From Acholoe squamosa (lineage: Eukaryota > Annelida > Polychaeta > Phyllodocida > Polynoidae): a DNA stretch of 64,000 nucleotides. This document shows positions 1-64,000 of this stretch, in pieces (the stretch's first letter is position 1; each line of letters begins with the position of its first letter). The notes beneath the pieces were generated by a model. That model was given only the letters and a program-made list of their open reading frames with translations, made no database searches and had not been told where the DNA came from. The translations under genes and the position numbers were made by a program. Location of the stretch: assembly GCA_949317995.1 (NCBI GenBank), contig OX439052.1, forward strand, positions 42,528,599 to 42,592,598, in the 5' to 3' direction.

Positions 1-3000
1 CTTGCCATGTTTTATGATCATACTTCCCTATTCATGGTTCAGTATATATGACTACAAGCCTTTGATGTTACACCTGCTGTGCTTTGGAAGAAAAAGGGAT
101 TAAAAGATTAAAATTTCATGAAAATAGCTAAAACCAAGAACTGCAACAAGGATGATTCCAATTCAAAGTCCTTTAAATAGTTAAAGCAAGTGCAAACTGC
201 AAAGGTTTCTATGGTCGCCACGTTTTTGATTCTTCAGTCAGAAGCAAGTTGTTTCTTAAACTGACTTTATTTCGGCATGACACAGAAAAAGGTTGACAAG
301 ACACAAGCTGGTCAAAAAGTAGTAATTTCTCAATCAATACAGCCACAGACTTACCAAACAAGCTTTAATCTTATGAATTTTAGACAATATCTCGTAAGGA
401 TGTTATCATGTTATGGTATCTAATCAGTCAGAGATGGGGCTTTCTCCTTCGTGTGACCACCTGCAATGAATTCTGCCTAAACGGCTTCATTGGCCATATA
501 TAATCAAACCTATTGGATCATGATACTTAGTTATTCAATCACCAATAGCCTTTGCTTACATACTTACAATAGCCTCCTGAAAGTATCTCCTCACCGCCAG
601 CTTCAGTGCTGTTCCTACCTTCCCCAACGCCTACACAGACTCACACTCACAGAAGATAAGCTCACAGCTACAATAATTCCAAGCTTATGAGACTACAACT
701 ACAGTATACCTGCAGACTATTTCATAATTCCTAACTATCACAAATAACTGGCTCGCCTATAGTTATAAATCTATCTACCTATCTAGCCATACATCTTGAT
801 TGATTCATACTGTTCTGAAGAAGCTGGTAGTTTGGTCAATTTGAATAATATCAAATTTGAGTAGATGATCAATTTGAATAATATCAAATTTGAGTAGAGA
901 TTACAACAAGCCAGTGCCTTGCTAGAAGCTATGTTCTAGTCGGTTGATTCTCAAGAGGAATTTTCTCTTGGCAAGTTAGTCATCCCTAAACAGCAGATAA
1001 TAGACTTCTTCATGTGCTATGACCCTGACTTAATCATGCATGGGATTGGACAAATTACCACAGGAAGTGATGGCACAGTGACAATAGCAACAACACAAGC
1101 TTTAAAAGTTACCTTTTACCAGTTCCCTCATAATAAACACCCAGAATATATGATTAAACCTGTCTCAGATTCTGTACTTAATTTCAATACCTGCAGTGTG
1201 GTCATCTTACTACCGACATGGTTACACTTTTTTGCTACCATCCTAATATTGTTAGGAATCTCAGGATCAAGGTCACACAAAACTCAGGAACGATCATAGT
1301 ATGGTCATTTATAGTGATGGCCTTGATGCGCATACCTCCCACAGACACAGGTGAGATAGGAAGTAGAATGATTAATATTTGTTCTGAGGAATGCTATAAG
1401 GACACTCTAGGGGAGGTACCCGTACCTAGGCCAACTGATATGATAGGGAGAGGTGTTTACCCAAAATAATAACTGTGCAGAGAGAAAAGGTAAGATCATG
1501 AATTTTAAGTAGGGAAGGGGGAGGCCATCAATGAGAATGCAAACATTCTGCTACTCAGTAAATCCCCCTTCAATTCTACCGCTTACCCATACTTTGTTGG
1601 GAGCTGTGACCCTCTTTTGGCTGAGTAGTGCCTGAAGTTGCTAATCTACATCACTGTAGGTTAAAGAATAAAATCATTCAAAGTATAGAAATAAACCTTG
1701 AATATAAATACAATGTCACAATGTATTTCTGGTAAGGTATAAGTCACAATTGCCCAAAGGAAACTGAAGCTGCAATACAACCCACCAATAATCACTGTAA
1801 TAGCCTATGTATAGGGCACACCTCCAATACAAAGGGCACCGAGAATTGAAACTTTCATGACTTCTGCTGTTATCAATGAAACCAAAGGCATATTGTAATT
1901 CTGTAACTTTCACCACCGCTTTTACCACTCTATGAAGATTGGAGAGTAATTAGGAAAGCTTTGGACACAAAGCTCTCCCTCCTTTTGTTCTTTCTATAAG
2001 GTGCACAAGAGGTTCTTTCTCACATATAAGCCATGCCTTATTATTAGCATTATGCAAGGTTTATATATTTCGAGGGCTGAAAAACAGTGATACCCTGTTA
2101 CACATATTTTTCTGCCTCTATTCCAATTTTTGAGGCTCTATATAGACTTAATGCATGGTTAACTCTAGACCCTCTCAGTGAGAGTAATCCTCATCATAAT
2201 GAGGTGTACTTAGGATGATCAGTGACTACAAAATGACATTTAACAGGATGTGTAATTGCCAATACAACAGAGTTCCGTCATTATTAATCACAACGTTTGC
2301 AAGATGATAAAGTTATCTTACAATGTATTTATGGGTTGAGATTATTCCACAATACCATCCACCAGCAGAATACTCTTATAAGATACATTTCCACCTCAAT
2401 CGGCCCAAAATTAAGTAATGAAATAAACCCATGTAAACCCTTTGTATTGGGAAGCAATATTTGATGAATTCAGAATGTAATATTAAACTGAGATCAGGGG
2501 TCATCTTCCTTGGCAGAGCTATGTTTTGATTGGTGATAATGCACCCCTGCTGGTCTTGATCATTTTTGGGCCTCAGTTATAAATATATTTTGCATGCTAT
2601 AATGGTCTTATTTACAAAGTAAGACAGTCTTAATAGGCTCCAAATACCTAACATAGACTTCAAGATACATGTTATGTGAAAAATAAATTAAATTGAAAAG
2701 TATCTTTAATGTCGAACCACCCACAATTCAGTATTAAACGTTGAAAAGTTTCAAAGCTTATCCTAAAAGCCACAGGCTGTTTCTCCAGGTTAATTCAATT
2801 AGCCAAATGTGGGGTCTAAAATGGGGATTATGTCATGGCCTTATGCACTGGAAGGTTTGAAAACAGGGGTATTGGACTCAATCTTCAGCACTGCAATATC
2901 AAAATAGACACCTGTCTCAAATGAGCACTAGAAGTTCAAAGTTATTGAAATTGATAGCTGCCCGTGAACTTAAATGGCTCAATGGAGAGATGGAAAACCT

Positions 3001-4743
3001 TCAGGTGGCCAGAAATAACTGATATGCTGATATTGGGTATCCTATTCAGATGAGGCATCCTATTCAGATGAGGCAATCAACAGCCTATCCAGCCACTCCT
3101 TATCATTCAGGTCAGTTTACAGAAGCCTCACATGGCATGATACCATAAAAAAGGCTTAGAGCATCAGGTAGTCCCGCCAAAATACAATGTCATTCTGAAC
3201 ATAATGGTCTGCTTTTACATCCTTTAGTTCATATCTTATAAGACCACAGTACTACCAGCTCCCGCCTTAATAAGGCACTCTTTTAATAATCTTTTAATGC
3301 TCCAGATTGATTTCAAACCCTCCCTGTCCCTGTTGCTTATTTGAGACCATCCAATATGTCCCGTTTATAATTTTCTGAGGGCAAAACAATATATTATTGC
3401 TTCCATTCAACACACTGTTTTAATTGTTGTTTCCAGTTGCACATGGCTAAGCATGCATGATGAGTAACTAGTCTTCCCTATCAATTGCTGTCCAAAGTAT
3501 TCAAGGGTCACGTGACCATAAGGAATATCTAGATCATTCTGCTGCAGTCACTACTGTTCAGTATATTTTAACTGACACACATCAATAACCAGTTTTCAAT
3601 ATTCCAACAGAGTACTGCATGGTCCCAATAACAACTGAAAACTTCTCCAGTCACCCATGGCATTTTGGTTCAGGCTCTACAGTGAGACTGATGATTCATG
3701 CCACTGTGAAATTGCAGTACACATGACAGCAATTGATCGAGGTTTATCGGTGATCTCTATTGATGTCCAGATCTAAGGGAGCTGAAGGATGGTCTTATGG
3801 GTTATAAGGCTGACCTAATCGGGAATGGAATTGGATGTATTAGTGCAGGAAGTGATGTCAGAGTAACCATGACAACAATCATTATGAGTTTTATAATAAT
3901 CAATATCTCGGTTTTACCATTTCAAATACCCTGTTCCCAAGTGAAAATTGACTGTATGTCTCTTCTTGTATTTTAACGATGTCAACTTTTGAGGCATATT
4001 TTTAGTTCTCGTCTATGATATTTTTGTATTCGATGATTATATGCTTATTGTATTCTTAATAGTCTAGAGGGATACTTTGAAGGTGTGTCCTGTTATAAAA
4101 GGTATACTGTATTGCTATGTTAGATCTGTTTTAACACCATCAACAATAGCTGAGACCAATTAGTCATCTGGAATCTGACAGCTAACAAGCACTACATCAT
4201 ACTGAGGTACTTTAAAATGGCATTCAACATGTGTAATTTGTGAAAGGGGATTTGTCAAAAGGGAAAGTCAAACCTTCCATTCAAGTAAACTTCTCAAGCT
4301 GCAGCTAGGCGCTGAAACCATCTATGAGCCATGACTTATGGTGAATATATTTTAATGCAGAGACCGAATAACCTGAAAGTAACTGATGGTTACATTTTCT
4401 TCAGGTGCGACATACCAATCTTTTCACAGCATTTAAATAGCATCATCCTATGAAGGGGGAAGAAATACAGCTAGCACATAACATGTCATTCTGGTCATGT
4501 GACATACCATATAATCCCCCTGAAACCTCAGCATTTTTGGTAATCTACCAGATTTAGATTTATGCATGCACAGATTTCAAGACTCTAGCTCAGCAGTGCT
4601 TATAAAGATAGAGCATACTTGAATACTGATTTTAGTGCTTAATATTGATTTCCTCCCCTGGTGTTCATGTGATAAACTGACAGTTAAATAAGAAATCACC
4701 ATACATATTTGTCTAAAGTATCTTTTGATGGCATATCCTTAAA

Positions 4744-4748
<5 letters not shown>
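1..4748. repeat. Duplicated background segment, copy A
   Basis: No intact gene is visible. Blocks recur in the same order elsewhere: about 205-330 resembles 17805-17900; 586-720 resembles 20020-20120 and 59200-59320; 900-1110 resembles 20840-21010; 960-3000 resembles 60230-63050; 3780-4690 resembles 18170-19830 and 63110-63720. Identity judged by eye ranges from moderate to high. Two small tandem duplications lie inside (837-897, about 30-bp unit; 3043-3076, 18-bp unit). This reads as an old segmental duplication or a very large repeat family. The relic modules at 1017-1105 and 3790-3885 are listed together under the exon-like module. Confidence 0.6.

Positions 4749-4801
<53 letters not shown>
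4749..4801. repeat. (TA)n microsatellite, left border of motif element copy 1
   Basis: Pure TA dinucleotide tract of about 53 bp. It directly abuts the left terminal inverted repeat of the element that follows, and a matching tract sits at the other end. Confidence 0.95.
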
Positions 4802-4803
<2 letters not shown>

Positions 4804-5292
4804 TCATTCCAAGATTTACTGGGTCATAGCTAAAATTTCCATATGGTTTGGGTGGGTCCTGGGGCATAATTTATCTTCTAGGTGCATTCAAACATGAATT
4901 TTACACGATGAGGCGTGAGTGAATTCTTTTTCAATGTGACCATCCAGACCCTCACAAAAGAGCACAATTTTTCTTATTATATACAATCAAGAGGTACCCT
5001 AGGGGGGTAACCTCCATAGAAACTTTTTTGATGTACTTAGAGAATTACCCAAGCCAGGTAGGTAATAGTGATTTTCAATGCACACCAAATTCACTCATGC
5101 CTCACGGTCTTTTACCTCTAAACAGAAGTAAATTTCATTACTACATACAGATTCTGTACTCTATACACACTTTTAGGCTGTATGTATCATGTCTGAAAAA
5201 GAATTACGATCATATACCACCTGGTTGGGCTGTATGGGGTGTCTCATCGCAAAGTGAGGCGTAAGTGAACTGCGGCAGGAAAAACAGCGCGG

Positions 5293-5328
5293 GAACAGGA
5301 AGTCATACAGGAAGATGACTTCCTGTTC
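5293..5328. repeat. Perfect 14-bp-arm hairpin with ETS-like cores
   Basis: GAACAGGAAGTCAT (5293-5306) is followed after 8 bases by its exact inverse complement (5315-5328). The arms contain the ETS-like core AGGAAGT. It lies 24 bp from a motif copy and is missing from element copy 2. Confidence 0.85.
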
Positions 5329-6485
5329 TCCTGCTGAAATGCCTCACATCTGGGTCTCAGCAAAATCAACTCAGAGGATCTGGCACAGAGCTTGACGAAA
5401 AGTCCATACAGAATTTTTCTAAAAATTGTTCATCAACTACACATAAAAGTTAAGGAAATTCAATAAAAATTGCCCCGAAATTTTGTTAAAGATGTGTGTG
5501 GGTGTCCGTAGATCATTTTTTGTGTACCAAAACGATGTATTTTAGGTGCCAGGTGGTAAAATGTGCCACCGGGAGACACTTGGGATACTGCTTGGGCCAT
5601 TTTGGATGCATTGGGGCAAGATTTTTCCTTTTGCAGAAAAGTGAGGCGTGCGTGAATGATCGTTTCCCCGGCCAGATTTTGCCTTCTGATGGTCCAATTC
5701 ATGTATCCTTGGGTCTAAATTGACGATAATTTCTTAGAATAAAGTCCCCTACATGTGTAAGATGCATCTTTGGCCATGTTTGGGTGTTTTGAGGTGACCC
5801 CCTCCCCCAATATGGGTCTGTATGGCAACATTTTTGCCCCGTCGTGAACTTTAAGGCCCTCTAACAGCCAAATTTAGCCTTTTTCTATGGTTTTCTGAGC
5901 TTATATTCCTTTTTCTACCATTATTCTTTTCTTTTAGTGTGTTAAACCTCCTATGGGATCAAAAACACAGCCATATTGACCACTTTAAGTGTTAGCGTTC
6001 ACTCACGCCTCACACGTTCACTCACGCCTCATGAAAGACAAGATGGCCTCCCACTGGTCATCATGTAGGTTTGAGGGAAACTTTTTGTGTTTGGTGTGTT
6101 AGATATATCCTACCTCTATTATAATAACCAGGTGAGTTCACCTTTGCACAAAGCCCTTACTACTCTAATACTATATTTCTTGAATTCACTCACGCCTCAT
6201 TTTCTGTATTTTGGCCAGGAATGGCATATCTAATGCACATAGCTCTATCATATTTCACTATGATATACCCCTATGGTACCCCTAACTCACACAACTGTCA
6301 ATGGTTAGATTCTGGATGATTTATTTTCAAAGAATTTTAGTGGTGGCTGAAATTCTATGTTTCTGATATATATGCGGTCACTAAAAATTTCCATAATATC
6401 CTAATTGGTTCTGATCTTTTTTTTCTTTTTTTTTTTTTTTTTTTGGGGGGGGTTATTGACCATCTTTTTTAAGTATACAGGAACA

Positions 6486-6975
6486 TGTGAGTTATTAAAA
6501 AAGATTATTCTGAACTGCATGTCAAGCGCGCATTTGCGAGAAGTGTAAAAATTTTGCGAATTTATATTTTCAAAGTCATGGTTGACACTGAAGATGGGCC
6601 TTATGTGTGTATAAATGCCTCTAGATACAACCTCATTTCTCATTGTGTGGGGGACCCATTGTTAGTAAAGCTGAGGTATCGCCCTTCTTGTAAAGATTGA
6701 TGAAATGTGAGGCGTGAGTGAACCATATCCATTTTTGTTTTTTTTATGGTTAAAGTTAAAGTGTTAATAGGACAACCTATCATCTTGTGTGGTGTTCCTA
6801 TCATTTCTATTCCACAATAGACATATTTGAGTTATCAAAAAAAAGAGTATTTGGTGTATGTTACTCTGTACCGCATGTCAAGCGCATGTTTCCGAGAAGT
6901 GTAGAAATTTTGTGAATTTATATCTTCAAAGTCATGGTGGACACTGAAGATGGTCCTTATATATGTTAAAATGAC
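6486..6975. repeat. Internal direct duplication of element copy 1
   Basis: About 130-150 bp around 6500-6640 is repeated at 6855-6975; both carry GCATGTCAAGCGC and GACACTGAAGATG. Each repeat is followed by a minus-orientation motif (6708 and 7081). Element copy 2 carries the corresponding pair of units around 14060-14400. A T-rich run ending in eight G lies at 6418-6451. Confidence 0.75.
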
Positions 6976-7587
6976 TCTAGATAGGTAGTACAACCTCTTA
7001 ACTTATTGTCTGAGTGTATTTACTGGTATATGATAGTGTATTGCTGAGCTGTGGTCATTCTCGTAAAGATTGATGAGACGTGGGGCATGAGTGAATTTCG
7101 TTGAATATTATTAGTCTCAACGCAGGCGCTGAAGACACAGTACTGGTATTATATAGGAGGTAAACTGCGATTGTAATATAAAGTACACATATTGGAGACA
7201 ATGGAGAGCTATTATCATGATTGTATAAGTGTTTTATTACTGAGCTAGACTAAAATTAGGAAATTGGAGAAGTAATTCCTATTTTTCAGCATTTCCAAAC
7301 TTTTCGCCGACGCATAATTTGAAGAGTTTCCAACTCTTACTTCAACTGTTTGGTATACATAAGGATATATATTGTACCAGTTTGTACAAAGAATTTGGTG
7401 CAGCTAGATCTATATTTAGTAGTTATAATCATGCTGCAACTGTTTCCGTTCACTCACGCCTCATGTTTTTAGAAGGTTTTACGGCATCTGTGATAAAAAC
7501 TGACATGTTAGGAGTTTGATCCTTGAATGAAACTTTTTAATAAGCCAAGAAATAGGACTATCAATAATCCAGTAAATCTTAGAATGA

Positions 7588-7590
<3 letters not shown>

Positions 7591-7652
<62 letters not shown>
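7591..7652. repeat. (TA)n microsatellite, right border of motif element copy 1
   Basis: About 62 bp of pure TA repeat abutting the right terminal inverted repeat at 7590. Confidence 0.95.
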
Positions 7653-7654
<2 letters not shown>

Positions 7655-8100
7655 GGCTAGTTCCTCATTATATGACCCGATCATTAGACATGTATTTTTT
7701 GTATCACCACAAGGATATTCTAGAGAGAGATATGTCATATCTAAAGTTTCCACTTACCTACGATCCTCCCATGTGATCACTTGTAAGCGTCACCTGCAAA
7801 ATGAAGAAATGAAGTGAATGTTTTGGAGGCACTAGGAGAAAAAAACAGCTCACACTATACATAAGTTCCCTTGATGGTCAAATACATAATTTGAGTACCT
7901 TTCTATATCGCTTTTACATCTTGAATGACCCCAATCATTGTGAATGGCAAGGAAATGGCTCCATACTTCATAGAATTTGAGCTTAATACCAAGCTGAAAT
8001 GAAAGCCGTACCAGGGGAAAAAGAGCCTGGTTCAGGTTTGCTGAGGGCATCTCAAGGGTATCTAGTTAGTGCAGTGCGTGTCTGCACTGGGACAAAGGAA
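7655..8100. repeat. Background repeat, paralogous to 24520-25090
   Basis: Similar blocks in the same order at both places include a stretch with rising similarity from 7970 onward (compare 24955-25080). It is part of the collinear duplication that also pairs 10146-12110 with 26850-29480. No coding potential is recognised. Confidence 0.55.
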
Positions 8101-8131
8101 ATGCTATCATATGGAGAGATAGGGTAAACAA

Positions 8132-8541
8132 ACCCAGCAAATTGTCGTCATCTGTCGCCATGATTGGTCATCAATGGTGACTCCTTTTTGAGTGATAACT
8201 AGTTCCGTCATCTTTAGCCACTGTGTATTAGACTCACATGGCATAGCAATTGCTATTCCTGGTGATCTTGTGCTATAACGACCTTGTGTTCCATCTAGCG
8301 ACATGTGTGAGCCACTTCACACAGGTTGACGAGGACTTACGACAATTTGCTGGGAAAGGAGCGATTCTAAAAAAATTATTGCAAAGATACACTCAAAACC
8401 TGGAAGCTCCGAAACTTGTCAGTGGTGACGACCTAAAGTCGTCCTTTTGACTACCTCGAATTATAGTTTTAGGTATTGTCAGGCTGAAGACCTAAAGTCA
8501 TCACTACTGACGAGTTTGGGATCTTCCATGTTTTCAGTGTA
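8132..8541. repeat. Nested foldback repeats with reiterated GTCGTC/GACGAC
   Basis: Two inverted-repeat pairs are visible. Outer: CCCAGCAAATTGTCGT at 8132-8147 against its inverse complement near 8339-8354. Inner: arms 8388-8432 and 8497-8541, 45 bp each and about 80 percent complementary. The phrase GACCTAAAGTC occurs twice (8430-8440, 8489-8499). This is probably a foldback or MITE relic; no ORF spans it. Confidence 0.6.
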
Positions 8542-9186
8542 AGGTTTGGACAGGATATTACTCCTTGTATTGGAAAAAGGGAGCGCCTTGTGTAATGAAG
8601 TGAACAGCAACAACATCTTAAGATGATTTGCCCAAAATAATCAATGTGAAGGTTTTTTTTTCAACATAGTACGAATAATCAAGACTTTTGAAGCTGGACC
8701 ACAATTCCTATAGTGATGTATTTGAGGTATTTGGGCTGTGTATGAGTTTATGAGAAAATAGAATAGCAGTATAGACTTCGGCTCAACCGATATTAAGTAA
8801 GGAATATAAGTCCCCCACTTTAGGCATGAGTCGATTGTTATCCATACCTTACTAACTTTATTACATGATTAACCAATAAATAATCAATAACAAATCAACC
8901 AAAAGCATGTTGGAAAAATATCAACCAGACTAAGCTGGCAGTGTGACTCCCTATTGATATTGCCACAGGGTTTGGTAGTAGTGTGAACTCTCCAGCAGTA
9001 CAGAGCTGTCCCTGCCTGTATTTATAACCATAATGCCATTCTCACTTTGCGCATGTGACAAAGCAGGGGTTGCTACTACGTAGGGCTGGAGAACTAAAGG
9101 TTATTTGCAGTTAATCAACACCTGTGTCCCAGTGGAGCAGGCGGTATAGCATCATATTCAAAGTCCTACACTGAAATAGGTCTTCC

Positions 9187-9396
9187 TGACAAAGTGACAT
9201 GTACACCCATGTCAACTTGATTTGACACAGAGAGCACATGTCAGTGGCACATGTGCACATATGTCACCATGACGACTGTAGCACACTGTAATCCTCATAT
9301 GATTTGACATGTCTTAAAATGCCACGTCATCTGTGAGTTGACTAAGGTCACGGCCATGTCAAAGGCACTTGACATGTAATGGTTTGACGTGTAATG
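9187..9396. repeat. Cluster of TGACATGT / ACATGTCA motifs
   Basis: About ten TGACA, TGTCA or TGACG words fall within 210 bp, several in the palindrome-like context TGACATGT or CACATGTCA (near 9198, 9237, 9261, 9308, 9355, 9380). The density looks well above chance for AT-rich DNA, but this was judged by eye. Confidence 0.5.
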
Positions 9397-9397
9397 A

Positions 9398-9558
9398 AGA
9401 TACAGAGATTATAGACTGTGGGTTAGCATACAATCTTGATATTTTCACTGACTCACAATCCTGAATACATCAACTGGAGAGGTTAGACACCTTATGTGTG
9501 GGTCAGTGAAAATACCAAAGGACTGTATTCTAACCCATAATCTATAATCTCAGTATCT
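9398..9558. repeat. Foldback element with about 60-bp arms
   Basis: Left arm 9398-9457 and right arm 9497-9558 are near-perfect inverse complements over long stretches (AGATAC, GAGATTATAGA, GGGTTAG and TATTTTCACTGAC occur in both). The 39-bp centre is unpaired. The size fits a small foldback MITE; no clear target duplication is seen. Confidence 0.8.
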
Positions 9559-9689
9559 ACTGTACAGGGAGACATATGGCATTGCCATGCACCTCCATGC
9601 CCTTGTCTTATCGACTGCATAGAGGTCCTCAGTAAAGTAGAAGTTCTGTAGATAGGAAAAAGTGCCTTAGTGTTGCAGGAGGATGTTGC

Positions 9690-10010
9690 TCCTTTAGTAA
9701 AAGGAAGAGCTTGTTTCCAGTCCTTGCTTTTCATGTAGCTATTACTTGTCCCTTTTGTTGCTCACAAGTGGTCATTCAAGTACGGTGCTAAAAAAGGGGG
9801 ATTTGAGTAGGTACCTAGTTGGGAGAAGTCAATCAGTATAATAAACTATAGAGCGTGTGACATGAGTAGGTACCTGGTAGTGCAGCTCTCTCTATTTTAA
9901 ACAAGGCAGGTGACTTTGCAGACTAATGTGGTGAGTGCAAGTACTTAAGTGAAGCAGTGCACAACTTGTTTAGAAAAGAGGGCACATACTCAACAGCTCT
10001 TTTCACAATA
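9690..10010. repeat. Dispersed repeat R3, copy 1 (paralog at 39500-39860)
   Basis: Strong similarity over about 320 bp with 39500-39860, including GTGACATGAGTAGGTACCTG and GGCACATACTCA. Short minus-strand frames in both copies share a string around EYVPSFLN, but flanking frames disagree and contain stops, so I treat it as a non-coding repeat. Confidence 0.7.
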
Positions 10011-10145
10011 GGAGCAACACCCTCCTGGTCTGTGGGACTATGATATCCCCTGCCTTTTATTATAGGCCTGTCTTGATTAAACCATTGGTACATAGCTATT
10101 GACTGCTCTTGACCCTTACATCTCACAGTATTACCTAGCACTCAG

Positions 10146-10298
10146 GTGAATGGATCAGAAATGTACAGAGCTAATGTTGACGCTATCACGGTACCAGTGT
10201 ATGACTTGTACTTCCTTGGTCCCCTCAGTTCTGCCTTTGCCAAGATCCTTAATGACTCCTGGCATCAAATGACAGGTAACCAGAGGCTTCAGGTGGTG

Positions 10299-10338
<40 letters not shown>

Positions 10339-10420
10339 AATCACATATTGCCATTAGTTACCCATTGCACAGGGTGGCAGGAGTATATAGATACTGAGCT
10401 CATTTTGCTGGTGATAAAAA
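10146..10420 (+). repeat. Dispersed repeat R4, copy 1 (paralog at 26850-27130)
   Basis: Shares ACAGAG, GCTAATGTTGA, GCTATCA and GACTCCTGGCA with 26850-27130. In both places it lies 300-600 bp upstream of repeat unit R2, so order is conserved. The sequence ATGACAG followed by GTAACC looks like an exon end and donor in both copies. The encoded peptides (ANV-AI-VP...) are not recognised. A (TA)n tract (10303-10335) interrupts copy 1. It may be an exon relic. Confidence 0.45.
10303..10335. repeat. (TA)n microsatellite
   Basis: About 33 bp of TA repeat; absent from the paralogous site near 27040. Confidence 0.9.
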
Positions 10421-10451
10421 CTATTAATCTATTTAGCTTTTATATGTCTTA

Positions 10452-10566
10452 CCCCTCTCTCTCTCTCGCTGTACTTCCCTCCTGTCTATGTCTGTCTGTC
10501 TGTATGTCTCTGTCTCTGTCTGTCTGCATGCTTCTCTCTGTCTATCTCTCTCTCTTCCCATTGTCC
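10452..10566. repeat. Pyrimidine-rich CTCT / CTGT tract
   Basis: CT-rich low-complexity stretch with runs of CTCT and GTCTGTCTGT. It gives rise to a spurious leucine/serine-rich reading frame. Confidence 0.85.
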
Positions 10567-10984
10567 TGTGCTCAACCTTGACTGTCTCTTTTCTCTGACC
10601 AGACGGTCATTTACAACCATCCCTTATCCTTTTCATGTTACACCTAACAGTGCTTGATTTTTTCGGACCAAGCTGGAGCCACCTAGCTGCTAGTTCTATC
10701 CTCGAAGCCTGTTTATATTGATGGTTTGAGCTGTCCTACTACAGGGCTGAAATGTTCTTGTCATATAGGGCCTGTTTGCTAAGACTAGATTAAAAATTCT
10801 ACCTTACTTTTTTTGTTTCCTAAGGACACATCTATTGACATTCAAGCGAGGTTTGTGGCTGAAAGCCTTTAGTAGGTTAGAGTCCTAGTTCCATTGCAAT
10901 AGATCCTGCAAACCTTTGCTAATACAATGGATTTTTTTTCTTTACAGTTGCAATGTCATAAATCATTAGATTAGCAAAAATGTG

Positions 10985-12105
10985 CCCAACCAACTGTAGT
11001 GGAACAGTGACTTAATGCTGAAGCATGCTGAAGCATGCTGAGAAAAACCTTTTCATTGTTTATCCTCTAGTGTCAAACTTCAAACCTTAGACTCTTTTGC
11101 ACTCTGCAAGTAATTGAGACTATTTCCAGGATCTTCTTTCCAATATAGGTACTTTGGGGCTGAGGGGCACTGCGTGGGAGAATGTCCTGTGTCTAGACAC
11201 ATCCTCAAGGCTGACAAAGGCTGTAGGCCCAGATAACTCTATCACTCAGTGATGCTAAATCCTAAGGTTAGGGAGAGATACGACACCTACTCAGACCCTT
11301 GGGGCATTGATATAAAGGTCACTGAGTCCGAGAGGGTCAAGGCATGCTAGCACAAATCATTTATAATAATGTTTCTTTTTTCCATTTAGGTAAAGGACAA
11401 GTGTTACAGGTTTTTCATAATTGATCATATTTGAATAGAATATCTGCAACTATAATTCCGTACAAATTTGGAGGATTATATATCTAAGCTAGTGTCCTCT
11501 ATAAAGCAACTAATTTGATATTAAATATTCTATACACCCAAGTTCCATAGTAATGCTTTATCCCCAAAGTTTCTTTTTATAACAAGTCGGTATTGGCTCA
11601 TCTAAAAAAACAAAAAAAGAAATGTTTTACAAGACAAGATCTCTATGGTGAAAGGCTAAAGATATCATTTCCGGATACCCTTAACAATTGGTCAAAACAA
11701 TTTCCTGTTTTTGACATTAACTGCCTTCTTTATCTCTTGAGATTATTTTCCTCTAGGTGCTGTAACATGCTGTGACCTATCATGTGAATGGGTTCCACAT
11801 AACAAATTAATTCCCATGTAGGGATTATTTGTTCCATTGGCTATATTTCGATCCCCGTTATTTAACAGTAGACTCACCTTATATAAAATGATGGTACAAC
11901 CAGACCCCTTCAATTCATAGTGGGATCCTTTACTCTAATGACATTACAGGCCTGCATCTAGTTGTCACTTAAGATTGCAATGGTACATAGTATATAGAGT
12001 AGGGGAAGCATCATGCCTACAATCACCAACTCTAATGTTGAGGGTTTCACATCATAATGGATGTGTCTAGTCACACCATGTCGAGAAATGCCTTCCTGAG
12101 GTGAA
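10985..12105 (+). repeat. Repeat unit R2, oldest copy (U0), with Cys-rich exon-like relic
   Basis: A diverged relative of the three units at 27480-33470, sharing order and many short blocks to its end near 12105. Near 11140-11225, after the acceptor-like tract ending ATATAG, a frame reads FGAEGHCVGECP followed by a further Cys-containing stretch; the FGA-CV-CP pattern resembles a furin-like cysteine-rich module of EGFR-type receptors. The frame stops soon after, and the younger units carry a stop where U0 has the histidine. This is a weak suggestion of a relic exon, not a gene call. The distal 200 bp resembles the MITE with AGGCCATTTC ends. Confidence 0.4.
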
Positions 12106-12109
12106 CCGA

Positions 12110-13122
12110 TAGTTACCAAGCTATCTTACATAAAGGCATTTAATACTGTTTCCCACCACATACTAATACAAGCATTATCTGATTATGGACTTAGTGACAA
12201 TATATGTGATTGGTTTAAGTCCTATCCGACAAATAAGACTCAGGAAGTTTGGTGTGAATACCAAATTTTGCCTATAATGTATGGAGTGCCACAAGGCTCA
12301 ACAGCAGGTCCTATTTTGTTCATTATCTATATAAATGTCCTGTTGAAGCAGGGAGGAAACTGCAATATAGTTCTTTATGCTGATGATGCTGTGGTTTCCT
12401 CCACTGATCCGAGGGAGCTACAAGTCGCTTTAAACAAGTTGGTGTGTTATAGACAGTGTAATGATAAATCAGAAAAAAAGCACAATGGATGTTCATTGGC
12501 CCACCACCGACCATACATCCCAATTTCTATATTAGGACAGTCAAACAGGAAGAAGTACAAGCCTTCATATATTTGGGTGTAATCTTAGATAATAACATAT
12601 CCTTCTATAAACATATGTTAGTACTGTATATGATAGGGTAAACTCCAAGGTTATACAGTTAGCTACAATAAGAAAATATACGTTAATACTGCTCTGAATA
12701 TCTATACCAGCACCATTCTTCCTCATTATGAGTATTGTGATGTAATCTATGATGATAACTGTAAAGACCAACTCAAAGAGTTGCAGCTCCTTCAAAACAA
12801 GGCGTTGAGAATAGTATATAATGTCAGGCTTGGACCAAACCCAAGCATGACCACAAGACAAACTCATGATAGGGCCAATGTCAAAAGTCTGAGAGAGAGA
12901 AGGTTTTTATACACTTAATTTACTGTGCCTTAGATCTAAAAAGTAATGTTAATCTCATTGACAATAGGGATTTATCAACCAGGCTTTCAAAGGTACGAGG
13001 TACCATTGCACTCTCATCAAACATCCTATATATTACAGCGATAAACTGCTGGAAAAACCTCTGTGAAAAATACACTGATATTCTGGAAAAAGAATTATTC
13101 AAATTGTTTTATTATACCAATT
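12110..13122 (+). pseudogene. Decayed LINE (non-LTR retrotransposon) reverse transcriptase, 3' part
   Basis: Translated pieces match the C-terminal half of a CR1/Jockey-type reverse transcriptase. KAFNTVSHHIL (about 12137-12170) and DWFKSY occur before the open stretch at 12268-12582, which carries the fingers motif GVPQGSTAGPILF (12286-12324) and the catalytic box YADDAV (12376-12393). Downstream, in shifting frames, are YLGVILDNNISF (12570-12605), ILPHYEYCDVIY (12715-12750) and LQLLQNKALRIVYN (12783-12824), then a C-terminal WKNLCEKY-type tail ending near 13120. Frameshifts and stops separate the blocks, so no functional enzyme is made. The family replicates by target-primed reverse transcription. 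No 5' ORF or endonuclease is seen. It abuts the end of unit R2. Confidence 0.85.
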
Positions 13123-13271
13123 AATATAGACTGGTTCAGGTCAGTCTGGTAGCTGGTATTTCCACTTCTAGACAATAATCTTATAATTTGTCATTGTAGC
13201 AGCTGGTATTTACTACTGCTCATTGTATTTCATTTCCAAGTAAGTAGGTATGGCTGTCTTGTTTTATAAGG

Positions 13272-13345
13272 GCCACACACATCACAGTCATGATGCATGA
13301 ATGCATTCTTGGTAATGAGCTCTGTAGTGCTGCATTAATGCATCA
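13272..13345. repeat. Short dispersed repeat, paralog at 37078-37150
   Basis: Both copies share CACAGTCATGATGCA, GAATGCATTC and a terminal ATGCATCAA. The block is itself imperfectly palindromic (TGATGCAT at one side, ATGCATCA at the other), so it may be a tiny foldback element. Confidence 0.6.
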
Positions 13346-13420
13346 AGCTGACCCTATTGTATAGATGCAGTCGCTTATGATTGGCATGATGCACCAGGTG
13401 AGCACTGCACTATACATACA

Positions 13421-13424
13421 TTAT

Positions 13425-13477
<53 letters not shown>
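13421..13477. repeat. (TA)n microsatellite, left border of motif element copy 2
   Basis: TA tract with one interruption (AATATA near 13435). It abuts the inverted second copy of the motif element. Confidence 0.95.
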
Positions 13478-13481
<4 letters not shown>

Positions 13482-14815
13482 ACATCTTGGCATATTAACT
13501 CCTAAGGTGTCACTTTTTATCACAGATGCCGTAAAACCTTCTAAAAAAGGGGAATGTTACCGATTGTATTCAATCAAACATGAAAAACGCCACTAAAAAG
13601 ACTCCTAGAAATACCAAATATTATAGCCAGACTTGTACAATGTATGACTTTATGTATACCAAAAACTGAAAGTGAGGCCCAAAAACTCTGGAAGTTACAT
13701 TTTGGCAGAAAAATTGGAAAGATTTGGGAATTTATTCTTCCATTTCTTAACTTTAGCCTAGCTCATTCAAAATCCTTCATACAGTGGCTATATTAATTGT
13801 CCATTGTTTCTAGTAGAACTGCTGTACAGAATAATTACAATTAGCCTGATATATAATACTTGTATTGCATAGTCAGTACCTGCGTAGAGGCCATATCACA
13901 TGTACCATCAGTAATGTTCCCTATTTATTAACCTCTCAAAGAATGGCCACAGCTCATCTATACATCATCATATTCCATTGGCATCACATAAACAATGATA
14001 AAAGAGTTTGTAATGCATATCTAGAGTCATTCAAACATGCATAAGGCCCATCTTTAGTGTCTAATACACTTTAAAAATTAAAAATCACAACATTTTGTAC
14101 ATTTGTCACTACTCGCACATCCCATATGGTGCTAAAATATATCTTTCCATACACCAAATAGTCTTTTCTCATAAGCCAAACATGTCTACAATTGAATACA
14201 AATGATAGAAACACCTTACAAGATAATAGGTTGGCACTATAAAAATAGACTCTAATCATCTCAAAAATGCTTGTAGCCATCAGTAACGTTCACTATTCAT
14301 ATGTGGTGCTAAAATATATCTTTACATACACCAAGTACTCTTTTCACACAGGCCAGACACATCTTCAATTGAGAAGAAATGCTACAAAAACTATACAAGG
14401 TGGTAGGTTGATACTTTGACCATCCAGTAATATCTGTAAACATCAGTAACGTCCCTGGAAGGTTACTGATCGCGGTGTGCATTGAAAATCACTTATATGT
14501 ACCTGGCATGGGTAATTCCTGGAGTACATAAACAAATTTTTTTATAGAAGACCCCCACAAGGTACCTCTGCATATAACAAGACTGGTGATATTCCCTGAC
14601 CAGGTTAGATGGACTCTATCAGTAAGTTCCACTCTTGAAAATTCATAATTAAATGCATATAAAAATTAGAATATGCCCTAAGATTCACCTTAACCATATG
14701 GAAATCTTAGCTATGACCCCCCACTAAGGAATAAAAATATTAGTAGTGGTGTAGAAGTGTTTCCCTTGCTATTATATGCCCAAGGAACCACATGAGCAGT
14801 TAACCTTGGAATGAG

Positions 14816-14817
<2 letters not shown>
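13478..14817. mobile_element. (TA)n-bounded TIR element, copy 2, inverted (motif ATCAGTAACGTTCC)
   Basis: Lies exactly between (TA)n tracts. Its right end, read on the minus strand from 14817, gives GCTCATTCCAAGGTTAACTG, the family inverted repeat; the left end is degraded. Reverse-complemented, it aligns with copy 1 in several blocks: 14725-14440 with 4820-5110 (shared GGTCATAGCTAA, TTTCCATATGG, GAGGTACC, GAATTACCCA, TGATTTTCAATGCACACC), 14060-13870 with 6600-7130, and 13540-13500 with 7470-7510 (shared ATCACAGATGCCGTAAAACC). The middle is shorter by about 1.4 kb. No ORF of note. Confidence 0.75.
13550..14632. repeat. Dispersed motif array in copy 2, ATCAGTAACGTTCC type
   Basis: Sites: 13550-13564 (minus, GGGAATGTTACCGAT), 13907-13921 (plus, ATCAGTAATGTTCCC), 14279-14293 (plus), 14442-14456 (plus), 14456-14470 (minus) and 14618-14632 (plus). 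Five fall where copy 1 carries TTCACTCACGCCTCA, in matching orientation: 14618 with 4909, 14456 with 5090, 13907 with 7081, 13550 with 7449, and probably 14279 with 6708. The two motifs agree at about 9-10 of 15 positions. None of the six sites has the copy-1 form. Confidence 0.8.

Positions 14818-14877
<60 letters not shown>
14818..14877. repeat. (TA)n microsatellite, right border of motif element copy 2
   Basis: About 60 bp of TA repeat abutting the terminal inverted repeat at 14817. Confidence 0.95.
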
Positions 14878-14880
<3 letters not shown>

Positions 14881-17619
14881 CATCAATCACTATTTTACAA
14901 TAGTGCATTCATGGCCTGCAGGGGATTGAAGACCTGAGCATACCATGTACTGACTATTTATGTTCTGTGCCTATATTTGTCATTTGCGGGCTTCACCACA
15001 ATAAGTGGTATTCCATATTATGGATGGCTGTCTAGGGGGCCCATATCTCTACCAGAGGTGGTCCTATCAAGCCAATTATACAGACATTGCCACAGCAGTA
15101 AAATACATCAAGTCCCTGGGTACCTTTTTTATCCTCCATGCATACCAGGAGATACCTATAGTTTATATAAGCCCTAGACCAATCCTTGTGTCCATTGTAG
15201 GCTTCTTTGCTACTGGTATTGTTGTCTAATCTTGGTTCAATAAACCTTGGACATGATGGACTATTAGTCTAATATGAACTTATCAACAACGAGTCATTTT
15301 GTAGTGATTGAGACAAAATGTTTTACTTCAGGCCAATTACATCTTAAGTGATGCACATGTGCTATTTTGATTCAGGTTTCATGAATATGCTTAGTTATTA
15401 CTCCGAAATGAGTCTGCAGTAAACATGATATCCCAGGTTTATGTTAGGTTGTATCTTATGATATTGTCAAACACATATGTCACATTTGTTTTGTTATGCA
15501 TATGAGTTAAGGTCGCTGTTGAAATATCAGATTATGTTGCATTGTCTGATAGTGGTTTAGTGACTGTTCTAGGCTTTTTTCATTGAAATATTCTTTAATG
15601 GATACTCCACTATACCTTCGAAGATGAAAGGAATTCTCAACACATGCAAATTTCTACACCCGCACCATAAACATTGTGTTGAAAGCTATCACTAAATCCC
15701 TTGGCAATTAAAAGGAAGACAGTAGAAACCTCCTTGTTCACCTAACCAGCATGAATCAATATCCAGCCACATCCCTCATTGTGATGCAATCCTTAGCCTC
15801 ATCTGATAAACACTAGAGATAAATCTGAAAATAGACACTACTATTGTTCTGCTTGCAGGGGGAACAAACTAAAGAAACTCATAATCTGACAAAGGGATAA
15901 AACATTTATGGGCCTTTAATGCAGGGCTACGCATGCCCTATGGTCGGCATAAGACTACCATGGACTGCTGTAATTTTGTCTTGAACATGCGCATACCCCA
16001 CATGTTACTCATCCCGGCTGCACCTATGTATCAAGAATAAGGCTCTACCAATAAAAGAAAACTTCATGCTTTTCATCTGAATACTGCCACTCATAGGCTT
16101 AACCAAGGAGCACCATGTTGCATCCTACCATCCAATAACCCTAGCCACTAAATACATCAATAGATAAGTCTACTGATGAGAATAACGATTTGATTTTTTA
16201 ATTGACTTGAGTACAGCCTAGGTCTTGCAGGGACTCAGCAGTCATAGTAGTGATAGGAAATGACCTTTCAGGATAAGAATATCTGACTCAGGCTAACACT
16301 ATGTATCTACAGGATTTAGCCTGATTTTCCCAGGTTTTCCCATTTTTTATAATTCAATCTATTTTTTGTTTTTGGCAAAAGGGTTTAAGAGCGCTTAAAT
16401 ATATATTCTGACACATATTCTCTGCCCACTAGATATGACTGTCTATTCACATTATTGTAAGAATGTATCAATATATCCAACAATGGATCTAAGGCCTTGG
16501 CAATATTTACAAAGTCATGCACAAAAGAGGAAATAAAACAATTTTAGAATTTGTACAGCTGTTTTTGTGTATGGCTATAACCACACAATCAGCTTATTCC
16601 TCAACTATCCTAGATATTGCTCCTTGAGACTGGAGCATCAGTGACTAACCCAAAAGTCAGGATCTGTCTCCTGCGCTGATAAATTCATCATGAACTGGAC
16701 ACTACCAATGTCACGTTCACTGCTATAGCCATTTGTATCAGACAGGGAAATCCCATCCGCAACATGGAAGGAGATCTTGCCAAGAAATGTCTCTTTATCC
16801 TTACTGCCATAGCTATTTTCCATCAGGTCTCATCCATGTCCGGAAGGGCTGACCTGTCTGGAAGGTTTACAAGGGTTGCACTTTAAACTACTATGTGTAA
16901 TCTTCAGAATTGCAAGGCAAAGATAAATTATATCAACAAAGGGAATGTCATAGAGAAAAAAAAACTAGAACTGTTGTTTACTTAGATCTCAACTGAAATA
17001 ACTCAAAATTGAACTGAGCTGAAAAGGAAAATATCTACTACAAAATGAGAGAGGTTATATTGAACAAAATCAATAAAAAGTATGAATTGTGAAGTGATGC
17101 CATTGCCAGGTCCCTAACTGCATTGCTGACCTACACCAAATTACAAGTAAGTTGCTGATCGATGCCCAGCAGCCGATATTGATTAAGATAGAAGGTATAC
17201 ATATTAACCTCTCCCTTGAGAAAGACCTAGAACTCCATTTTAATGTGAGAGCCCATTTATGGTTCTAAATATAATTTTCAACCTTATACCCAGACATGGT
17301 TATTCTCAGCTGCATTGGTTTGAACTTGTCCTTAAAGGTCTAGATGCTTTTGCTTTTGACATTGTGTGTGCAAAAAGAATTTGTGAGACTAGTTAGTAAC
17401 CTGAAATTGAATCTGCACCTCCCAATTAGAGAAAGAGTTTTTTTGGTGCTAACAAAATTTGGGGAAAATTGTATTAAGGCCCAAAAAAGACTGGGGGAAG
17501 TTATGTGCAAATGGAGTGTGCTGCATCACTCGTCCTGTTAACTTGATTCATTGCTGCCTTACAAGGATTGTGGTGAACTATTTCTCTTGGCTGGTTACTG
17601 GTAAGCACCAGTTTAATAC
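14878..17619. other. Unclassified AT-rich background
   Basis: No recognisable gene. Short open frames at 14977-15229 and 16638-16823 lack family resemblance, codon signal and conserved neighbours. A stretch near 16255-16345 (GACTCAGGCTAACAC, ATTTAGCCTGATTTT) resembles 36640-36690, so part of this is also duplicated. Confidence 0.5.
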
Positions 17620-18164
17620 AATTGATTTCACATCTGCTGTGGTTAGCAAGAAATGGGGAAAGGAGGATCCCATAATGTTAAAATTCTAAACACTGAGACA
17701 CAGGAGATGAAAGTCATTTGAATAATTGAAACAGGCACATTCTCTAGGGACTTGATGATCACCCTTTTTCTTTACAGCCTGCTCAAATTACCAGACAAGA
17801 ATGCATCCCTTCAGTCAGAAGGGAGCTATTTCTTTGACTGACTTTATTTTGAAAAGACCAAAAACAGATGATGACACACAAGTTGCTCATGAAAACTTTT
17901 CATGTTGAATAAGACGACCAAGCAGGTTCATCGAAAGAGCAATTGTCTTATTAGTTTTGATGATGGCATCAGGCCAGGCTATGGTAGAGAAAAAAAGCCT
18001 TGCACACATATTCAGGTGTTGTGATTAAGCAATAAGATTATATGAAAAGATGATATATTCATAAGATAAATCTCTGTGCCCATCTTCTTAGTTCCAGGCT
18101 ATTTCAGTCAGTTGATGTGCTAAGGCAGTTTTACCTTGGTACATAGGTCATCCTCATAGTACAG

Positions 18165-18262
18165 CTGATAGATCTTCTTATGGGTTATGAGCCTGACCTA
18201 ATCGAGCATGGCATTGGACAGAATATTGCAGGAAGTGATGTCACAGTGACCATGGCAACAAC
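18165..18262 (+). other. Exon-like recurring module (six copies in window)
   Basis: A 70-95 bp module recurs at about 1005-1100, 3785-3880, 18165-18262, 18735-18835, 20920-21005 and 60255-60345. In the best frame the peptides share the core PDLI-HGIG-I-GSDVTVTMATT, with substitutions between copies and stops in some. Acceptor-like pyrimidine-rich AG tracts precede it (for example before 18156 and 20910), and the 18831 copy ends at a good donor, GTGAGT. This suggests relics of a repeated exon from a duplicated host gene. The protein family is not recognised. The same DNA contains GTGACCATGGCAAC (18246-18259), which fits the RFX X-box consensus, so a regulatory reading is the alternative. Confidence 0.35.
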
Positions 18263-20143
18263 ATGAGTACAGCTGGATGCAAAACTCTTTCTTGTATATT
18301 GAACCCGTTCTTTTTTTTTCATCTGCGAATATCATAGTAGCCAGGTCAACTAAACCCCAAAAATTACAAGAGAGGCACTATACTGAAGTTATGATCATTT
18401 ATCAGAGCAGCCCATGTTTTTGAGAATTTGTTTTCTCAATCTTCAAACCATCATACAAGCAGGCAAGTACAAAGGAAAATCTTTTAAGGGGTAGAAGGGT
18501 CATACTTTGTACTTAGTTGCTTACATAAACACCTGGGAGTAGAAATATTTATTATTATTGAGGTAGAAGAGAAAATACTTCTATCTGGTCAACTGATAAG
18601 GCAGGGAGAGATGTATATTCTGAAAGAGTAATCTGTCTTGAATCTGACATGTAACAAACAATGAATGACACTAAGGTGCTTCAGAATCAGTGTTCCATAA
18701 TGTGAGGTTGTATTTTATGACATAACCAGGTATAAGGCAGGTGATAGATGTTTTCATGGGATCTGAGTCTGACCTATGCAGGATGTGGATGGATTATCAC
18801 ACAAAGTAATGTCAGTTTGGCCATGGCAACAATGTGAGTTTTAGAATGGATCAATGTCTATGTTTTACCTGTTGTCTATTGTTAACCTGTTCCCAAATGA
18901 AAGTTACATCTAGGTCTGCTGTAATTTATCACTGTTTATAGGTGTATTGTAATGTCAACATTCCTAGCATATTTTCAGATCTCATCTATTATGTTTTCTT
19001 CTTTGATAAGTACTTCCTTAGTATATGCTAAATAGTCTACAGTGATACTTCAAAGGTGTCCTGTTATGGAAAAGACTGCATTGCTATGTTAGATTAGATT
19101 TCACACCATCAACAATTATTAAGATTAATTAGTCATCTAATGTTTGACACCTAACAAACACTACATCATACTGAGGTGTCTCTGACATGATTTGTGATTA
19201 TAAAATGGAGTTCAACATTTGCAATTTATTATGCAGGATTTTTTTTATGGATCACAGGACCTGAAAGATGATTAAGTCTTAGTATTTTTAGAGTAAACCA
19301 CTTAAAATGGAAGTCAAACCCTCCATTCAGGGTGACTTTTCAAGTTGCAGCTAGGCTCTAAAATTGTGTATGAGCCGTGGCTTATGGAGGATGTGTACTG
19401 ATGGAGAGACGGAATATCTCAGGTGACCTGAAAATAACTATGCTGATGGTGGTTGACATTCTTTTCTGACAATACACCCCCTACCAATCATTTCTCGCCA
19501 CTTACCCAAGCCTCAAATTATATGAGAAGAAAATTGGAGGCGCATATTATTCAGGACATGTGAAACACCATAATGTCTAATTATCTGGAAAATCTTCGTA
19601 TTTCTGGTAATTTTGAGAGGTGGATACATGCATGCACAGATTTCAAAATTCTAGCATAGCATTGCTTATAGAGTTAAATGGGCAGCCCTTTTTGATCTGG
19701 AGTTTACTTGTATACTGCTTGTAGTGCTTAGAATTGTTTTTCTTCAACCTTAGCCTTGGCACCTTTATAGGACTGGTACTCATGTGATAACCTAGCAGTC
19801 AAACCAGCCTGGCCTAGGTATGCGCATGTACTACCAATGTGATGTGAAGGACAAGCATAAAGGCCACCGTGAAGTCACTTACTTTCTAATTCACTGCATG
19901 TGATATAGACTCGTAATCGGAACAGCTGTAACTCCTTTATGTGCAGACGAGTGTCTCCTAGGACAGTGTAGAGATGGCTGGCGTATCACAGACACTCCCC
20001 TCACTTTTGTACCAACCCCACCCTCACCACCACCTTTAGTGCTGCCCCTACCTTCCCCTGGCCCACAGAAACTCACACCTTCACAATATCTCCAAGCAGG
20101 TAAGATTGCGGCTACAATATCTCTGGGGAATCTTTAAATACTG

Positions 20144-20498
20144 CAGGGGTAGACACTAACGCTGCCCCAGGAGCTATTGGCCCGCAGTTTGGGCTGTGGG
20201 CCCATAGATTTCTCAGGAATTTCCTTCCTGTGGGCCTGGGATGGCCCAAGGAGGTTTACAGAGAGATATCCATTCCTATGAGTATAAGCTTGTTATATAT
20301 AATTGGGAAGAGAAAATCAGCAGGAATCTAGTCATTCTTGCAAAGTAATGGTGTGAATTAATGAGAAATACCCTGTAATTTATCTTTTTAAAAAGTAAAC
20401 TACTTATTATGGAGCTGCAGTTTAAGCTCCGAACCCATAGATTTCTAAAGCTACTGGCCCGGGTGGCCAGTGGCTGGAAAGGTTATTGTCTACCCCTG
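20144..20498. mobile_element. hAT-like MITE
   Basis: A 355-bp element with inverted ends CAGGGGTAGACACTAAC and CAGGGGTAGACAATAAC (minus strand from 20498). Flanks share a 5-bp duplication, TACTG (20139-20143 and 20499-20503). CAGGGGT-type ends are typical of hAT transposons; most hAT elements make 8-bp duplications but a 5-bp branch is known. The interior has GGCCC-rich short palindromes and the phrase CCCATAGATTTCT twice. Non-coding, hence non-autonomous. Confidence 0.75.
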
Positions 20499-21109
20499 TA
20501 CTGTATTCAATACATGTAGTAAGTACCCATGGCATAAGATTATGTTCCTGGTACATCAGTGGTTAAGAATTCAGCTCCCTTTAAAAGTGTTTTTGGGTTT
20601 GAACAAAAAAAGCTCTAAATAGGATGGAGAGGATGCTTTTTAATCTGTAGACAGTTATTATTTTGGATACTTTATACCTAACTAATGTACCTGGTTGATT
20701 TACCTATAGTAATAAATCAATCTATCAATCTAGTCATGTATCTTTATAGCTTCATACTGCTATTGAGTACCTGGTATTCTGATCAATGTGAAGAATAAAT
20801 GATATCAACTTAAATATGAATAGAAATAACAACAAACCGGTGCCCTGGTGGATGCTATGTTCTAGTCAGTCAATAATCAAGGGGAATTTTCTCTTGGCAC
20901 ATAAGTTATCCTCATAGTGTACCTGAGTTATGAGTCTGGCCTAATGAGGCATGGCATTAGATGGATTATCACAAGAAGTAATGTCACAGTGACCATGGCA
21001 AGAACATATGTTTTACAAGCCATCATTGCCTAAATTTGACCATTTCACCCATAGGTTGATTAAGAATGTCCCCGAATCTTATCATTACGCAACTAAAAAA
21101 TACTAGTTT

Positions 21110-21165
21110 ATCGCCTCCCACGCCACGTAGCGGCGGTACCGCGAAGCGGTACAGGAGTGCGCTAT
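21110..21165. other. Short GC-rich patch with perfect hairpin
   Basis: A 55-bp GC-rich island in AT-rich surroundings. It contains GTACCGC-GAA-GCGGTAC (21136-21152), a perfect 7-bp-arm hairpin, preceded by GCGGCGGTACCGC. It has no counterpart in the paralogous copies near 1110 and 60345, so it may mark the end of an inserted element. Confidence 0.4.
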
Positions 21166-22799
21166 GATGATTGCATTTGCCCCATGTGATGAGGTCTCAC
21201 AATACAAAATTACTGAATAGAGAAATTGATAATTGTGAAATCTTCTTTATGTCTGCTTTTATGAGACATGTCATCAAACACTGGTATACCGACATTAACG
21301 GCGGGAGGCGTTTTTTTACGTGGTCACAACCGCATTTCTTGTTACAGTTGTTTGCTATCATTATCTACAGCTATCCCAGAAATGACAATGGAGGTTAGTG
21401 TTTATAAAGGTCTGCTCAATTATACCTATGGCCCACATGCACAACCCTCCCAAACAGAGAAGTGAGATATGAAGTCCCTCGCAAAATGGCCCTGTCATAT
21501 AGAACATATCATTTAGCATTTTTGAACATTTGCACATTTCTTCTCAATGTAGAATCCATCTCATGTGAGCTGGTAAGACAAAGGATGACTTTTACGTGAG
21601 TGGTAGGTCCATGCCTTTTGCTTTATTCCTTATACATGTTTGAAAGCAGAATAACTGATATCAGTGATGAAGAATGCCAGAAGTCCAAAGAATGGGAGGT
21701 ACCCTTAACTACCTTAATACCTTGCATAAAAGGTGCACCATGCGTAAAAGGCACATACAGACTTTGAAGATGTGAGAGAGAAAATTAAAAATATCCTAAC
21801 TTCTGTTCTAATCAATGAATTCAAATATCTCAGGGCTTCCCTTATCATTTCCTTATAACAATGTACAGGTACATAGGAATATTGGAAATAATTTAAAGAA
21901 AAACTTCCCCTAGAATATTCTGCTTCTATAAGGCACACCAAGGGTCCATCCTCATGTATAATACTTGTATGTACATGAGGTATTACGGTAGGTGAACTAA
22001 TAAGGTACGGAGAAAAGATTACTGTAAAGAAAGATGAGATAAGGTGTCGAGGTCATGATCCTTAATGACCCTGGGGTCAGCACCAATTAATTAGGATTGT
22101 AATGGATATTAAGTATTAAAAATGTACTATAACCACTCTACCAAAACCTATTTTAATGAGTAGTCTTTTGTAGAAAGTGCTTGGTGGTCGCTAACATCGA
22201 TTTCAGAGGTTATAAAACTAAGGTTATCATGGCATCAACTGCAATAGCTCTCTGATACAACATTTCATTGCCTCAAATTGTAACACAAATAAAGAACCTA
22301 CTTTAAGGTAATCAGTAAAAGGAATTGACATGTACTGGGAAAGGGGCCCCTATCCCCCCTTACACCAACGGCCCTTTTTGCAGATCGTGTCACATTATAT
22401 TTAGCTAATGAATTATAGGGAGGATCCATCATTGTGGATGCAAAATCTATACCTGTGCCTGGTAGATCCCTGTTCTATCTCATTCCATACCCAAATATTT
22501 CTGATAAGTGTGAAGATTCCACCTAAAAGCCACATGCAGCATCTTCAGGTTGATTCTATTAGCCACATGTGGAGCCTGGAATGGTCTTAATATCAGGGCC
22601 TTATAAATGCACTGGAGAGTTTTGTGACAGGAGTATTAGACTCACTCCTAAGCACTAAAACAGTATCTAAACAACTGTCTCTAATGAGCACCCGGAGTAC
22701 AGAGTTATTGAAATTGATAGCTGCCTGTGGACCTAAATGGCCTACTACTGTATATCAATGGAGAGAAGGAAAACTGGGGTGTGACCAGAAACAGCTCTG

Positions 22800-23065
22800 G
22801 AGGCCATTTCTTAAGAAACTACGACCATACACACACTGCCACTACGATTTGAGACTGCCAGTAATATGCCAGGTGATCGTAGGTACTACCCTACGACTGC
22901 TCAGCACAATTAGCAGCTATGCAGAGTTTACATAATTTTTGGTAGGGCAGTCGTAGTGTTGGAGGCATCAGTGACTACTAGTGTGTGATACTGTAATGGT
23001 AATACTATAAGGCTCAATACTACGATTTGAAGGATAGCAGTCGTAGTATGTTAAGAAATGGCATC
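22800..23065. mobile_element. Harbinger-like MITE, copy 1 (GAGGCCATTTCTTAA ends)
   Basis: 266 bp with inverted ends GAGGCCATTTCTTAA and, on the minus strand, GATGCCATTTCTTAA. The flanks are CTG (left) and CAG (right), which fit the CWG target of animal PIF/Harbinger elements but are not identical. The word CTACGACTGC or shortened forms recurs about seven times in both orientations. The right end matches the left end of the copy at 30162 over about 45 bp. Confidence 0.7.
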
Positions 23066-23650
23066 CAGCTGATACTAGATAGGAGTAGTTGACATCCTAT
23101 TCTGAAGTGGCAGTCTACAGCGTGCCCACCTTTTCGTTCAGATCAATTTAAGGAATCCTCACACAACAATTTCCCATGGCTTTAGGTTGTCAGCAAGTCC
23201 TGCTCAAATATTATGTCATTCTGGACATGTGACGTATCATAATAACCTATTTCAGCATCATGTAGTTCATAGATTTTTATACTGCACTTGGAACTATTGC
23301 CTTAGGTAGCACTGTTTTGTATATTGTTTTGTAGTGCTTAAGTTTGATTAAAGTCCCTCCTATTCCCTCATGCTTATTAGACCATCCAATGTGTCCTGTT
23401 TAAAATTTGCCTGAGACAAAAATCAATAATATCCTTCCATTCAGCACATTTGATATCTCCATTACACAAGTCAATGGTGAATTTCCGGCTAGTGTTTTTA
23501 ATTGTTATTACTGGTTGCATGTGACTAGGTGTGTACGGTGGGTCATTAATCTCCCCTATCCATTGCTGTCACAAGTATTCAATGGTTCACTGCTCTGTAG
23601 CATACAGTACCTTTAAGTGTTTTCTAACAGTCGCACATCAAAAACAAGTA

Positions 23651-24519
23651 TCCATTATTCCCAAAGAATGTTGTACTCCAACCAAATACTAACTGAAAAC
23701 ATGCGCCTTATTTCAACACATTTCAACACATTTGTCACAAATAGGAAACAGATCTGCCTGAGAAGTAGCATTTCGTAGGACTGTACTCTGAGCAGAGCCT
23801 ATAACAACATCCATACATTGCCTTAGATGTCACATAAGCCACCGTTGTGTAAATCTCTCCACAGGACAGTGGTAATAGCACTCCCTCCTCAAACACGGAT
23901 CTAAAAATAGATGCTACATGAATAATGAATGTTTCATGAGGCTAACACCTGAATGGGAAAAGACTTCTCCTTAGAAATATCTCTGATTCTCCTCCCGTCT
24001 TCAGAGATAACACATCTAAATGGTATGTCTCTTGCTCTTATTCTCTCACCTCTACCTTGCACTTTCTATAGTTTTCTCAGTGCCTGATGAATATCCTTGT
24101 TTGCCTCTCCTATCTATATTTTCATGTTTGTACCTTTACGTTTCTGAAGCACATATCTCTTGAATTTAAATTTGCCTTTGCCTAACGATATCCCTTGTTT
24201 GACTCACTCCTTCTTTCATATTTGTACTTTTCTTTTTGTTCTGAGGTACATGTAGCGACAACTTATATTTCCGATTACCCAGACCATACTCTATAAACAA
24301 GGTAGAGAGAGGAAGATTGTTAACTGCCTAATGACTGATTCTTTGCTACGACAATAAATGACAATCCCTGCTATCTTACTTTGTTCACTGCTAAAAGCAG
24401 AACAATAAAATTAAATAATTTATCTCAGAGGAGGATTTTAAATCCTGTGTTGATAACCTCTTTATTCCTACTATTTAATTCCTTTTAATGTTGCGTTTGA
24501 TAACGTTAATTTGACTATT
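23651..24519. other. Unclassified background
   Basis: No gene or repeat boundary recognised. Sequence is pyrimidine-rich around 23980-24250. Confidence 0.4.
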
Positions 24520-25090
24520 TGAAACTTTCATCCCAAGGATATTCCACACAGAGATATCTCAAACATTTCCACTTACTTTACAATTTCCACTCAACAGCAA
24601 CCATCACCTGTACACAAAGGAAAAAATCATTTTAGCTGTGATAATTACAAAAGGCATAGTGAATATTTTGGAGTCAATAGTAAAATCTGATCAGATCAGT
24701 GCACACCATTTACACTGCCTTTCCATGTTGTTAATGGTTAAAACGTACTACTTTTATATTGAGGCACTCCTTCTATCCTGTTTGCATCTGTAACACCTCC
24801 ATTCACGCACACTTTCGTTTTCCTTACTAGTCATTTATTCTACCTTTATGTTGAGGCTTCCCCTCTATCTCTTTTACATTTTTAACACCTCCGAGGTTGG
24901 AAAGGAATGACCCCAATCATCGTACAAATGGGAGCAAGTAGCTATTCCAAGTAGTTATTAGAAATGGGGTTAATGCCAGGCTGAGATGACAGTAGGACCA
25001 AGAGATTAGGAATCTGGCTCAGGCTTACTGAGGTCACAGCTTGTCTAAATTAGAAGAGCACTTGTCTGCTTTGAGACGGGGTGCAATGTT
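24520..25090. repeat. Background repeat, paralogous to 7655-8100
   Basis: Shared blocks in the same order, for example GATATCTCAAA-like and GGCTCAGGCTTACTGAGG against 8025-8050. It supports a collinear duplication of the 1-12 kb region with the 20-29 kb region. Confidence 0.55.
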
Positions 25091-26375
25091 TCATTAATAC
25101 AGAGTGAGGGATTAAAGTTGGTATATCCGCTAAAAAGACAGATTTTAAAATAAGTGGAAACACATCTAAATATTTGGTAAATGCTCATCTCTTTTGCTGT
25201 GCATATATTGTTTCAATCACTACTGGCCCCTAGTGCCTCAACATGAAGTGTCTAATCACAACACACTACACTTCACTGGATGGCCCTTGACATTGCTGCT
25301 CACCACAGCACCACCTTTTGGCTACTCTGACAGGCTTTGTGTAGTGTTAAGTACACCTTGAGGATTAAGGCTGGATATTCATTCACAGCACACAGGCTCC
25401 ATCTATATGAAATCAGACACACCTGATTTAAAACTTAATTTAATACAGGGCATAGATTTTCTTTGTTTTGGAGCATAAATATTTCATATAATCACTAGAT
25501 ATTTTAACACATGATTTAGAATATTGATTAGATGGCATTTGATGAGAAATCCCAGATTTCATACCGTGATAGCGGATATGCCCACTTTAATTAAGGGGGT
25601 TTAAGATGATACAAGATTATTGCTGGAAAAAAAAAGATTTCTAAGTGCTTTCATTTCTAGTATTGAAAAACAGGGATATTCCAGTGTAGGGCATAAAGAA
25701 CAAATGGAATTAACATGATCAAGCAGTTTCATGATAATTGATGCAAAACAATGCATCTCTGCTTTGTTATGCTTATGAATATGAACAATTCTATATTTAT
25801 CCACCCTTTACCTAGATAAGGGAAGTATTATTTCACCTCATTTTGCAGTCAGGCTAGAAAGAGTTGTTAGTGAAATTATGTGGCTTGTGCCACCAAATAG
25901 TAATTCTGACCCATGTGAGTGCTTCTGATCAATCGCAATATGCAGTGATTGAACCATTGTTTAGAAACACTTTTAATATAATAGTAACAGTTACAGTAAA
26001 AACCTGACCGACAACATATTCTGAAAAGAATGTCTGCATCAAAGCAAAGAGAAGATTGCAGCTGGGAAATTAACACATCATTAAAACATTACTATCTATA
26101 GATTAAGCAGAGCAACGGAGCAAAACAGAAATATTTGTTAAGCCAATTTTAATAATATTATATTAGTAATCAGGAAATATATATCTCCAGACTGCTACAT
26201 TTCAGTGTCAAAAGCGGGTTCCCTACTCCATTTCCAGGAGGTCAAAGGTCTTTGAGTGGTGGGGAGCTCAGGTTATGAAGTCCACTGGTCACTGGTTCAT
26301 GCATGCAGAGAAGTGGGAAGGAGGAATAGCCTTCTCATGTTCAAACTGGAGGCTAAATAACTCTCTGTAACTGCC
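25091..26375. other. Unclassified AT-rich background
   Basis: No recognisable gene, RNA or element end was seen. The short minus-strand frames here have no family resemblance. Confidence 0.4.
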
Positions 26376-26440
26376 GGTCAGAAACCTCGGTCAAAAACCT
26401 CGGTCAGAAACCTCGGTCAGAAACCTCGGTCAGAAACCTC
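26376..26440. repeat. 13-bp minisatellite, five units
   Basis: Unit GGTCAGAAACCTC repeated five times in tandem; the second unit has one substitution (GGTCAAAAACCTC). Confidence 0.95.
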
Positions 26441-26530
26441 CCTGAACATACTAGCATCACATTGGTGAGAACAAGCCACATCCCATAAAGATGCACTATG
26501 TACACCATCCATGAGTCTATTATTTAGAGA

Positions 26531-26616
26531 ATAGACAACGATCTTCTTCACATCGAGACTGCCTTCGTGCATTATAGGACAACAGGCAGTTGAGATGTGA
26601 AGAAGGAGTTGTCTAT
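26531..26616. repeat. Foldback with 32-bp arms
   Basis: Arms 26531-26563 and 26585-26616 are inverse complements with few mismatches (ATAGACAAC, CTTCTTCACATC, ACTGCC). The 21-bp loop is unpaired. It could be a hairpin RNA precursor or a small foldback element. Confidence 0.8.
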
Positions 26617-26849
26617 ATTGTCTTTATAAAACATTGTACATTTCATTCCAGTCATCAAGTATCCAATCAAGGTATATCCACACCAATTAATGGTACTTGA
26701 CTGCTTCTATCGTGCAGCAGAGCACTGTCACCTGTTTTATAAAGAAGCCTATATGCTTTAAAGCAAATAATGTATGTGTTTCACATCAAATCACTTCATT
26801 TGTCATGGTAATTCTCTTGCCGAAAGTAATTTGAAGACTTACATTCGGT

Positions 26850-27130
26850 CGTCCAAAATCATGGCTCCCTGCTCTTGGGATGTGTTGGCCTTCCCCCAGT
26901 TCTCATACAAAGAGGCTAATGTTGAAGCTATCATGGTACCAGGAGATATGACTCCCCTTGTCCCCTCAGTCCTGCCGTTGCCAACAACCTTATTGACTCC
27001 TGGCACCAAATGACAGGTAACCTGAGGTCTTAAGTAATGACAGGGGCACATATTGCATTATGGCACACGGTGTCAGAATAGTAGCTAATGATATTGGAAC
27101 CCTCTCTCTGGTGATATAAACTATAAACCT
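26850..27130 (+). repeat. Dispersed repeat R4, copy 2
   Basis: Counterpart of 10146-10420. It includes AAAGAGGCTAATGTTGAAGC and the exon-end-like ATGACAG followed by GTAACC. It lies upstream of unit R2 as in the first locus. Confidence 0.5.
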
Positions 27131-27479
27131 AATCCTGCAGTATAAATGATTAGAATAACAGACAAGCAAATTAATCCCCCTCCAAAGAAATTGATGGTAT
27201 TGATTGTTAGATGCTGGAAACAAATAAGCGACAGAAGACTAAAAGAAACAATTGATAAATTACCTTTATATCTTGTAGCATTCTATAGAGAATATTTTTC
27301 CTTCATAGGCCATTTGGACCTGCAAATATTTTTATTACACAGTCCCAATTAACTTTGGCAGAACCAAATACTTCAAGATAATTTTCTTCAAGAAAGAAAT
27401 AATAAAAAAGAAAGAATTAACTCACTATTTAAATTACCTATTTCTTTAGACTTGAACAATCAGTAGTCCGTTTTGTTAC

Positions 27480-29480
27480 AGGCTGTAAAAACCTTAATAC
27501 TGATTTTCAAGCCCTAAAGAACAAACTGCTGCCCAAAACCTTGAGATTACAGTCAGCTATTTGGTCTGGCACTCTGTGCTGAACCGAGTCAAATTGTGGT
27601 GTCTTCTTGTCTAAAAGGGGTTCCTTGGAGCTGAGGAATAGTGTGTGGGACAGTGTCCTGTGTCTACACTGCAAAAAAGGTGTTTAGATCATAAACACAA
27701 TTCTAAACATATTCTTGCAACGTTTTTGTAGTTACATTAGTTTCCTAAACATGTTTAGCCAAACAATGTGCCTAGCTCAGGTATTTAGAAATGTAGGTGT
27801 TTAGGTTTAAAATTTGTGTTTAGATATCTATGAATTTTTGTGTTTAGATGTTTATAAATTTTTGTTTTTAGATGTGTATGTGATTTGTTAGGGTTAGGAT
27901 TTGCAGACATGTATGCATTGAAAAAATAAAGGAATATCTTTTGTTTGCTTTCTCATTTACTGGGGTGGGACATCAGCAGGTATTTATCTACATGTCAAGG
28001 TCTCCAGAGATGTCAGCCACAGCTACATGTATAGACATGTATGTATACATGATGAGAGACTTCAGAAAGTACAGCAGCTTGGCAGCAAGGGCATTGCTTT
28101 ATCCATTCCAAAATAACATGAAATAGGTGTAAGTCATGGAGCATATTGACGATTTTATGGCAATGATGCTGGTGTAAGGAGAATCTAGTCAATTTTCTAT
28201 TGCTGTTTCTATTCTCATGACATTCAATAAAAAGAAACGGCAATAAACATGGGATTTGGGGACATTTGTCACAGCAATTGATTATAATTGTGTACAGATA
28301 GTCCATTCAAAGGTAATGCTGCTACCTAGTGTGGATTCGACATCCAAGCATCTAAACATATTGATGTTTAAATCTTTACACCTATTATTCAGCTGTTTAA
28401 ATTATTAACATCTACACATGTTTAGCAAAAATGTTTATGTAGTTAGAATAAAAGTGTTTATTTCCTAATTGTGTAATTGATGAAACACCTAACTGATCTA
28501 TACGTTAAGATTTTAAACATGTTTGGACCTAAACAAGTTTAAAATCTAAACACCATTTTTACAGTGTAGAGACACCCTCATGGCTGATAAATGCTGTAGG
28601 GGCCAAATCACTCTATCCTCAGTGATACTAAAGCCTATTGTCAGGGAGAGATATGGCACCCACTTACACCCTCTGCACCCTTGGGCATTCATACAAAGGT
28701 CCATGAGTCTGAAAGGGTCAAGCCCTGCTAGCACAACTCATCCATAATATGTTTCTTTTTTTCTATGTTACACATACATATCTTTTCAGGTAAAGGACAA
28801 GGGGGACAGGCCTTTCATAATTGTTCATGTTTTGATAAAACATGTTTTGATAAAAGCAACTTTATTTTGATACAACAATATCAAGTTTGCAGGATTATGA
28901 GTCTAGGTAAGTGCCTTCTATTTAGCAACTAATTTGATATTGAATATGCCATGCACCCAATTCCCATAGAAATGCTTTATCAACAAAGCTTCTTTTAATA
29001 ATTTGGTTCATTTAAATCAAACAAAAGAGAAATGTTTTACAAGACTAGATCTCTATGGTAAAATGCTACAGATAATATGTGGATACCCTTAACGATTAGT
29101 CAAAACAATTTCCTGTTTTTGACCACCACTGCATTCTTTATCCCTTGAGACTAATTATCCCTAGGTGCTGTGACCTATCATGTGGGGGAATCCAACATAA
29201 CTAACTAGTTCCCCTGATATTTCTCAAGGCACTTCCAAAGATGGTCAGACTAGGCCCCTTCAAATAGTAGTGGAACTTGCACTATAATGCCATTACGGCC
29301 CTGCGACTATTAGGTGGTCACTAATAATTGCACTGGTACAACTGCCCAACCAAACCCTATGTAATTATTATAATATCATGTGCTGATTTTATGGAGCAGT
29401 CATAGCACCTTGGCTTTGATCATCTACTCTAATATTGAGGGTTATAAATTGTAGTGGCTGTGTCTAGTCGTACCTTCCTG
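27480..29480 (+). repeat. Repeat unit R2, tandem copy U1
   Basis: First of three tandem units. From CACTCTGTGCTGAACCGAGT (27570) to TACCTTCCTG (29480) it matches U2 (30493-31605) and U3 (32348-33470) closely, apart from the 900-bp insertion at 27667-28566. The distal part (29270-29480) resembles the AGGCCATTTC-type MITE in diverged form. A 16-bp tandem GTTTTGATAAAACAT-like repeat is present in all three (28826, 30952, 32804). Confidence 0.85.
27667..28566. mobile_element. TA-target non-autonomous transposon with TGTTTAGAT arrays
   Basis: 900 bp inserted into U1. Ends: CACTGCAAAAAAGGTGTTTA and, on the minus strand, CACTGTAAAAATGGTGTTTA. It is flanked by TA on both sides (27665-27666, 28567-28568), while U2 and U3 show the uninterrupted sequence TGTCTAGAGACACC. 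TA duplication fits the Tc1/mariner group, though other TA-target groups exist. Both halves carry many TGTTTAGAT or ATCTAAACA words in both orientations. No transposase frame. Confidence 0.85.
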
Positions 29481-30492
29481 GAGCTTAATTCGAAAGATCC
29501 TGGGATCACGACCCCAGCGATCTTAGGAATAAATCAGCCTTATCCTATTAAGCGATCTTAAGAGTTGACTGGGTTCACATATCCTAGCCAGCACTAAGAT
29601 CACATCGATCTTAGCCTCAGCCTTCCTACACTATTCCAAGAAGTACTGACTAGGCACAGGGGTAAGAGTCCCAAAATAAAGGAATAGCTGTGGAGTCACT
29701 CTTCTTCACAAGAGTGCTTTTACCATCGTTCCCCATCCCCATAAGGGCTAACAAAAGAGCACAGGGTGCAGTTGACCCCCGTACAGTATTCAAGAGTTGT
29801 TCCCATGAATGTATGATTTATGCTTGTCTATTAGAAGCATTGTGCCCCCCCCACCCCAGGACAAAGAGAGAGAAGGGAATAATTACCTTACAGTGCACTT
29901 AACGCATGAGTAGCCCTAAGAGCTCTCAAGGACACTCAGCAAACGTCCTCCCTCCCCTCTTTATGTATGCAGCAGGCTATTCACTCTTTTGATCAGGAGT
30001 GTTCCCTGTAAGTGCTCTTGTACTCAGGTGAAACCACTATGCATTTCTTTCACTAAGATTGCAGTGATCTTAGTGGTGGAAATGGAATAGTGAAGTGATC
30101 CCAGGACTAGCTATTCTGGACAGGCCTGCAACCACTGCATTACATAGGGTAGACCAGCCAGGAGGCCATTTCTTAACACACTACGACTGCTGTCCTTTAA
30201 ATCGTAATGAGAACCTAATAATTTGGCCATGACAGTACCATGCACTAGTAGTCCCTAATGTCTGCACCAGTATGACTGCCCTTCTAAACCTTATGTAATT
30301 AATGCATAGCTGCTAATCGTAGTGAGCAGTTGTAGGGCAGTTCCTACGATAGCCTGGCTTATTCTTGGCATTTTTAAATTGTAGTAGCTGTGTGCAGTCA
30401 TAGTACATTGAGAAATGGCCTCCAGGTCTTATGATATGTGCCTACACTAAGATCGCTGGGGTTGGGATCCCAGGATGTTTTGATTTAAGCTC
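29481..30492. mobile_element. GAGCTTAA-ended MITE, copy 1 (holds a nested MITE)
   Basis: Ends are inverted repeats of about 45 bp: GAGCTTAATTCGAAAGATCC on the left and GAGCTTAAATCAAAACATCC on the right (minus strand), both continuing through CCTGGGATC to CCCAGCGATCTTAG. CTG flanks both sides (29478-29480, 30493-30495), consistent with the CWG target of PIF/Harbinger. The interior has GATCTTAG or CTAAGATC at several places in both orientations. A small frame at 29690-29902 is shared with copy 2 only through recent duplication. A second MITE sits at 30162-30422. Confidence 0.8.
30162..30422. mobile_element. Harbinger-like MITE, copy 2, nested
   Basis: 261 bp with ends GAGGCCATTTCTTAA and GAGGCCATTTCTCAA (minus strand). 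Flanks are CAG (30159-30161, 30423-30425), extendable to CCAGG with shorter ends. The sister MITE at 31606-32347 lacks it and keeps the empty site CCAGCCAGGTCTT near 32280, which proves insertion. It carries CTACGACTGC and inverse words as in the copy at 22800. Confidence 0.9.
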
Positions 30493-31605
30493 CTGACCTA
30501 CTGTAGTGGAACCAACGCTTAATGCTGAAGCTGAGAAAGACTTTGTTCCCTGTTCATCTTTAAGTAAAAAATTGCAATACTAAGACTTTGTTTGCACTCT
30601 GTGCTGAACCGAGTCAAATTATGGTGTCTTCCTGTCTAAAAGGGGTTCCTTTGAGCTGAGGAATAATGTGTGGGACAGTGTCCTGTGTCTAGAGACACCC
30701 TCAGGGCTGATAAATGCTGTAGGGGCCAAATCACTCTATCCTCAGTGAAACTTAAGTCTATAGTCAGGGAGAGATATGGCACCCACTTGCACCCTCTGCA
30801 CCCTTGGGGTATTCATACAAAGGTCCATGAGTCTGAAAGGGTCAAGCCCTGCTAGCACAACTCATCCATAATATGTTTCTTTTTTTCTATGTTACACATA
30901 CATATCTTTTCAGGTAAAGGACAAGGGGGACAGGCCTTTCATAATTGTTCATGTTTTGATAAAACATGTTTTGATAAAAGCAACTTTATTTTAATACAAC
31001 AATATCAAGTTTGCAGGATTATGCGTCTAGGTAAGTGCCTTCTATTTAGCAACTAATTTGATATTGAATATGCCATGCACCTAATTCCCATAGAAATGCT
31101 TTATCAACATAGCTTCTTTTAATAATTTGGTTCATTTAAATCAAACAAAAGAGAAATGTTTTACAAGACTAGACCTCTATGGTAAAATGCTACAGATAAT
31201 ATGTGGATACCCTTAACGATTAGTCTAAACAAATTCCTGTTTTTGACCACCACTGCATTCTTTATCCCTTGAGACTAATTATCCCTAGGTGCTGTGACCT
31301 GTCACGTGGGGGAATCCAACACAACTAACTAATTCCCCTGATATTTCCCAAGGCACTTCTAAAGATGGTCAGACTAGGCCCCTTCAAATAGTAGTGGGAT
31401 CTTGCACTCTAATGCCATTACTGCCCTGCGACTATTAGGTGGTCACTAATAATTGCACTGGTACAACTGCCCAACCAAACCCTATGTAATTATTATAATA
31501 TCATGTGCTGATTTTATGGAGCAGTCATAGCACCTTGGCTTTGATCATCTACTCTAATATTGAGGGTTTCAAATTGTAGTGGCTGTGTCTAGTTGTACCT
31601 TCCTG
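30493..31605 (+). repeat. Repeat unit R2, tandem copy U2
   Basis: Close match to U1 and U3 with scattered substitutions. It contains the frame with CPVSRDTLRADKCC (30679 onward), which continues the Cys-rich relic described for U0, but is broken upstream by stops. Confidence 0.85.
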
Positions 31606-32347
31606 GAGCTTAATTCAAAAGATCCTGGGATCACGACCCCAGCAATCTTAGGAATAAATCAGCCTTATCCTATTAAGCGATCTTAAGAGTTGACTGGGTT
31701 CACATATCCTAGCCAGCACTAAGATCGCATCGATCTTAGCCTCAGCCTTCGTACACTATTCCAAGAAGTACTGACTAGGCACAGGGGTAAGAGTCCCAAA
31801 ATAAAGGAATAGCTGTGGAGTCACTCTTCTTCACAAGAGTGCTTATACCATCGTTTCCCATCCCCATAAGGGCTAACAAAAGAGCACAGGGTGCAGTTGA
31901 CCCCCTTACAGTATTCAAGAGTTGTTCCCATGAATGTATGATTTATGCTTGTCTATTAGAAGCATTGTGCCCCCCCCAGGACAAAGAGAGAGAAGGGAAT
32001 AATTACCTTACAGTGCACTTAACGCATGAGTAGCCCTAAGAGCTCTCAAGGACACTCAGCAAACGTCCTCCCTCCCCTCTTTATGTATGCAGCAGGCTAT
32101 TCACTCTTTTGATAAGGAGTGTTCCCTGTAAGTGCTCTTGTACTCAGGTGAAACCACTATGCATTTCTTTCACTAAGATTGCAGTGATCTTAGTGGTGGG
32201 AATGGAATAGTGAAGTGATCCCAGGACTAGCTATTCTGGACAGGCCTGCAACCACTGCATTACATAGGGTAGACCAGCCAGGTCTTATGATATGTGCCTA
32301 CACTAAGATCGCTGGGGTTGGGATCCAGGATGTTTTGATTTAAGCTC
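31606..32347. mobile_element. GAGCTTAA-ended MITE, copy 2
   Basis: 742 bp, same ends and interior as 29481-30492 without the nested MITE, flanked by CTG (31603-31605, 32348-32350). It sits at the same place within unit R2, so it was copied together with the unit. Confidence 0.85.
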
Positions 32348-33470
32348 CTGACCTACTGTAGTGGAACCAACGCTTAATGCTGAAGCTGAGAAAGACTTTG
32401 TTCCCTGTTCATCTTTAAGTATAAAATTGCAATACTAAGACTTTGTTTGCACTCTGTGCTGAACCGAGTCAAATTATGGTGTCTTCCTGTCTAAAAGGGG
32501 TTCCTTGGAGCTGAGGAATAGTGTGTGGGACAGTGTCCTGTGTCTAGAGACACCCTCAGGGCTGATAAATGCTGTAGGGGCCAAATCACTCTATCCTCAG
32601 TGATACTAAAGCCTATTGTCAGGGAGAGATATGGCACCCACTTGCACCCTCTGCACCCTTGGGGCATTCATACAAAGGTCCATGAGTCTGAAAGGGTCAA
32701 GCCCTGCTAGCACAACTCATCCATAATATGTTTCTTTTTTTCTATGTTACACATACATATCTTTTCAGGTAAAGGACAAGGGGGACAGACCTTTCATAAT
32801 TGTTCATGTTTTGATAAAACATGTTTTGATAAAAGCAACTTTATTTTGATACAACAATATCAAGTTTGCAGGATTATGCGTCTAGGTAAGTGCCTTCTAT
32901 TAAGCAACTAATTTGATATTGAATATTTTATGCACCCAATTCTCATAGAAATGCTTTATCAACAAAGCTTCTTTTAATAATTTGGCTCATCTAAATCAAA
33001 CAAAAAAGAAATGTTTTACAAGACTAGATCTCTATGGTTAAATGCTACAGATAATATGTGGATACCCTTAACGATTAGTCAAAACAAATTCCTGTTTTTG
33101 ACCACTACTGCATTCTTTATCACTTGAGACTAATTATTTCTAGGTGATGTGACCTATCACATGGGGGAATGAAACATAACTAATTAATTCCCCTGATATT
33201 TCCCAAGGCATTTCTAAAGATGGTCAGACTAGGCCCCTTCAAATGGTAATGGGTTCTTGCACTCTAATGCCATTACAGCCCTGTACCTATTAAGTGGTCA
33301 CTAATAATTGCACTGGTACAACTGCCCAACCAAACCCTATGTAATTATTATAATATCATGTGCTGATTTTATGGAGCAGTCATAGCACCTTGGCTTTGAT
33401 CATCTACTCTAATATTGAGGGTTTCAAATTGTAGTGGCTGTGTCTAGTCGTACCTTCCTGAGGTGGATTA
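32348..33470 (+). repeat. Repeat unit R2, tandem copy U3
   Basis: Third unit. It ends without a MITE: TACCTTCCTGAGGTGG (33453-33468) is the empty form of the MITE target and also resembles 12085-12100 in U0. U3 is therefore the reference for the pre-insertion state. Confidence 0.8.
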
Positions 33471-34342
33471 TCATGTACTCAAGCTATCTTAGCTACATCT
33501 AACAAGGCAGTGGGATTCCTGAACCTATACCTTTTAGTAAATTGACTGTTATGAATTGTTAATTGTGTCTACCAATAAAAATATACTAAAATACGAGACA
33601 AGGACAGTAGACACACATTGTGTGAACATTAAAACTTTAGAATTTTAGAAACGGAGCAGAACTTAGAATTGATCAATGACCACATTAATCAGCTCTGAGC
33701 AGTATATGATGATAAACATTGGTTTAAGGTCATAAAGGGGGCAAGAACTAGTTAATGGGCAACATTACATCAAGCTTAACATTAATTGAATTCAAAGGTG
33801 CATGATGTGGACCAGAGGTAATTGCTAAATGGCAGTCTGGGTATCAAAGGAAAGATCAGAACAGAACTATCATTTCTAACCCTGCCCTTCCCTGCATACC
33901 CCACTTATCATAAATAAAGAATTTTCATTCCAGGTCCATTTCTGACCCTCAGTCATTTTTGACCCAGTTTGTCCCAACCCCTCTCACCTCTCTCATTGCA
34001 TTTATGCCACATCCAGTCCTGCCTTATCTGTTGAACTAGTTGAGTGGTCTCTCTCCTTTTATGACTTTCTGCAAAACCAGGAAAGAAGAACAAGATTGTG
34101 TTTTCTCACTTGCTTTACTTCATGTACGAGGGTTATTCTAGATTCAACTAGAATATAAAGTGATCTGAATGAAGGTATGATCTATCTCACAATCGATGCA
34201 AACCCAATATTTGCGTTATTGTGATCTAAGTATTTTCCGTCATATCCACTGCCATTTTGAAAGAATGCAAAGGAAAAAGAAGAAAAAGTAACATAGCATT
34301 CATTTTTTTGCTCATTACATGTTATGGTTTAATGATTAACAC
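33471..34342. other. Unclassified background
   Basis: No gene or element end recognised. Confidence 0.4.
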
Positions 34343-34348
34343 ATAAAC

Positions 34349-34426
<78 letters not shown>

Positions 34427-34432
34427 GTTTAT
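34343..34432. repeat. Perfect 90-bp AT-rich palindrome
   Basis: ATAAACTGTCTA (34343-34354) and its exact inverse complement (34421-34432) flank a pure TA tract, so the whole 90 bp is self-complementary. Such AT-rich palindromes can extrude cruciforms and are unstable. Confidence 0.9.
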
Positions 34433-35287
34433 TGTAATAATTTTACTGGTCTGCCACTGGGATTTTCTTGCATCTCCGAAAAAAAAGAAGTGAAACCCCA
34501 AAAAGTTATTATAGTAATCATAATTGAATGGCCAAAAGAAAAAATAACTACGCAATGCAATTCAAAATCCCCTTTTCTGTAGCAGAGAGACCATGGTCAT
34601 TTTCCACCTGGTTTCATTTTTCAACCTAATTCTATTAGAAACATTAAATGACAAGGCGTAAATATCTACCAATGAAGATATGAGAGTTGCTGTATACTGA
34701 CTACATCTCAGCGTCAAAGCATGGTGCATCGCTCAATTTACAACTGGTCAACGGTCCTTACCACTGAGCCTCGAATGCAAGCAAGGATTGACTTTTCATG
34801 CTCTTTGTGGTCCCGCACGATAGTCTGGCTGCAACCACCAAAAGCAGCCATTGGATGTTATCTGTTACAGCTGAATATTATGATACAGATTTTTCAGGCT
34901 CTTAAAGTCTTTTTCTTATTGACCATTGCTTGTATGTGGCAAATCTATTAGAATTCCTTGTATTGCTCCAAACTAGTGTAGCATTTAAAAGATTGGTGTG
35001 ATGTACTCATGCATTTGCTTAATGATTATATTTTTACATTTTTTTGTCTTTCTTTATGCATCAATATAAAATCAGTTTATTCTGCCTCTGCTAAGGTAAC
35101 TTATGTAGCGTTTCCTACTGCATGCCTAATATACAGCTTTGCTTCCAACCCTCATGGAAGGAGACTTAGAAAGGTTGACATGATCATTGTATCAAATTAT
35201 GAATTGTACTTCCACACAAGCTTAGGCCCTTTTTGTCCTTACATCACTTATGCCATCCGGCCCTTGGTGAGAGGTAAGAGGGGGCCT

Positions 35288-35289
<2 letters not shown>

Positions 35290-35354
<65 letters not shown>
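35290..35354. repeat. (TA)n microsatellite
   Basis: About 65 bp of TA. Unlike the tracts at 4.8, 7.6, 13.4 and 14.8 kb it is not next to a recognisable terminal inverted repeat. Confidence 0.9.
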
Positions 35355-35357
<3 letters not shown>

Positions 35358-35512
35358 ATTAAATATTATAACCACATAGTAACATATGGCTTTTGGATTT
35401 TCAAAATTCACAAAATTTCCTAAGGAGCAAAAATGAGAGGTAGTTATTCTATAATATCTCCCCAATATTGCCTACCTGCTTCTACTAGTACAAAGGGATG
35501 CGGGAAGCTCTG

Positions 35513-36223
35513 GAGGTTAATTCAAAAGATCCTGGGATTTCTACCCCTGCGATCTTAGTGTAGGCACATATCATAAGACCTGGCCAGTCTACCCTATCTA
35601 ATACAGTGGTTGCAGGCCTGTCAGGAATAGCAAGTCCTGAGATCACTTCACTATTCCTTTTCCAGCACTAAGATCACTCAATCTTAGTGAAAGAATTGCA
35701 TAGTTGTTTAACCTGAGTACAAGAGCACTTACAGAGAACACTCCTGATCGAAAGAGTGAATAGCCTGCTGCATACATATAGAGGGGAGGGAGGATGTTTG
35801 CTGAGTGTCCTTGAGGGCTCTTAGGGCTACTCATGCGTTAAGTGCACTGTAGGGAAATTCTTCCCTTCTCTCTCTTTGTCCTGGGGGGGGCACAATGCTT
35901 CTAATAGGCAAGCATAAATCATACATTCATGGGAACAACTCTTGAATACTGTACGGGGTTAACTGCACCCTGTGTTCTTTTGTTAGCCCATATGGGAATG
36001 GGGAACAATGGTATAAGCACTCTTATATTTTGGGACTCTTACCCCTGTGCTTAGTCAGTTCTTCTTGGAATAGTGTAGGAGGGCTGAGGCTAAGATCGAT
36101 GCGATCTTAGTGCTGGCTAGGAAAAGTGAATGCAGTCTAATCTTAAGATCGCTTAATAGGATAGGGCTGATTTATTCCTAAGATCGCTGGGGATGTGATC
36201 CCAGGATGTTTTGAATTAAGCTC
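35513..36223. mobile_element. GAGCTTAA-ended MITE, copy 3, inverted
   Basis: 711 bp in the opposite orientation to copies 1 and 2, flanked by CTG (35510-35512, 36224-36226). Ends: GAGGTTAATTCAAAAGATCC and, on the minus strand, GAGCTTAATTCAAAACATCC. Interior order is the exact reverse of copy 2. More diverged from copies 1-2 than they are from each other, so it is an independent insertion. Confidence 0.85.
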
Positions 36224-38278
36224 CTGAGATGGCCATGCATCTGTGAATTTTGAAAATCTAATTATTAGACACAGCTTGTCCTTGATATATTAAGATGTTA
36301 TTATTACATATATTCAGTAAAATGTCTCTGTTTAAACATTGCGGCAAGGATATAGCTAAATATGATAACCCAATTAAAATGTATTATAGTTGTATATGCA
36401 ATGGAAATAAGTAGTATAGTTTTGCTCCCTTCCATATGAGGAGATGTGTTAAGTAAGACCGGCCTTATGTCTAAATAATCATTTATGTGAAAACCTCCCT
36501 AGTGATCTAGGTCCTTATAAATACACTTAGTTTTGCTTTCCGCAAGGTTATCCAAGACAGTCCCCAATTCCTGTTTACAACTCTAAGTAGATTGCTGGAA
36601 TGAGGGATTAGGGTAAGGCTTAGGGAGACACAGTGGAGGCTAGTGAATGTCTGACCCAGGCTTAGACAGGTGCCAATAGGATTCAGCCTGATTTAACACT
36701 GTCTGCCTCTTTTATCCGACAGGAAAGTAATGGTTTTACAACTATTAGTATACATTGAGCTAACTTTCCACGGATAAATCAAAGGGCCTTTCTTGCTCTA
36801 TCTTACTCATTTGTGAAAGATAGTATTTATGAGAAGAGGGTCTAGAAGAGTGGGCCACAAGAGTGTCAGCTTCCATTCTTTACATGGGGACTTCCAACAA
36901 AGTTTTCTCAAGTATTTTGCATTTGATCAAGGTAGCTAAACACAATGTATGTTTCAGATTGGATCCGCATTTATAGAATAAAACCCCTACCCATGAATGC
37001 TGAAGTGTGCTTATGAAAATACACTGTTTCTATGTAATTAAATACGGAGAAATGGGCTATTTTGGTCTATATGGATGGTACATATCACAGTCATGATGCA
37101 AGAATGCATTCCTAGTAATAACCTCTGTAGTGCCGCATCTATGCATCAATTTATCATTTTGGGGTCAACATGGGTTTTTGGTGTGGCTGAAAGTGGGCTG
37201 AACATTTTGATCAGGTGGCGCCATCTGGGATAGATGTTATAGAAAATCTATTTTTTCCTCATTTTCTAAAATTTGGAACTCAAAAAATGCTCTGCTAGCC
37301 TCCAGGTGCTAGCCCTTGGCCTCCATAGTTGGAGTGAGACTAAGCATACTGTATTACTCTCCCCATCATCATAATACAGTAGGGCCATCAATTCAAACTT
37401 AGTTGGCCAAGGCATGTCAACCAGACCTAGTCCAGTAACATGCTAGCCTCCAAGTTCATAGTGCCTCCCAATGGGTAGTATACTTTAATATAAAATGATT
37501 ACCACAGGAATGGTGTAGTCACATTAAAAACTGCTGAGATCACCTAACTTTGCACATTTCAAATGTATTTTGCCAGTAGATCCAAACTTTGTGTACTGTT
37601 AAGATTTATATGATTCATTAGCCTATTTCTGTTATATCATACTAAAGAAAATCAATACTAACATGGGGGAAAAAGCCATACATCAGACATAGTGGCATCA
37701 TCTAGTGTCAAAGCTCAGAACTCCCAGCTCAGTATGCCTTGTGCAAACCCATCCTCAACCCTGTCTGGGGAATTACCTTTGTAACTGATCTATATATATA
37801 TATGCGTGATTCGGGGTGCCCACCTTGAAACCAATCTGTGCCCAACGTGTCCTTTGACCAAGTTACATACTTTGGGCTCATTAAACTTAGAACGATTCCA
37901 AATGGTGGTAAAGAAAACGTATCTTTGCCTTTATTATTTCAAAGAGAATCTGAGGTCATTGGCTGAATTTCTGCAACTTTGCTTTTATTAGTGACTGATG
38001 ACATTTCCTGCATATCCTGAAATCTCCTACCCAATCCTTAAAAGAGTTAACATAGGGACTCACAATATTTAGGAAGAAAATAGCAAGGTCAAGTCATGGA
38101 AAGGTGCTTCTTTTTGTGTGTGTTAGGGTGTTTTTGGGCTTTGCTGCCTCTCCAATGAAGAGTTCTCAATTGATATTGGTTTATTATTCCCATCCTATTG
38201 GAAACTGTTACCATGTATTAACCTGTTGTAGGTGATTGAATGTCACAAGGTCGGCTGTGTTATGCACAAGATACATAA
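36224..38278. other. Unclassified background with small repeats
   Basis: No gene recognised. 36590-36690 resembles part of 16230-16345, and 37078-37150 matches 13272-13345. A short TA run lies at 37791-37802. Confidence 0.4.
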
Positions 38279-38386
38279 GCAAATGTCAACGATCAGTGAA
38301 TAATTTAGGATCGTATTGAGTTGAATCCGGACAGCCTCACCGAGGGGAATACGATCCTAAATTATTCACTGTGAGTTGACATTTGC
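38279..38386. repeat. Foldback with 39-bp arms
   Basis: Arms 38279-38317 and 38348-38386 match at 36 of 39 positions (GCAAATGTCAAC, then AGTGAATAATTTAGGATCG). The 30-bp loop is GC-richer (CCGGACAGCCTCACCGAGG). Candidate foldback element or hairpin RNA. Confidence 0.85.
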
Positions 38387-39499
38387 ATTTATGCCATGGC
38401 CCACGGGTTTAAATTGCTTTAAATTCAAGAAACACAACCATATTTACTGTTTTTCAACGTGTCGAATCGTCCCGGTTTGTTTTCATCCGCCATGACACCT
38501 TGCTCGACGAAGTAGGTCACATGATACAGAGCTAGCGGCTACTTTTAGTTTCGATATAAATGTTCCTTGCACAGGGCAATATCTTCTTTTTTAACATGGC
38601 GCTAACACTAAGATATACCTTAAACAATTCATAACATATTATTTAACTAGTTCAATCATTCATATTTTGCCTAAAACTTGTAATAACCATACCAAAATAC
38701 GAAACTAGTTAACTCTGTATAAATTTCAAAATGGCGCTGCGGAATATGTGAGGATCGTAATCCACCCCCCCCCCCATTGAATATGGCGTAAGTAGTACTA
38801 ATCTATAGTGTCATCGATATTAGCCATGGCATAAAAGATATTAGGCCATAACAAATCTTTGTCAAAGCAGTGTCACGTCTGCCACATCGGTCCCATCCAT
38901 CGCTTTCACAGTGGTTTTATTTGGAAAGCTATAAAAACTGAACTGCTGGTCCAAAGTCAGTATTTAATAATGAGGTTTTCCTGGCAGGGGGGATGAACCT
39001 TTGCAAATGTGATGAAGTCATGTAATGGAATTAAGACTTTGATTTATTTGTGACTGATGAGTCAAAAAGCAGCAGAAATTTATGACTTGACCCACCAATA
39101 AGGTCCAGAAAGGACCAGGAGTAATTCTAGGCAAATGAGGAAACACTTCTGAGCATCCTTTCAGACACTGATGAGATATTTAGACATAACCCCTTAGGAT
39201 TCGCCTTGTGAGCATTATTTGAGAATGGGGTTTTGATAGCTTTCTGATGACTCCCATCTGGAATGTGACTCCCCAGTTATTTTTCAAGTGACTGTGGAGG
39301 TGTTTACATGAAATCTGAGAGTACTTGATGTGGTATCATTTAACATTGCATTATCTCAAGGTTATCGCATTTCAGAACGATTTGGGGTGCCAATACTGGA
39401 TAAGCTGAGTGCTTTTGGTATGGGAAAAGGCACTGAGTTGCCACTTTAACATTGACAGTGTTCTTTTTTCTAAACTATTTTCATATTTACAGCAGTTTA

Positions 39500-39860
39500 G
39501 GAGGGTGTTTCTCCTATAGTAAAAGGAAGAGCTGGCTAAAAATGCCCTTGTTCCCAGTCCTTTCTTTTCATGTAGCTATAACTTGTCCCTTTTGTTGCTC
39601 ACAAGTGGTCATTCAAGTATGGTGCTAAAAAAGCCGCCTTTGAGTAGGTACCTAGTTAGGAGAAGTCAGTCAGTATAATATACTATAGAGTGTGTGACAT
39701 GAGTAGGTACCTGATAGTGCAGCTCTCTCTCTGTTCTAAGTAAGGCAGGTTACTTCTGGGACTGATGTGGTCAGTGTACTTTGGTGAAGCAGTGCATGAC
39801 ATGTTTAGAAAAGAGGGCACATACTCACAACTCTCTTTACAATAAGAGCAACACCCTCCA
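39500..39860. repeat. Dispersed repeat R3, copy 2
   Basis: Counterpart of 9690-10010, including GGTACCTAGTT, GTGACATGAGTAGGTACCTG and AAAAGAGGGCACATACTCA. Confidence 0.7.
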
Positions 39861-39944
39861 GGTATACCTACATAGCTTTGACAGTAGTCAGTCATGGTAG
39901 GTACCGAAAAATCTTCTAATCCAAAGTGTTACACCCTATGCATG

Positions 39945-40210
39945 AGGCCAAAGGCCAGAGTGAGTGAGTGAGTGAGTAATAGATGTTAAACGCCATTTCG
40001 ACAGCTATGGTCATATTCATGGTGAGAACTATATTTCCAATTTCACAGAGGAATGTGTTGTTGCCCGCACATGTGCACCACACATATCCGAGGGGATAGG
40101 AAAAAGGAGATATAGACCCATTTAAGTGGGCTAGGGAAGCCCGCCAAAGGCCAGATGATTGTGTTGAGTTAGATGAGTCTTAAATCTGAGACACATATAA
40201 ATTATTTGTA
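39945..40210. repeat. Possible SINE- or MITE-like element with GAGTGAGTGAG start
   Basis: Begins with GAGTGAGTGAGTGAGTAA and runs into GTTAAACGCCATTTCGACAG, a layout I associate with repeats common in marine invertebrate genomes. Ends are not defined and no promoter boxes were located. Confidence 0.25.
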
Positions 40211-40726
40211 TGTCAGTGAATTTGGAATGCATTCTGATGTATCCTAAAAATGCAGAGAGCGGTATAAATGCTACGTGTGATGACTTTAGGGCCTAGATAA
40301 AAGAATTGGTTTCACCTCATTCTTCTATCTGGCCATAAAGCGGAAAACAAATATGGCGTGTTGCATCCACGCGGAGGGCCGTTACCATACCAACATACGC
40401 AGAAGGGCGTCAGAAATCCCCTAGATGGGGTTATCTCACGTGTCAATGTACACGTTGATGCGTCGGAAAACGTGCTATGTTTGTTTTCTGCTTAAAGGTA
40501 ACTTGTGCATCCATAATTATCATATATATTAAATTACCACGAGGAGGCTGAAAGGGTGTTCTAAGAAAAGGGAATGAGATAGCATTATTATGGCACACTG
40601 CAAAAAAAAAAGAACTGTTGAATCTGCAAGGTCACCAAGGTGAAATTTATAATTTTGACTATTTGTCTTTACAAAACACTTTATTTATGGACAGTAAATG
40701 TGTTCCTTTTCTTCTTAATGTGTTTA

Positions 40727-40730
40727 ATAT
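40727..40730. other. Target-site duplication (left) of LTR retrotransposon
   Basis: ATAT here and at 53542-53545. If the LTR is taken as one base shorter the duplication is AATAT (40726-40730, 53541-53545), which cannot be resolved by sequence alone. Confidence 0.75.
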
Positions 40731-41107
40731 TGTAAGGGTTTGTGGCCTTACGGACCTGGGGGGTTCGGGTCTTACGGTTCGGAAAGAAAGAGTAAGACAG
40801 TATTCCAAGTGTATGCCAACGGTTAGGTTTATTACTTAATGCACACTCACGGCTGCCGGATGATATCAAAGAGGCAGCTGATATTAAAAGACAGTGGTTT
40901 ACATAGTGTGGAGGCCAGAAGGGCCTCTGACGTAGCGGCTGAGCCCTGGGCTTTATATACGGACCCAGGTGTTCGTCGTCAGATGTCCCCACAGACCCGG
41001 ATCGGTGCTGCCACCTATCCGGAACCTGAGGAACGTCCGACGACTCGACTCACCCGCCACGTCAGACGGTACCCAACTCCTATGGTTTAGTAAAGTGTAC
41101 CTCTACA
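40731..41107 (-). repeat. 3' LTR
   Basis: Base-for-base copy of 53165-53541 as far as I can read. The TATA-like GTATATAAAG is at 40960-40951 and the AATAAA signal at 40833-40828, so the transcript probably ends in this LTR. Confidence 0.95.
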
Positions 41108-41117
41108 CCACTCCCCC
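41108..41117 (-). other. Polypurine tract
   Basis: GGGGGAGTGG on the minus strand directly adjoins the 3' LTR. It is the expected plus-strand primer and confirms the orientation. Confidence 0.8.
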
Positions 41118-42631
41118 AGACATTTAGGAGGGTGTTATACATATAATATTACTAGGATAACATTTCTACATGTCTAAACCTTTAGTAATAGAGGTACAAC
41201 CATAGGTATAACATTAACACCAAATAAATTGTGAACCGGATGCCATATATACATATTCGATAGTGAAATGCAGTTACACACAACGACTAGGATGTTGTAA
41301 TATTATACGAATTACTTGAACAAGAGACAGTTATGTGAAACAGAACTGTCTGCTAAATTATTATACCACATAATATTATATTATATTTACGGTATAACTA
41401 ATAAGGCAAGTAATATGAATCGTATACATGTGATGATGACAGCTATGTGTAACGGAACTGTCGATAATAAAATATATCACACAATAACATCCGTAGGTGT
41501 GTTTGTAGTATTGACACCACATTTGAATATGTAGTCTTAAAGAAGACTGTTATAGTAACATCACTATCTAATGACATGTCGTATATTTATATTATACGAA
41601 TCCGTTAAAGATTCCGTGAGTAGTACGAATAGGGATATATATACCATACACTTAGAAAAAAATAAAAAAATTCACGGTGTGGTAATGAATATGATAATGA
41701 TATATTATCACCGTGTATCTAACAATCTTTATAGCACCAGATCAATATACTTATTATATAATTTTGTCTCGCAGGACAATAAAATGTGTTTTCTGGTGAG
41801 ATTTAACGGATCTTATAATATGAATACTAATAATAATCAGAGATCCGTTTCAAGAAAATATTTATGTACCCGTATCATAATATGTATCAAGTGGATATGT
41901 ACATACATGTAATGTTATAGAAAAATAGAAATATGACATTATACACAATATACAGGAATTATAAATGCTGCTGAAGTCTTCTGCTGTATCCTCCGGGTAC
42001 TAGTAGGTAGGTGTGGTCAGCTAACCACGGGATGGACGTGCTAAAGTTTATAGTTTCCTTATACAGAGTGAACACGGTAGTTGATTTGGGGCAGCTACCC
42101 ACAATCCTCTAGTAGTGCTAAAGTTTATAGTATATCCGAATGGTGTAGATTGTAGAATAATAGTCCGGATGTGTCAACTATGTAGAAAACGTAATCCTTT
42201 TTAAGCTTAGTTGGCATAAGTAAAATAATAGTCCGATACAGGTTGATCCGGAAGTAATAGTAGTAGTGATATAAGTCCATTCGGGAGTACAGATGAGTTG
42301 TAGAGGTAAATCGTAAAGTCCATCCTAGTAATTGGTTAGCACGGGTAACAGCAGGAGTCTGGAACTGGCATCCGGATACGTCTCACAGCAGCAAGTCTAC
42401 TATCGGATTGTTCAGGGATGAAATTATAAATCCGAATAGGCTATTCAGGGTGCAATAAATGTTATACAACCTGAATTATATAATAGACTGGTCAAAGGAA
42501 CCCGGAACACATACCATAGGTGTTCATGCACTAGTGAATAAAACATTCGCAGACCTATAGGGTTCCGCAAAGACTATATCTGGTCATTTGGTGTTGGAAA
42601 AAAAATATGGAAGAAATAACCCTAGCATGCT
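41118..42631 (-). other. AT-rich 3' untranslated region of the retrotransposon
   Basis: 1.5 kb between ORF3 stop and polypurine tract. The half nearest the LTR (41118-41960) is extremely AT-rich, unlike the GC-richer coding part. GTTATGTGAAACAGAACTGT (41330) and GCTATGTGTAACGGAACTGT (41442) are related, as are ACGGATCTTATAATATG and AGATCCGTTTC, suggesting an internal duplication and a hairpin. Short plus-strand frames here look fortuitous. It could hold export, packaging or recombination signals. Confidence 0.6.
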
Positions 42632-44914
42632 TTAAACGGATTTCTTAGCATGCTTCTTCTTCAGAAGAGCTAAAGCCGACTCGGGAGTGCCGTCCCACTC
42701 GTCCAAGTCGACTCCGAACACCCTCATGAACTTAGTGTTCAGATTGGTATTCCGAGTGATCTCCTCCTTTACACGCTTTTCCAACACGTGTACATCCATA
42801 GCTGCCTTTTCTTGGGCAGCTGCGGCAGCCTCCTCCTGGGCCTTCACATCGTCCCGGATGAGGGTCTCGAGACATTGCTTTTCAGCGTCGCCCACCTGTT
42901 TCATACACAACAGAGTTTCGTTTAGGAGACCCTGATGAAACTCGATCGCTTTCTCACGAACGCTCTTCTCCCAATGGGTGTAGATGGCCTTTTGGACATC
43001 TGCCTCCCCTTGGCGAGACTTCTCGAACCAAACTTCCGCATTACCGGTTTTAATGGTAATAGCGTCCTTTGGTTTCTCAGGTGCAGCGACAGCCTTGGGA
43101 GGAGTCGAGGCCGCCTGTGGACCACTTCCGGGTTTAGGACTCCCGGACACACCTGTCGTTGGTACACAGAAGGCAGGTGGTACATTCTGTTTCAGTCCCA
43201 TTTGCAGGTACATGTTTAACTGCTCCTGGGTAAAGGTAACTGGTGGGGCGGCTGGAGCGGATGCAGATCCGGCGGCAGCGGATGCGGTGGTCTTCTTTGG
43301 CATAAGGCGACCATCCTTTCCTACCACCAAGGTCTGGCTCTCAGGTCCAGGTCCCTGGTTTAAGGACGGAAAGTTTCGAGAACTCACTTTCCCAGGTTTA
43401 GATACGGCTCCAGCGTATCCGGCAGGTTCGGGCTTCTTGAACACCGGAGTGCCCTGAGCCTGCTCTGCGGGGTGCCTTGCCAGAGGGGACCTGGAACGGT
43501 CCTCTGCTCTGACTTTCGGTTTCGTCGTGCTCTGACCATTACCGTTGCCGCCACGGTTCTGATCTCTCCTGCTCCTTTCACGAGCTCTCTTTGCATCCTT
43601 TCCGGATTCCTCGCATTTCTGCCAGAGAGACTCGTGCATGTCCAGTTTACCCTTTCCAGGAGTCAGGACTATCTTTGCTCGGAGTTTCGAATCCTTGGTC
43701 TTCGGAACTTCGCAGAGGACTTGGTCCCCTGGTCGGATCTTAGACCAAGCATCCTCACTCAGGCTGTCGAACTCCTTCATGAGTTCCTGATGAAGCTCCA
43801 TGATGCGCTTCCGTGCCCCGTCCAAACCTTCTGCGTGGCATTTCTTCTGGTGTCTAGCCAGATCACTACGTCGGTTGTATTGCACCTTCGTAGTACACTT
43901 CTTGCCCTTCTTACCATAACTCGGACCACAAATGTAAACCGGGTGATGGTGGAAGTGGGCCTCTACCAAATGCCTTTGGAACCGGGCTGGAGTACTCCAG
44001 GTCCGGATCGAGACATCACTCGCATCCTGGCAGATAGAGAAGGGACAGGACTTTTGATCGTCGCCGTACCACTTCTCTAAAGCCCAACGCAGCTTCCTCC
44101 TCTGGGTATAAGTGTAATACCCTTCGGTGTGGTTTAGCATAAGCCACATCTTTCGATAGGCTTTGCTCGGATTGGGGTCTTCGTCCGAAAGACGCATCCA
44201 ATCTTCATCATCCGACTCATCGTTCTTATTGATTGAGTCTGGACAGGCGTAGAGGGTAGAGCCGTCCTTCTTAACTCCGTACGCACAGTCGGAGAAACAC
44301 GTCGGAATCCGGGTTTTGAATCCGGATTTGGCGTTAGCCCAACGTTCGGCCTCGGTTTGAGTTGATGGAGTGGCCTTCTCATCATACTCAACCGAGGATT
44401 CGTGCACCGACTCCTCGTCAGACGACTCAACCTCCATGGCAGTACTACCAGTGGTTGAGGTGCTGGGTTTCGGCTCGGCTCTCGCAGAATCCGGGAGATT
44501 CTTGAGCTTCCGAGCAGCGGATCGTCGGTTCTTACTGACCTTCCAGTCTTCCTCCGGTTCCTGGGTTCCGGATGTGCTGGAGGTCGTGGCTTCTACTGGG
44601 GTAGTAGTGCTGCCGGTAGCTGATGTAGCACTGGCGGAGCTTCTGGTGGCAAGCTTCAGGTTCGGGATAGGAGGTGCGGGTGCTTCCGCGGCCCTCTTAG
44701 CCTCTTCCTGTGCCTCCTGTTCGGCAGTCATACGGCGGACAATAACCGTCCGAAGGGCTGCAGCTCGGTCCAATCCGATTAGTGAATTGTTCTGGACATC
44801 CACCAATTCCTGTTCGGTTATGTAGTAACCGTCATCCCACTGCTCGAAGTTAGCAGCGGCCTCCCGGAATTCCTTAGTGGTCCGGCACGGCGTCCGGATA
44901 GCACTACCCAGTTA
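42632..44914 (-). CDS. ORF3, C-terminal part: zinc-finger and coiled-coil protein
   Basis: Open from about 44914 to the stop at 42632. Residue numbers count from the TTG at 44806. Residues 25-160 are acidic, Ser/Thr-rich and low in complexity. Two C2H2-like fingers follow: C254-x4-C259...H279-x4-H284 and C293-x10-C304...H319, with C323 or H324 as last ligand. Residues 400-580 are basic then Pro/Ala/Ser-rich (RARERSRRDQNRGG), and 595-700 form a strong coiled coil (EKQCLETLIRDDVKAQEEA). There is no membrane segment or N-glycosylation-rich ectodomain, so it is not an envelope. Its position after pol is that of env or accessory genes. A nucleic-acid-binding accessory or captured host gene is plausible; the function is unknown. 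Confidence 0.75.
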
Positions 44915-45537
44915 ATGTTCGTAGCCTTGACGTTCCACAGGGACTTGTCAGGCTTCGGATACGCTCCGAGCTCGAAGGCTCGGTTAGCTGCGTACACGGT
45001 TTCACGGAAACCAGCGTCCACCATAAGTCCCCGTTGGAACCACGGCCAGTCTCGAAGCCACTCGGGAGGCATCCTGGTCAGCTGTTCGGGAGCCATGACG
45101 CCCTCAATAGCTATCCTGACTTTCGGGTCCATCCTGACTGGTGTCCCGTCCGCGTAGGTCACTTGTGCCTGCAGTTCCGGGTGGACATACAGGTAGCGAC
45201 CATCATAGCTAGCTGGAAAAGGCTCCGCCACTGCTGGCTTCCACTCATCCTTCTGTCCGTCAACTTGGGTAGTTTCGGACTCTGTCGCTGCGGGTTCAGC
45301 ACTCGCAGTCGCTCCGGATCCCTCGGCCGGGAGTGGAGATAATAGTTTCTCTGGCTCATTTAGTGAGAATGAAGCCAGCTTCTCCTCGAACTAGCGATCC
45401 GTGGGTTCCTCCACGTCCATCATCTCGCTCTCTTCCTGTGTAACAGGCGACAAAGCTTCCGGAAAAGCTTCTGCGGACGGAGTCAGCTTATCCGGGTCAC
45501 CGGATAGCTTGGCTGCAGCTACGGATTCCTCAGCCAT
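44818..45537 (-). CDS. ORF3, N-terminal part (one stop, then frameshift)
   Basis: The frame starts at ATG 45537 (48 codons, MAEESVAAAKLSGDP...), meets TAG at 45393-45391, and continues in the same frame to a stop at 44818. The region is acidic and Ala/Glu/Pro-rich at first, then a more ordered block (YLYVHPELQAQV, MPPEWLRDWPWFQRG, ETVYAANRAFELG) without a family I recognise. The last part changes frame between about 44915 and 44820, where the next piece takes over. I read it as the front half of one long ORF3 protein of roughly 960 residues, damaged or recoded at two places. No signal peptide is seen. Confidence 0.6.
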
Positions 45538-46046
45538 GACTGGGGAATCGCCCACGGGAGTAAACTACTCCTTTTTCCGGCTTTTACGGCGCCGGGGCTG
45601 GCACAAACGGAGTCTGTCTACCAGGAGACAGACTCTGGAGGAGCAGCGGGGGGTTTGCTTAGCCGGTAAAATCCAAGAAGGGAGCGAGCTCGACCGTCTT
45701 GAACGTTACCGAAAACAAATATGGCGACAGGCCAGCTTTCGTGACGTCATTTCCCCGCGGTCCGCGAGGTCACGAGAGGTCAGCCGAGACTGGACACGGT
45801 GACGTCATGCGGAAACGCACGTGCTACAGGCGGTACATCAACAAACTGATTGTTTTTAGGTAATTATCGCTCACCCCGATGACTCGACTGGGGATTTAAG
45901 TGGAGATTATGGAAAGCTTAAGCAAATCCACCGGATTATCCGTCCACTACCCATTGGTACATCATGCGGGGGCGACAAATAAGCCTTTAGGGTCAGTTGT
46001 CATCCGTTCCTCTAAATGTAAACATTACACTCGTTGTGTATACAGG
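45538..46046 (-). promoter_or_regulatory. GC-rich spacer between pol and ORF3, candidate internal promoter
   Basis: About 510 bp without an ORF on the sense strand. It contains two perfect cAMP-response-type palindromes TGACGTCA (45742-45749, 45800-45807), an E-box CACGTG (45818-45823), CCGCGG, and AAATATGGCGAC, similar to a YY1 site. All lie 180-290 bp upstream of the ORF3 start on the minus strand. This density of activator sites suggests a separate promoter for ORF3. A spliced message is the alternative. Confidence 0.45.
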
Positions 46047-48920
46047 TTAGGTCACTGCAGTCCTCTGGGCAATTCGGGGGCTGCGGCGAACGTATCTCCC
46101 CTTCTCGGATAGTTCTTTATCGGACCTGACAGTCTGAAGAGCTTTCTCTAGGTGCTTTTTAGCCTTAGAAACACCTTTCCTCTTCTTTTTGTCTTCACCT
46201 GCCGAGACTTTTTTAACTCCCCCACGCTTAATCGGTGTTGGCGTGGGTGTCACTGATTCGGAACACTTCTTGGGTCTACCGCGGCCGCGCTTCACTGTAG
46301 TGTTCTCTACCTGGTCTATTATGCGATTCTGGTTCAGGATCTTTCCGGAACCTTCACCATACATTTCTGTGGAGGTCTCCCTCCCAGACCATCTCCTTAA
46401 TCTAGCCACATTTGACTTATAGAGTCGACCAAGGTCAGATTTAATAATTACGGTACAATCACTGATAATTTGTGTTATAGTAAAGGGACCGTCCCAATTA
46501 GACGCTAATTTTATGTGTCTAAGCGGTTCATGTAATCTGAGGACTCTGTCTCCGGATTGGAATTTCCGATGCTTTAGATCGGTATCGTATCCTACTTTCT
46601 GCCATTTGGCACTTTTCTCCAAATCAATTCGGACAGACTCATATGCTTTTCTAAATCTGTCTCTTAAACATTCCACAAAAACTACATGGCAAGGTAGTTC
46701 AGGGTCCATTCCTACGACTCCAAAAACTAGGTCAGCAGGCATTATCAAATCCTCTCCGAATACTAAAAGGTTCGGAGAACAATTTGTACTTGAATGTACC
46801 GTACTATTATAAGCATGTGTCACAAAATGACATTGCTCATCCCAGTCATCCATATGTTCATTAACGAGTGACTTTAGGACTTGGATGAGGGTTCTATTGA
46901 ACCTTTCCACCAATCCGTCGCTTTGTGGCCTATACGGATTGGTTCTAGTCTTGCAAATAGCTAAGTATTCGCACATACCCTGCCAGAGATTTGATTCGAA
47001 TTCTCTGCCTTGGTCACTGTGTAACATTAATGGTACACCGAAGCTTAGTACCCAACCTTTTACAAAAGCTTCGGCACAAGTAATTGCTTTGTGGTCCGGT
47101 AGTGGAAATACTTTAGTGTATTTCGTATAATAATCACACACTACCATCATACAGGTATTATCATTAGCGGTTGTATTAAATCCACTAATAATATCTACCC
47201 CGATTCTTGCGAATCTAACTCCGAAAAGTTCTTGGGATAGGGGAAGTTTGCCCATCCCGGGTCCGGGTTTGTTTTTACAACAATCCGGACAGGTGGTTAC
47301 CCATCTTTGCAAGTCCCGTGTCATGCCAGGCCAATAGTATTTCTTGGAAAGTCGTGCTAGCGAGCGTTTCCTTCCAAAATGACCACTGGTCCGATGTCCA
47401 TGACAGAAGTACATAATGTCATGTCTCATGGCATGTGGTATCACCACTTGCATGATTCTATCACCATTATTACATGGCTTCCAACGGTATAACACGCCTT
47501 TCCGGACTTCAAGCTCGGTCCATTGAGCAAGAAACCTTCTCATTTCTCGATTTTCCAGAGAGACCTCCGGTCTAACTGGACGTATACCCTTTGGTACTAA
47601 TTGCAGTAGCTGCGCAGTTATCGAGTCAGCTTCCTGGAAATGTCGTATGTGATCCATAGACCAATCCAGTATACTGGCAACTAGGGGTACGAATGGTCTT
47701 CGAATCCCTGCTAACACTGCCTTATGAGCTCCACAATCAGTACAATCCGGATTATCACATTTCCGGATTGGTATTCGAGACAAAGCATCAGCATTTAAAT
47801 GCTTAACTCCGGGTCTATGCTGAATCTGTTGATGTTCAAGCCCATATTCGGATAAATGGGCTAGCCATCGGCCTAGCATTCCTTCAGCATCTCGGAAGTT
47901 CAGTAGCCACTTTAAAGAGGAGTGATCCGTACGTAAAGTAAAGTTCGTTCCCCATAGAAAATGTTTGAACTTCTTGGTATATACGACTACTGCTAACAAC
48001 TCTCTTTTGGTTGTGCAGTAATTGCGCTGAGTCTTGCTCAGTGTATTGCTGGCAAAGGCAATCGGTACTTCTCTCCCATTTTGGACTTGCGAGAGAGCTG
48101 CACCAATGCTATCATTACTAGCATCAGTATCCAGTATGAAATGATCCGTTTCATTCGGATATTGCAATACGGGAGTACTCGTGAACAGATCTTTTAGCTT
48201 TTGGAAAGCGGTTTCCTGTTCATGCGTCCAAGGAAATTTTTCCTTGGTACTTCCTGGAGTCCAGTTAGCTATTGCTTGTAATGGGTAACTGACTCTAGAA
48301 TAATTCGGAATAAATTCCCTGTAATAGGAACAGAATCCTAAAAAGGACCTCACTTCTTTGGGTGTTTTAGGTCTATTCCAATTCGTAACTGATTCGATTT
48401 TTTCCGGATCAGCCTTTATTCCTTCATCACTGATGATGCGGCCCAAATAATTTATGGACTTTCTAAACATGTGGCATTTCTTAGGTTTCAATTTGAGACC
48501 ATTAGAGATAGTACGTTCTAGTACCATTTTCAGGTTATTAGAACACTCTTCGAATGTTTTCCCGAAGACTATGACATCGTCAAGATATACAAGACATCTT
48601 TTCCACAATAAATCACTTAGAATTGTTTCCATCATTGCTTCAAATGTTGCAGGTGCATTGCACAGTCCAAACGGCATTACATTATATTGGAATAATCCAA
48701 TATGACTTGAAAATGCAGTTTTCTCCATATCTGGAGGGTTCATTCCCACTTGCCAGTAGCCTGATTGCAAGTCTAGGGTACAAAACCAACTGTTTCCTCC
48801 TAAGGAGTCAATGGTTTCATCTATTCTCGGTAATGGATACGAATTCTTTTTCGTTATTCCATTCAACTTCCTGTAGTCTATGCAGAAACGGATAGTACCG
48901 TCTTTTTTGTTACCATACAC
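46047..48920 (-). CDS. pol: Pol part 2: reverse transcriptase, RNase H, integrase
   Basis: 957 residues. Reverse transcriptase: D50 in the LDLQSGYWQV block and YLDD at 112-115 (catalytic D114, D115). RNase H of the gypsy type: D266, E307, D332, D378. Integrase: zinc-binding H507/H509-H514-C544-C547, catalytic D576, D636, E672 (spacing D-59-D-35-E), GPF of the GPY/F module at 811-813. No chromodomain is visible. The tail (about 875-957) is very basic and has an AT-hook-like KRGRGRPKK at 877-885 and further Lys-rich strings, likely for chromatin contact. All catalytic residues are intact. The 5' boundary is artificial: the domain begins in the preceding frame, joined at AAAAAAG (48908-48902). 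Confidence 0.95.
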   Translation of the reverse strand: MYGNKKDGTIRFCIDYRKLNGITKKNSYPLPRIDETIDSLGGNSWFCTLDLQSGYWQVGMNPPDMEKTAFSSHIGLFQYNVMPFGLCNAPATFEAMMETILSDLLWKRCLVYLDDVIVFGKTFEECSNNLKMVLERTISNGLKLKPKKCHMFRKSINYLGRIISDEGIKADPEKIESVTNWNRPKTPKEVRSFLGFCSYYREFIPNYSRVSYPLQAIANWTPGSTKEKFPWTHEQETAFQKLKDLFTSTPVLQYPNETDHFILDTDASNDSIGAALSQVQNGREVPIAFASNTLSKTQRNYCTTKRELLAVVVYTKKFKHFLWGTNFTLRTDHSSLKWLLNFRDAEGMLGRWLAHLSEYGLEHQQIQHRPGVKHLNADALSRIPIRKCDNPDCTDCGAHKAVLAGIRRPFVPLVASILDWSMDHIRHFQEADSITAQLLQLVPKGIRPVRPEVSLENREMRRFLAQWTELEVRKGVLYRWKPCNNGDRIMQVVIPHAMRHDIMYFCHGHRTSGHFGRKRSLARLSKKYYWPGMTRDLQRWVTTCPDCCKNKPGPGMGKLPLSQELFGVRFARIGVDIISGFNTTANDNTCMMVVCDYYTKYTKVFPLPDHKAITCAEAFVKGWVLSFGVPLMLHSDQGREFESNLWQGMCEYLAICKTRTNPYRPQSDGLVERFNRTLIQVLKSLVNEHMDDWDEQCHFVTHAYNSTVHSSTNCSPNLLVFGEDLIMPADLVFGVVGMDPELPCHVVFVECLRDRFRKAYESVRIDLEKSAKWQKVGYDTDLKHRKFQSGDRVLRLHEPLRHIKLASNWDGPFTITQIISDCTVIIKSDLGRLYKSNVARLRRWSGRETSTEMYGEGSGKILNQNRIIDQVENTTVKRGRGRPKKCSESVTPTPTPIKRGGVKKVSAGEDKKKRKGVSKAKKHLEKALQTVRSDKELSEKGRYVRRSPRIAQRTAVT

Positions 48921-50281
48921 ACAGGACTACTCCATGGACTATTGGAAGGGACTATTACATCCTGTTCCAACATCTTATTTATTTCATCCTCAGCTACTCT
49001 CTTTTTTGCTAAGGGTAACCGTCTATACGGTATCTTAAAGGGTTCGGCATCTCCAGTATCTATTTTATGTAATACTTTATTTGTTGTACCTAGTTTTTCA
49101 CCAGGTTTGGCAAAGGCAGTATGATACTGACAGAGCATATCATAGAACTCTTTCCGGTGTTCCGGATCCTCTAATGAAGTTTCTTCATACAACTTAAATA
49201 AGTCTTCCGAAATTTCATCATCCCCTGTTACCTTCTGTAAGCTTAGCTTACTATCCGTTACAGTTTCTGAAAGGGTCACGTTTCCAAAAACTTGTCCCTT
49301 TTTCAAGTAGATAGTCGTGTTTCCAGTATTGGAGACAGGTACTACCGACCAGGATGCATTCGCTACTATCGTGTCTACAGAATTTAATCCAATACCTGAC
49401 AAAGTAACTACATCCGGTTCTATCACTGCAGGTTTGTTACGCATTGCAGGATCACTTCTTACAAGCACATCACAGGCTACTCCCGGAGGGATTCGCACAG
49501 TGTGTGCCACACTAGCCATACTGCTCACTTGTCTCAGTGCACATCTAACCTTTACGGGGTACGGGTATCTCACACTCAACACTCCTGTTTGGGGTTCCAA
49601 TACAGCACCATACAGGGATGCGAAATCCAACCCGAGTATCCCCTCATCTGCTATATCCGCAACGGTGGCGCTCATGACATAGTCATGTATACCATCTAAC
49701 TGTAGTCTCACACAAGTTCTACCATACGTTTGCAAGGTACTGCCGTCGGCCGTCTGAGCACTTCCTCCCGATTTGAGAGTATCATGTTCATCCGGTATAA
49801 GGTCGTAGAACCCCCTGGAGATACAAGAGTGGCTAGCTCCCGTATCCACAAGGAATTCGGCAGATCTTCCGTTAACAGTAAGGCAAACATACCACCGCCT
49901 GCCGTTTAGAACAGAGGGCATGTCCGTGACAATCGGAACGTCATTTTTCACACCAGGAGTCAATCCACATCCTTTCAAGAATTCCAGACAAGGATGACCC
50001 GGGGGCAGGTGGGCACCACAGACCTTGGCTAACGCATAGCCGCCTGCCTCGTTACTGATATTGGGTTTCCCCTGTGCTCCCATAGCACCTGTTATATCAG
50101 CTTCCCTAACCTTCCGGGTGTCTACAACCACCTCGGTGTTAGGCGATCTTGTTACTTCATGCGAACTATCATCACGGATGGTGATATCATGGCAAGATTT
50201 GTCACTGGGATCCCCTTCTTTGCCCGTTAGGAGACCCCTCCTTAGTTTTCCTCTGTACTTACTCCAGAGACACTCTCCTGT
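48878..50281 (-). CDS. pol: Pol part 1: aspartic protease and start of reverse transcriptase
   Basis: Frame -1 relative to gag, open from 50281; no convincing own start codon, so it should be made as a Gag-Pol fusion. Counted from the GTG at 50131, the retropepsin active site DTGAS is at residues 96-100 and the second conserved strand ILGLDF at 165-170. From about residue 365 the sequence is the N-terminal part of the reverse transcriptase (IPYRRLPLAKK, MLEQDVIVPSNSPWSSPV). The frame ends shortly after a run AAAAAAG, and the rest of the enzyme is found in the -1 frame. The protease cleaves the polyprotein inside the particle. Confidence 0.9.
   Translation of the reverse strand, partial: TGECLWSKYRGKLRRGLLTGKEGDPSDKSCHDITIRDDSSHEVTRSPNTEVVVDTRKVREADITGAMGAQGKPNISNEAGGYALAKVCGAHLPPGHPCLEFLKGCGLTPGVKNDVPIVTDMPSVLNGRRWYVCLTVNGRSAEFLVDTGASHSCISRGFYDLIPDEHDTLKSGGSAQTADGSTLQTYGRTCVRLQLDGIHDYVMSATVADIADEGILGLDFASLYGAVLEPQTGVLSVRYPYPVKVRCALRQVSSMASVAHTVRIPPGVACDVLVRSDPAMRNKPAVIEPDVVTLSGIGLNSVDTIVANASWSVVPVSNTGNTTIYLKKGQVFGNVTLSETVTDSKLSLQKVTGDDEISEDLFKLYEETSLEDPEHRKEFYDMLCQYHTAFAKPGEKLGTTNKVLHKIDTGDAEPFKIPYRRLPLAKKRVAEDEINKMLEQDVIVPSNSPWSSPVCMVTKKTVLSVSA
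48902..48908 (-). promoter_or_regulatory. A_AAA_AAG heptamer at frame change inside reverse transcriptase
   Basis: In the upstream frame the codons read ACA AAA AAG, exactly the X_XXY_YYZ form of a -1 slippery site. The downstream frame resumes at GAC with the conserved reverse-transcriptase sequence. The alternative is loss of one A from a homopolymer by mutation or sequencing. Confidence 0.5.
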
Positions 50282-52479
50282 CTACGAGGGACAGGTTTCT
50301 CAGCCATACATTCTGGAGCATAATGCCCCAGTTTCTGGCATCTGAAACATCTCCTCTGAGATTTGTCAACTCTCGGTCTCTTTAGAGCTTCTGTTAATCC
50401 GGCTAATAATGTTTCCATCATGTTAGTCGGAGCAACAGTGGCTGCTACATTTGGGTTCGCCGTAGAGGCTACACTGCCAGGTTGAGTTGATCCGGAAGCT
50501 GTTTTACCAGCAACAGATCCTCCTCTCCCTCTCGAATGTACTTTCCTATACCGCTTTTGTCGGTAATACTTTCCAGCTATATGGACTGAACCAATATAAT
50601 CTCCGTTTTCATCGGAGACATATTCATCTTTCTCATCAACTTCATTCGATTCAACCGGAGCTAATTGGGAAGTATCATATACCGGAGCAGGTGTACCTCC
50701 GTATTGGAATGGAGCTGCTCTTACTGGATTAGGTCCGAGACCTACCAAACGTTTCTTCATGTCATGTCCATCGATTGCTATGAACAGATCACTGAAGGAA
50801 GTGTCATCTTTCCAAGAGTCCCAGACCACTTGCTTGTGATCCGGATCTCGCAATCCACTGTAGAATTGTATAAACAATTCTTGTAGATAACAATCATCAT
50901 CATGAGCCCAATTTGGACGTGCTTTCGAAAGCAAGTCTTGTAGCTCCAAACCAAAGACTTTGTGTGATTCTTTAGGTTTTTGTGTCCTCTTCTTGAAGCT
51001 TACCCACGGATCTTCTCTAACGATTGATCCAAACAGGTATTCGGCACATTCGACCAATTGATCATAAGTACCGTATATTCCGTAAGCTGCTCTCCATTGG
51101 TTGAGGGCTACTTTTCCGCCTTTATTTAACCAACAGATCAAATATGGCAGAGCTTCTTCTTTTGTCCAGCCACTACAATTGACTTCGTCGACAAAAGCTT
51201 GATACCTGTCCTTCCATGGATCATTAGAATCATATGGAGGGGGTATCCGTGCCTGCCTACGTGCCGGATTATTACATCCGCGTAGTCTATCTGCTTCTCG
51301 CATGCTCCAGTTCATGACTTCCATGCCGTCTGCTCCCTTTCGGTAGCAGTCAATGCCGAGGTTTTGGATACACTGGCTTCTATCAAAGATGGTTTGCATC
51401 CCTGCAGGCATAGAAGTTCTCCTATTTGGCTTCCTGCCATCTCCTCCTGATCCTGATCCTCCGGACCCGGATCCTCCTGGGCCGCCTGGAGGGTTTCCTC
51501 CTGGTGGACCATTATTATTATAGCTTCCGGATGAACCGACAGGGCATCCACCATTGTAACCGGTGTTTCCAGAAGAAGCGTATCTAGGGTAAGAATCATT
51601 TTGATTCCATCCCTGGTTATAGCTATTACCATTCTGATAATTGCCACTTCCCGATGGATTACAATTATTTCTATATCCATAGGACGATGTTCTCGGTTGA
51701 TACGTACCGCCATTAATATTGTTTTGTGGCGGATTTGGTCTCGGAAAACGTCCATCAGTAGGACCATTACCAGAACCTGGGGTTGGATTCGGTAATCTTG
51801 GTACTGCTGGTGTACTGTGGCCGGGTTGGGGGAAATATGAAGGTGGTGTCAACATATGCCTCATTGGTCCGGGTGCTCTTGGTTGTGCCACGGGTGAATT
51901 ATTATTATTCCCTGTAGCACCATCGTGAGTCGCTTTGATTTTGTGACTCAAATCTGGTATGGGTGGTGCCGGACCTATCGTATCCAGCATTGGAATTACT
52001 GGTTTAGATGCGGTTCCATTTACTGCAGCATTATCCGGTTTCTTATAGATTCCGGATACCACATTCTTGTCAGCCCCATCATCAACGAATGGGCTGTATC
52101 TAATTGGGGTTGCATCTTTAGATGTCTTTCCCAACATTGTAGATACCACAGCTGGGTCTATATTACCTATAGTTAACTGGGCTGCTTCTACATATTTATC
52201 TAGAGTTATTGCAGTGGCCTGCAATTCCTGAAGCTCATTTGTGAGTTTCTGTCTATCCTCCTCCAGTTGTTTGTTGTAAGCTATGATGCCTACCCGGATG
52301 GTTTCATTGTCTTCAGCTTGTTTACTGCACTGAAGTTTCAATTTATCCAACTCATCCTGATAATGGCGAATTTCGGATTCGAATTTTGTCTTATCAAGGT
52401 TTAGTTGGTCGTTCGTATCTATGTATGTTTGGATACGAATGTGCCTATTATCATATTCTTTATTGAATGATTCTCTCAT
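50242..52479 (-). CDS. gag: Gag, main part: capsid and zinc knuckle
   Basis: 745 residues from ATG 52479. Residues 1-100 are coiled-coil. Residues 150-370 are Pro/Gly/Asn/Ser-rich low complexity (GGSGSGG repeats). Residues 380-600 have the helical pattern of a retrotransposon capsid (WTKEEALPYLICWL, KESHKVFGLELQDLL, LFIQFYSGLRD). A CCHC zinc knuckle lies at 711-724 (C711, C714, H719, C724), typical for packaging RNA. It overlaps the pol frame by about 40 bp: pol opens after a TAG at 50284-50282 and gag stops at 50244-50242, with pol in the -1 frame. GGAAAAC (50251-50245) in this overlap is a possible weak slippery site. Long for gag because of the low-complexity region. Confidence 0.88.
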   Translation of the reverse strand: MRESFNKEYDNRHIRIQTYIDTNDQLNLDKTKFESEIRHYQDELDKLKLQCSKQAEDNETIRVGIIAYNKQLEEDRQKLTNELQELQATAITLDKYVEAAQLTIGNIDPAVVSTMLGKTSKDATPIRYSPFVDDGADKNVVSGIYKKPDNAAVNGTASKPVIPMLDTIGPAPPIPDLSHKIKATHDGATGNNNNSPVAQPRAPGPMRHMLTPPSYFPQPGHSTPAVPRLPNPTPGSGNGPTDGRFPRPNPPQNNINGGTYQPRTSSYGYRNNCNPSGSGNYQNGNSYNQGWNQNDSYPRYASSGNTGYNGGCPVGSSGSYNNNGPPGGNPPGGPGGSGSGGSGSGGDGRKPNRRTSMPAGMQTIFDRSQCIQNLGIDCYRKGADGMEVMNWSMREADRLRGCNNPARRQARIPPPYDSNDPWKDRYQAFVDEVNCSGWTKEEALPYLICWLNKGGKVALNQWRAAYGIYGTYDQLVECAEYLFGSIVREDPWVSFKKRTQKPKESHKVFGLELQDLLSKARPNWAHDDDCYLQELFIQFYSGLRDPDHKQVVWDSWKDDTSFSDLFIAIDGHDMKKRLVGLGPNPVRAAPFQYGGTPAPVYDTSQLAPVESNEVDEKDEYVSDENGDYIGSVHIAGKYYRQKRYRKVHSRGRGGSVAGKTASGSTQPGSVASTANPNVAATVAPTNMMETLLAGLTEALKRPRVDKSQRRCFRCQKLGHYAPECMAEKPVPRRQESVSGVSTEEN

Positions 52480-52482
52480 AGA

Positions 52483-53025
52483 TTAAAGTTTTAGTTCTTC
52501 ATTCTCGAGTTCTTTCATGTACTCGCTCCTTCTGGCTTCGAATTCCTTTCGCATGCCAGTTAGGTCCTCTTCCATCTGAAGTTTTTCATGGAATACTTCA
52601 TCCTTAGCTTTGACCAAGGTATTTAAATTCTCGTTCAAAGTTACATAAGTTTCATTCAACAACAGGACATCCGGTCGTTTTAATTCTTCACCTTCCGGTA
52701 CCGCATAGGTTAAGTCGCCATCTATAGCGCTATAATCTAATATTGGTAATTCGGGCCTGGGTAACCTATAAGGTAGTTCTCCGAATGTTACCCTTTTTCG
52801 CATTGGTGCCGGATGTTCTGGGTTAGTACTACCACCGACTTCGAACATCGAATCACATAATTCGTCAACAATTGATTGCTGGCCTATTAAGTTACTATGT
52901 CTCTGTATGGACTGTTCGCGTCGTACAGAGTCTGGCAGATTCTCCTCACTATCATTATAGTGGGGTCCCGGATCCCTCCAAGATGCAGATTCCGCATCTT
53001 GCGAGTCCGAATGGGCTTGGAGCAT
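52483..53025 (-). CDS. gag: Gag, N-terminal part (ends at in-frame stop)
   Basis: First ATG of the frame is at 53025. The same frame is open further upstream through the primer site into the LTR but has no ATG there. The product is acidic and proline-containing, then becomes a charged heptad-rich stretch (LNENLNTLVKAKDEV and following), predicted coiled coil. It ends at TAA (52485-52483), two codons before the ATG of the next piece in the same frame, and coiled-coil character continues beyond. It is therefore the front of one gag gene split by a stop, not a separate gene. Either the copy is mutated or the stop is read through; the next base after TAA is T. Gag forms the cytoplasmic particle. 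Confidence 0.7.
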   Translation of the reverse strand: MLQAHSDSQDAESASWRDPGPHYNDSEENLPDSVRREQSIQRHSNLIGQQSIVDELCDSMFEVGGSTNPEHPAPMRKRVTFGELPYRLPRPELPILDYSAIDGDLTYAVPEGEELKRPDVLLLNETYVTLNENLNTLVKAKDEVFHEKLQMEEDLTGMRKEFEARRSEYMKELENEELKL

Positions 53026-53148
53026 TAATGATCCATTTCCATTCTCTTGGGCAAGTGATTGCCCTTCTGGGTTAGCTTCCCTGAGGGTGTCTAACCCATG
53101 CACCAGCCGTTCGGACGTTATAACGTCCGGGCTATACACCAGAATTAA

Positions 53149-53163
53149 CTGGTCACGGCACCA
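53149..53163 (-). other. Primer binding site, tRNA-His
   Basis: TGGTGCCGTGACCAG on the minus strand begins two bases inside the end of the 5' LTR. It is complementary to the 3' end of animal tRNA-His including CCA (CTGGTCACGGCACCA in insects). The tRNA sequence is from memory and the match is about 15 nt. Confidence 0.8.
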
Positions 53164-53164
53164 G

Positions 53165-53541
53165 TGTAAGGGTTTGTGGCCTTACGGACCTGGGGGGTTC
53201 GGGTCTTACGGTTCGGAAAGAAAGAGTAAGACAGTATTCCAAGTGTATGCCAACGGTTAGGTTTATTACTTAATGCACACTCACGGCTGCCGGATGATAT
53301 CAAAGAGGCAGCTGATATTAAAAGACAGTGGTTTACATAGTGTGGAGGCCAGAAGGGCCTCTGACGTAGCGGCTGAGCCCTGGGCTTTATATACGGACCC
53401 AGGTGTTCGTCGTCAGATGTCCCCACAGACCCGGATCGGTGCTGCCACCTATCCGGAACCTGAGGAACGTCCGACGACTCGACTCACCCGCCACGTCAGA
53501 CGGTACCCAACTCCTATGGTTTAGTAAAGTGTACCTCTACA
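53165..53541 (-). repeat. 5' LTR
   Basis: 377 bp; on the minus strand starts TGTAGAGGTACAC and ends AAACCCTTACA. It has GTATATAAAG (53394-53385) as a likely TATA box and AATAAA on the minus strand further down as polyadenylation signal, giving a plausible U3-R-U5 layout. Confidence 0.95.
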
Positions 53542-53639
53542 ATATGCTAAGTAATGTTAAGATGCAAAGAGAATAGAAACAAAAAAAGTTTTTCAGCACT
53601 AACTTTAAACATTTAATTCTATATTACAAGGTCTCAAAA

Positions 53640-54305
53640 GAAGATTGTCTTTGAACTACCTATACTAGACAGTATAAAAGATCGCCATGGTATAGAGGGG
53701 TGGCTCTCTGGAAAACTCTACCTGAGGAGATTCAGAGAGCCATGACAAAGGTAAAATTCAAGGAGGGTGTGATGAAGATAGAAAATATAAGGTTAAACCT
53801 GAAATTGGGTTATAATTGACAATGAGAAGCAGGTGTAGAAACTGCGCCGCTTCATATTCATATTCTGAAATTGGGTTATAATTGACAATGAGAAGCAAGT
53901 GTAGAAACCGCACCGCTTCATATTCATATTCATATTCAACATCAACAACATCAACAATATCCATATTGCTATTGTTGATGTTCCCATATGCATATAACAG
54001 CAGTATAACACTTGAATTATTATTTATTTGAACTCAAAACAAGGTGTATCTAGCTGTAATCATCACATACTGAAATAACGTGTAGAGGCACAAATCTCTA
54101 TGTATGACACATTATTTTCCTTCTATCTATTTTGCTTTAAGTTTGTTTGTCTGTACTTATGTTAATAACCTGTTGTGTGAATATTGCCAGCCCCTATTTC
54201 TTCTCCATCTCCTGATTGTGTTAATATTGACATTTGTCAAGATCTATGAAGTTATTGTACTGTTTCATTTGTGACTTTCCTTTGAAAAATCAATAAAACC
54301 TGGTC
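53640..54305 (+). pseudogene. 3' end of a LINE-like element
   Basis: Around 53660-53818 a frame reads YKRSPWYRGVALWKTLPEEI and continues to a stop; the pattern R-x-x-x-YRG-x-x-LWKTLPEEI is the usual C-terminal motif of CR1/L2/Jockey reverse-transcriptase ORFs. The 3' untranslated part has a 66-bp tandem duplication (53800-53938) and ends with AATCAATAAAACC near 54288-54300, a polyadenylation signal. The LTR retrotransposon is inserted about 100 bp upstream. Frame breaks upstream show it is dead. Confidence 0.55.
53800..53938. repeat. 66-bp tandem duplication
   Basis: TGAAATTGGGTTATAATTGA starts at 53800 and again at 53866; the two units differ at a few positions and end in CTTCATATTCATATTC, with an extra CATATT at the end of the second. 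Confidence 0.9.
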
Positions 54306-55007
54306 TGTTCTGTAGCATTATTTAAATGAACATAGCAGTTCATTAATGCAATGAGCAAGTAAAAAAAAAAAACAAAAAAAACAACTTCACAAGACATGCT
54401 CCCAAGTTCTAAAGTAAATTGGTGCCACACTGGCTGTGGTCAGGAAGAAATGGGGCAAATAAGTGAAATCTAATAAAAAGAATACAGTATCAGAGGTTGA
54501 TTAGTTTAAAAAAAGGTGCAATCTTCCGGGACTTTGATGATCAACTTCTTTTTCGTTGTAGCCTGAAAAATTACCAGACAAAAAGCACCCCCTTGCTTTT
54601 TTTTGTGGTACAGCTAATACAAAATAATGAGAGTCAATCTAACTAACACAAAAATCCCAAGATCCAGTCATGTGTTTAGTTGGTGACACCATAGGGCCAG
54701 GTTGGTCTACTGCTGCAGCACGAGGGCCATCAGGGGGTGAACACCCATCACCACAAAAAAATCATTTTACCATACACCATTGGAAAGCTCTGAACCTATA
54801 GATTTCAGATATTGTGGGTGTAAAAAAAAACATATTTTTGGTGAGATAGAGCTAAAGAAAAAAAGTTTTTAATCATTTTTAATCAAAGTGTATTCACTAC
54901 ATTTTCAGAAACAGAAACCATAAAAAAATGCCTCTATCTAGGTATGCTATAAGCAATTGTAAGTATAGAGAACATGATAGTCATGATTGGGATGACTCAG
55001 ATTAATT

Positions 55008-55028
55008 AGGTCAATAGGTCAAAGGTCA
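55008..55028 (+). promoter_or_regulatory. Nuclear-receptor-like AGGTCA array (DR2 plus DR1)
   Basis: AGGTCA at 55008-55013, 55016-55021 and 55023-55028, giving spacings of two and one base. The last pair is a perfect DR1, the consensus for RXR/HNF4/COUP-type receptors. The same three-site array occurs inverted at 57965-57985, and a two-site form at 55701-55714. Confidence 0.5.
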
Positions 55029-56018
55029 AAGATACATATACAATCAATATTTATACATGCACTTGAACGAATGGTAGGCATAATTTTACTTTTAGAACTG
55101 GTGGAACATTGACCAATGAACTGCATGACTTTAGTGATTGATATCTCAGTCTGACATTCTCATATGTCAACTTTCATGTTGCAAATATAGGTCACCCTAT
55201 GTTTATTAATTATCATGTACCTTTTCAAAGGTCATTGCTATGAGTGAATCATAGCCATATGCTTAGTTTGCAGTTTATCAATGTTTTAACAACCAGGGTT
55301 TTGTTATATCAAGCTGATGAATAATCTATATTCTTAAATTGAATAATATAGAGCATATGAATAGCTAGGTCAGTAGGCCAAAGGCATAAATTGGCATTAT
55401 AGGTAATCCTGCTGCAGAGTGAAGTCCCCAAAGAGGGTAACATCCATCACTAGAAATAGCAAAATACACCTTTAAAACTACATTTCAGGCAGGGTAGGCA
55501 AAAACTTACATAGTTTTGGTGAAATAATCCAAAGGAAAATCGCTTTAGTGATTGTTTCAATTCAAAATTAGTATGTATTTTTCAGGATTACTTTTACCGG
55601 TATGTTAATAAAACATTATAACTGGGTACCTCTGTGCATAATTGGATCTATGTGGGGTAAGAAAATCCATTTAATTGGTAGGCCCTATATCAAAGTAGTG
55701 AGGTCAGTAGGTCAAACCTAAAACACATATAAGGGTCATGCTAGATCAAGTAGTGATGACTTTAGCAGGCAGCCCTGCAATATCTATTTATTTTAAGTGA
55801 ATAACTTCTTCCCGTAGAGATAGCAATGCGGGGCCAATCGCCACCCCCCCAGTGGTGTAACATGTCTCGAACTACCACAGCGGCCGCTCCAGTACCACAT
55901 CCTCATTCCGGGTGCATGTAAACATTCAAAATGGGGGACCCGCGCTTGTATGGTGAACTACTGTAATGGATTTTGTTAATTTTCAGTTAATTAAACACTA
56001 TAAAAACATAAAATAAAT

Positions 56019-56124
56019 AGAGAACTAAACTCCCCTGGTATCCTCGGTGGCCGATCCACCTCTCGGGAGTTATCTCCCTCGTGGTGGATCGACCACCTGA
56101 TACACCATGGTCGTTTAATTCTCT
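56019..56124. repeat. Foldback with about 50-bp arms
   Basis: Arms run from AGAGAACTAAAC (56019) to GGGAG (56069) and from CTCCC (56074) to GTTTAATTCTCT (56124), with few mismatches. Each arm contains a near-palindrome itself (GGTGGCCGATCCACC, GGTGGATCGACCACC). The loop is 4 bases. It forms a very stable cruciform or hairpin. Confidence 0.85.
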
Positions 56125-56919
56125 CTATATATACATAGAGAAGATATTGTAAAATGTGCTGTATTTATAAAAGTGAGCAGTACAGGGGTATGGTATTACA
56201 CAGGCACTTTTTAGTGTGCTATTCATCGTTATATCATGGTTGTTGACATTTTGGGTCCATAGTTGTAGTTAAAAGTAGTGCATTTGAACATGGCTAGAAA
56301 GAATGACGTTGACACTGGAATGAGACCTACCTTGACAGTGAGGTAACTACAAAGCCAAGCTGGGCATGTCACCAAGGAAACCATGAATTTCACCAGTTTT
56401 AACTCAGAATTTCACCAGTTTTAAATTAGAACTAATGATGGAAACCATGAAATAAAGACAATATGTGAGAGTTTTTGATGTACTTGATGATTTTTGCCCC
56501 TTAAAAAATCCACTTGGCTAAAGGCCTCATGGATTGTATCTGGGGCTAAAATCAATGTGTGTATCAAGAACTGAAAACTGTCATATATCCCCTAAATATT
56601 TGGTGAGGAGAAAACATGTAGCACATGCTGTCAAAGAAAAAGCAACACACATTACATGATTGTACCCTTACAATGCAATTTGGGAATTGTGACATTATCA
56701 GATGCATCAGATAAACTTGCAGCTCTACTCTATTATGACAAATATTTCAATGACCATGTCAAAAAATAATTATCCGATTTACAAGCTGCAAAAACTGACA
56801 TGTTGCTTATCATGTGCACTTTTAGTCTAGCTAGAGAGGAACTATTTTGGCCCATCAGGGGCCTGGGGGTTCATACGAACCAATGAATCCCCCCTAGTTA
56901 TGGGTCTGGATGATATCAT

Positions 56920-57053
56920 AAGCGTTGGTTCCACAGCCATACAATCGGTCGGAATAACCCTAATCCGACGATTTATAATATATCAAAAATATAGAAAAAA
57001 ATCAGTCGGATTAGTGCTAATCCGACCGATTTATGTCTGTGGAACCAGCGCTT
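56920..57053. repeat. Foldback MITE with reiterated CTAATCCGAC
   Basis: 134 bp. Ends AAGCGTTGGTTCCACAG and AAAGCGCTGGTTCCACAG (minus strand). Each half carries GTCGGA-TAA and CTAATCCGAC words, so the motif TCGGATTAG/CTAATCCGA occurs about four times in both orientations. The centre is AT-rich. No clear target duplication. Confidence 0.8.
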
Positions 57054-57959
57054 TATCTGACAACAACAGCAATTGTAATACCATGTAGGACAGGAGGTGA
57101 CAGAAGTTCAGTCAACACAGATATCACTAATCTGCTCATATTTCCAATTAGTGTCCTGTATAGCCATAGGTAGATCTAGCCTTTTCTCCAGTCCCAGTAC
57201 ATATATAAACTGAATTTAACTTACTCAGACTTAATTCAGTCACCATTTTCCTGGTAGCCTTCATTAAGTGTATGGATTGCCCACAATTCAGGGGGTAGAA
57301 CCCTTGCTGGATTTTGGCCCTCTAATAGGGTACATTTTATGGACATGGTTACCATAGGAAAGACAGGAGTGGACCTCTCGGAGGCCATCACAATATGCTA
57401 TAATGACTATAGATAACATAGGCCACAATGGGTTGCAATATGGGATGGGAGATGGGACTAAATTGTGAAGTGTATCTATGTTAAAATGCCATCAATATTA
57501 ACTATACCCATCGCCATTACTGCAGCCCACCCTTCTACACTCACCTCTAGCAGTGGGTATTATCCATCAGATATGTTGGATGGGGCTTTGCCTATGGGGA
57601 TGGGTGGTAGATTTCTGACCCAAGAGTCCTGTGGCTGCATTGGGCCATGGTACCATCTGGTTGTTTAGGAGGGGGGCACTGTTTAAGGTATGGGACCATT
57701 ACAAACAGGAAACTCAGATTTGAAAAGAAATGTTCAGATTGTAAAACTGTTTTATATCTATTTTTTTCAATTTTCTAAAATTCAGAAAATCCAAAGAAAA
57801 GAAATTAAAAAGAAAAACTGATAACTGGCAATCCTGTCAATGTTGCATAAAGAATATGAATTGTAACTATAGGTTTGCACTCCCAATAGAACTCATTGTA
57901 GATCAGCTAATCGGGTGTATAGCATAAATATAGTTTAAAGGAAGGTGACTCATTTTGTG

Positions 57960-57985
57960 TGACCTGACCTTTGACCTACTGACCT
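57960..57985 (-). promoter_or_regulatory. Second AGGTCA array, inverted
   Basis: TGACCT at 57960-57965, 57965-57970, 57972-57977 and 57980-57985. The last three reproduce the DR1 and DR2 spacing of the array at 55008. Confidence 0.5.
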
Positions 57986-58420
57986 AATCAATCTCAAAAT
58001 ATGACCCTTATGTTAAACACGTGTTTTTACACTGGTTCAGTTATTGGTAGTAGCATTTTTCAATAAAGATACTATTAATATTAGGATTTGATGAATTAAT
58101 TTGAATCAAAAATAAAGCATTTAATTTTTTATTTTAAAGTTATATTCTGAAAAGTACGTTTTTGATTTTATTACACCTGGTATTTCTGTAATCCTGACAT
58201 TCTAAGCTTTAATTTGGTATATGGCAGGTTCTTTTGTTGTTTTCTTTTTTTGGTGATGGGTACATCTTGAAAAACAGCTCGGAGCTTAGCCATGCTGCAG
58301 CAGTAGTACGTAAAAAGTGGTGCGCATGTCTTATACAGATGCAATCATGTAAACAAATTATATACGGAAATAGTATGGCCACCCGACCATGCATAAAGGC
58401 AAATTTATGCTTATTCTTAA

Positions 58421-61400
58421 GCATTGTAATTTCCTTTGTGTGACCACCTGCACCCAGCTTTGCCTAAAAGGCATTATGGGCTGCAGAATTTCACATCTCA
58501 GGGACTGTGATGCTTATATATGGGTAAGTTATGATCAGCGGACCACTGACTACAATATCCTTATAGTATTGCACCTCTAATAATGCTAACATTGAGAATA
58601 AGGAGAAGTCAAGTCAGCTTTGGGAAAGGGTTTGTGGCCCTGTGCAGAGTCAGATATTCCCAAAGTGATACTTCTGTATACAATGCCTTATGAGGAATTC
58701 AACAGAACGTAAGGTCTAGGCGGGAAATAATTTTGATTAGATCTTTGGTAAAACTAAAAGATAGTGTGTTGTCCACATACGTTGTGAAAGGAAAATCAAA
58801 CTTGTCTATGGATGCATGGAATTATTGTGTCATTTATTTTCGAAGGTTATCAGATATCAATTTACCTTTCTATTCCAAAATGTCTATATTAGCCAACTGC
58901 AACTGGTCTTCAAATCATTATGCACTAATACAATCCTAAATGAATAACAACAGGTATATGGAAAACCGTTTGAGGAAATCTGTCCTCAATGAGGCACCTT
59001 TGGCTTGGGTATTTAGCTTTATATTCCTCAGTCAATATTGTAGGATAAGCTGATGAGACACAGTAAATATACCTACTTGTTAATCATAGACATGTAATCA
59101 ATATTGACTGCTAATCCAAAATGATGTAACTATGTTGAGTGTTGACTACTGCCTCAGGGAGTAGACTCCCATCAGTAATGTACTACCACCACCCATAATC
59201 TCCTCACCGCCAGCTCCACCACCACCACCACCACCGGTGTTGTCGCTACCTTCTATTGGCCTACACAGACTCAAACTCACATGATATTCCAAGCAGATAA
59301 GATCACAGTTACAATAGGTCGATAGCTTATTTCAATGATGCATCATGTGTCTATTGTCATTGATAGGTGCCTCATAAGCATGTAATTTGTCAGGGGCTAT
59401 TTTTGGAAAATGTTTCACGATGTGAACATGAGCCATAGAAGATTCAATTCAATTTGAGTATCACCTTTGTGTTTGTTGATATTGATCGGTCAATGTCTAG
59501 TGGCTTTTACAATGCCTCCTTTTAGAGCTTTGCAACACATGACAATGTCAAAATATGTTTGACTGCACAGATGTGGATAAAGAATTCATGCTGCTTTGTG
59601 GGAGGTATATCTGGGTGATTATTAAACTATACCTAGAGTTGACAGTTATGCCAACCTATTTAGGACACCCTATGTCACTGCCCCGGAGTATCCAACACAG
59701 GTACCTCTATCCTAAGTGTAATCTTACCATTTCACCCATCTTGAAAACTATGCAAATTTGAATATAACTTGTTTCAACATCGTCATCATAAGGCCTGAAA
59801 TACAAGCATTGATTTAACTGTTTAAATATCTCACATACAAGACTTAGAACTGCAGGAAAGACACCTGTATGGGGGTTCCACATAATCCCCTTGCAGGACT
59901 GGGCCTTTATGCTGTGATAAAAGTTTTTATCTGGGTCAGAGCACAATGCTTTCATTTGTAGAGCATAAAGTTGTCCATGAATCAAGTCTTGTCATTGGTC
60001 AATTCAATTTATGTGGATAGCCTCCACTCGTAACCTTTAAAAACAGCCATGGTGTGCCTAATAGGCGTGGATATTATCCAATGGAACAGCACTAGAGTAA
60101 CCAGGTTTGGCTATAATTGTTGCTTACATGATGCCTCTAGACCAAGGGTGGGACCTAAAACACAGGGTGCCCCTTAAGCATGGGGGGTGCCTCATATGCA
60201 GAGGTTTATAGTAGATTTCACCTGAAGTTAGTCCTCCCTAAACAGCAGGTAATAGACTTCTTCATGTGCTATAACCCTGACCTAATCAGGCATGGGATTG
60301 GATGAATTATCACAGGAAGTGACAATGGCAACAACACAAGCTTTAAAAATAACTTTTTACCAGTTCCCTCATGATAAACACCCAGAATATGATTAAACCT
60401 GTCTCAGATTCCGTACTTAATTTTAATACCTGCAGTGTGGTCACCTTACTACTGACATGGTTACACTTTCTTGCTACCATCCTAATTATGAATCACGGGA
60501 TCAAGGTCACAGAAAAACTCAGAAGTGATGATAGTGTGGACATTTATAGTAATGTCCTTAATGTGCATCCCTCCCACACACACAGGTGAGACAGGAAGTA
60601 GCATGATTAATATTTGTTATGAGTAATGCTATAAGGACACTCTAGGGGAGGTATCCGTCCGTATCCCAACTGATATGATAGGGAGAGAAGTTTACCCAAA
60701 ATGATTACTGTGCAGAGAGGAGAGGTAAGATCATGAATTTTAAGTAGGGATGAGGGTGGCCCTCTCATACTGAAAGTTAGTTCTATGATGCTCTAGGAGG
60801 CATAGAGGTTTGCTCATGAATTTTGATTATTCTTCTGTGGAACGATGAACCTTTTGCTTGAATTGCTGATAATCCTTAGAAAGGCCAATCATTGTGGATG
60901 AAAAAACACCCTGTGGCTCTTGGATCTCACTTCGTACCCACAACATTTTAGAAATGGCTTTGGTCAGACATTTAGTCATCTAAAGGATGTTTTTTTTTTT
61001 CACTCTCACTGACTTAAAACAATGTTCCACTGAATAATGAGTTATCATGCTGGCTAGCTGCTTATTCCTAGGAATCCATCAATGTGGATGCAAACATTCT
61101 GCTACTCAGTAAATCCCCCTTCAATTCTACCACTTACCCATACTTTGTCGGGAGACTGGACCCTCTTTTGGCTGAGTAGTGCCTCACAAACTGATGCGGT
61201 CATCAATACCGGGTGTTGGCTGAAGTTGCTAATCTACATCACTGTAGGTTAAAGAATAAAATCATTCAAAGTATAGAAGTAAACCTTAGATATTTATAAA
61301 TACACTTTCATAATGTATTTCTAGTAAAGTATAAGTCACAATTGACCAAAGGAAACTGAAGCTGCAATATCAGCCCCCAATAATCACTGTAGAGCCTATG

Positions 61401-63990
61401 TATAGGGCACACCTCCTATACCCTTACCAGAATTGAAACTTTCATAACTTCTGCTCTCATCAATGAAATCAATGGCATAATGTAATCTTGTAACTTTCAC
61501 CACCCCTTTTACCACTCTATGAAGATTGGAGAGCAATTAGAAAAACTTTAGACCAAAAGCTCTCCCTCCTTTTGTTCTTTCTATAAGGTGCACCAGAGGT
61601 TCATCCTCATATATAAGCCACTCCTTATTATTAGTATTTTGCAAGTGTGGGGAATCGTATTTACTGCGTATTTATTCAAGACTATTACTATGTACCTTAT
61701 CGTAGTAGGATAGGCGCTCTTCGGGAGCGTCTCCTATGTCTCTCGCAAGAGGGCACCACCGGTGGCCTCAGGGCGGTGTGTCATAGGGGGTGGACCAGAG
61801 GGTCTCAGTGCAGAACCAATCAACTGTAACAAGAGGTAAATATTCCACCGTCCCCCTATGATTTGGGGATTCACAGTCCTACCGAGCTGTTAGGCTGATC
61901 TTGTCTCGAAACTGCCTAAAGGTTATCTAAGCGAGAGCATTACCATATTATGGGGTACTGACTATAGGCATATGAGAGGTTAAAATGCATTTGCAAGTCT
62001 TCATGTGAAAGTACCATAATAAAGTGATTCTGAAACCTACTCGAACCAACTAGTTATTGCTTAGATAATATAGTTATCTCAATATCAGTAGGATCTCAAA
62101 AGGGCAATATCTACACAAGGTTTATACATTTTTAGGGCAGAGAAACAATGATACCCTGTTACACATATAATTATTTGCCTGCCTCTATTCCAATTTTTGA
62201 GGCTCTATATAGACTTCATGCATGATTAACTCCCCACCCTCTCAGTGAGAGTAATCAGTCATCTGGAATCTGACAGCTAACAAGCACTATATCATAATGA
62301 GGTGTCTGTAGGATGATAAGTGACTACAAAGTGACAATTACCAGGATGTGTAATTGCCAATACAACAGAGTTCCATCATTATTAATCACAACACTTGCGA
62401 GATGATAAAGTTATCTTACAATGTATTCATAGATTGAGATTATTCCACAATACCATCAACCAACAGAATACTTTTAAAGATACATTCCCGCCTCAATCAA
62501 CCCAAAATTAAGTAATGAAATAAACTCATGTAAACTCTTTGTCATATGAAAGCAATATTTGATGAATTCAAAATGTAATGTTAAACTGAGGTCAGGGGTC
62601 ATCTTCCTTGGTAGAGCCATGTTATGATTGGTGATAATGCACCCTTTGCTGGTTTTGATCATTTTTGGCTCTCAGTTGAAAATAAATTTTGCATGCTATA
62701 ATGGTCTTATTTACAGAATAAGACAGTCGTAATAGGCTCCAAAACATAACATAGACTTCCAGATACACATTATATGAAAAAATAATTAAATTAAAAATCC
62801 CCTAAGATCAGCTGGTAAAGTATCTTTAATGTAGAACCCCCTGTAGAACCACTCAAAATTCAGTGTTAGACATTGAGAAGTTTCAAAGCTCTGCCTAAAA
62901 GTCACAAGCTGCATCTTCAGGTCGATTCAATTACCCACATATGGGGTCTAAAATGGTTATTATGTTATGAGAATAGACACCTGTCTCAAATGAGTACTCA
63001 AAGTTCAAAGTTATTTGAATCGATAGCTTAAATGGCTCAATGGCGAGATGGAAAACTTTCAGGTGACCAGAAATAACTCTGCTGATATGCTGATAAGTGA
63101 CTATAAAAGTGGCATTTAATGTGTGTAATTCATTAAAGTGGATTTCCAGATGGATCACAGGACCTGAAAGAGGATAAGAATTTCTGTACTTTTCGTCAGT
63201 GTTCATCTTTTAAAATGAAAGCCCAAACCCTTAATTCAGGGTGGTTTTTCAAGTTGCACCCAGGCCCTGAAATCGTTTCTCTGGCATGACTTATCGAGAA
63301 TATATATGCTGATGGAGAGAAGGAATATCTTGTGCGATCTCAAATACCTATGCTGATGATGGTTGATATTCTATTCTGACGAGGGACCCTGTAACAATCA
63401 CTTCAAAGCACTTACCCACATCTCCGATCCGATTATGAAAAGACTGCATGTCCCATATAACATGCCATTCTGGACATGTAACATAGCATGATATCTAATT
63501 ATCCCCTCCTATAATTTCTGGTAATATAAATCTTTCAGAGGTGCAGATTTCAAAATTCTAGCAGAGCAGTGCTTATAGAGTTTAATGAGTTCCCCTTTTT
63601 GTGCTGGAGGAATTATAGTATACTTGAAAACATGTTTTAGTGCTGAATACTGTTTCCATCCCCTTTACCATTGGCACTTATTTGAGACATGTGCTCATGT
63701 GATAACATGGCAGGTAAAGTTAGCAAACCCACACATATATTTGTCCAATGTATCATTAAATAGAAATAGACTTCCTTATTTTTACCTTCCCATTTGATGG
63801 GCATCTTAAGATAAATACTTTATGTCTCAGAGCACTTAATGTGATAAGGAGAAAACCAATAATGACTCAATTTGACAATAAATGAAACTCTGTGCAAGTT
63901 CCACTCCACAACTCCAGTATAATTATGCAGTGTTTATAAATCTGGTTTCTGGTTACTCCATGCAACAGTAAAAGGCAATCTGTGCAAGTG
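58421..63990. repeat. Duplicated background segment, copy D continued
   Basis: Collinear with copy A: 58430-58480 with 450-497; 59200-59320 with 586-720; 60230-60740 with 985-1510; 61090-61640 with 1535-2050; 62116-62850 with 2050-2730; 62880-63060 with 2740-3005; 63110-63720 with 4210-4690 and 19200-19830. The solo LTR at 61646 and a 320-bp block at 60770-61080 are extra relative to copy A. (CAC)n at 59218-59235. Confidence 0.65.
61646..62115 (+). mobile_element. Solo LTR
   Basis: 470 bp starting TGTGGGGAATCG and ending ATATCTACA, flanked by a 4-bp duplication CAAG (61642-61645, 62116-62119). The paralogous copy A has the empty site ATGCAAGGTTTATA near 2050. AATAAA at 62018-62023 near the 3' side sets the orientation. 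The hairpin CGCTCTTCGGGAGCG (61708-61722) lies inside. It shows no similarity to the 377-bp LTR of the large element, so it is another family; internal genes were lost by LTR recombination. Confidence 0.85.
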
Positions 63991-64000
63991 CCACTTGACA

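Follow-up and report, generated by a model that had tools for sequence, protein, structure and literature searches.

Dispersed sequence tags that change together between types of one DNA-transposon family in Acholoe squamosa

Introduction

Why should a short motif scattered through a mobile element be uniform within each copy and different, at every homologous site, between copies? The question is raised by two elements in a 64,000-nucleotide stretch of the Acholoe squamosa genome (the whole stretch analyzed, hereafter the window), for which a sequence-only reading had offered co-evolution with a binding protein, or conversion among sites, as explanations, adding that no described repeat family behaves in this way. 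Our analyses show that the observation holds and extends wider than the two window copies; both come from a single family of DNA transposons, which has terminal inverted repeats and comprises the types m1, c2, 855, 896, 929, and 957.

Results

Copy 1 (4802..7590, plus strand), delimited by its ends and by alignment of the copies, is a nonautonomous DNA transposon of the m1 type, 2,789 bp long, with imperfect terminal inverted repeats, GGTCATTCCAAGATTTACTGG on the left (4802..4822, plus) and GGCTCATTCTAAGATTTACTGG on the right (7569..7590, minus); (AT)n arrays adjoin its left (4749..4801) and right (7591..7650) ends. The m1 tag, TTCACTCACGCCTCA, stands at the ten places that had been counted from the sequence, six of them exact, three with one mismatch, and one with two. 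Sites 1 to 4 (4909..4923, minus; 5090..5104, plus; 5255..5269, minus; 5642..5656, minus), the two members of a 19-bp tandem pair at site 5 (5998..6012 and 6017..6031, both plus), and site 6 (6185..6199, plus) were identified by word search and alignment; word search also located the tags of a 3' repeat unit (6708..6722, minus) and of the next unit 373 bp further on (7081..7095, minus, the one with two mismatches), as well as the 3'-most site (7449..7463, plus). The sole further match in the window has three mismatches, and the resulting total of 11, against a shuffle mean of 1.07, was reached in none of 100 shuffles. Genome-wide, the exact word occurs 606 times (325 + 281) and the reversed word not once.

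Copy 2 (13478..14817, minus strand), of the c2 type, is a homologue of copy 1 with a truncated right end. Its left terminal inverted repeat (14796..14817, minus) has five mismatches to the common form and adjoins a (TA)n array (14817..14877), and a second such array (13411..13477) lies next to the truncated end. Alignment of copy 1 with inverted copy 2 gave matches of 790 columns (67% identity) and 269 columns (70%), plus two shorter ones that overlap, and confirms the homology proposed earlier. Words of the ATCAGTAACGTTCC type occupy six places in copy 2, again as first described. Five were recovered at up to three mismatches: the homologue of 5090 (14457..14470, minus), its inverted neighbor (14442..14455, plus), and a tag at 14279..14292 (plus), all by word search and alignment, and the homologues of 7081 (13907..13920, plus) and 7449 (13551..13564, minus), by word search and alignment of the copies. 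The sixth (14618..14631, plus), the homologue of 4909, has one base deleted and was placed by alignment. At this threshold ATCAGTAACGTTCC has 12 matches in the window (shuffle mean, 4.61; largest, 11), 5 of them in copy 2, and the 7 outside it are about the chance number. The four site pairs singled out at the start (4909/14618, 5090/14457, 7081/13907, and 7449/13551) all align, with equal orientation within each pair and with each copy carrying its own motif.

The source of the family is a 1.48-Gb genome; its terminal inverted repeats are near GGGTCATTCCAAGATTTACTGGACATG, and its insertions are situated in TA runs. The ends that were read, those of m1, c2, and 855 elements, carry GGGTCATTCCAAGATTTACTGGACATG or close variants and adjoin TA runs, which mask the length of any TA or TTAA target duplication. 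Searches of Rfam at gathering scores, of phages with copy 1, and of further genome-contig and viral-contig collections for relatives returned no matches.

Six tag words were distinguished, m1 and c2 in the window and 855, 896, 929, and 957 elsewhere in the genome. All keep a central CG within a common skeleton, xTxAxxx(A/G)CG, and the c2 and 855 words are a look-alike pair two bases apart. When seven elements were aligned without tag information, five words fell into six common column groups with one orientation pattern, the position of c2 being secure at two of the six. Outside the tags, m1 elements are 72% identical to 855 elements, and the tags of these two types lie at most one column apart at five left-half sites and 7 to 12 columns apart at the sixth. 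Types 896, 929, and 957 align weakly to copy 1 (45 to 48% identity), some sites being some 10 to 20 columns off; site spacings and orientation pattern agree across all types. The tags are distributed over the noncoding length, mostly as single sites at steps of about 182 bp or multiples of it; in locus L009 they stand at 4731, 4870, and 5009, between upstream coding pieces and the transposase. A step of some 182 bp approximates the nucleosome repeat length. Local tandem expansion in 19-bp units occurs (six in L028, four in L025). The 3' units, each about 365 bp long, repeat one another. Of six 3' windows examined, one (C15) contained no known tag or repeated 12-mer.

Sites inside one element are 87 to 100% alike, with flanks at chance similarity, and homologous sites of different types are 38 to 55% alike. 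First-look searches by flank or transposase listed 861, 838, and 2,661 candidate copies. In 20 m1 loci, each of the 149 tag sites was m1, and 18 copies sampled by flank had their own type at 34 of 36 sites, the other 2 being broken. Listing the motif at homologous sites thus gave discrete types, uniform inside copies and different between them, rather than a random mixture: no mixed-type element was seen in these 20 loci and 18 copies, and the count of foreign words was zero except for the look-alike pair c2/855. Most shared tags stop after about 14 to 16 bp; some sites, for instance in types 929 and 957, share a few bases past the core, so that the borders are not perfectly sharp. Among nine m1 copies picked by flank, a choice of query that favors the flank, and with two broken sites included, tags were not better conserved than flanks (911 of 1,072 versus 5,943 of 6,311 pairwise letters). 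In nine copies of type 855, both stood at 0.99. Since the tags of ordinary (dead) m1 copies are no better kept than their flanks, constraint, if any, would act on active lineages only. A concentration of deletion ends at tags was rejected: 20 loci yielded 16 deletions, and of their 32 ends 6 lay close to a tag, where a share of 0.19 was expected (P = 0.57).

Types 855, 896, 929, and 957 each have their own open frame of an uncharacterized transposase with a variable C-terminal domain, and these frames diverge in parallel with the tag types. The initial expectation of a zinc finger or transposase varying with the motif is therefore borne out for the transposase; no zinc finger was found in it by Pfam, in six pieces of L009 and 57 relatives. 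Judged from a relative's predicted fold, the core of the transposase, which autonomous members encode, is of the integrase type with an RNase H-like fold; D383, D469, and E502 are invariant across the 57 relatives and, paired by their order, are candidate counterparts of the integrase catalytic acidic residues. Pfam gave no match for the transposase itself (P0001) and nothing consistent among the 57 relatives, in which HTH_22 (E = 0.0015), BRWD_AD (E = 0.0057), and PTM_DIR17_Tudor (E = 0.0071) each matched a single member. Sequence searches of the PDB gave no significant match and six below threshold (E = 0.12 to 0.98), of which four, at profile positions 648 to 719, were an agenet-domain entry, two PHF19 entries, and LD23602p; the PHF19 entries and LD23602p are Tudor domains. 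Foldseek returned nothing at E = 0.001. Integrase-like DDE transposases in general, such as IstA, Mos1, and retroviral integrase, differ from this protein in their terminal domains, the Pfam and PDB sequence matches being not significant or single-member.

Because a region resembling a helix-turn-helix varies among the types as well, the C-terminal domain is only one candidate reader of the tags. In the single case of an 896/929 mosaic, the C-terminal domain adjoins the 3' flank, and the 896-929 pair jumps in that domain; no such jump was found at third positions in the m1-855 pair. Upstream of the transposase, a proline-rich coding stretch with a common RPVRQAA piece is recognizable in types 855, 896, and 957. 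The only sign of a DNA-binding domain in the two upstream pieces searched was a weak HypF-finger match (E = 0.049, under the family cutoff).

Discussion

Our results are best explained by co-evolution of an element-encoded, sequence-specific tag-binding protein with all its sites, which we consider probable, and which was the better of the two mechanisms first put forward. The dispersed words would be putative binding sites for a protein made by the element itself. The likeliest candidates are the transposase, which would bind by its variable N- or C-terminal domain, or else the product of the upstream coding exons. An element bound at six or seven left-half sites and at two or more on the right might thereby be marked for mobilization or activation. 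If the protein of one lineage shifted its specificity, amplification would be limited to copies with matching shifted sites; under such selection, every site of a successful lineage would change in concert as the intervening spacers drifted, and the outcome would be several self-specific subfamilies within one genome.

The accompanying claim that no described repeat family behaves in this way was too strong, since motifs that diverge between related families, with co-evolution proposed, appear in reports on CACTA elements (PMC2613891) and VANDAL/VANC (PMC5735166, PMC10398659). In CACTA (En/Spm) elements, many copies of a short motif are bound, or thought to be bound, by the element-encoded TnpA protein, and the motif differs between subfamilies; in soybean Tgmt* and Tgm1, the subterminal motifs differ at six positions while the termini are conserved, and the Tgmt* repeats are concentrated toward the ends (4 within 159 bp, 24 within 732 bp) (PMC2613891). 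By contrast, the tags described here are mostly single and spread over noncoding DNA at steps of about 182 bp without dense subterminal repeats at both ends, the m1, c2, and 855 ends read GGGTCATTCCAAGATTTACTGGACATG or variants rather than CACTA/CACTG, and those eukaryotic relatives of the transposase that are named come from animals. Pfam matched no TNP2-type transposase domain in the 57 relatives at E = 0.01. What is new here is the presence of six tag types in one genome and of single sites on a conserved grid with steps of about 182 bp.

Arabidopsis VANDAL elements, with their VANC anti-silencing proteins, resemble this family in that family-specific motifs in noncoding DNA switch together; these short motifs evolve with the encoded protein, which the authors term synchronous evolution (PMC5735166, PMC10398659). 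A narrower form of the preferred explanation, possible but not the one we favor, is that a separate upstream-exon protein, and not the transposase, binds the tags to lift silencing or switch the element on. Such a role would fit the spread of tags through noncoding DNA, also between the upstream pieces and the transposase in L009 and not just at the ends, the upstream RPVRQAA stretch, the CpG in all six words, and the binding of VANC21 to noncoding regions of its own element (PMC5735166). Against it, the two upstream pieces searched have no recognized DNA-binding domain beyond the weak HypF-finger match. VANC target motifs are moreover often tandem repeats, through which motifs are gained; here, fixed positions keep mostly single sites, and it is the letters that change. 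A VANC-type protein (DUF1985 and related domains) was matched neither in the two upstream pieces searched nor in the transposase relatives.

More speculatively, and we hold this only tentatively, a changeable recognition code may have divided one family, inside a single genome, into subfamilies that are deaf to one another. The transposase would read a fixed lattice of sites, in nucleosome-sized steps of about 182 bp, with a C-terminal domain that evolves fast and resembles chromatin readers (Tudor/PWWP-like); code and reader would be replaced jointly, and the catalytic body would be exchanged between subfamilies by recombination.

It is unlikely that host proteins, a zinc finger or a chromatin protein, bind the tags and that each subfamily adopted or escaped another one. 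Spacing near a nucleosome repeat suggests chromatin, and such factors need no coding by the element; however, the types coexist in one genome on one grid and track transposase lineages, and the common skeleton would not be expected from unrelated host factors.

Gene conversion or short-tract copying within an element, carrying a changed tag to all sites, seems to us quite improbable. The local 19-bp expansions, the few bases shared past the core at some sites, and the mutually repeated 3' units indicate that repeat turnover can homogenize some sites, but tag-short tracts at six places among unrelated left-half flanks are hard to obtain, and deletion ends show no enrichment at tags. We prefer co-evolution to copying because the tags end at about 14 to 16 bp with flanks at chance, which copying would not obviously give. 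That there is no shared switch at all, the sites being nonhomologous or the pattern due to chance or alignment artifact, has been refuted in the case of m1, of 855, and, where it aligns, of c2, by the near coincidence of m1 and 855 tags in otherwise similar elements, the spacing and orientation common to all types, and the absence of the reversed word, and is very improbable overall despite the weak alignment of 896, 929, and 957.

With co-evolution as the preferred reading, the family appears to present, within a single genome, a natural set of six related protein-DNA recognition codes, four of which come with an open transposase frame. It makes directly testable an old question, namely, how the DNA specificity of a protein changes when about ten sites must follow. 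It further supplies a mechanism for the separation of transposon subfamilies into independent ones, and orthogonal DNA-binding domains might be drawn from it; the lattice of about 182 bp, if real, would link such a code to nucleosome spacing.

Results

The two window copies of the tagged DNA transposon, copy 1 (4802-7590, m1 type) and the inverted copy 2 (13478-14817, c2 type), carry ten m1 tags and six c2 tags, respectively, the tags being short words dispersed along the element. Blastn matched them with identities of 67% (790 columns) and 70% (269 columns), plus two shorter matches; at the four site pairs named in the sequence-only reading, the alignments placed the tags at the same position and in the same orientation in both copies, as that reading had claimed. 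Both copies adjoin (TA)n runs, and their left termini are the same terminal inverted repeat (common form, GGGTCATTCCAAGATTTACTGGACATG); the right end of copy 2 is lost. A TA run precedes this repeat in the rows compared, the least regular being the left end of locus L023. The window lies at C18:42528599-42592598 in a genome of 1,481,437,319 bases in 63 contigs, which holds 606 exact occurrences of the m1 word and none of the reversed word. Among the places listed, m1 words were grouped in clusters, 20 of which, on contigs C1 to C4, made up our m1 locus sample. One of these loci, L009, is longer (about 6.7 kb) and contains broken transposase-like coding pieces; another, L012, happens also to include a further element that carries a third word, ATCATTAACGTACC.

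Other features of the window include a minus-strand LTR retrotransposon (40731-53541) with Pfam matches to reverse transcriptase, RNase H, protease and an integrase-type domain, rve itself being below the cut-off; its terminal 377-bp repeats are 100% identical, so that its insertion was probably recent. The 759-codon frame between its integrase frame and left repeat had no Pfam match. At 34353-35354, two long (TA)n runs enclose 867 bp in which no m1 word, c2 word or terminal repeat of the tagged family was found; this would be another element in a similar TA site, or chance. The region 28564-36224 contains large direct repeats, about 1.6 and 1.2 kb long and 96-97% identical, with further related pieces, and a colinear repeat about 59-60 kb apart (87-95% identity) lies at 973-2699 and 60225-62797.

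Counting words de novo in elements that have transposase frames yielded the new words TTAACGTACCCC (type 855; 8 sites in one element and 9 in another), CTCACGTACGTAA (type 896; 13 sites), CAAGCGCGTTACA (type 957; 11 sites) and TGACCAACGCTGAAG (type 929; 10 sites in the stretches examined), which with m1 and c2 make six tag types. In the m1 reading direction the six words are TTCACTCACGCCTCA, ATCAGTAACGTTCC, ATCATTAACGTACCCC, GTTACGTACGTGAG, GTGACCAACGCTGAA and ATCAAGCGCGTTAC, and the skeleton xTxAxxx(A/G)CG fits all of them. Five of the six 3' windows examined carried one known word (929, 896, 855, m1 and 855); the sixth, on contig C15, had none of the known words. The central CG is retained in all six types, with C to T there (either strand) in several copies; methylation of the tags may matter. 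The m1 tag is expanded in tandem 19-bp units in L028 (2492-2601, 6 copies) and L025 (2542-2613, 4 copies), and a pair in copy 1 has the same 19-bp step.

When the left halves of seven elements were aligned with MAFFT, tag information being withheld, the tags fell into six column groups (203-205, 385-386, 562-573, 953-984, 1353-1372 and 1542-1553), all occupied in copy 1, L009, the 855 element L058 and the 896 element. The first group is missing in 929 and the second in 957; 896 has an extra site at column 807. The along-element pattern of tag senses agrees between types, the writing sense of each new word being free (one flip per type). The c2 copy is short in this alignment and shares site 1 (with a deleted base) and site 2, with two of its tags (columns 400 and 577) pairing insecurely. 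Outside the tags, identity to copy 1 was 0.84 for L009, 0.72 for L058 and 0.45-0.48 for 896, 929 and 957; site homology is therefore firm for m1, for 855 and for those sites that c2 shares; for the other three types it depends on spacing, sense pattern and patches of similarity.

The proposal that all sites had changed together, unlike drift, was borne out. Similarity between sites of one element was 0.87-1.00 in the 14-base core and 0.22-0.33, near the chance level, in the flanks; across types, it was 0.38-0.55 at homologous sites. Tag columns agreed at 48/99 positions between copy 1 and 855, against 1065/1489 in the remainder (P = 3.9e-6), and at 49/99 against 971/1361 between L009 and 855 (P = 1.2e-5); within m1, the values were 101/113 and 1058/1267 (P = 0.11). 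Random mixing of types, the outcome named as contrary to concerted change, did not appear: the 20 m1 loci (126,720 bases, excluding the first 1,500 bases of L012, which contain the other element) held 149 m1 sites and none of other types, and own and foreign tags numbered 13 and 0 in 896, 11 and 0 in 957, and 10 and 0 in 929. The c2 word differs from the 855 word by two bases, so that elements of type 855 score on it as well. Since the 20 loci had been selected by exact m1 matches, copies were also collected with the tagless sequence that separates site 1 from site 2. Nine m1 copies among the best 40 of 861 candidates carried m1 at 16 of 18 sites, the other two being destroyed, and nine 855 copies among the best 40 of 838 carried 855 at all 18 (17 exact), remote copies thus lying outside both samples. 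In these copies the tags were no more conserved than the flanks, and dead copies therefore seem to decay freely.

With one site each dropped from the copy 1 tandem pair and the 957 close pair, neighboring sites in the sets tested are 163-202 or 344-388 bp apart (523 bp once). The best fitted periods were 182 bp for copy 1, 180 bp for 896, 182 bp for 855 (L058), 184 bp for 929 and 182 bp for 957; among 3,000 randomly placed sets with equal span, 2, 4, 27, 116 and 166, respectively, were as regular. Because the site sets are homologous, these tests are not independent. The 3' repeat units (362-382 bp) are about twice the ~182-bp step, which resembles nucleosome spacing, a resemblance only.

A protein varying in parallel with tag type had been predicted, and frame divergence among the four intact types (855, 896, 929 and 957) agreed with this. 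Identity among them is 75-95% in the integrase-like core and 56-74% in the linker, with the C-terminal domain lower than either, at 32-46%; in the helix-turn-helix-like region it is 26-40%, but 76% for the pair 896/929. For this pair, 100-column windows are 79-97% identical in nucleotides throughout the body; at about codon 748 the values step down to 58-73%, and the flanks show 43-69%. Synonymous distance is 1.34 in the C-terminal domain and 0.32-0.49 in all other parts. The frames (L064 for 896, L072 plus L065 for 929) are mosaics of a recently shared body and an anciently diverged end of ~126 codons. Amino-acid selection alone leaves synonymous distance unraised; we therefore infer from the sequences that two older lineages swapped bodies, with tag type remaining linked to the C-terminal domain and the ends. 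The mosaic is one case, in which the C-terminal domain lies next to the 3' flank, and the m1-855 pair shows no such step at that domain.

Upstream of the transposase, fast-evolving proline-rich coding stretches with a common RPVRQAA piece occur in 855 (2337-2894), 896 (L064, 3574-3849) and 957 (L063, 3219-3578), and a similar proline-rich stretch is found in the m1 locus L018; the upstream stretches are perhaps exons of a second protein.

Discussion

The open-licence literature searched contained no mention of the transposase signature HGKGPCDG and, among the papers listed, nothing equivalent by title to nucleosome-spaced transposon motifs; for concerted evolution of such sites it gave satellites and centromeres, nothing equivalent. 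Precedents for tag binding by an element-encoded protein do appear in excerpts of papers on plant transposons: CACTA elements have subterminal repeats bound by TnpA (PMC2613891), and VANDAL elements have family-specific motifs in noncoding DNA bound by VANC proteins (PMC5735166, PMC10398659). A protein encoded by the Acholoe squamosa elements, either the transposase or an upstream product, probably binds the tags likewise and would then serve only those elements whose tags match it.
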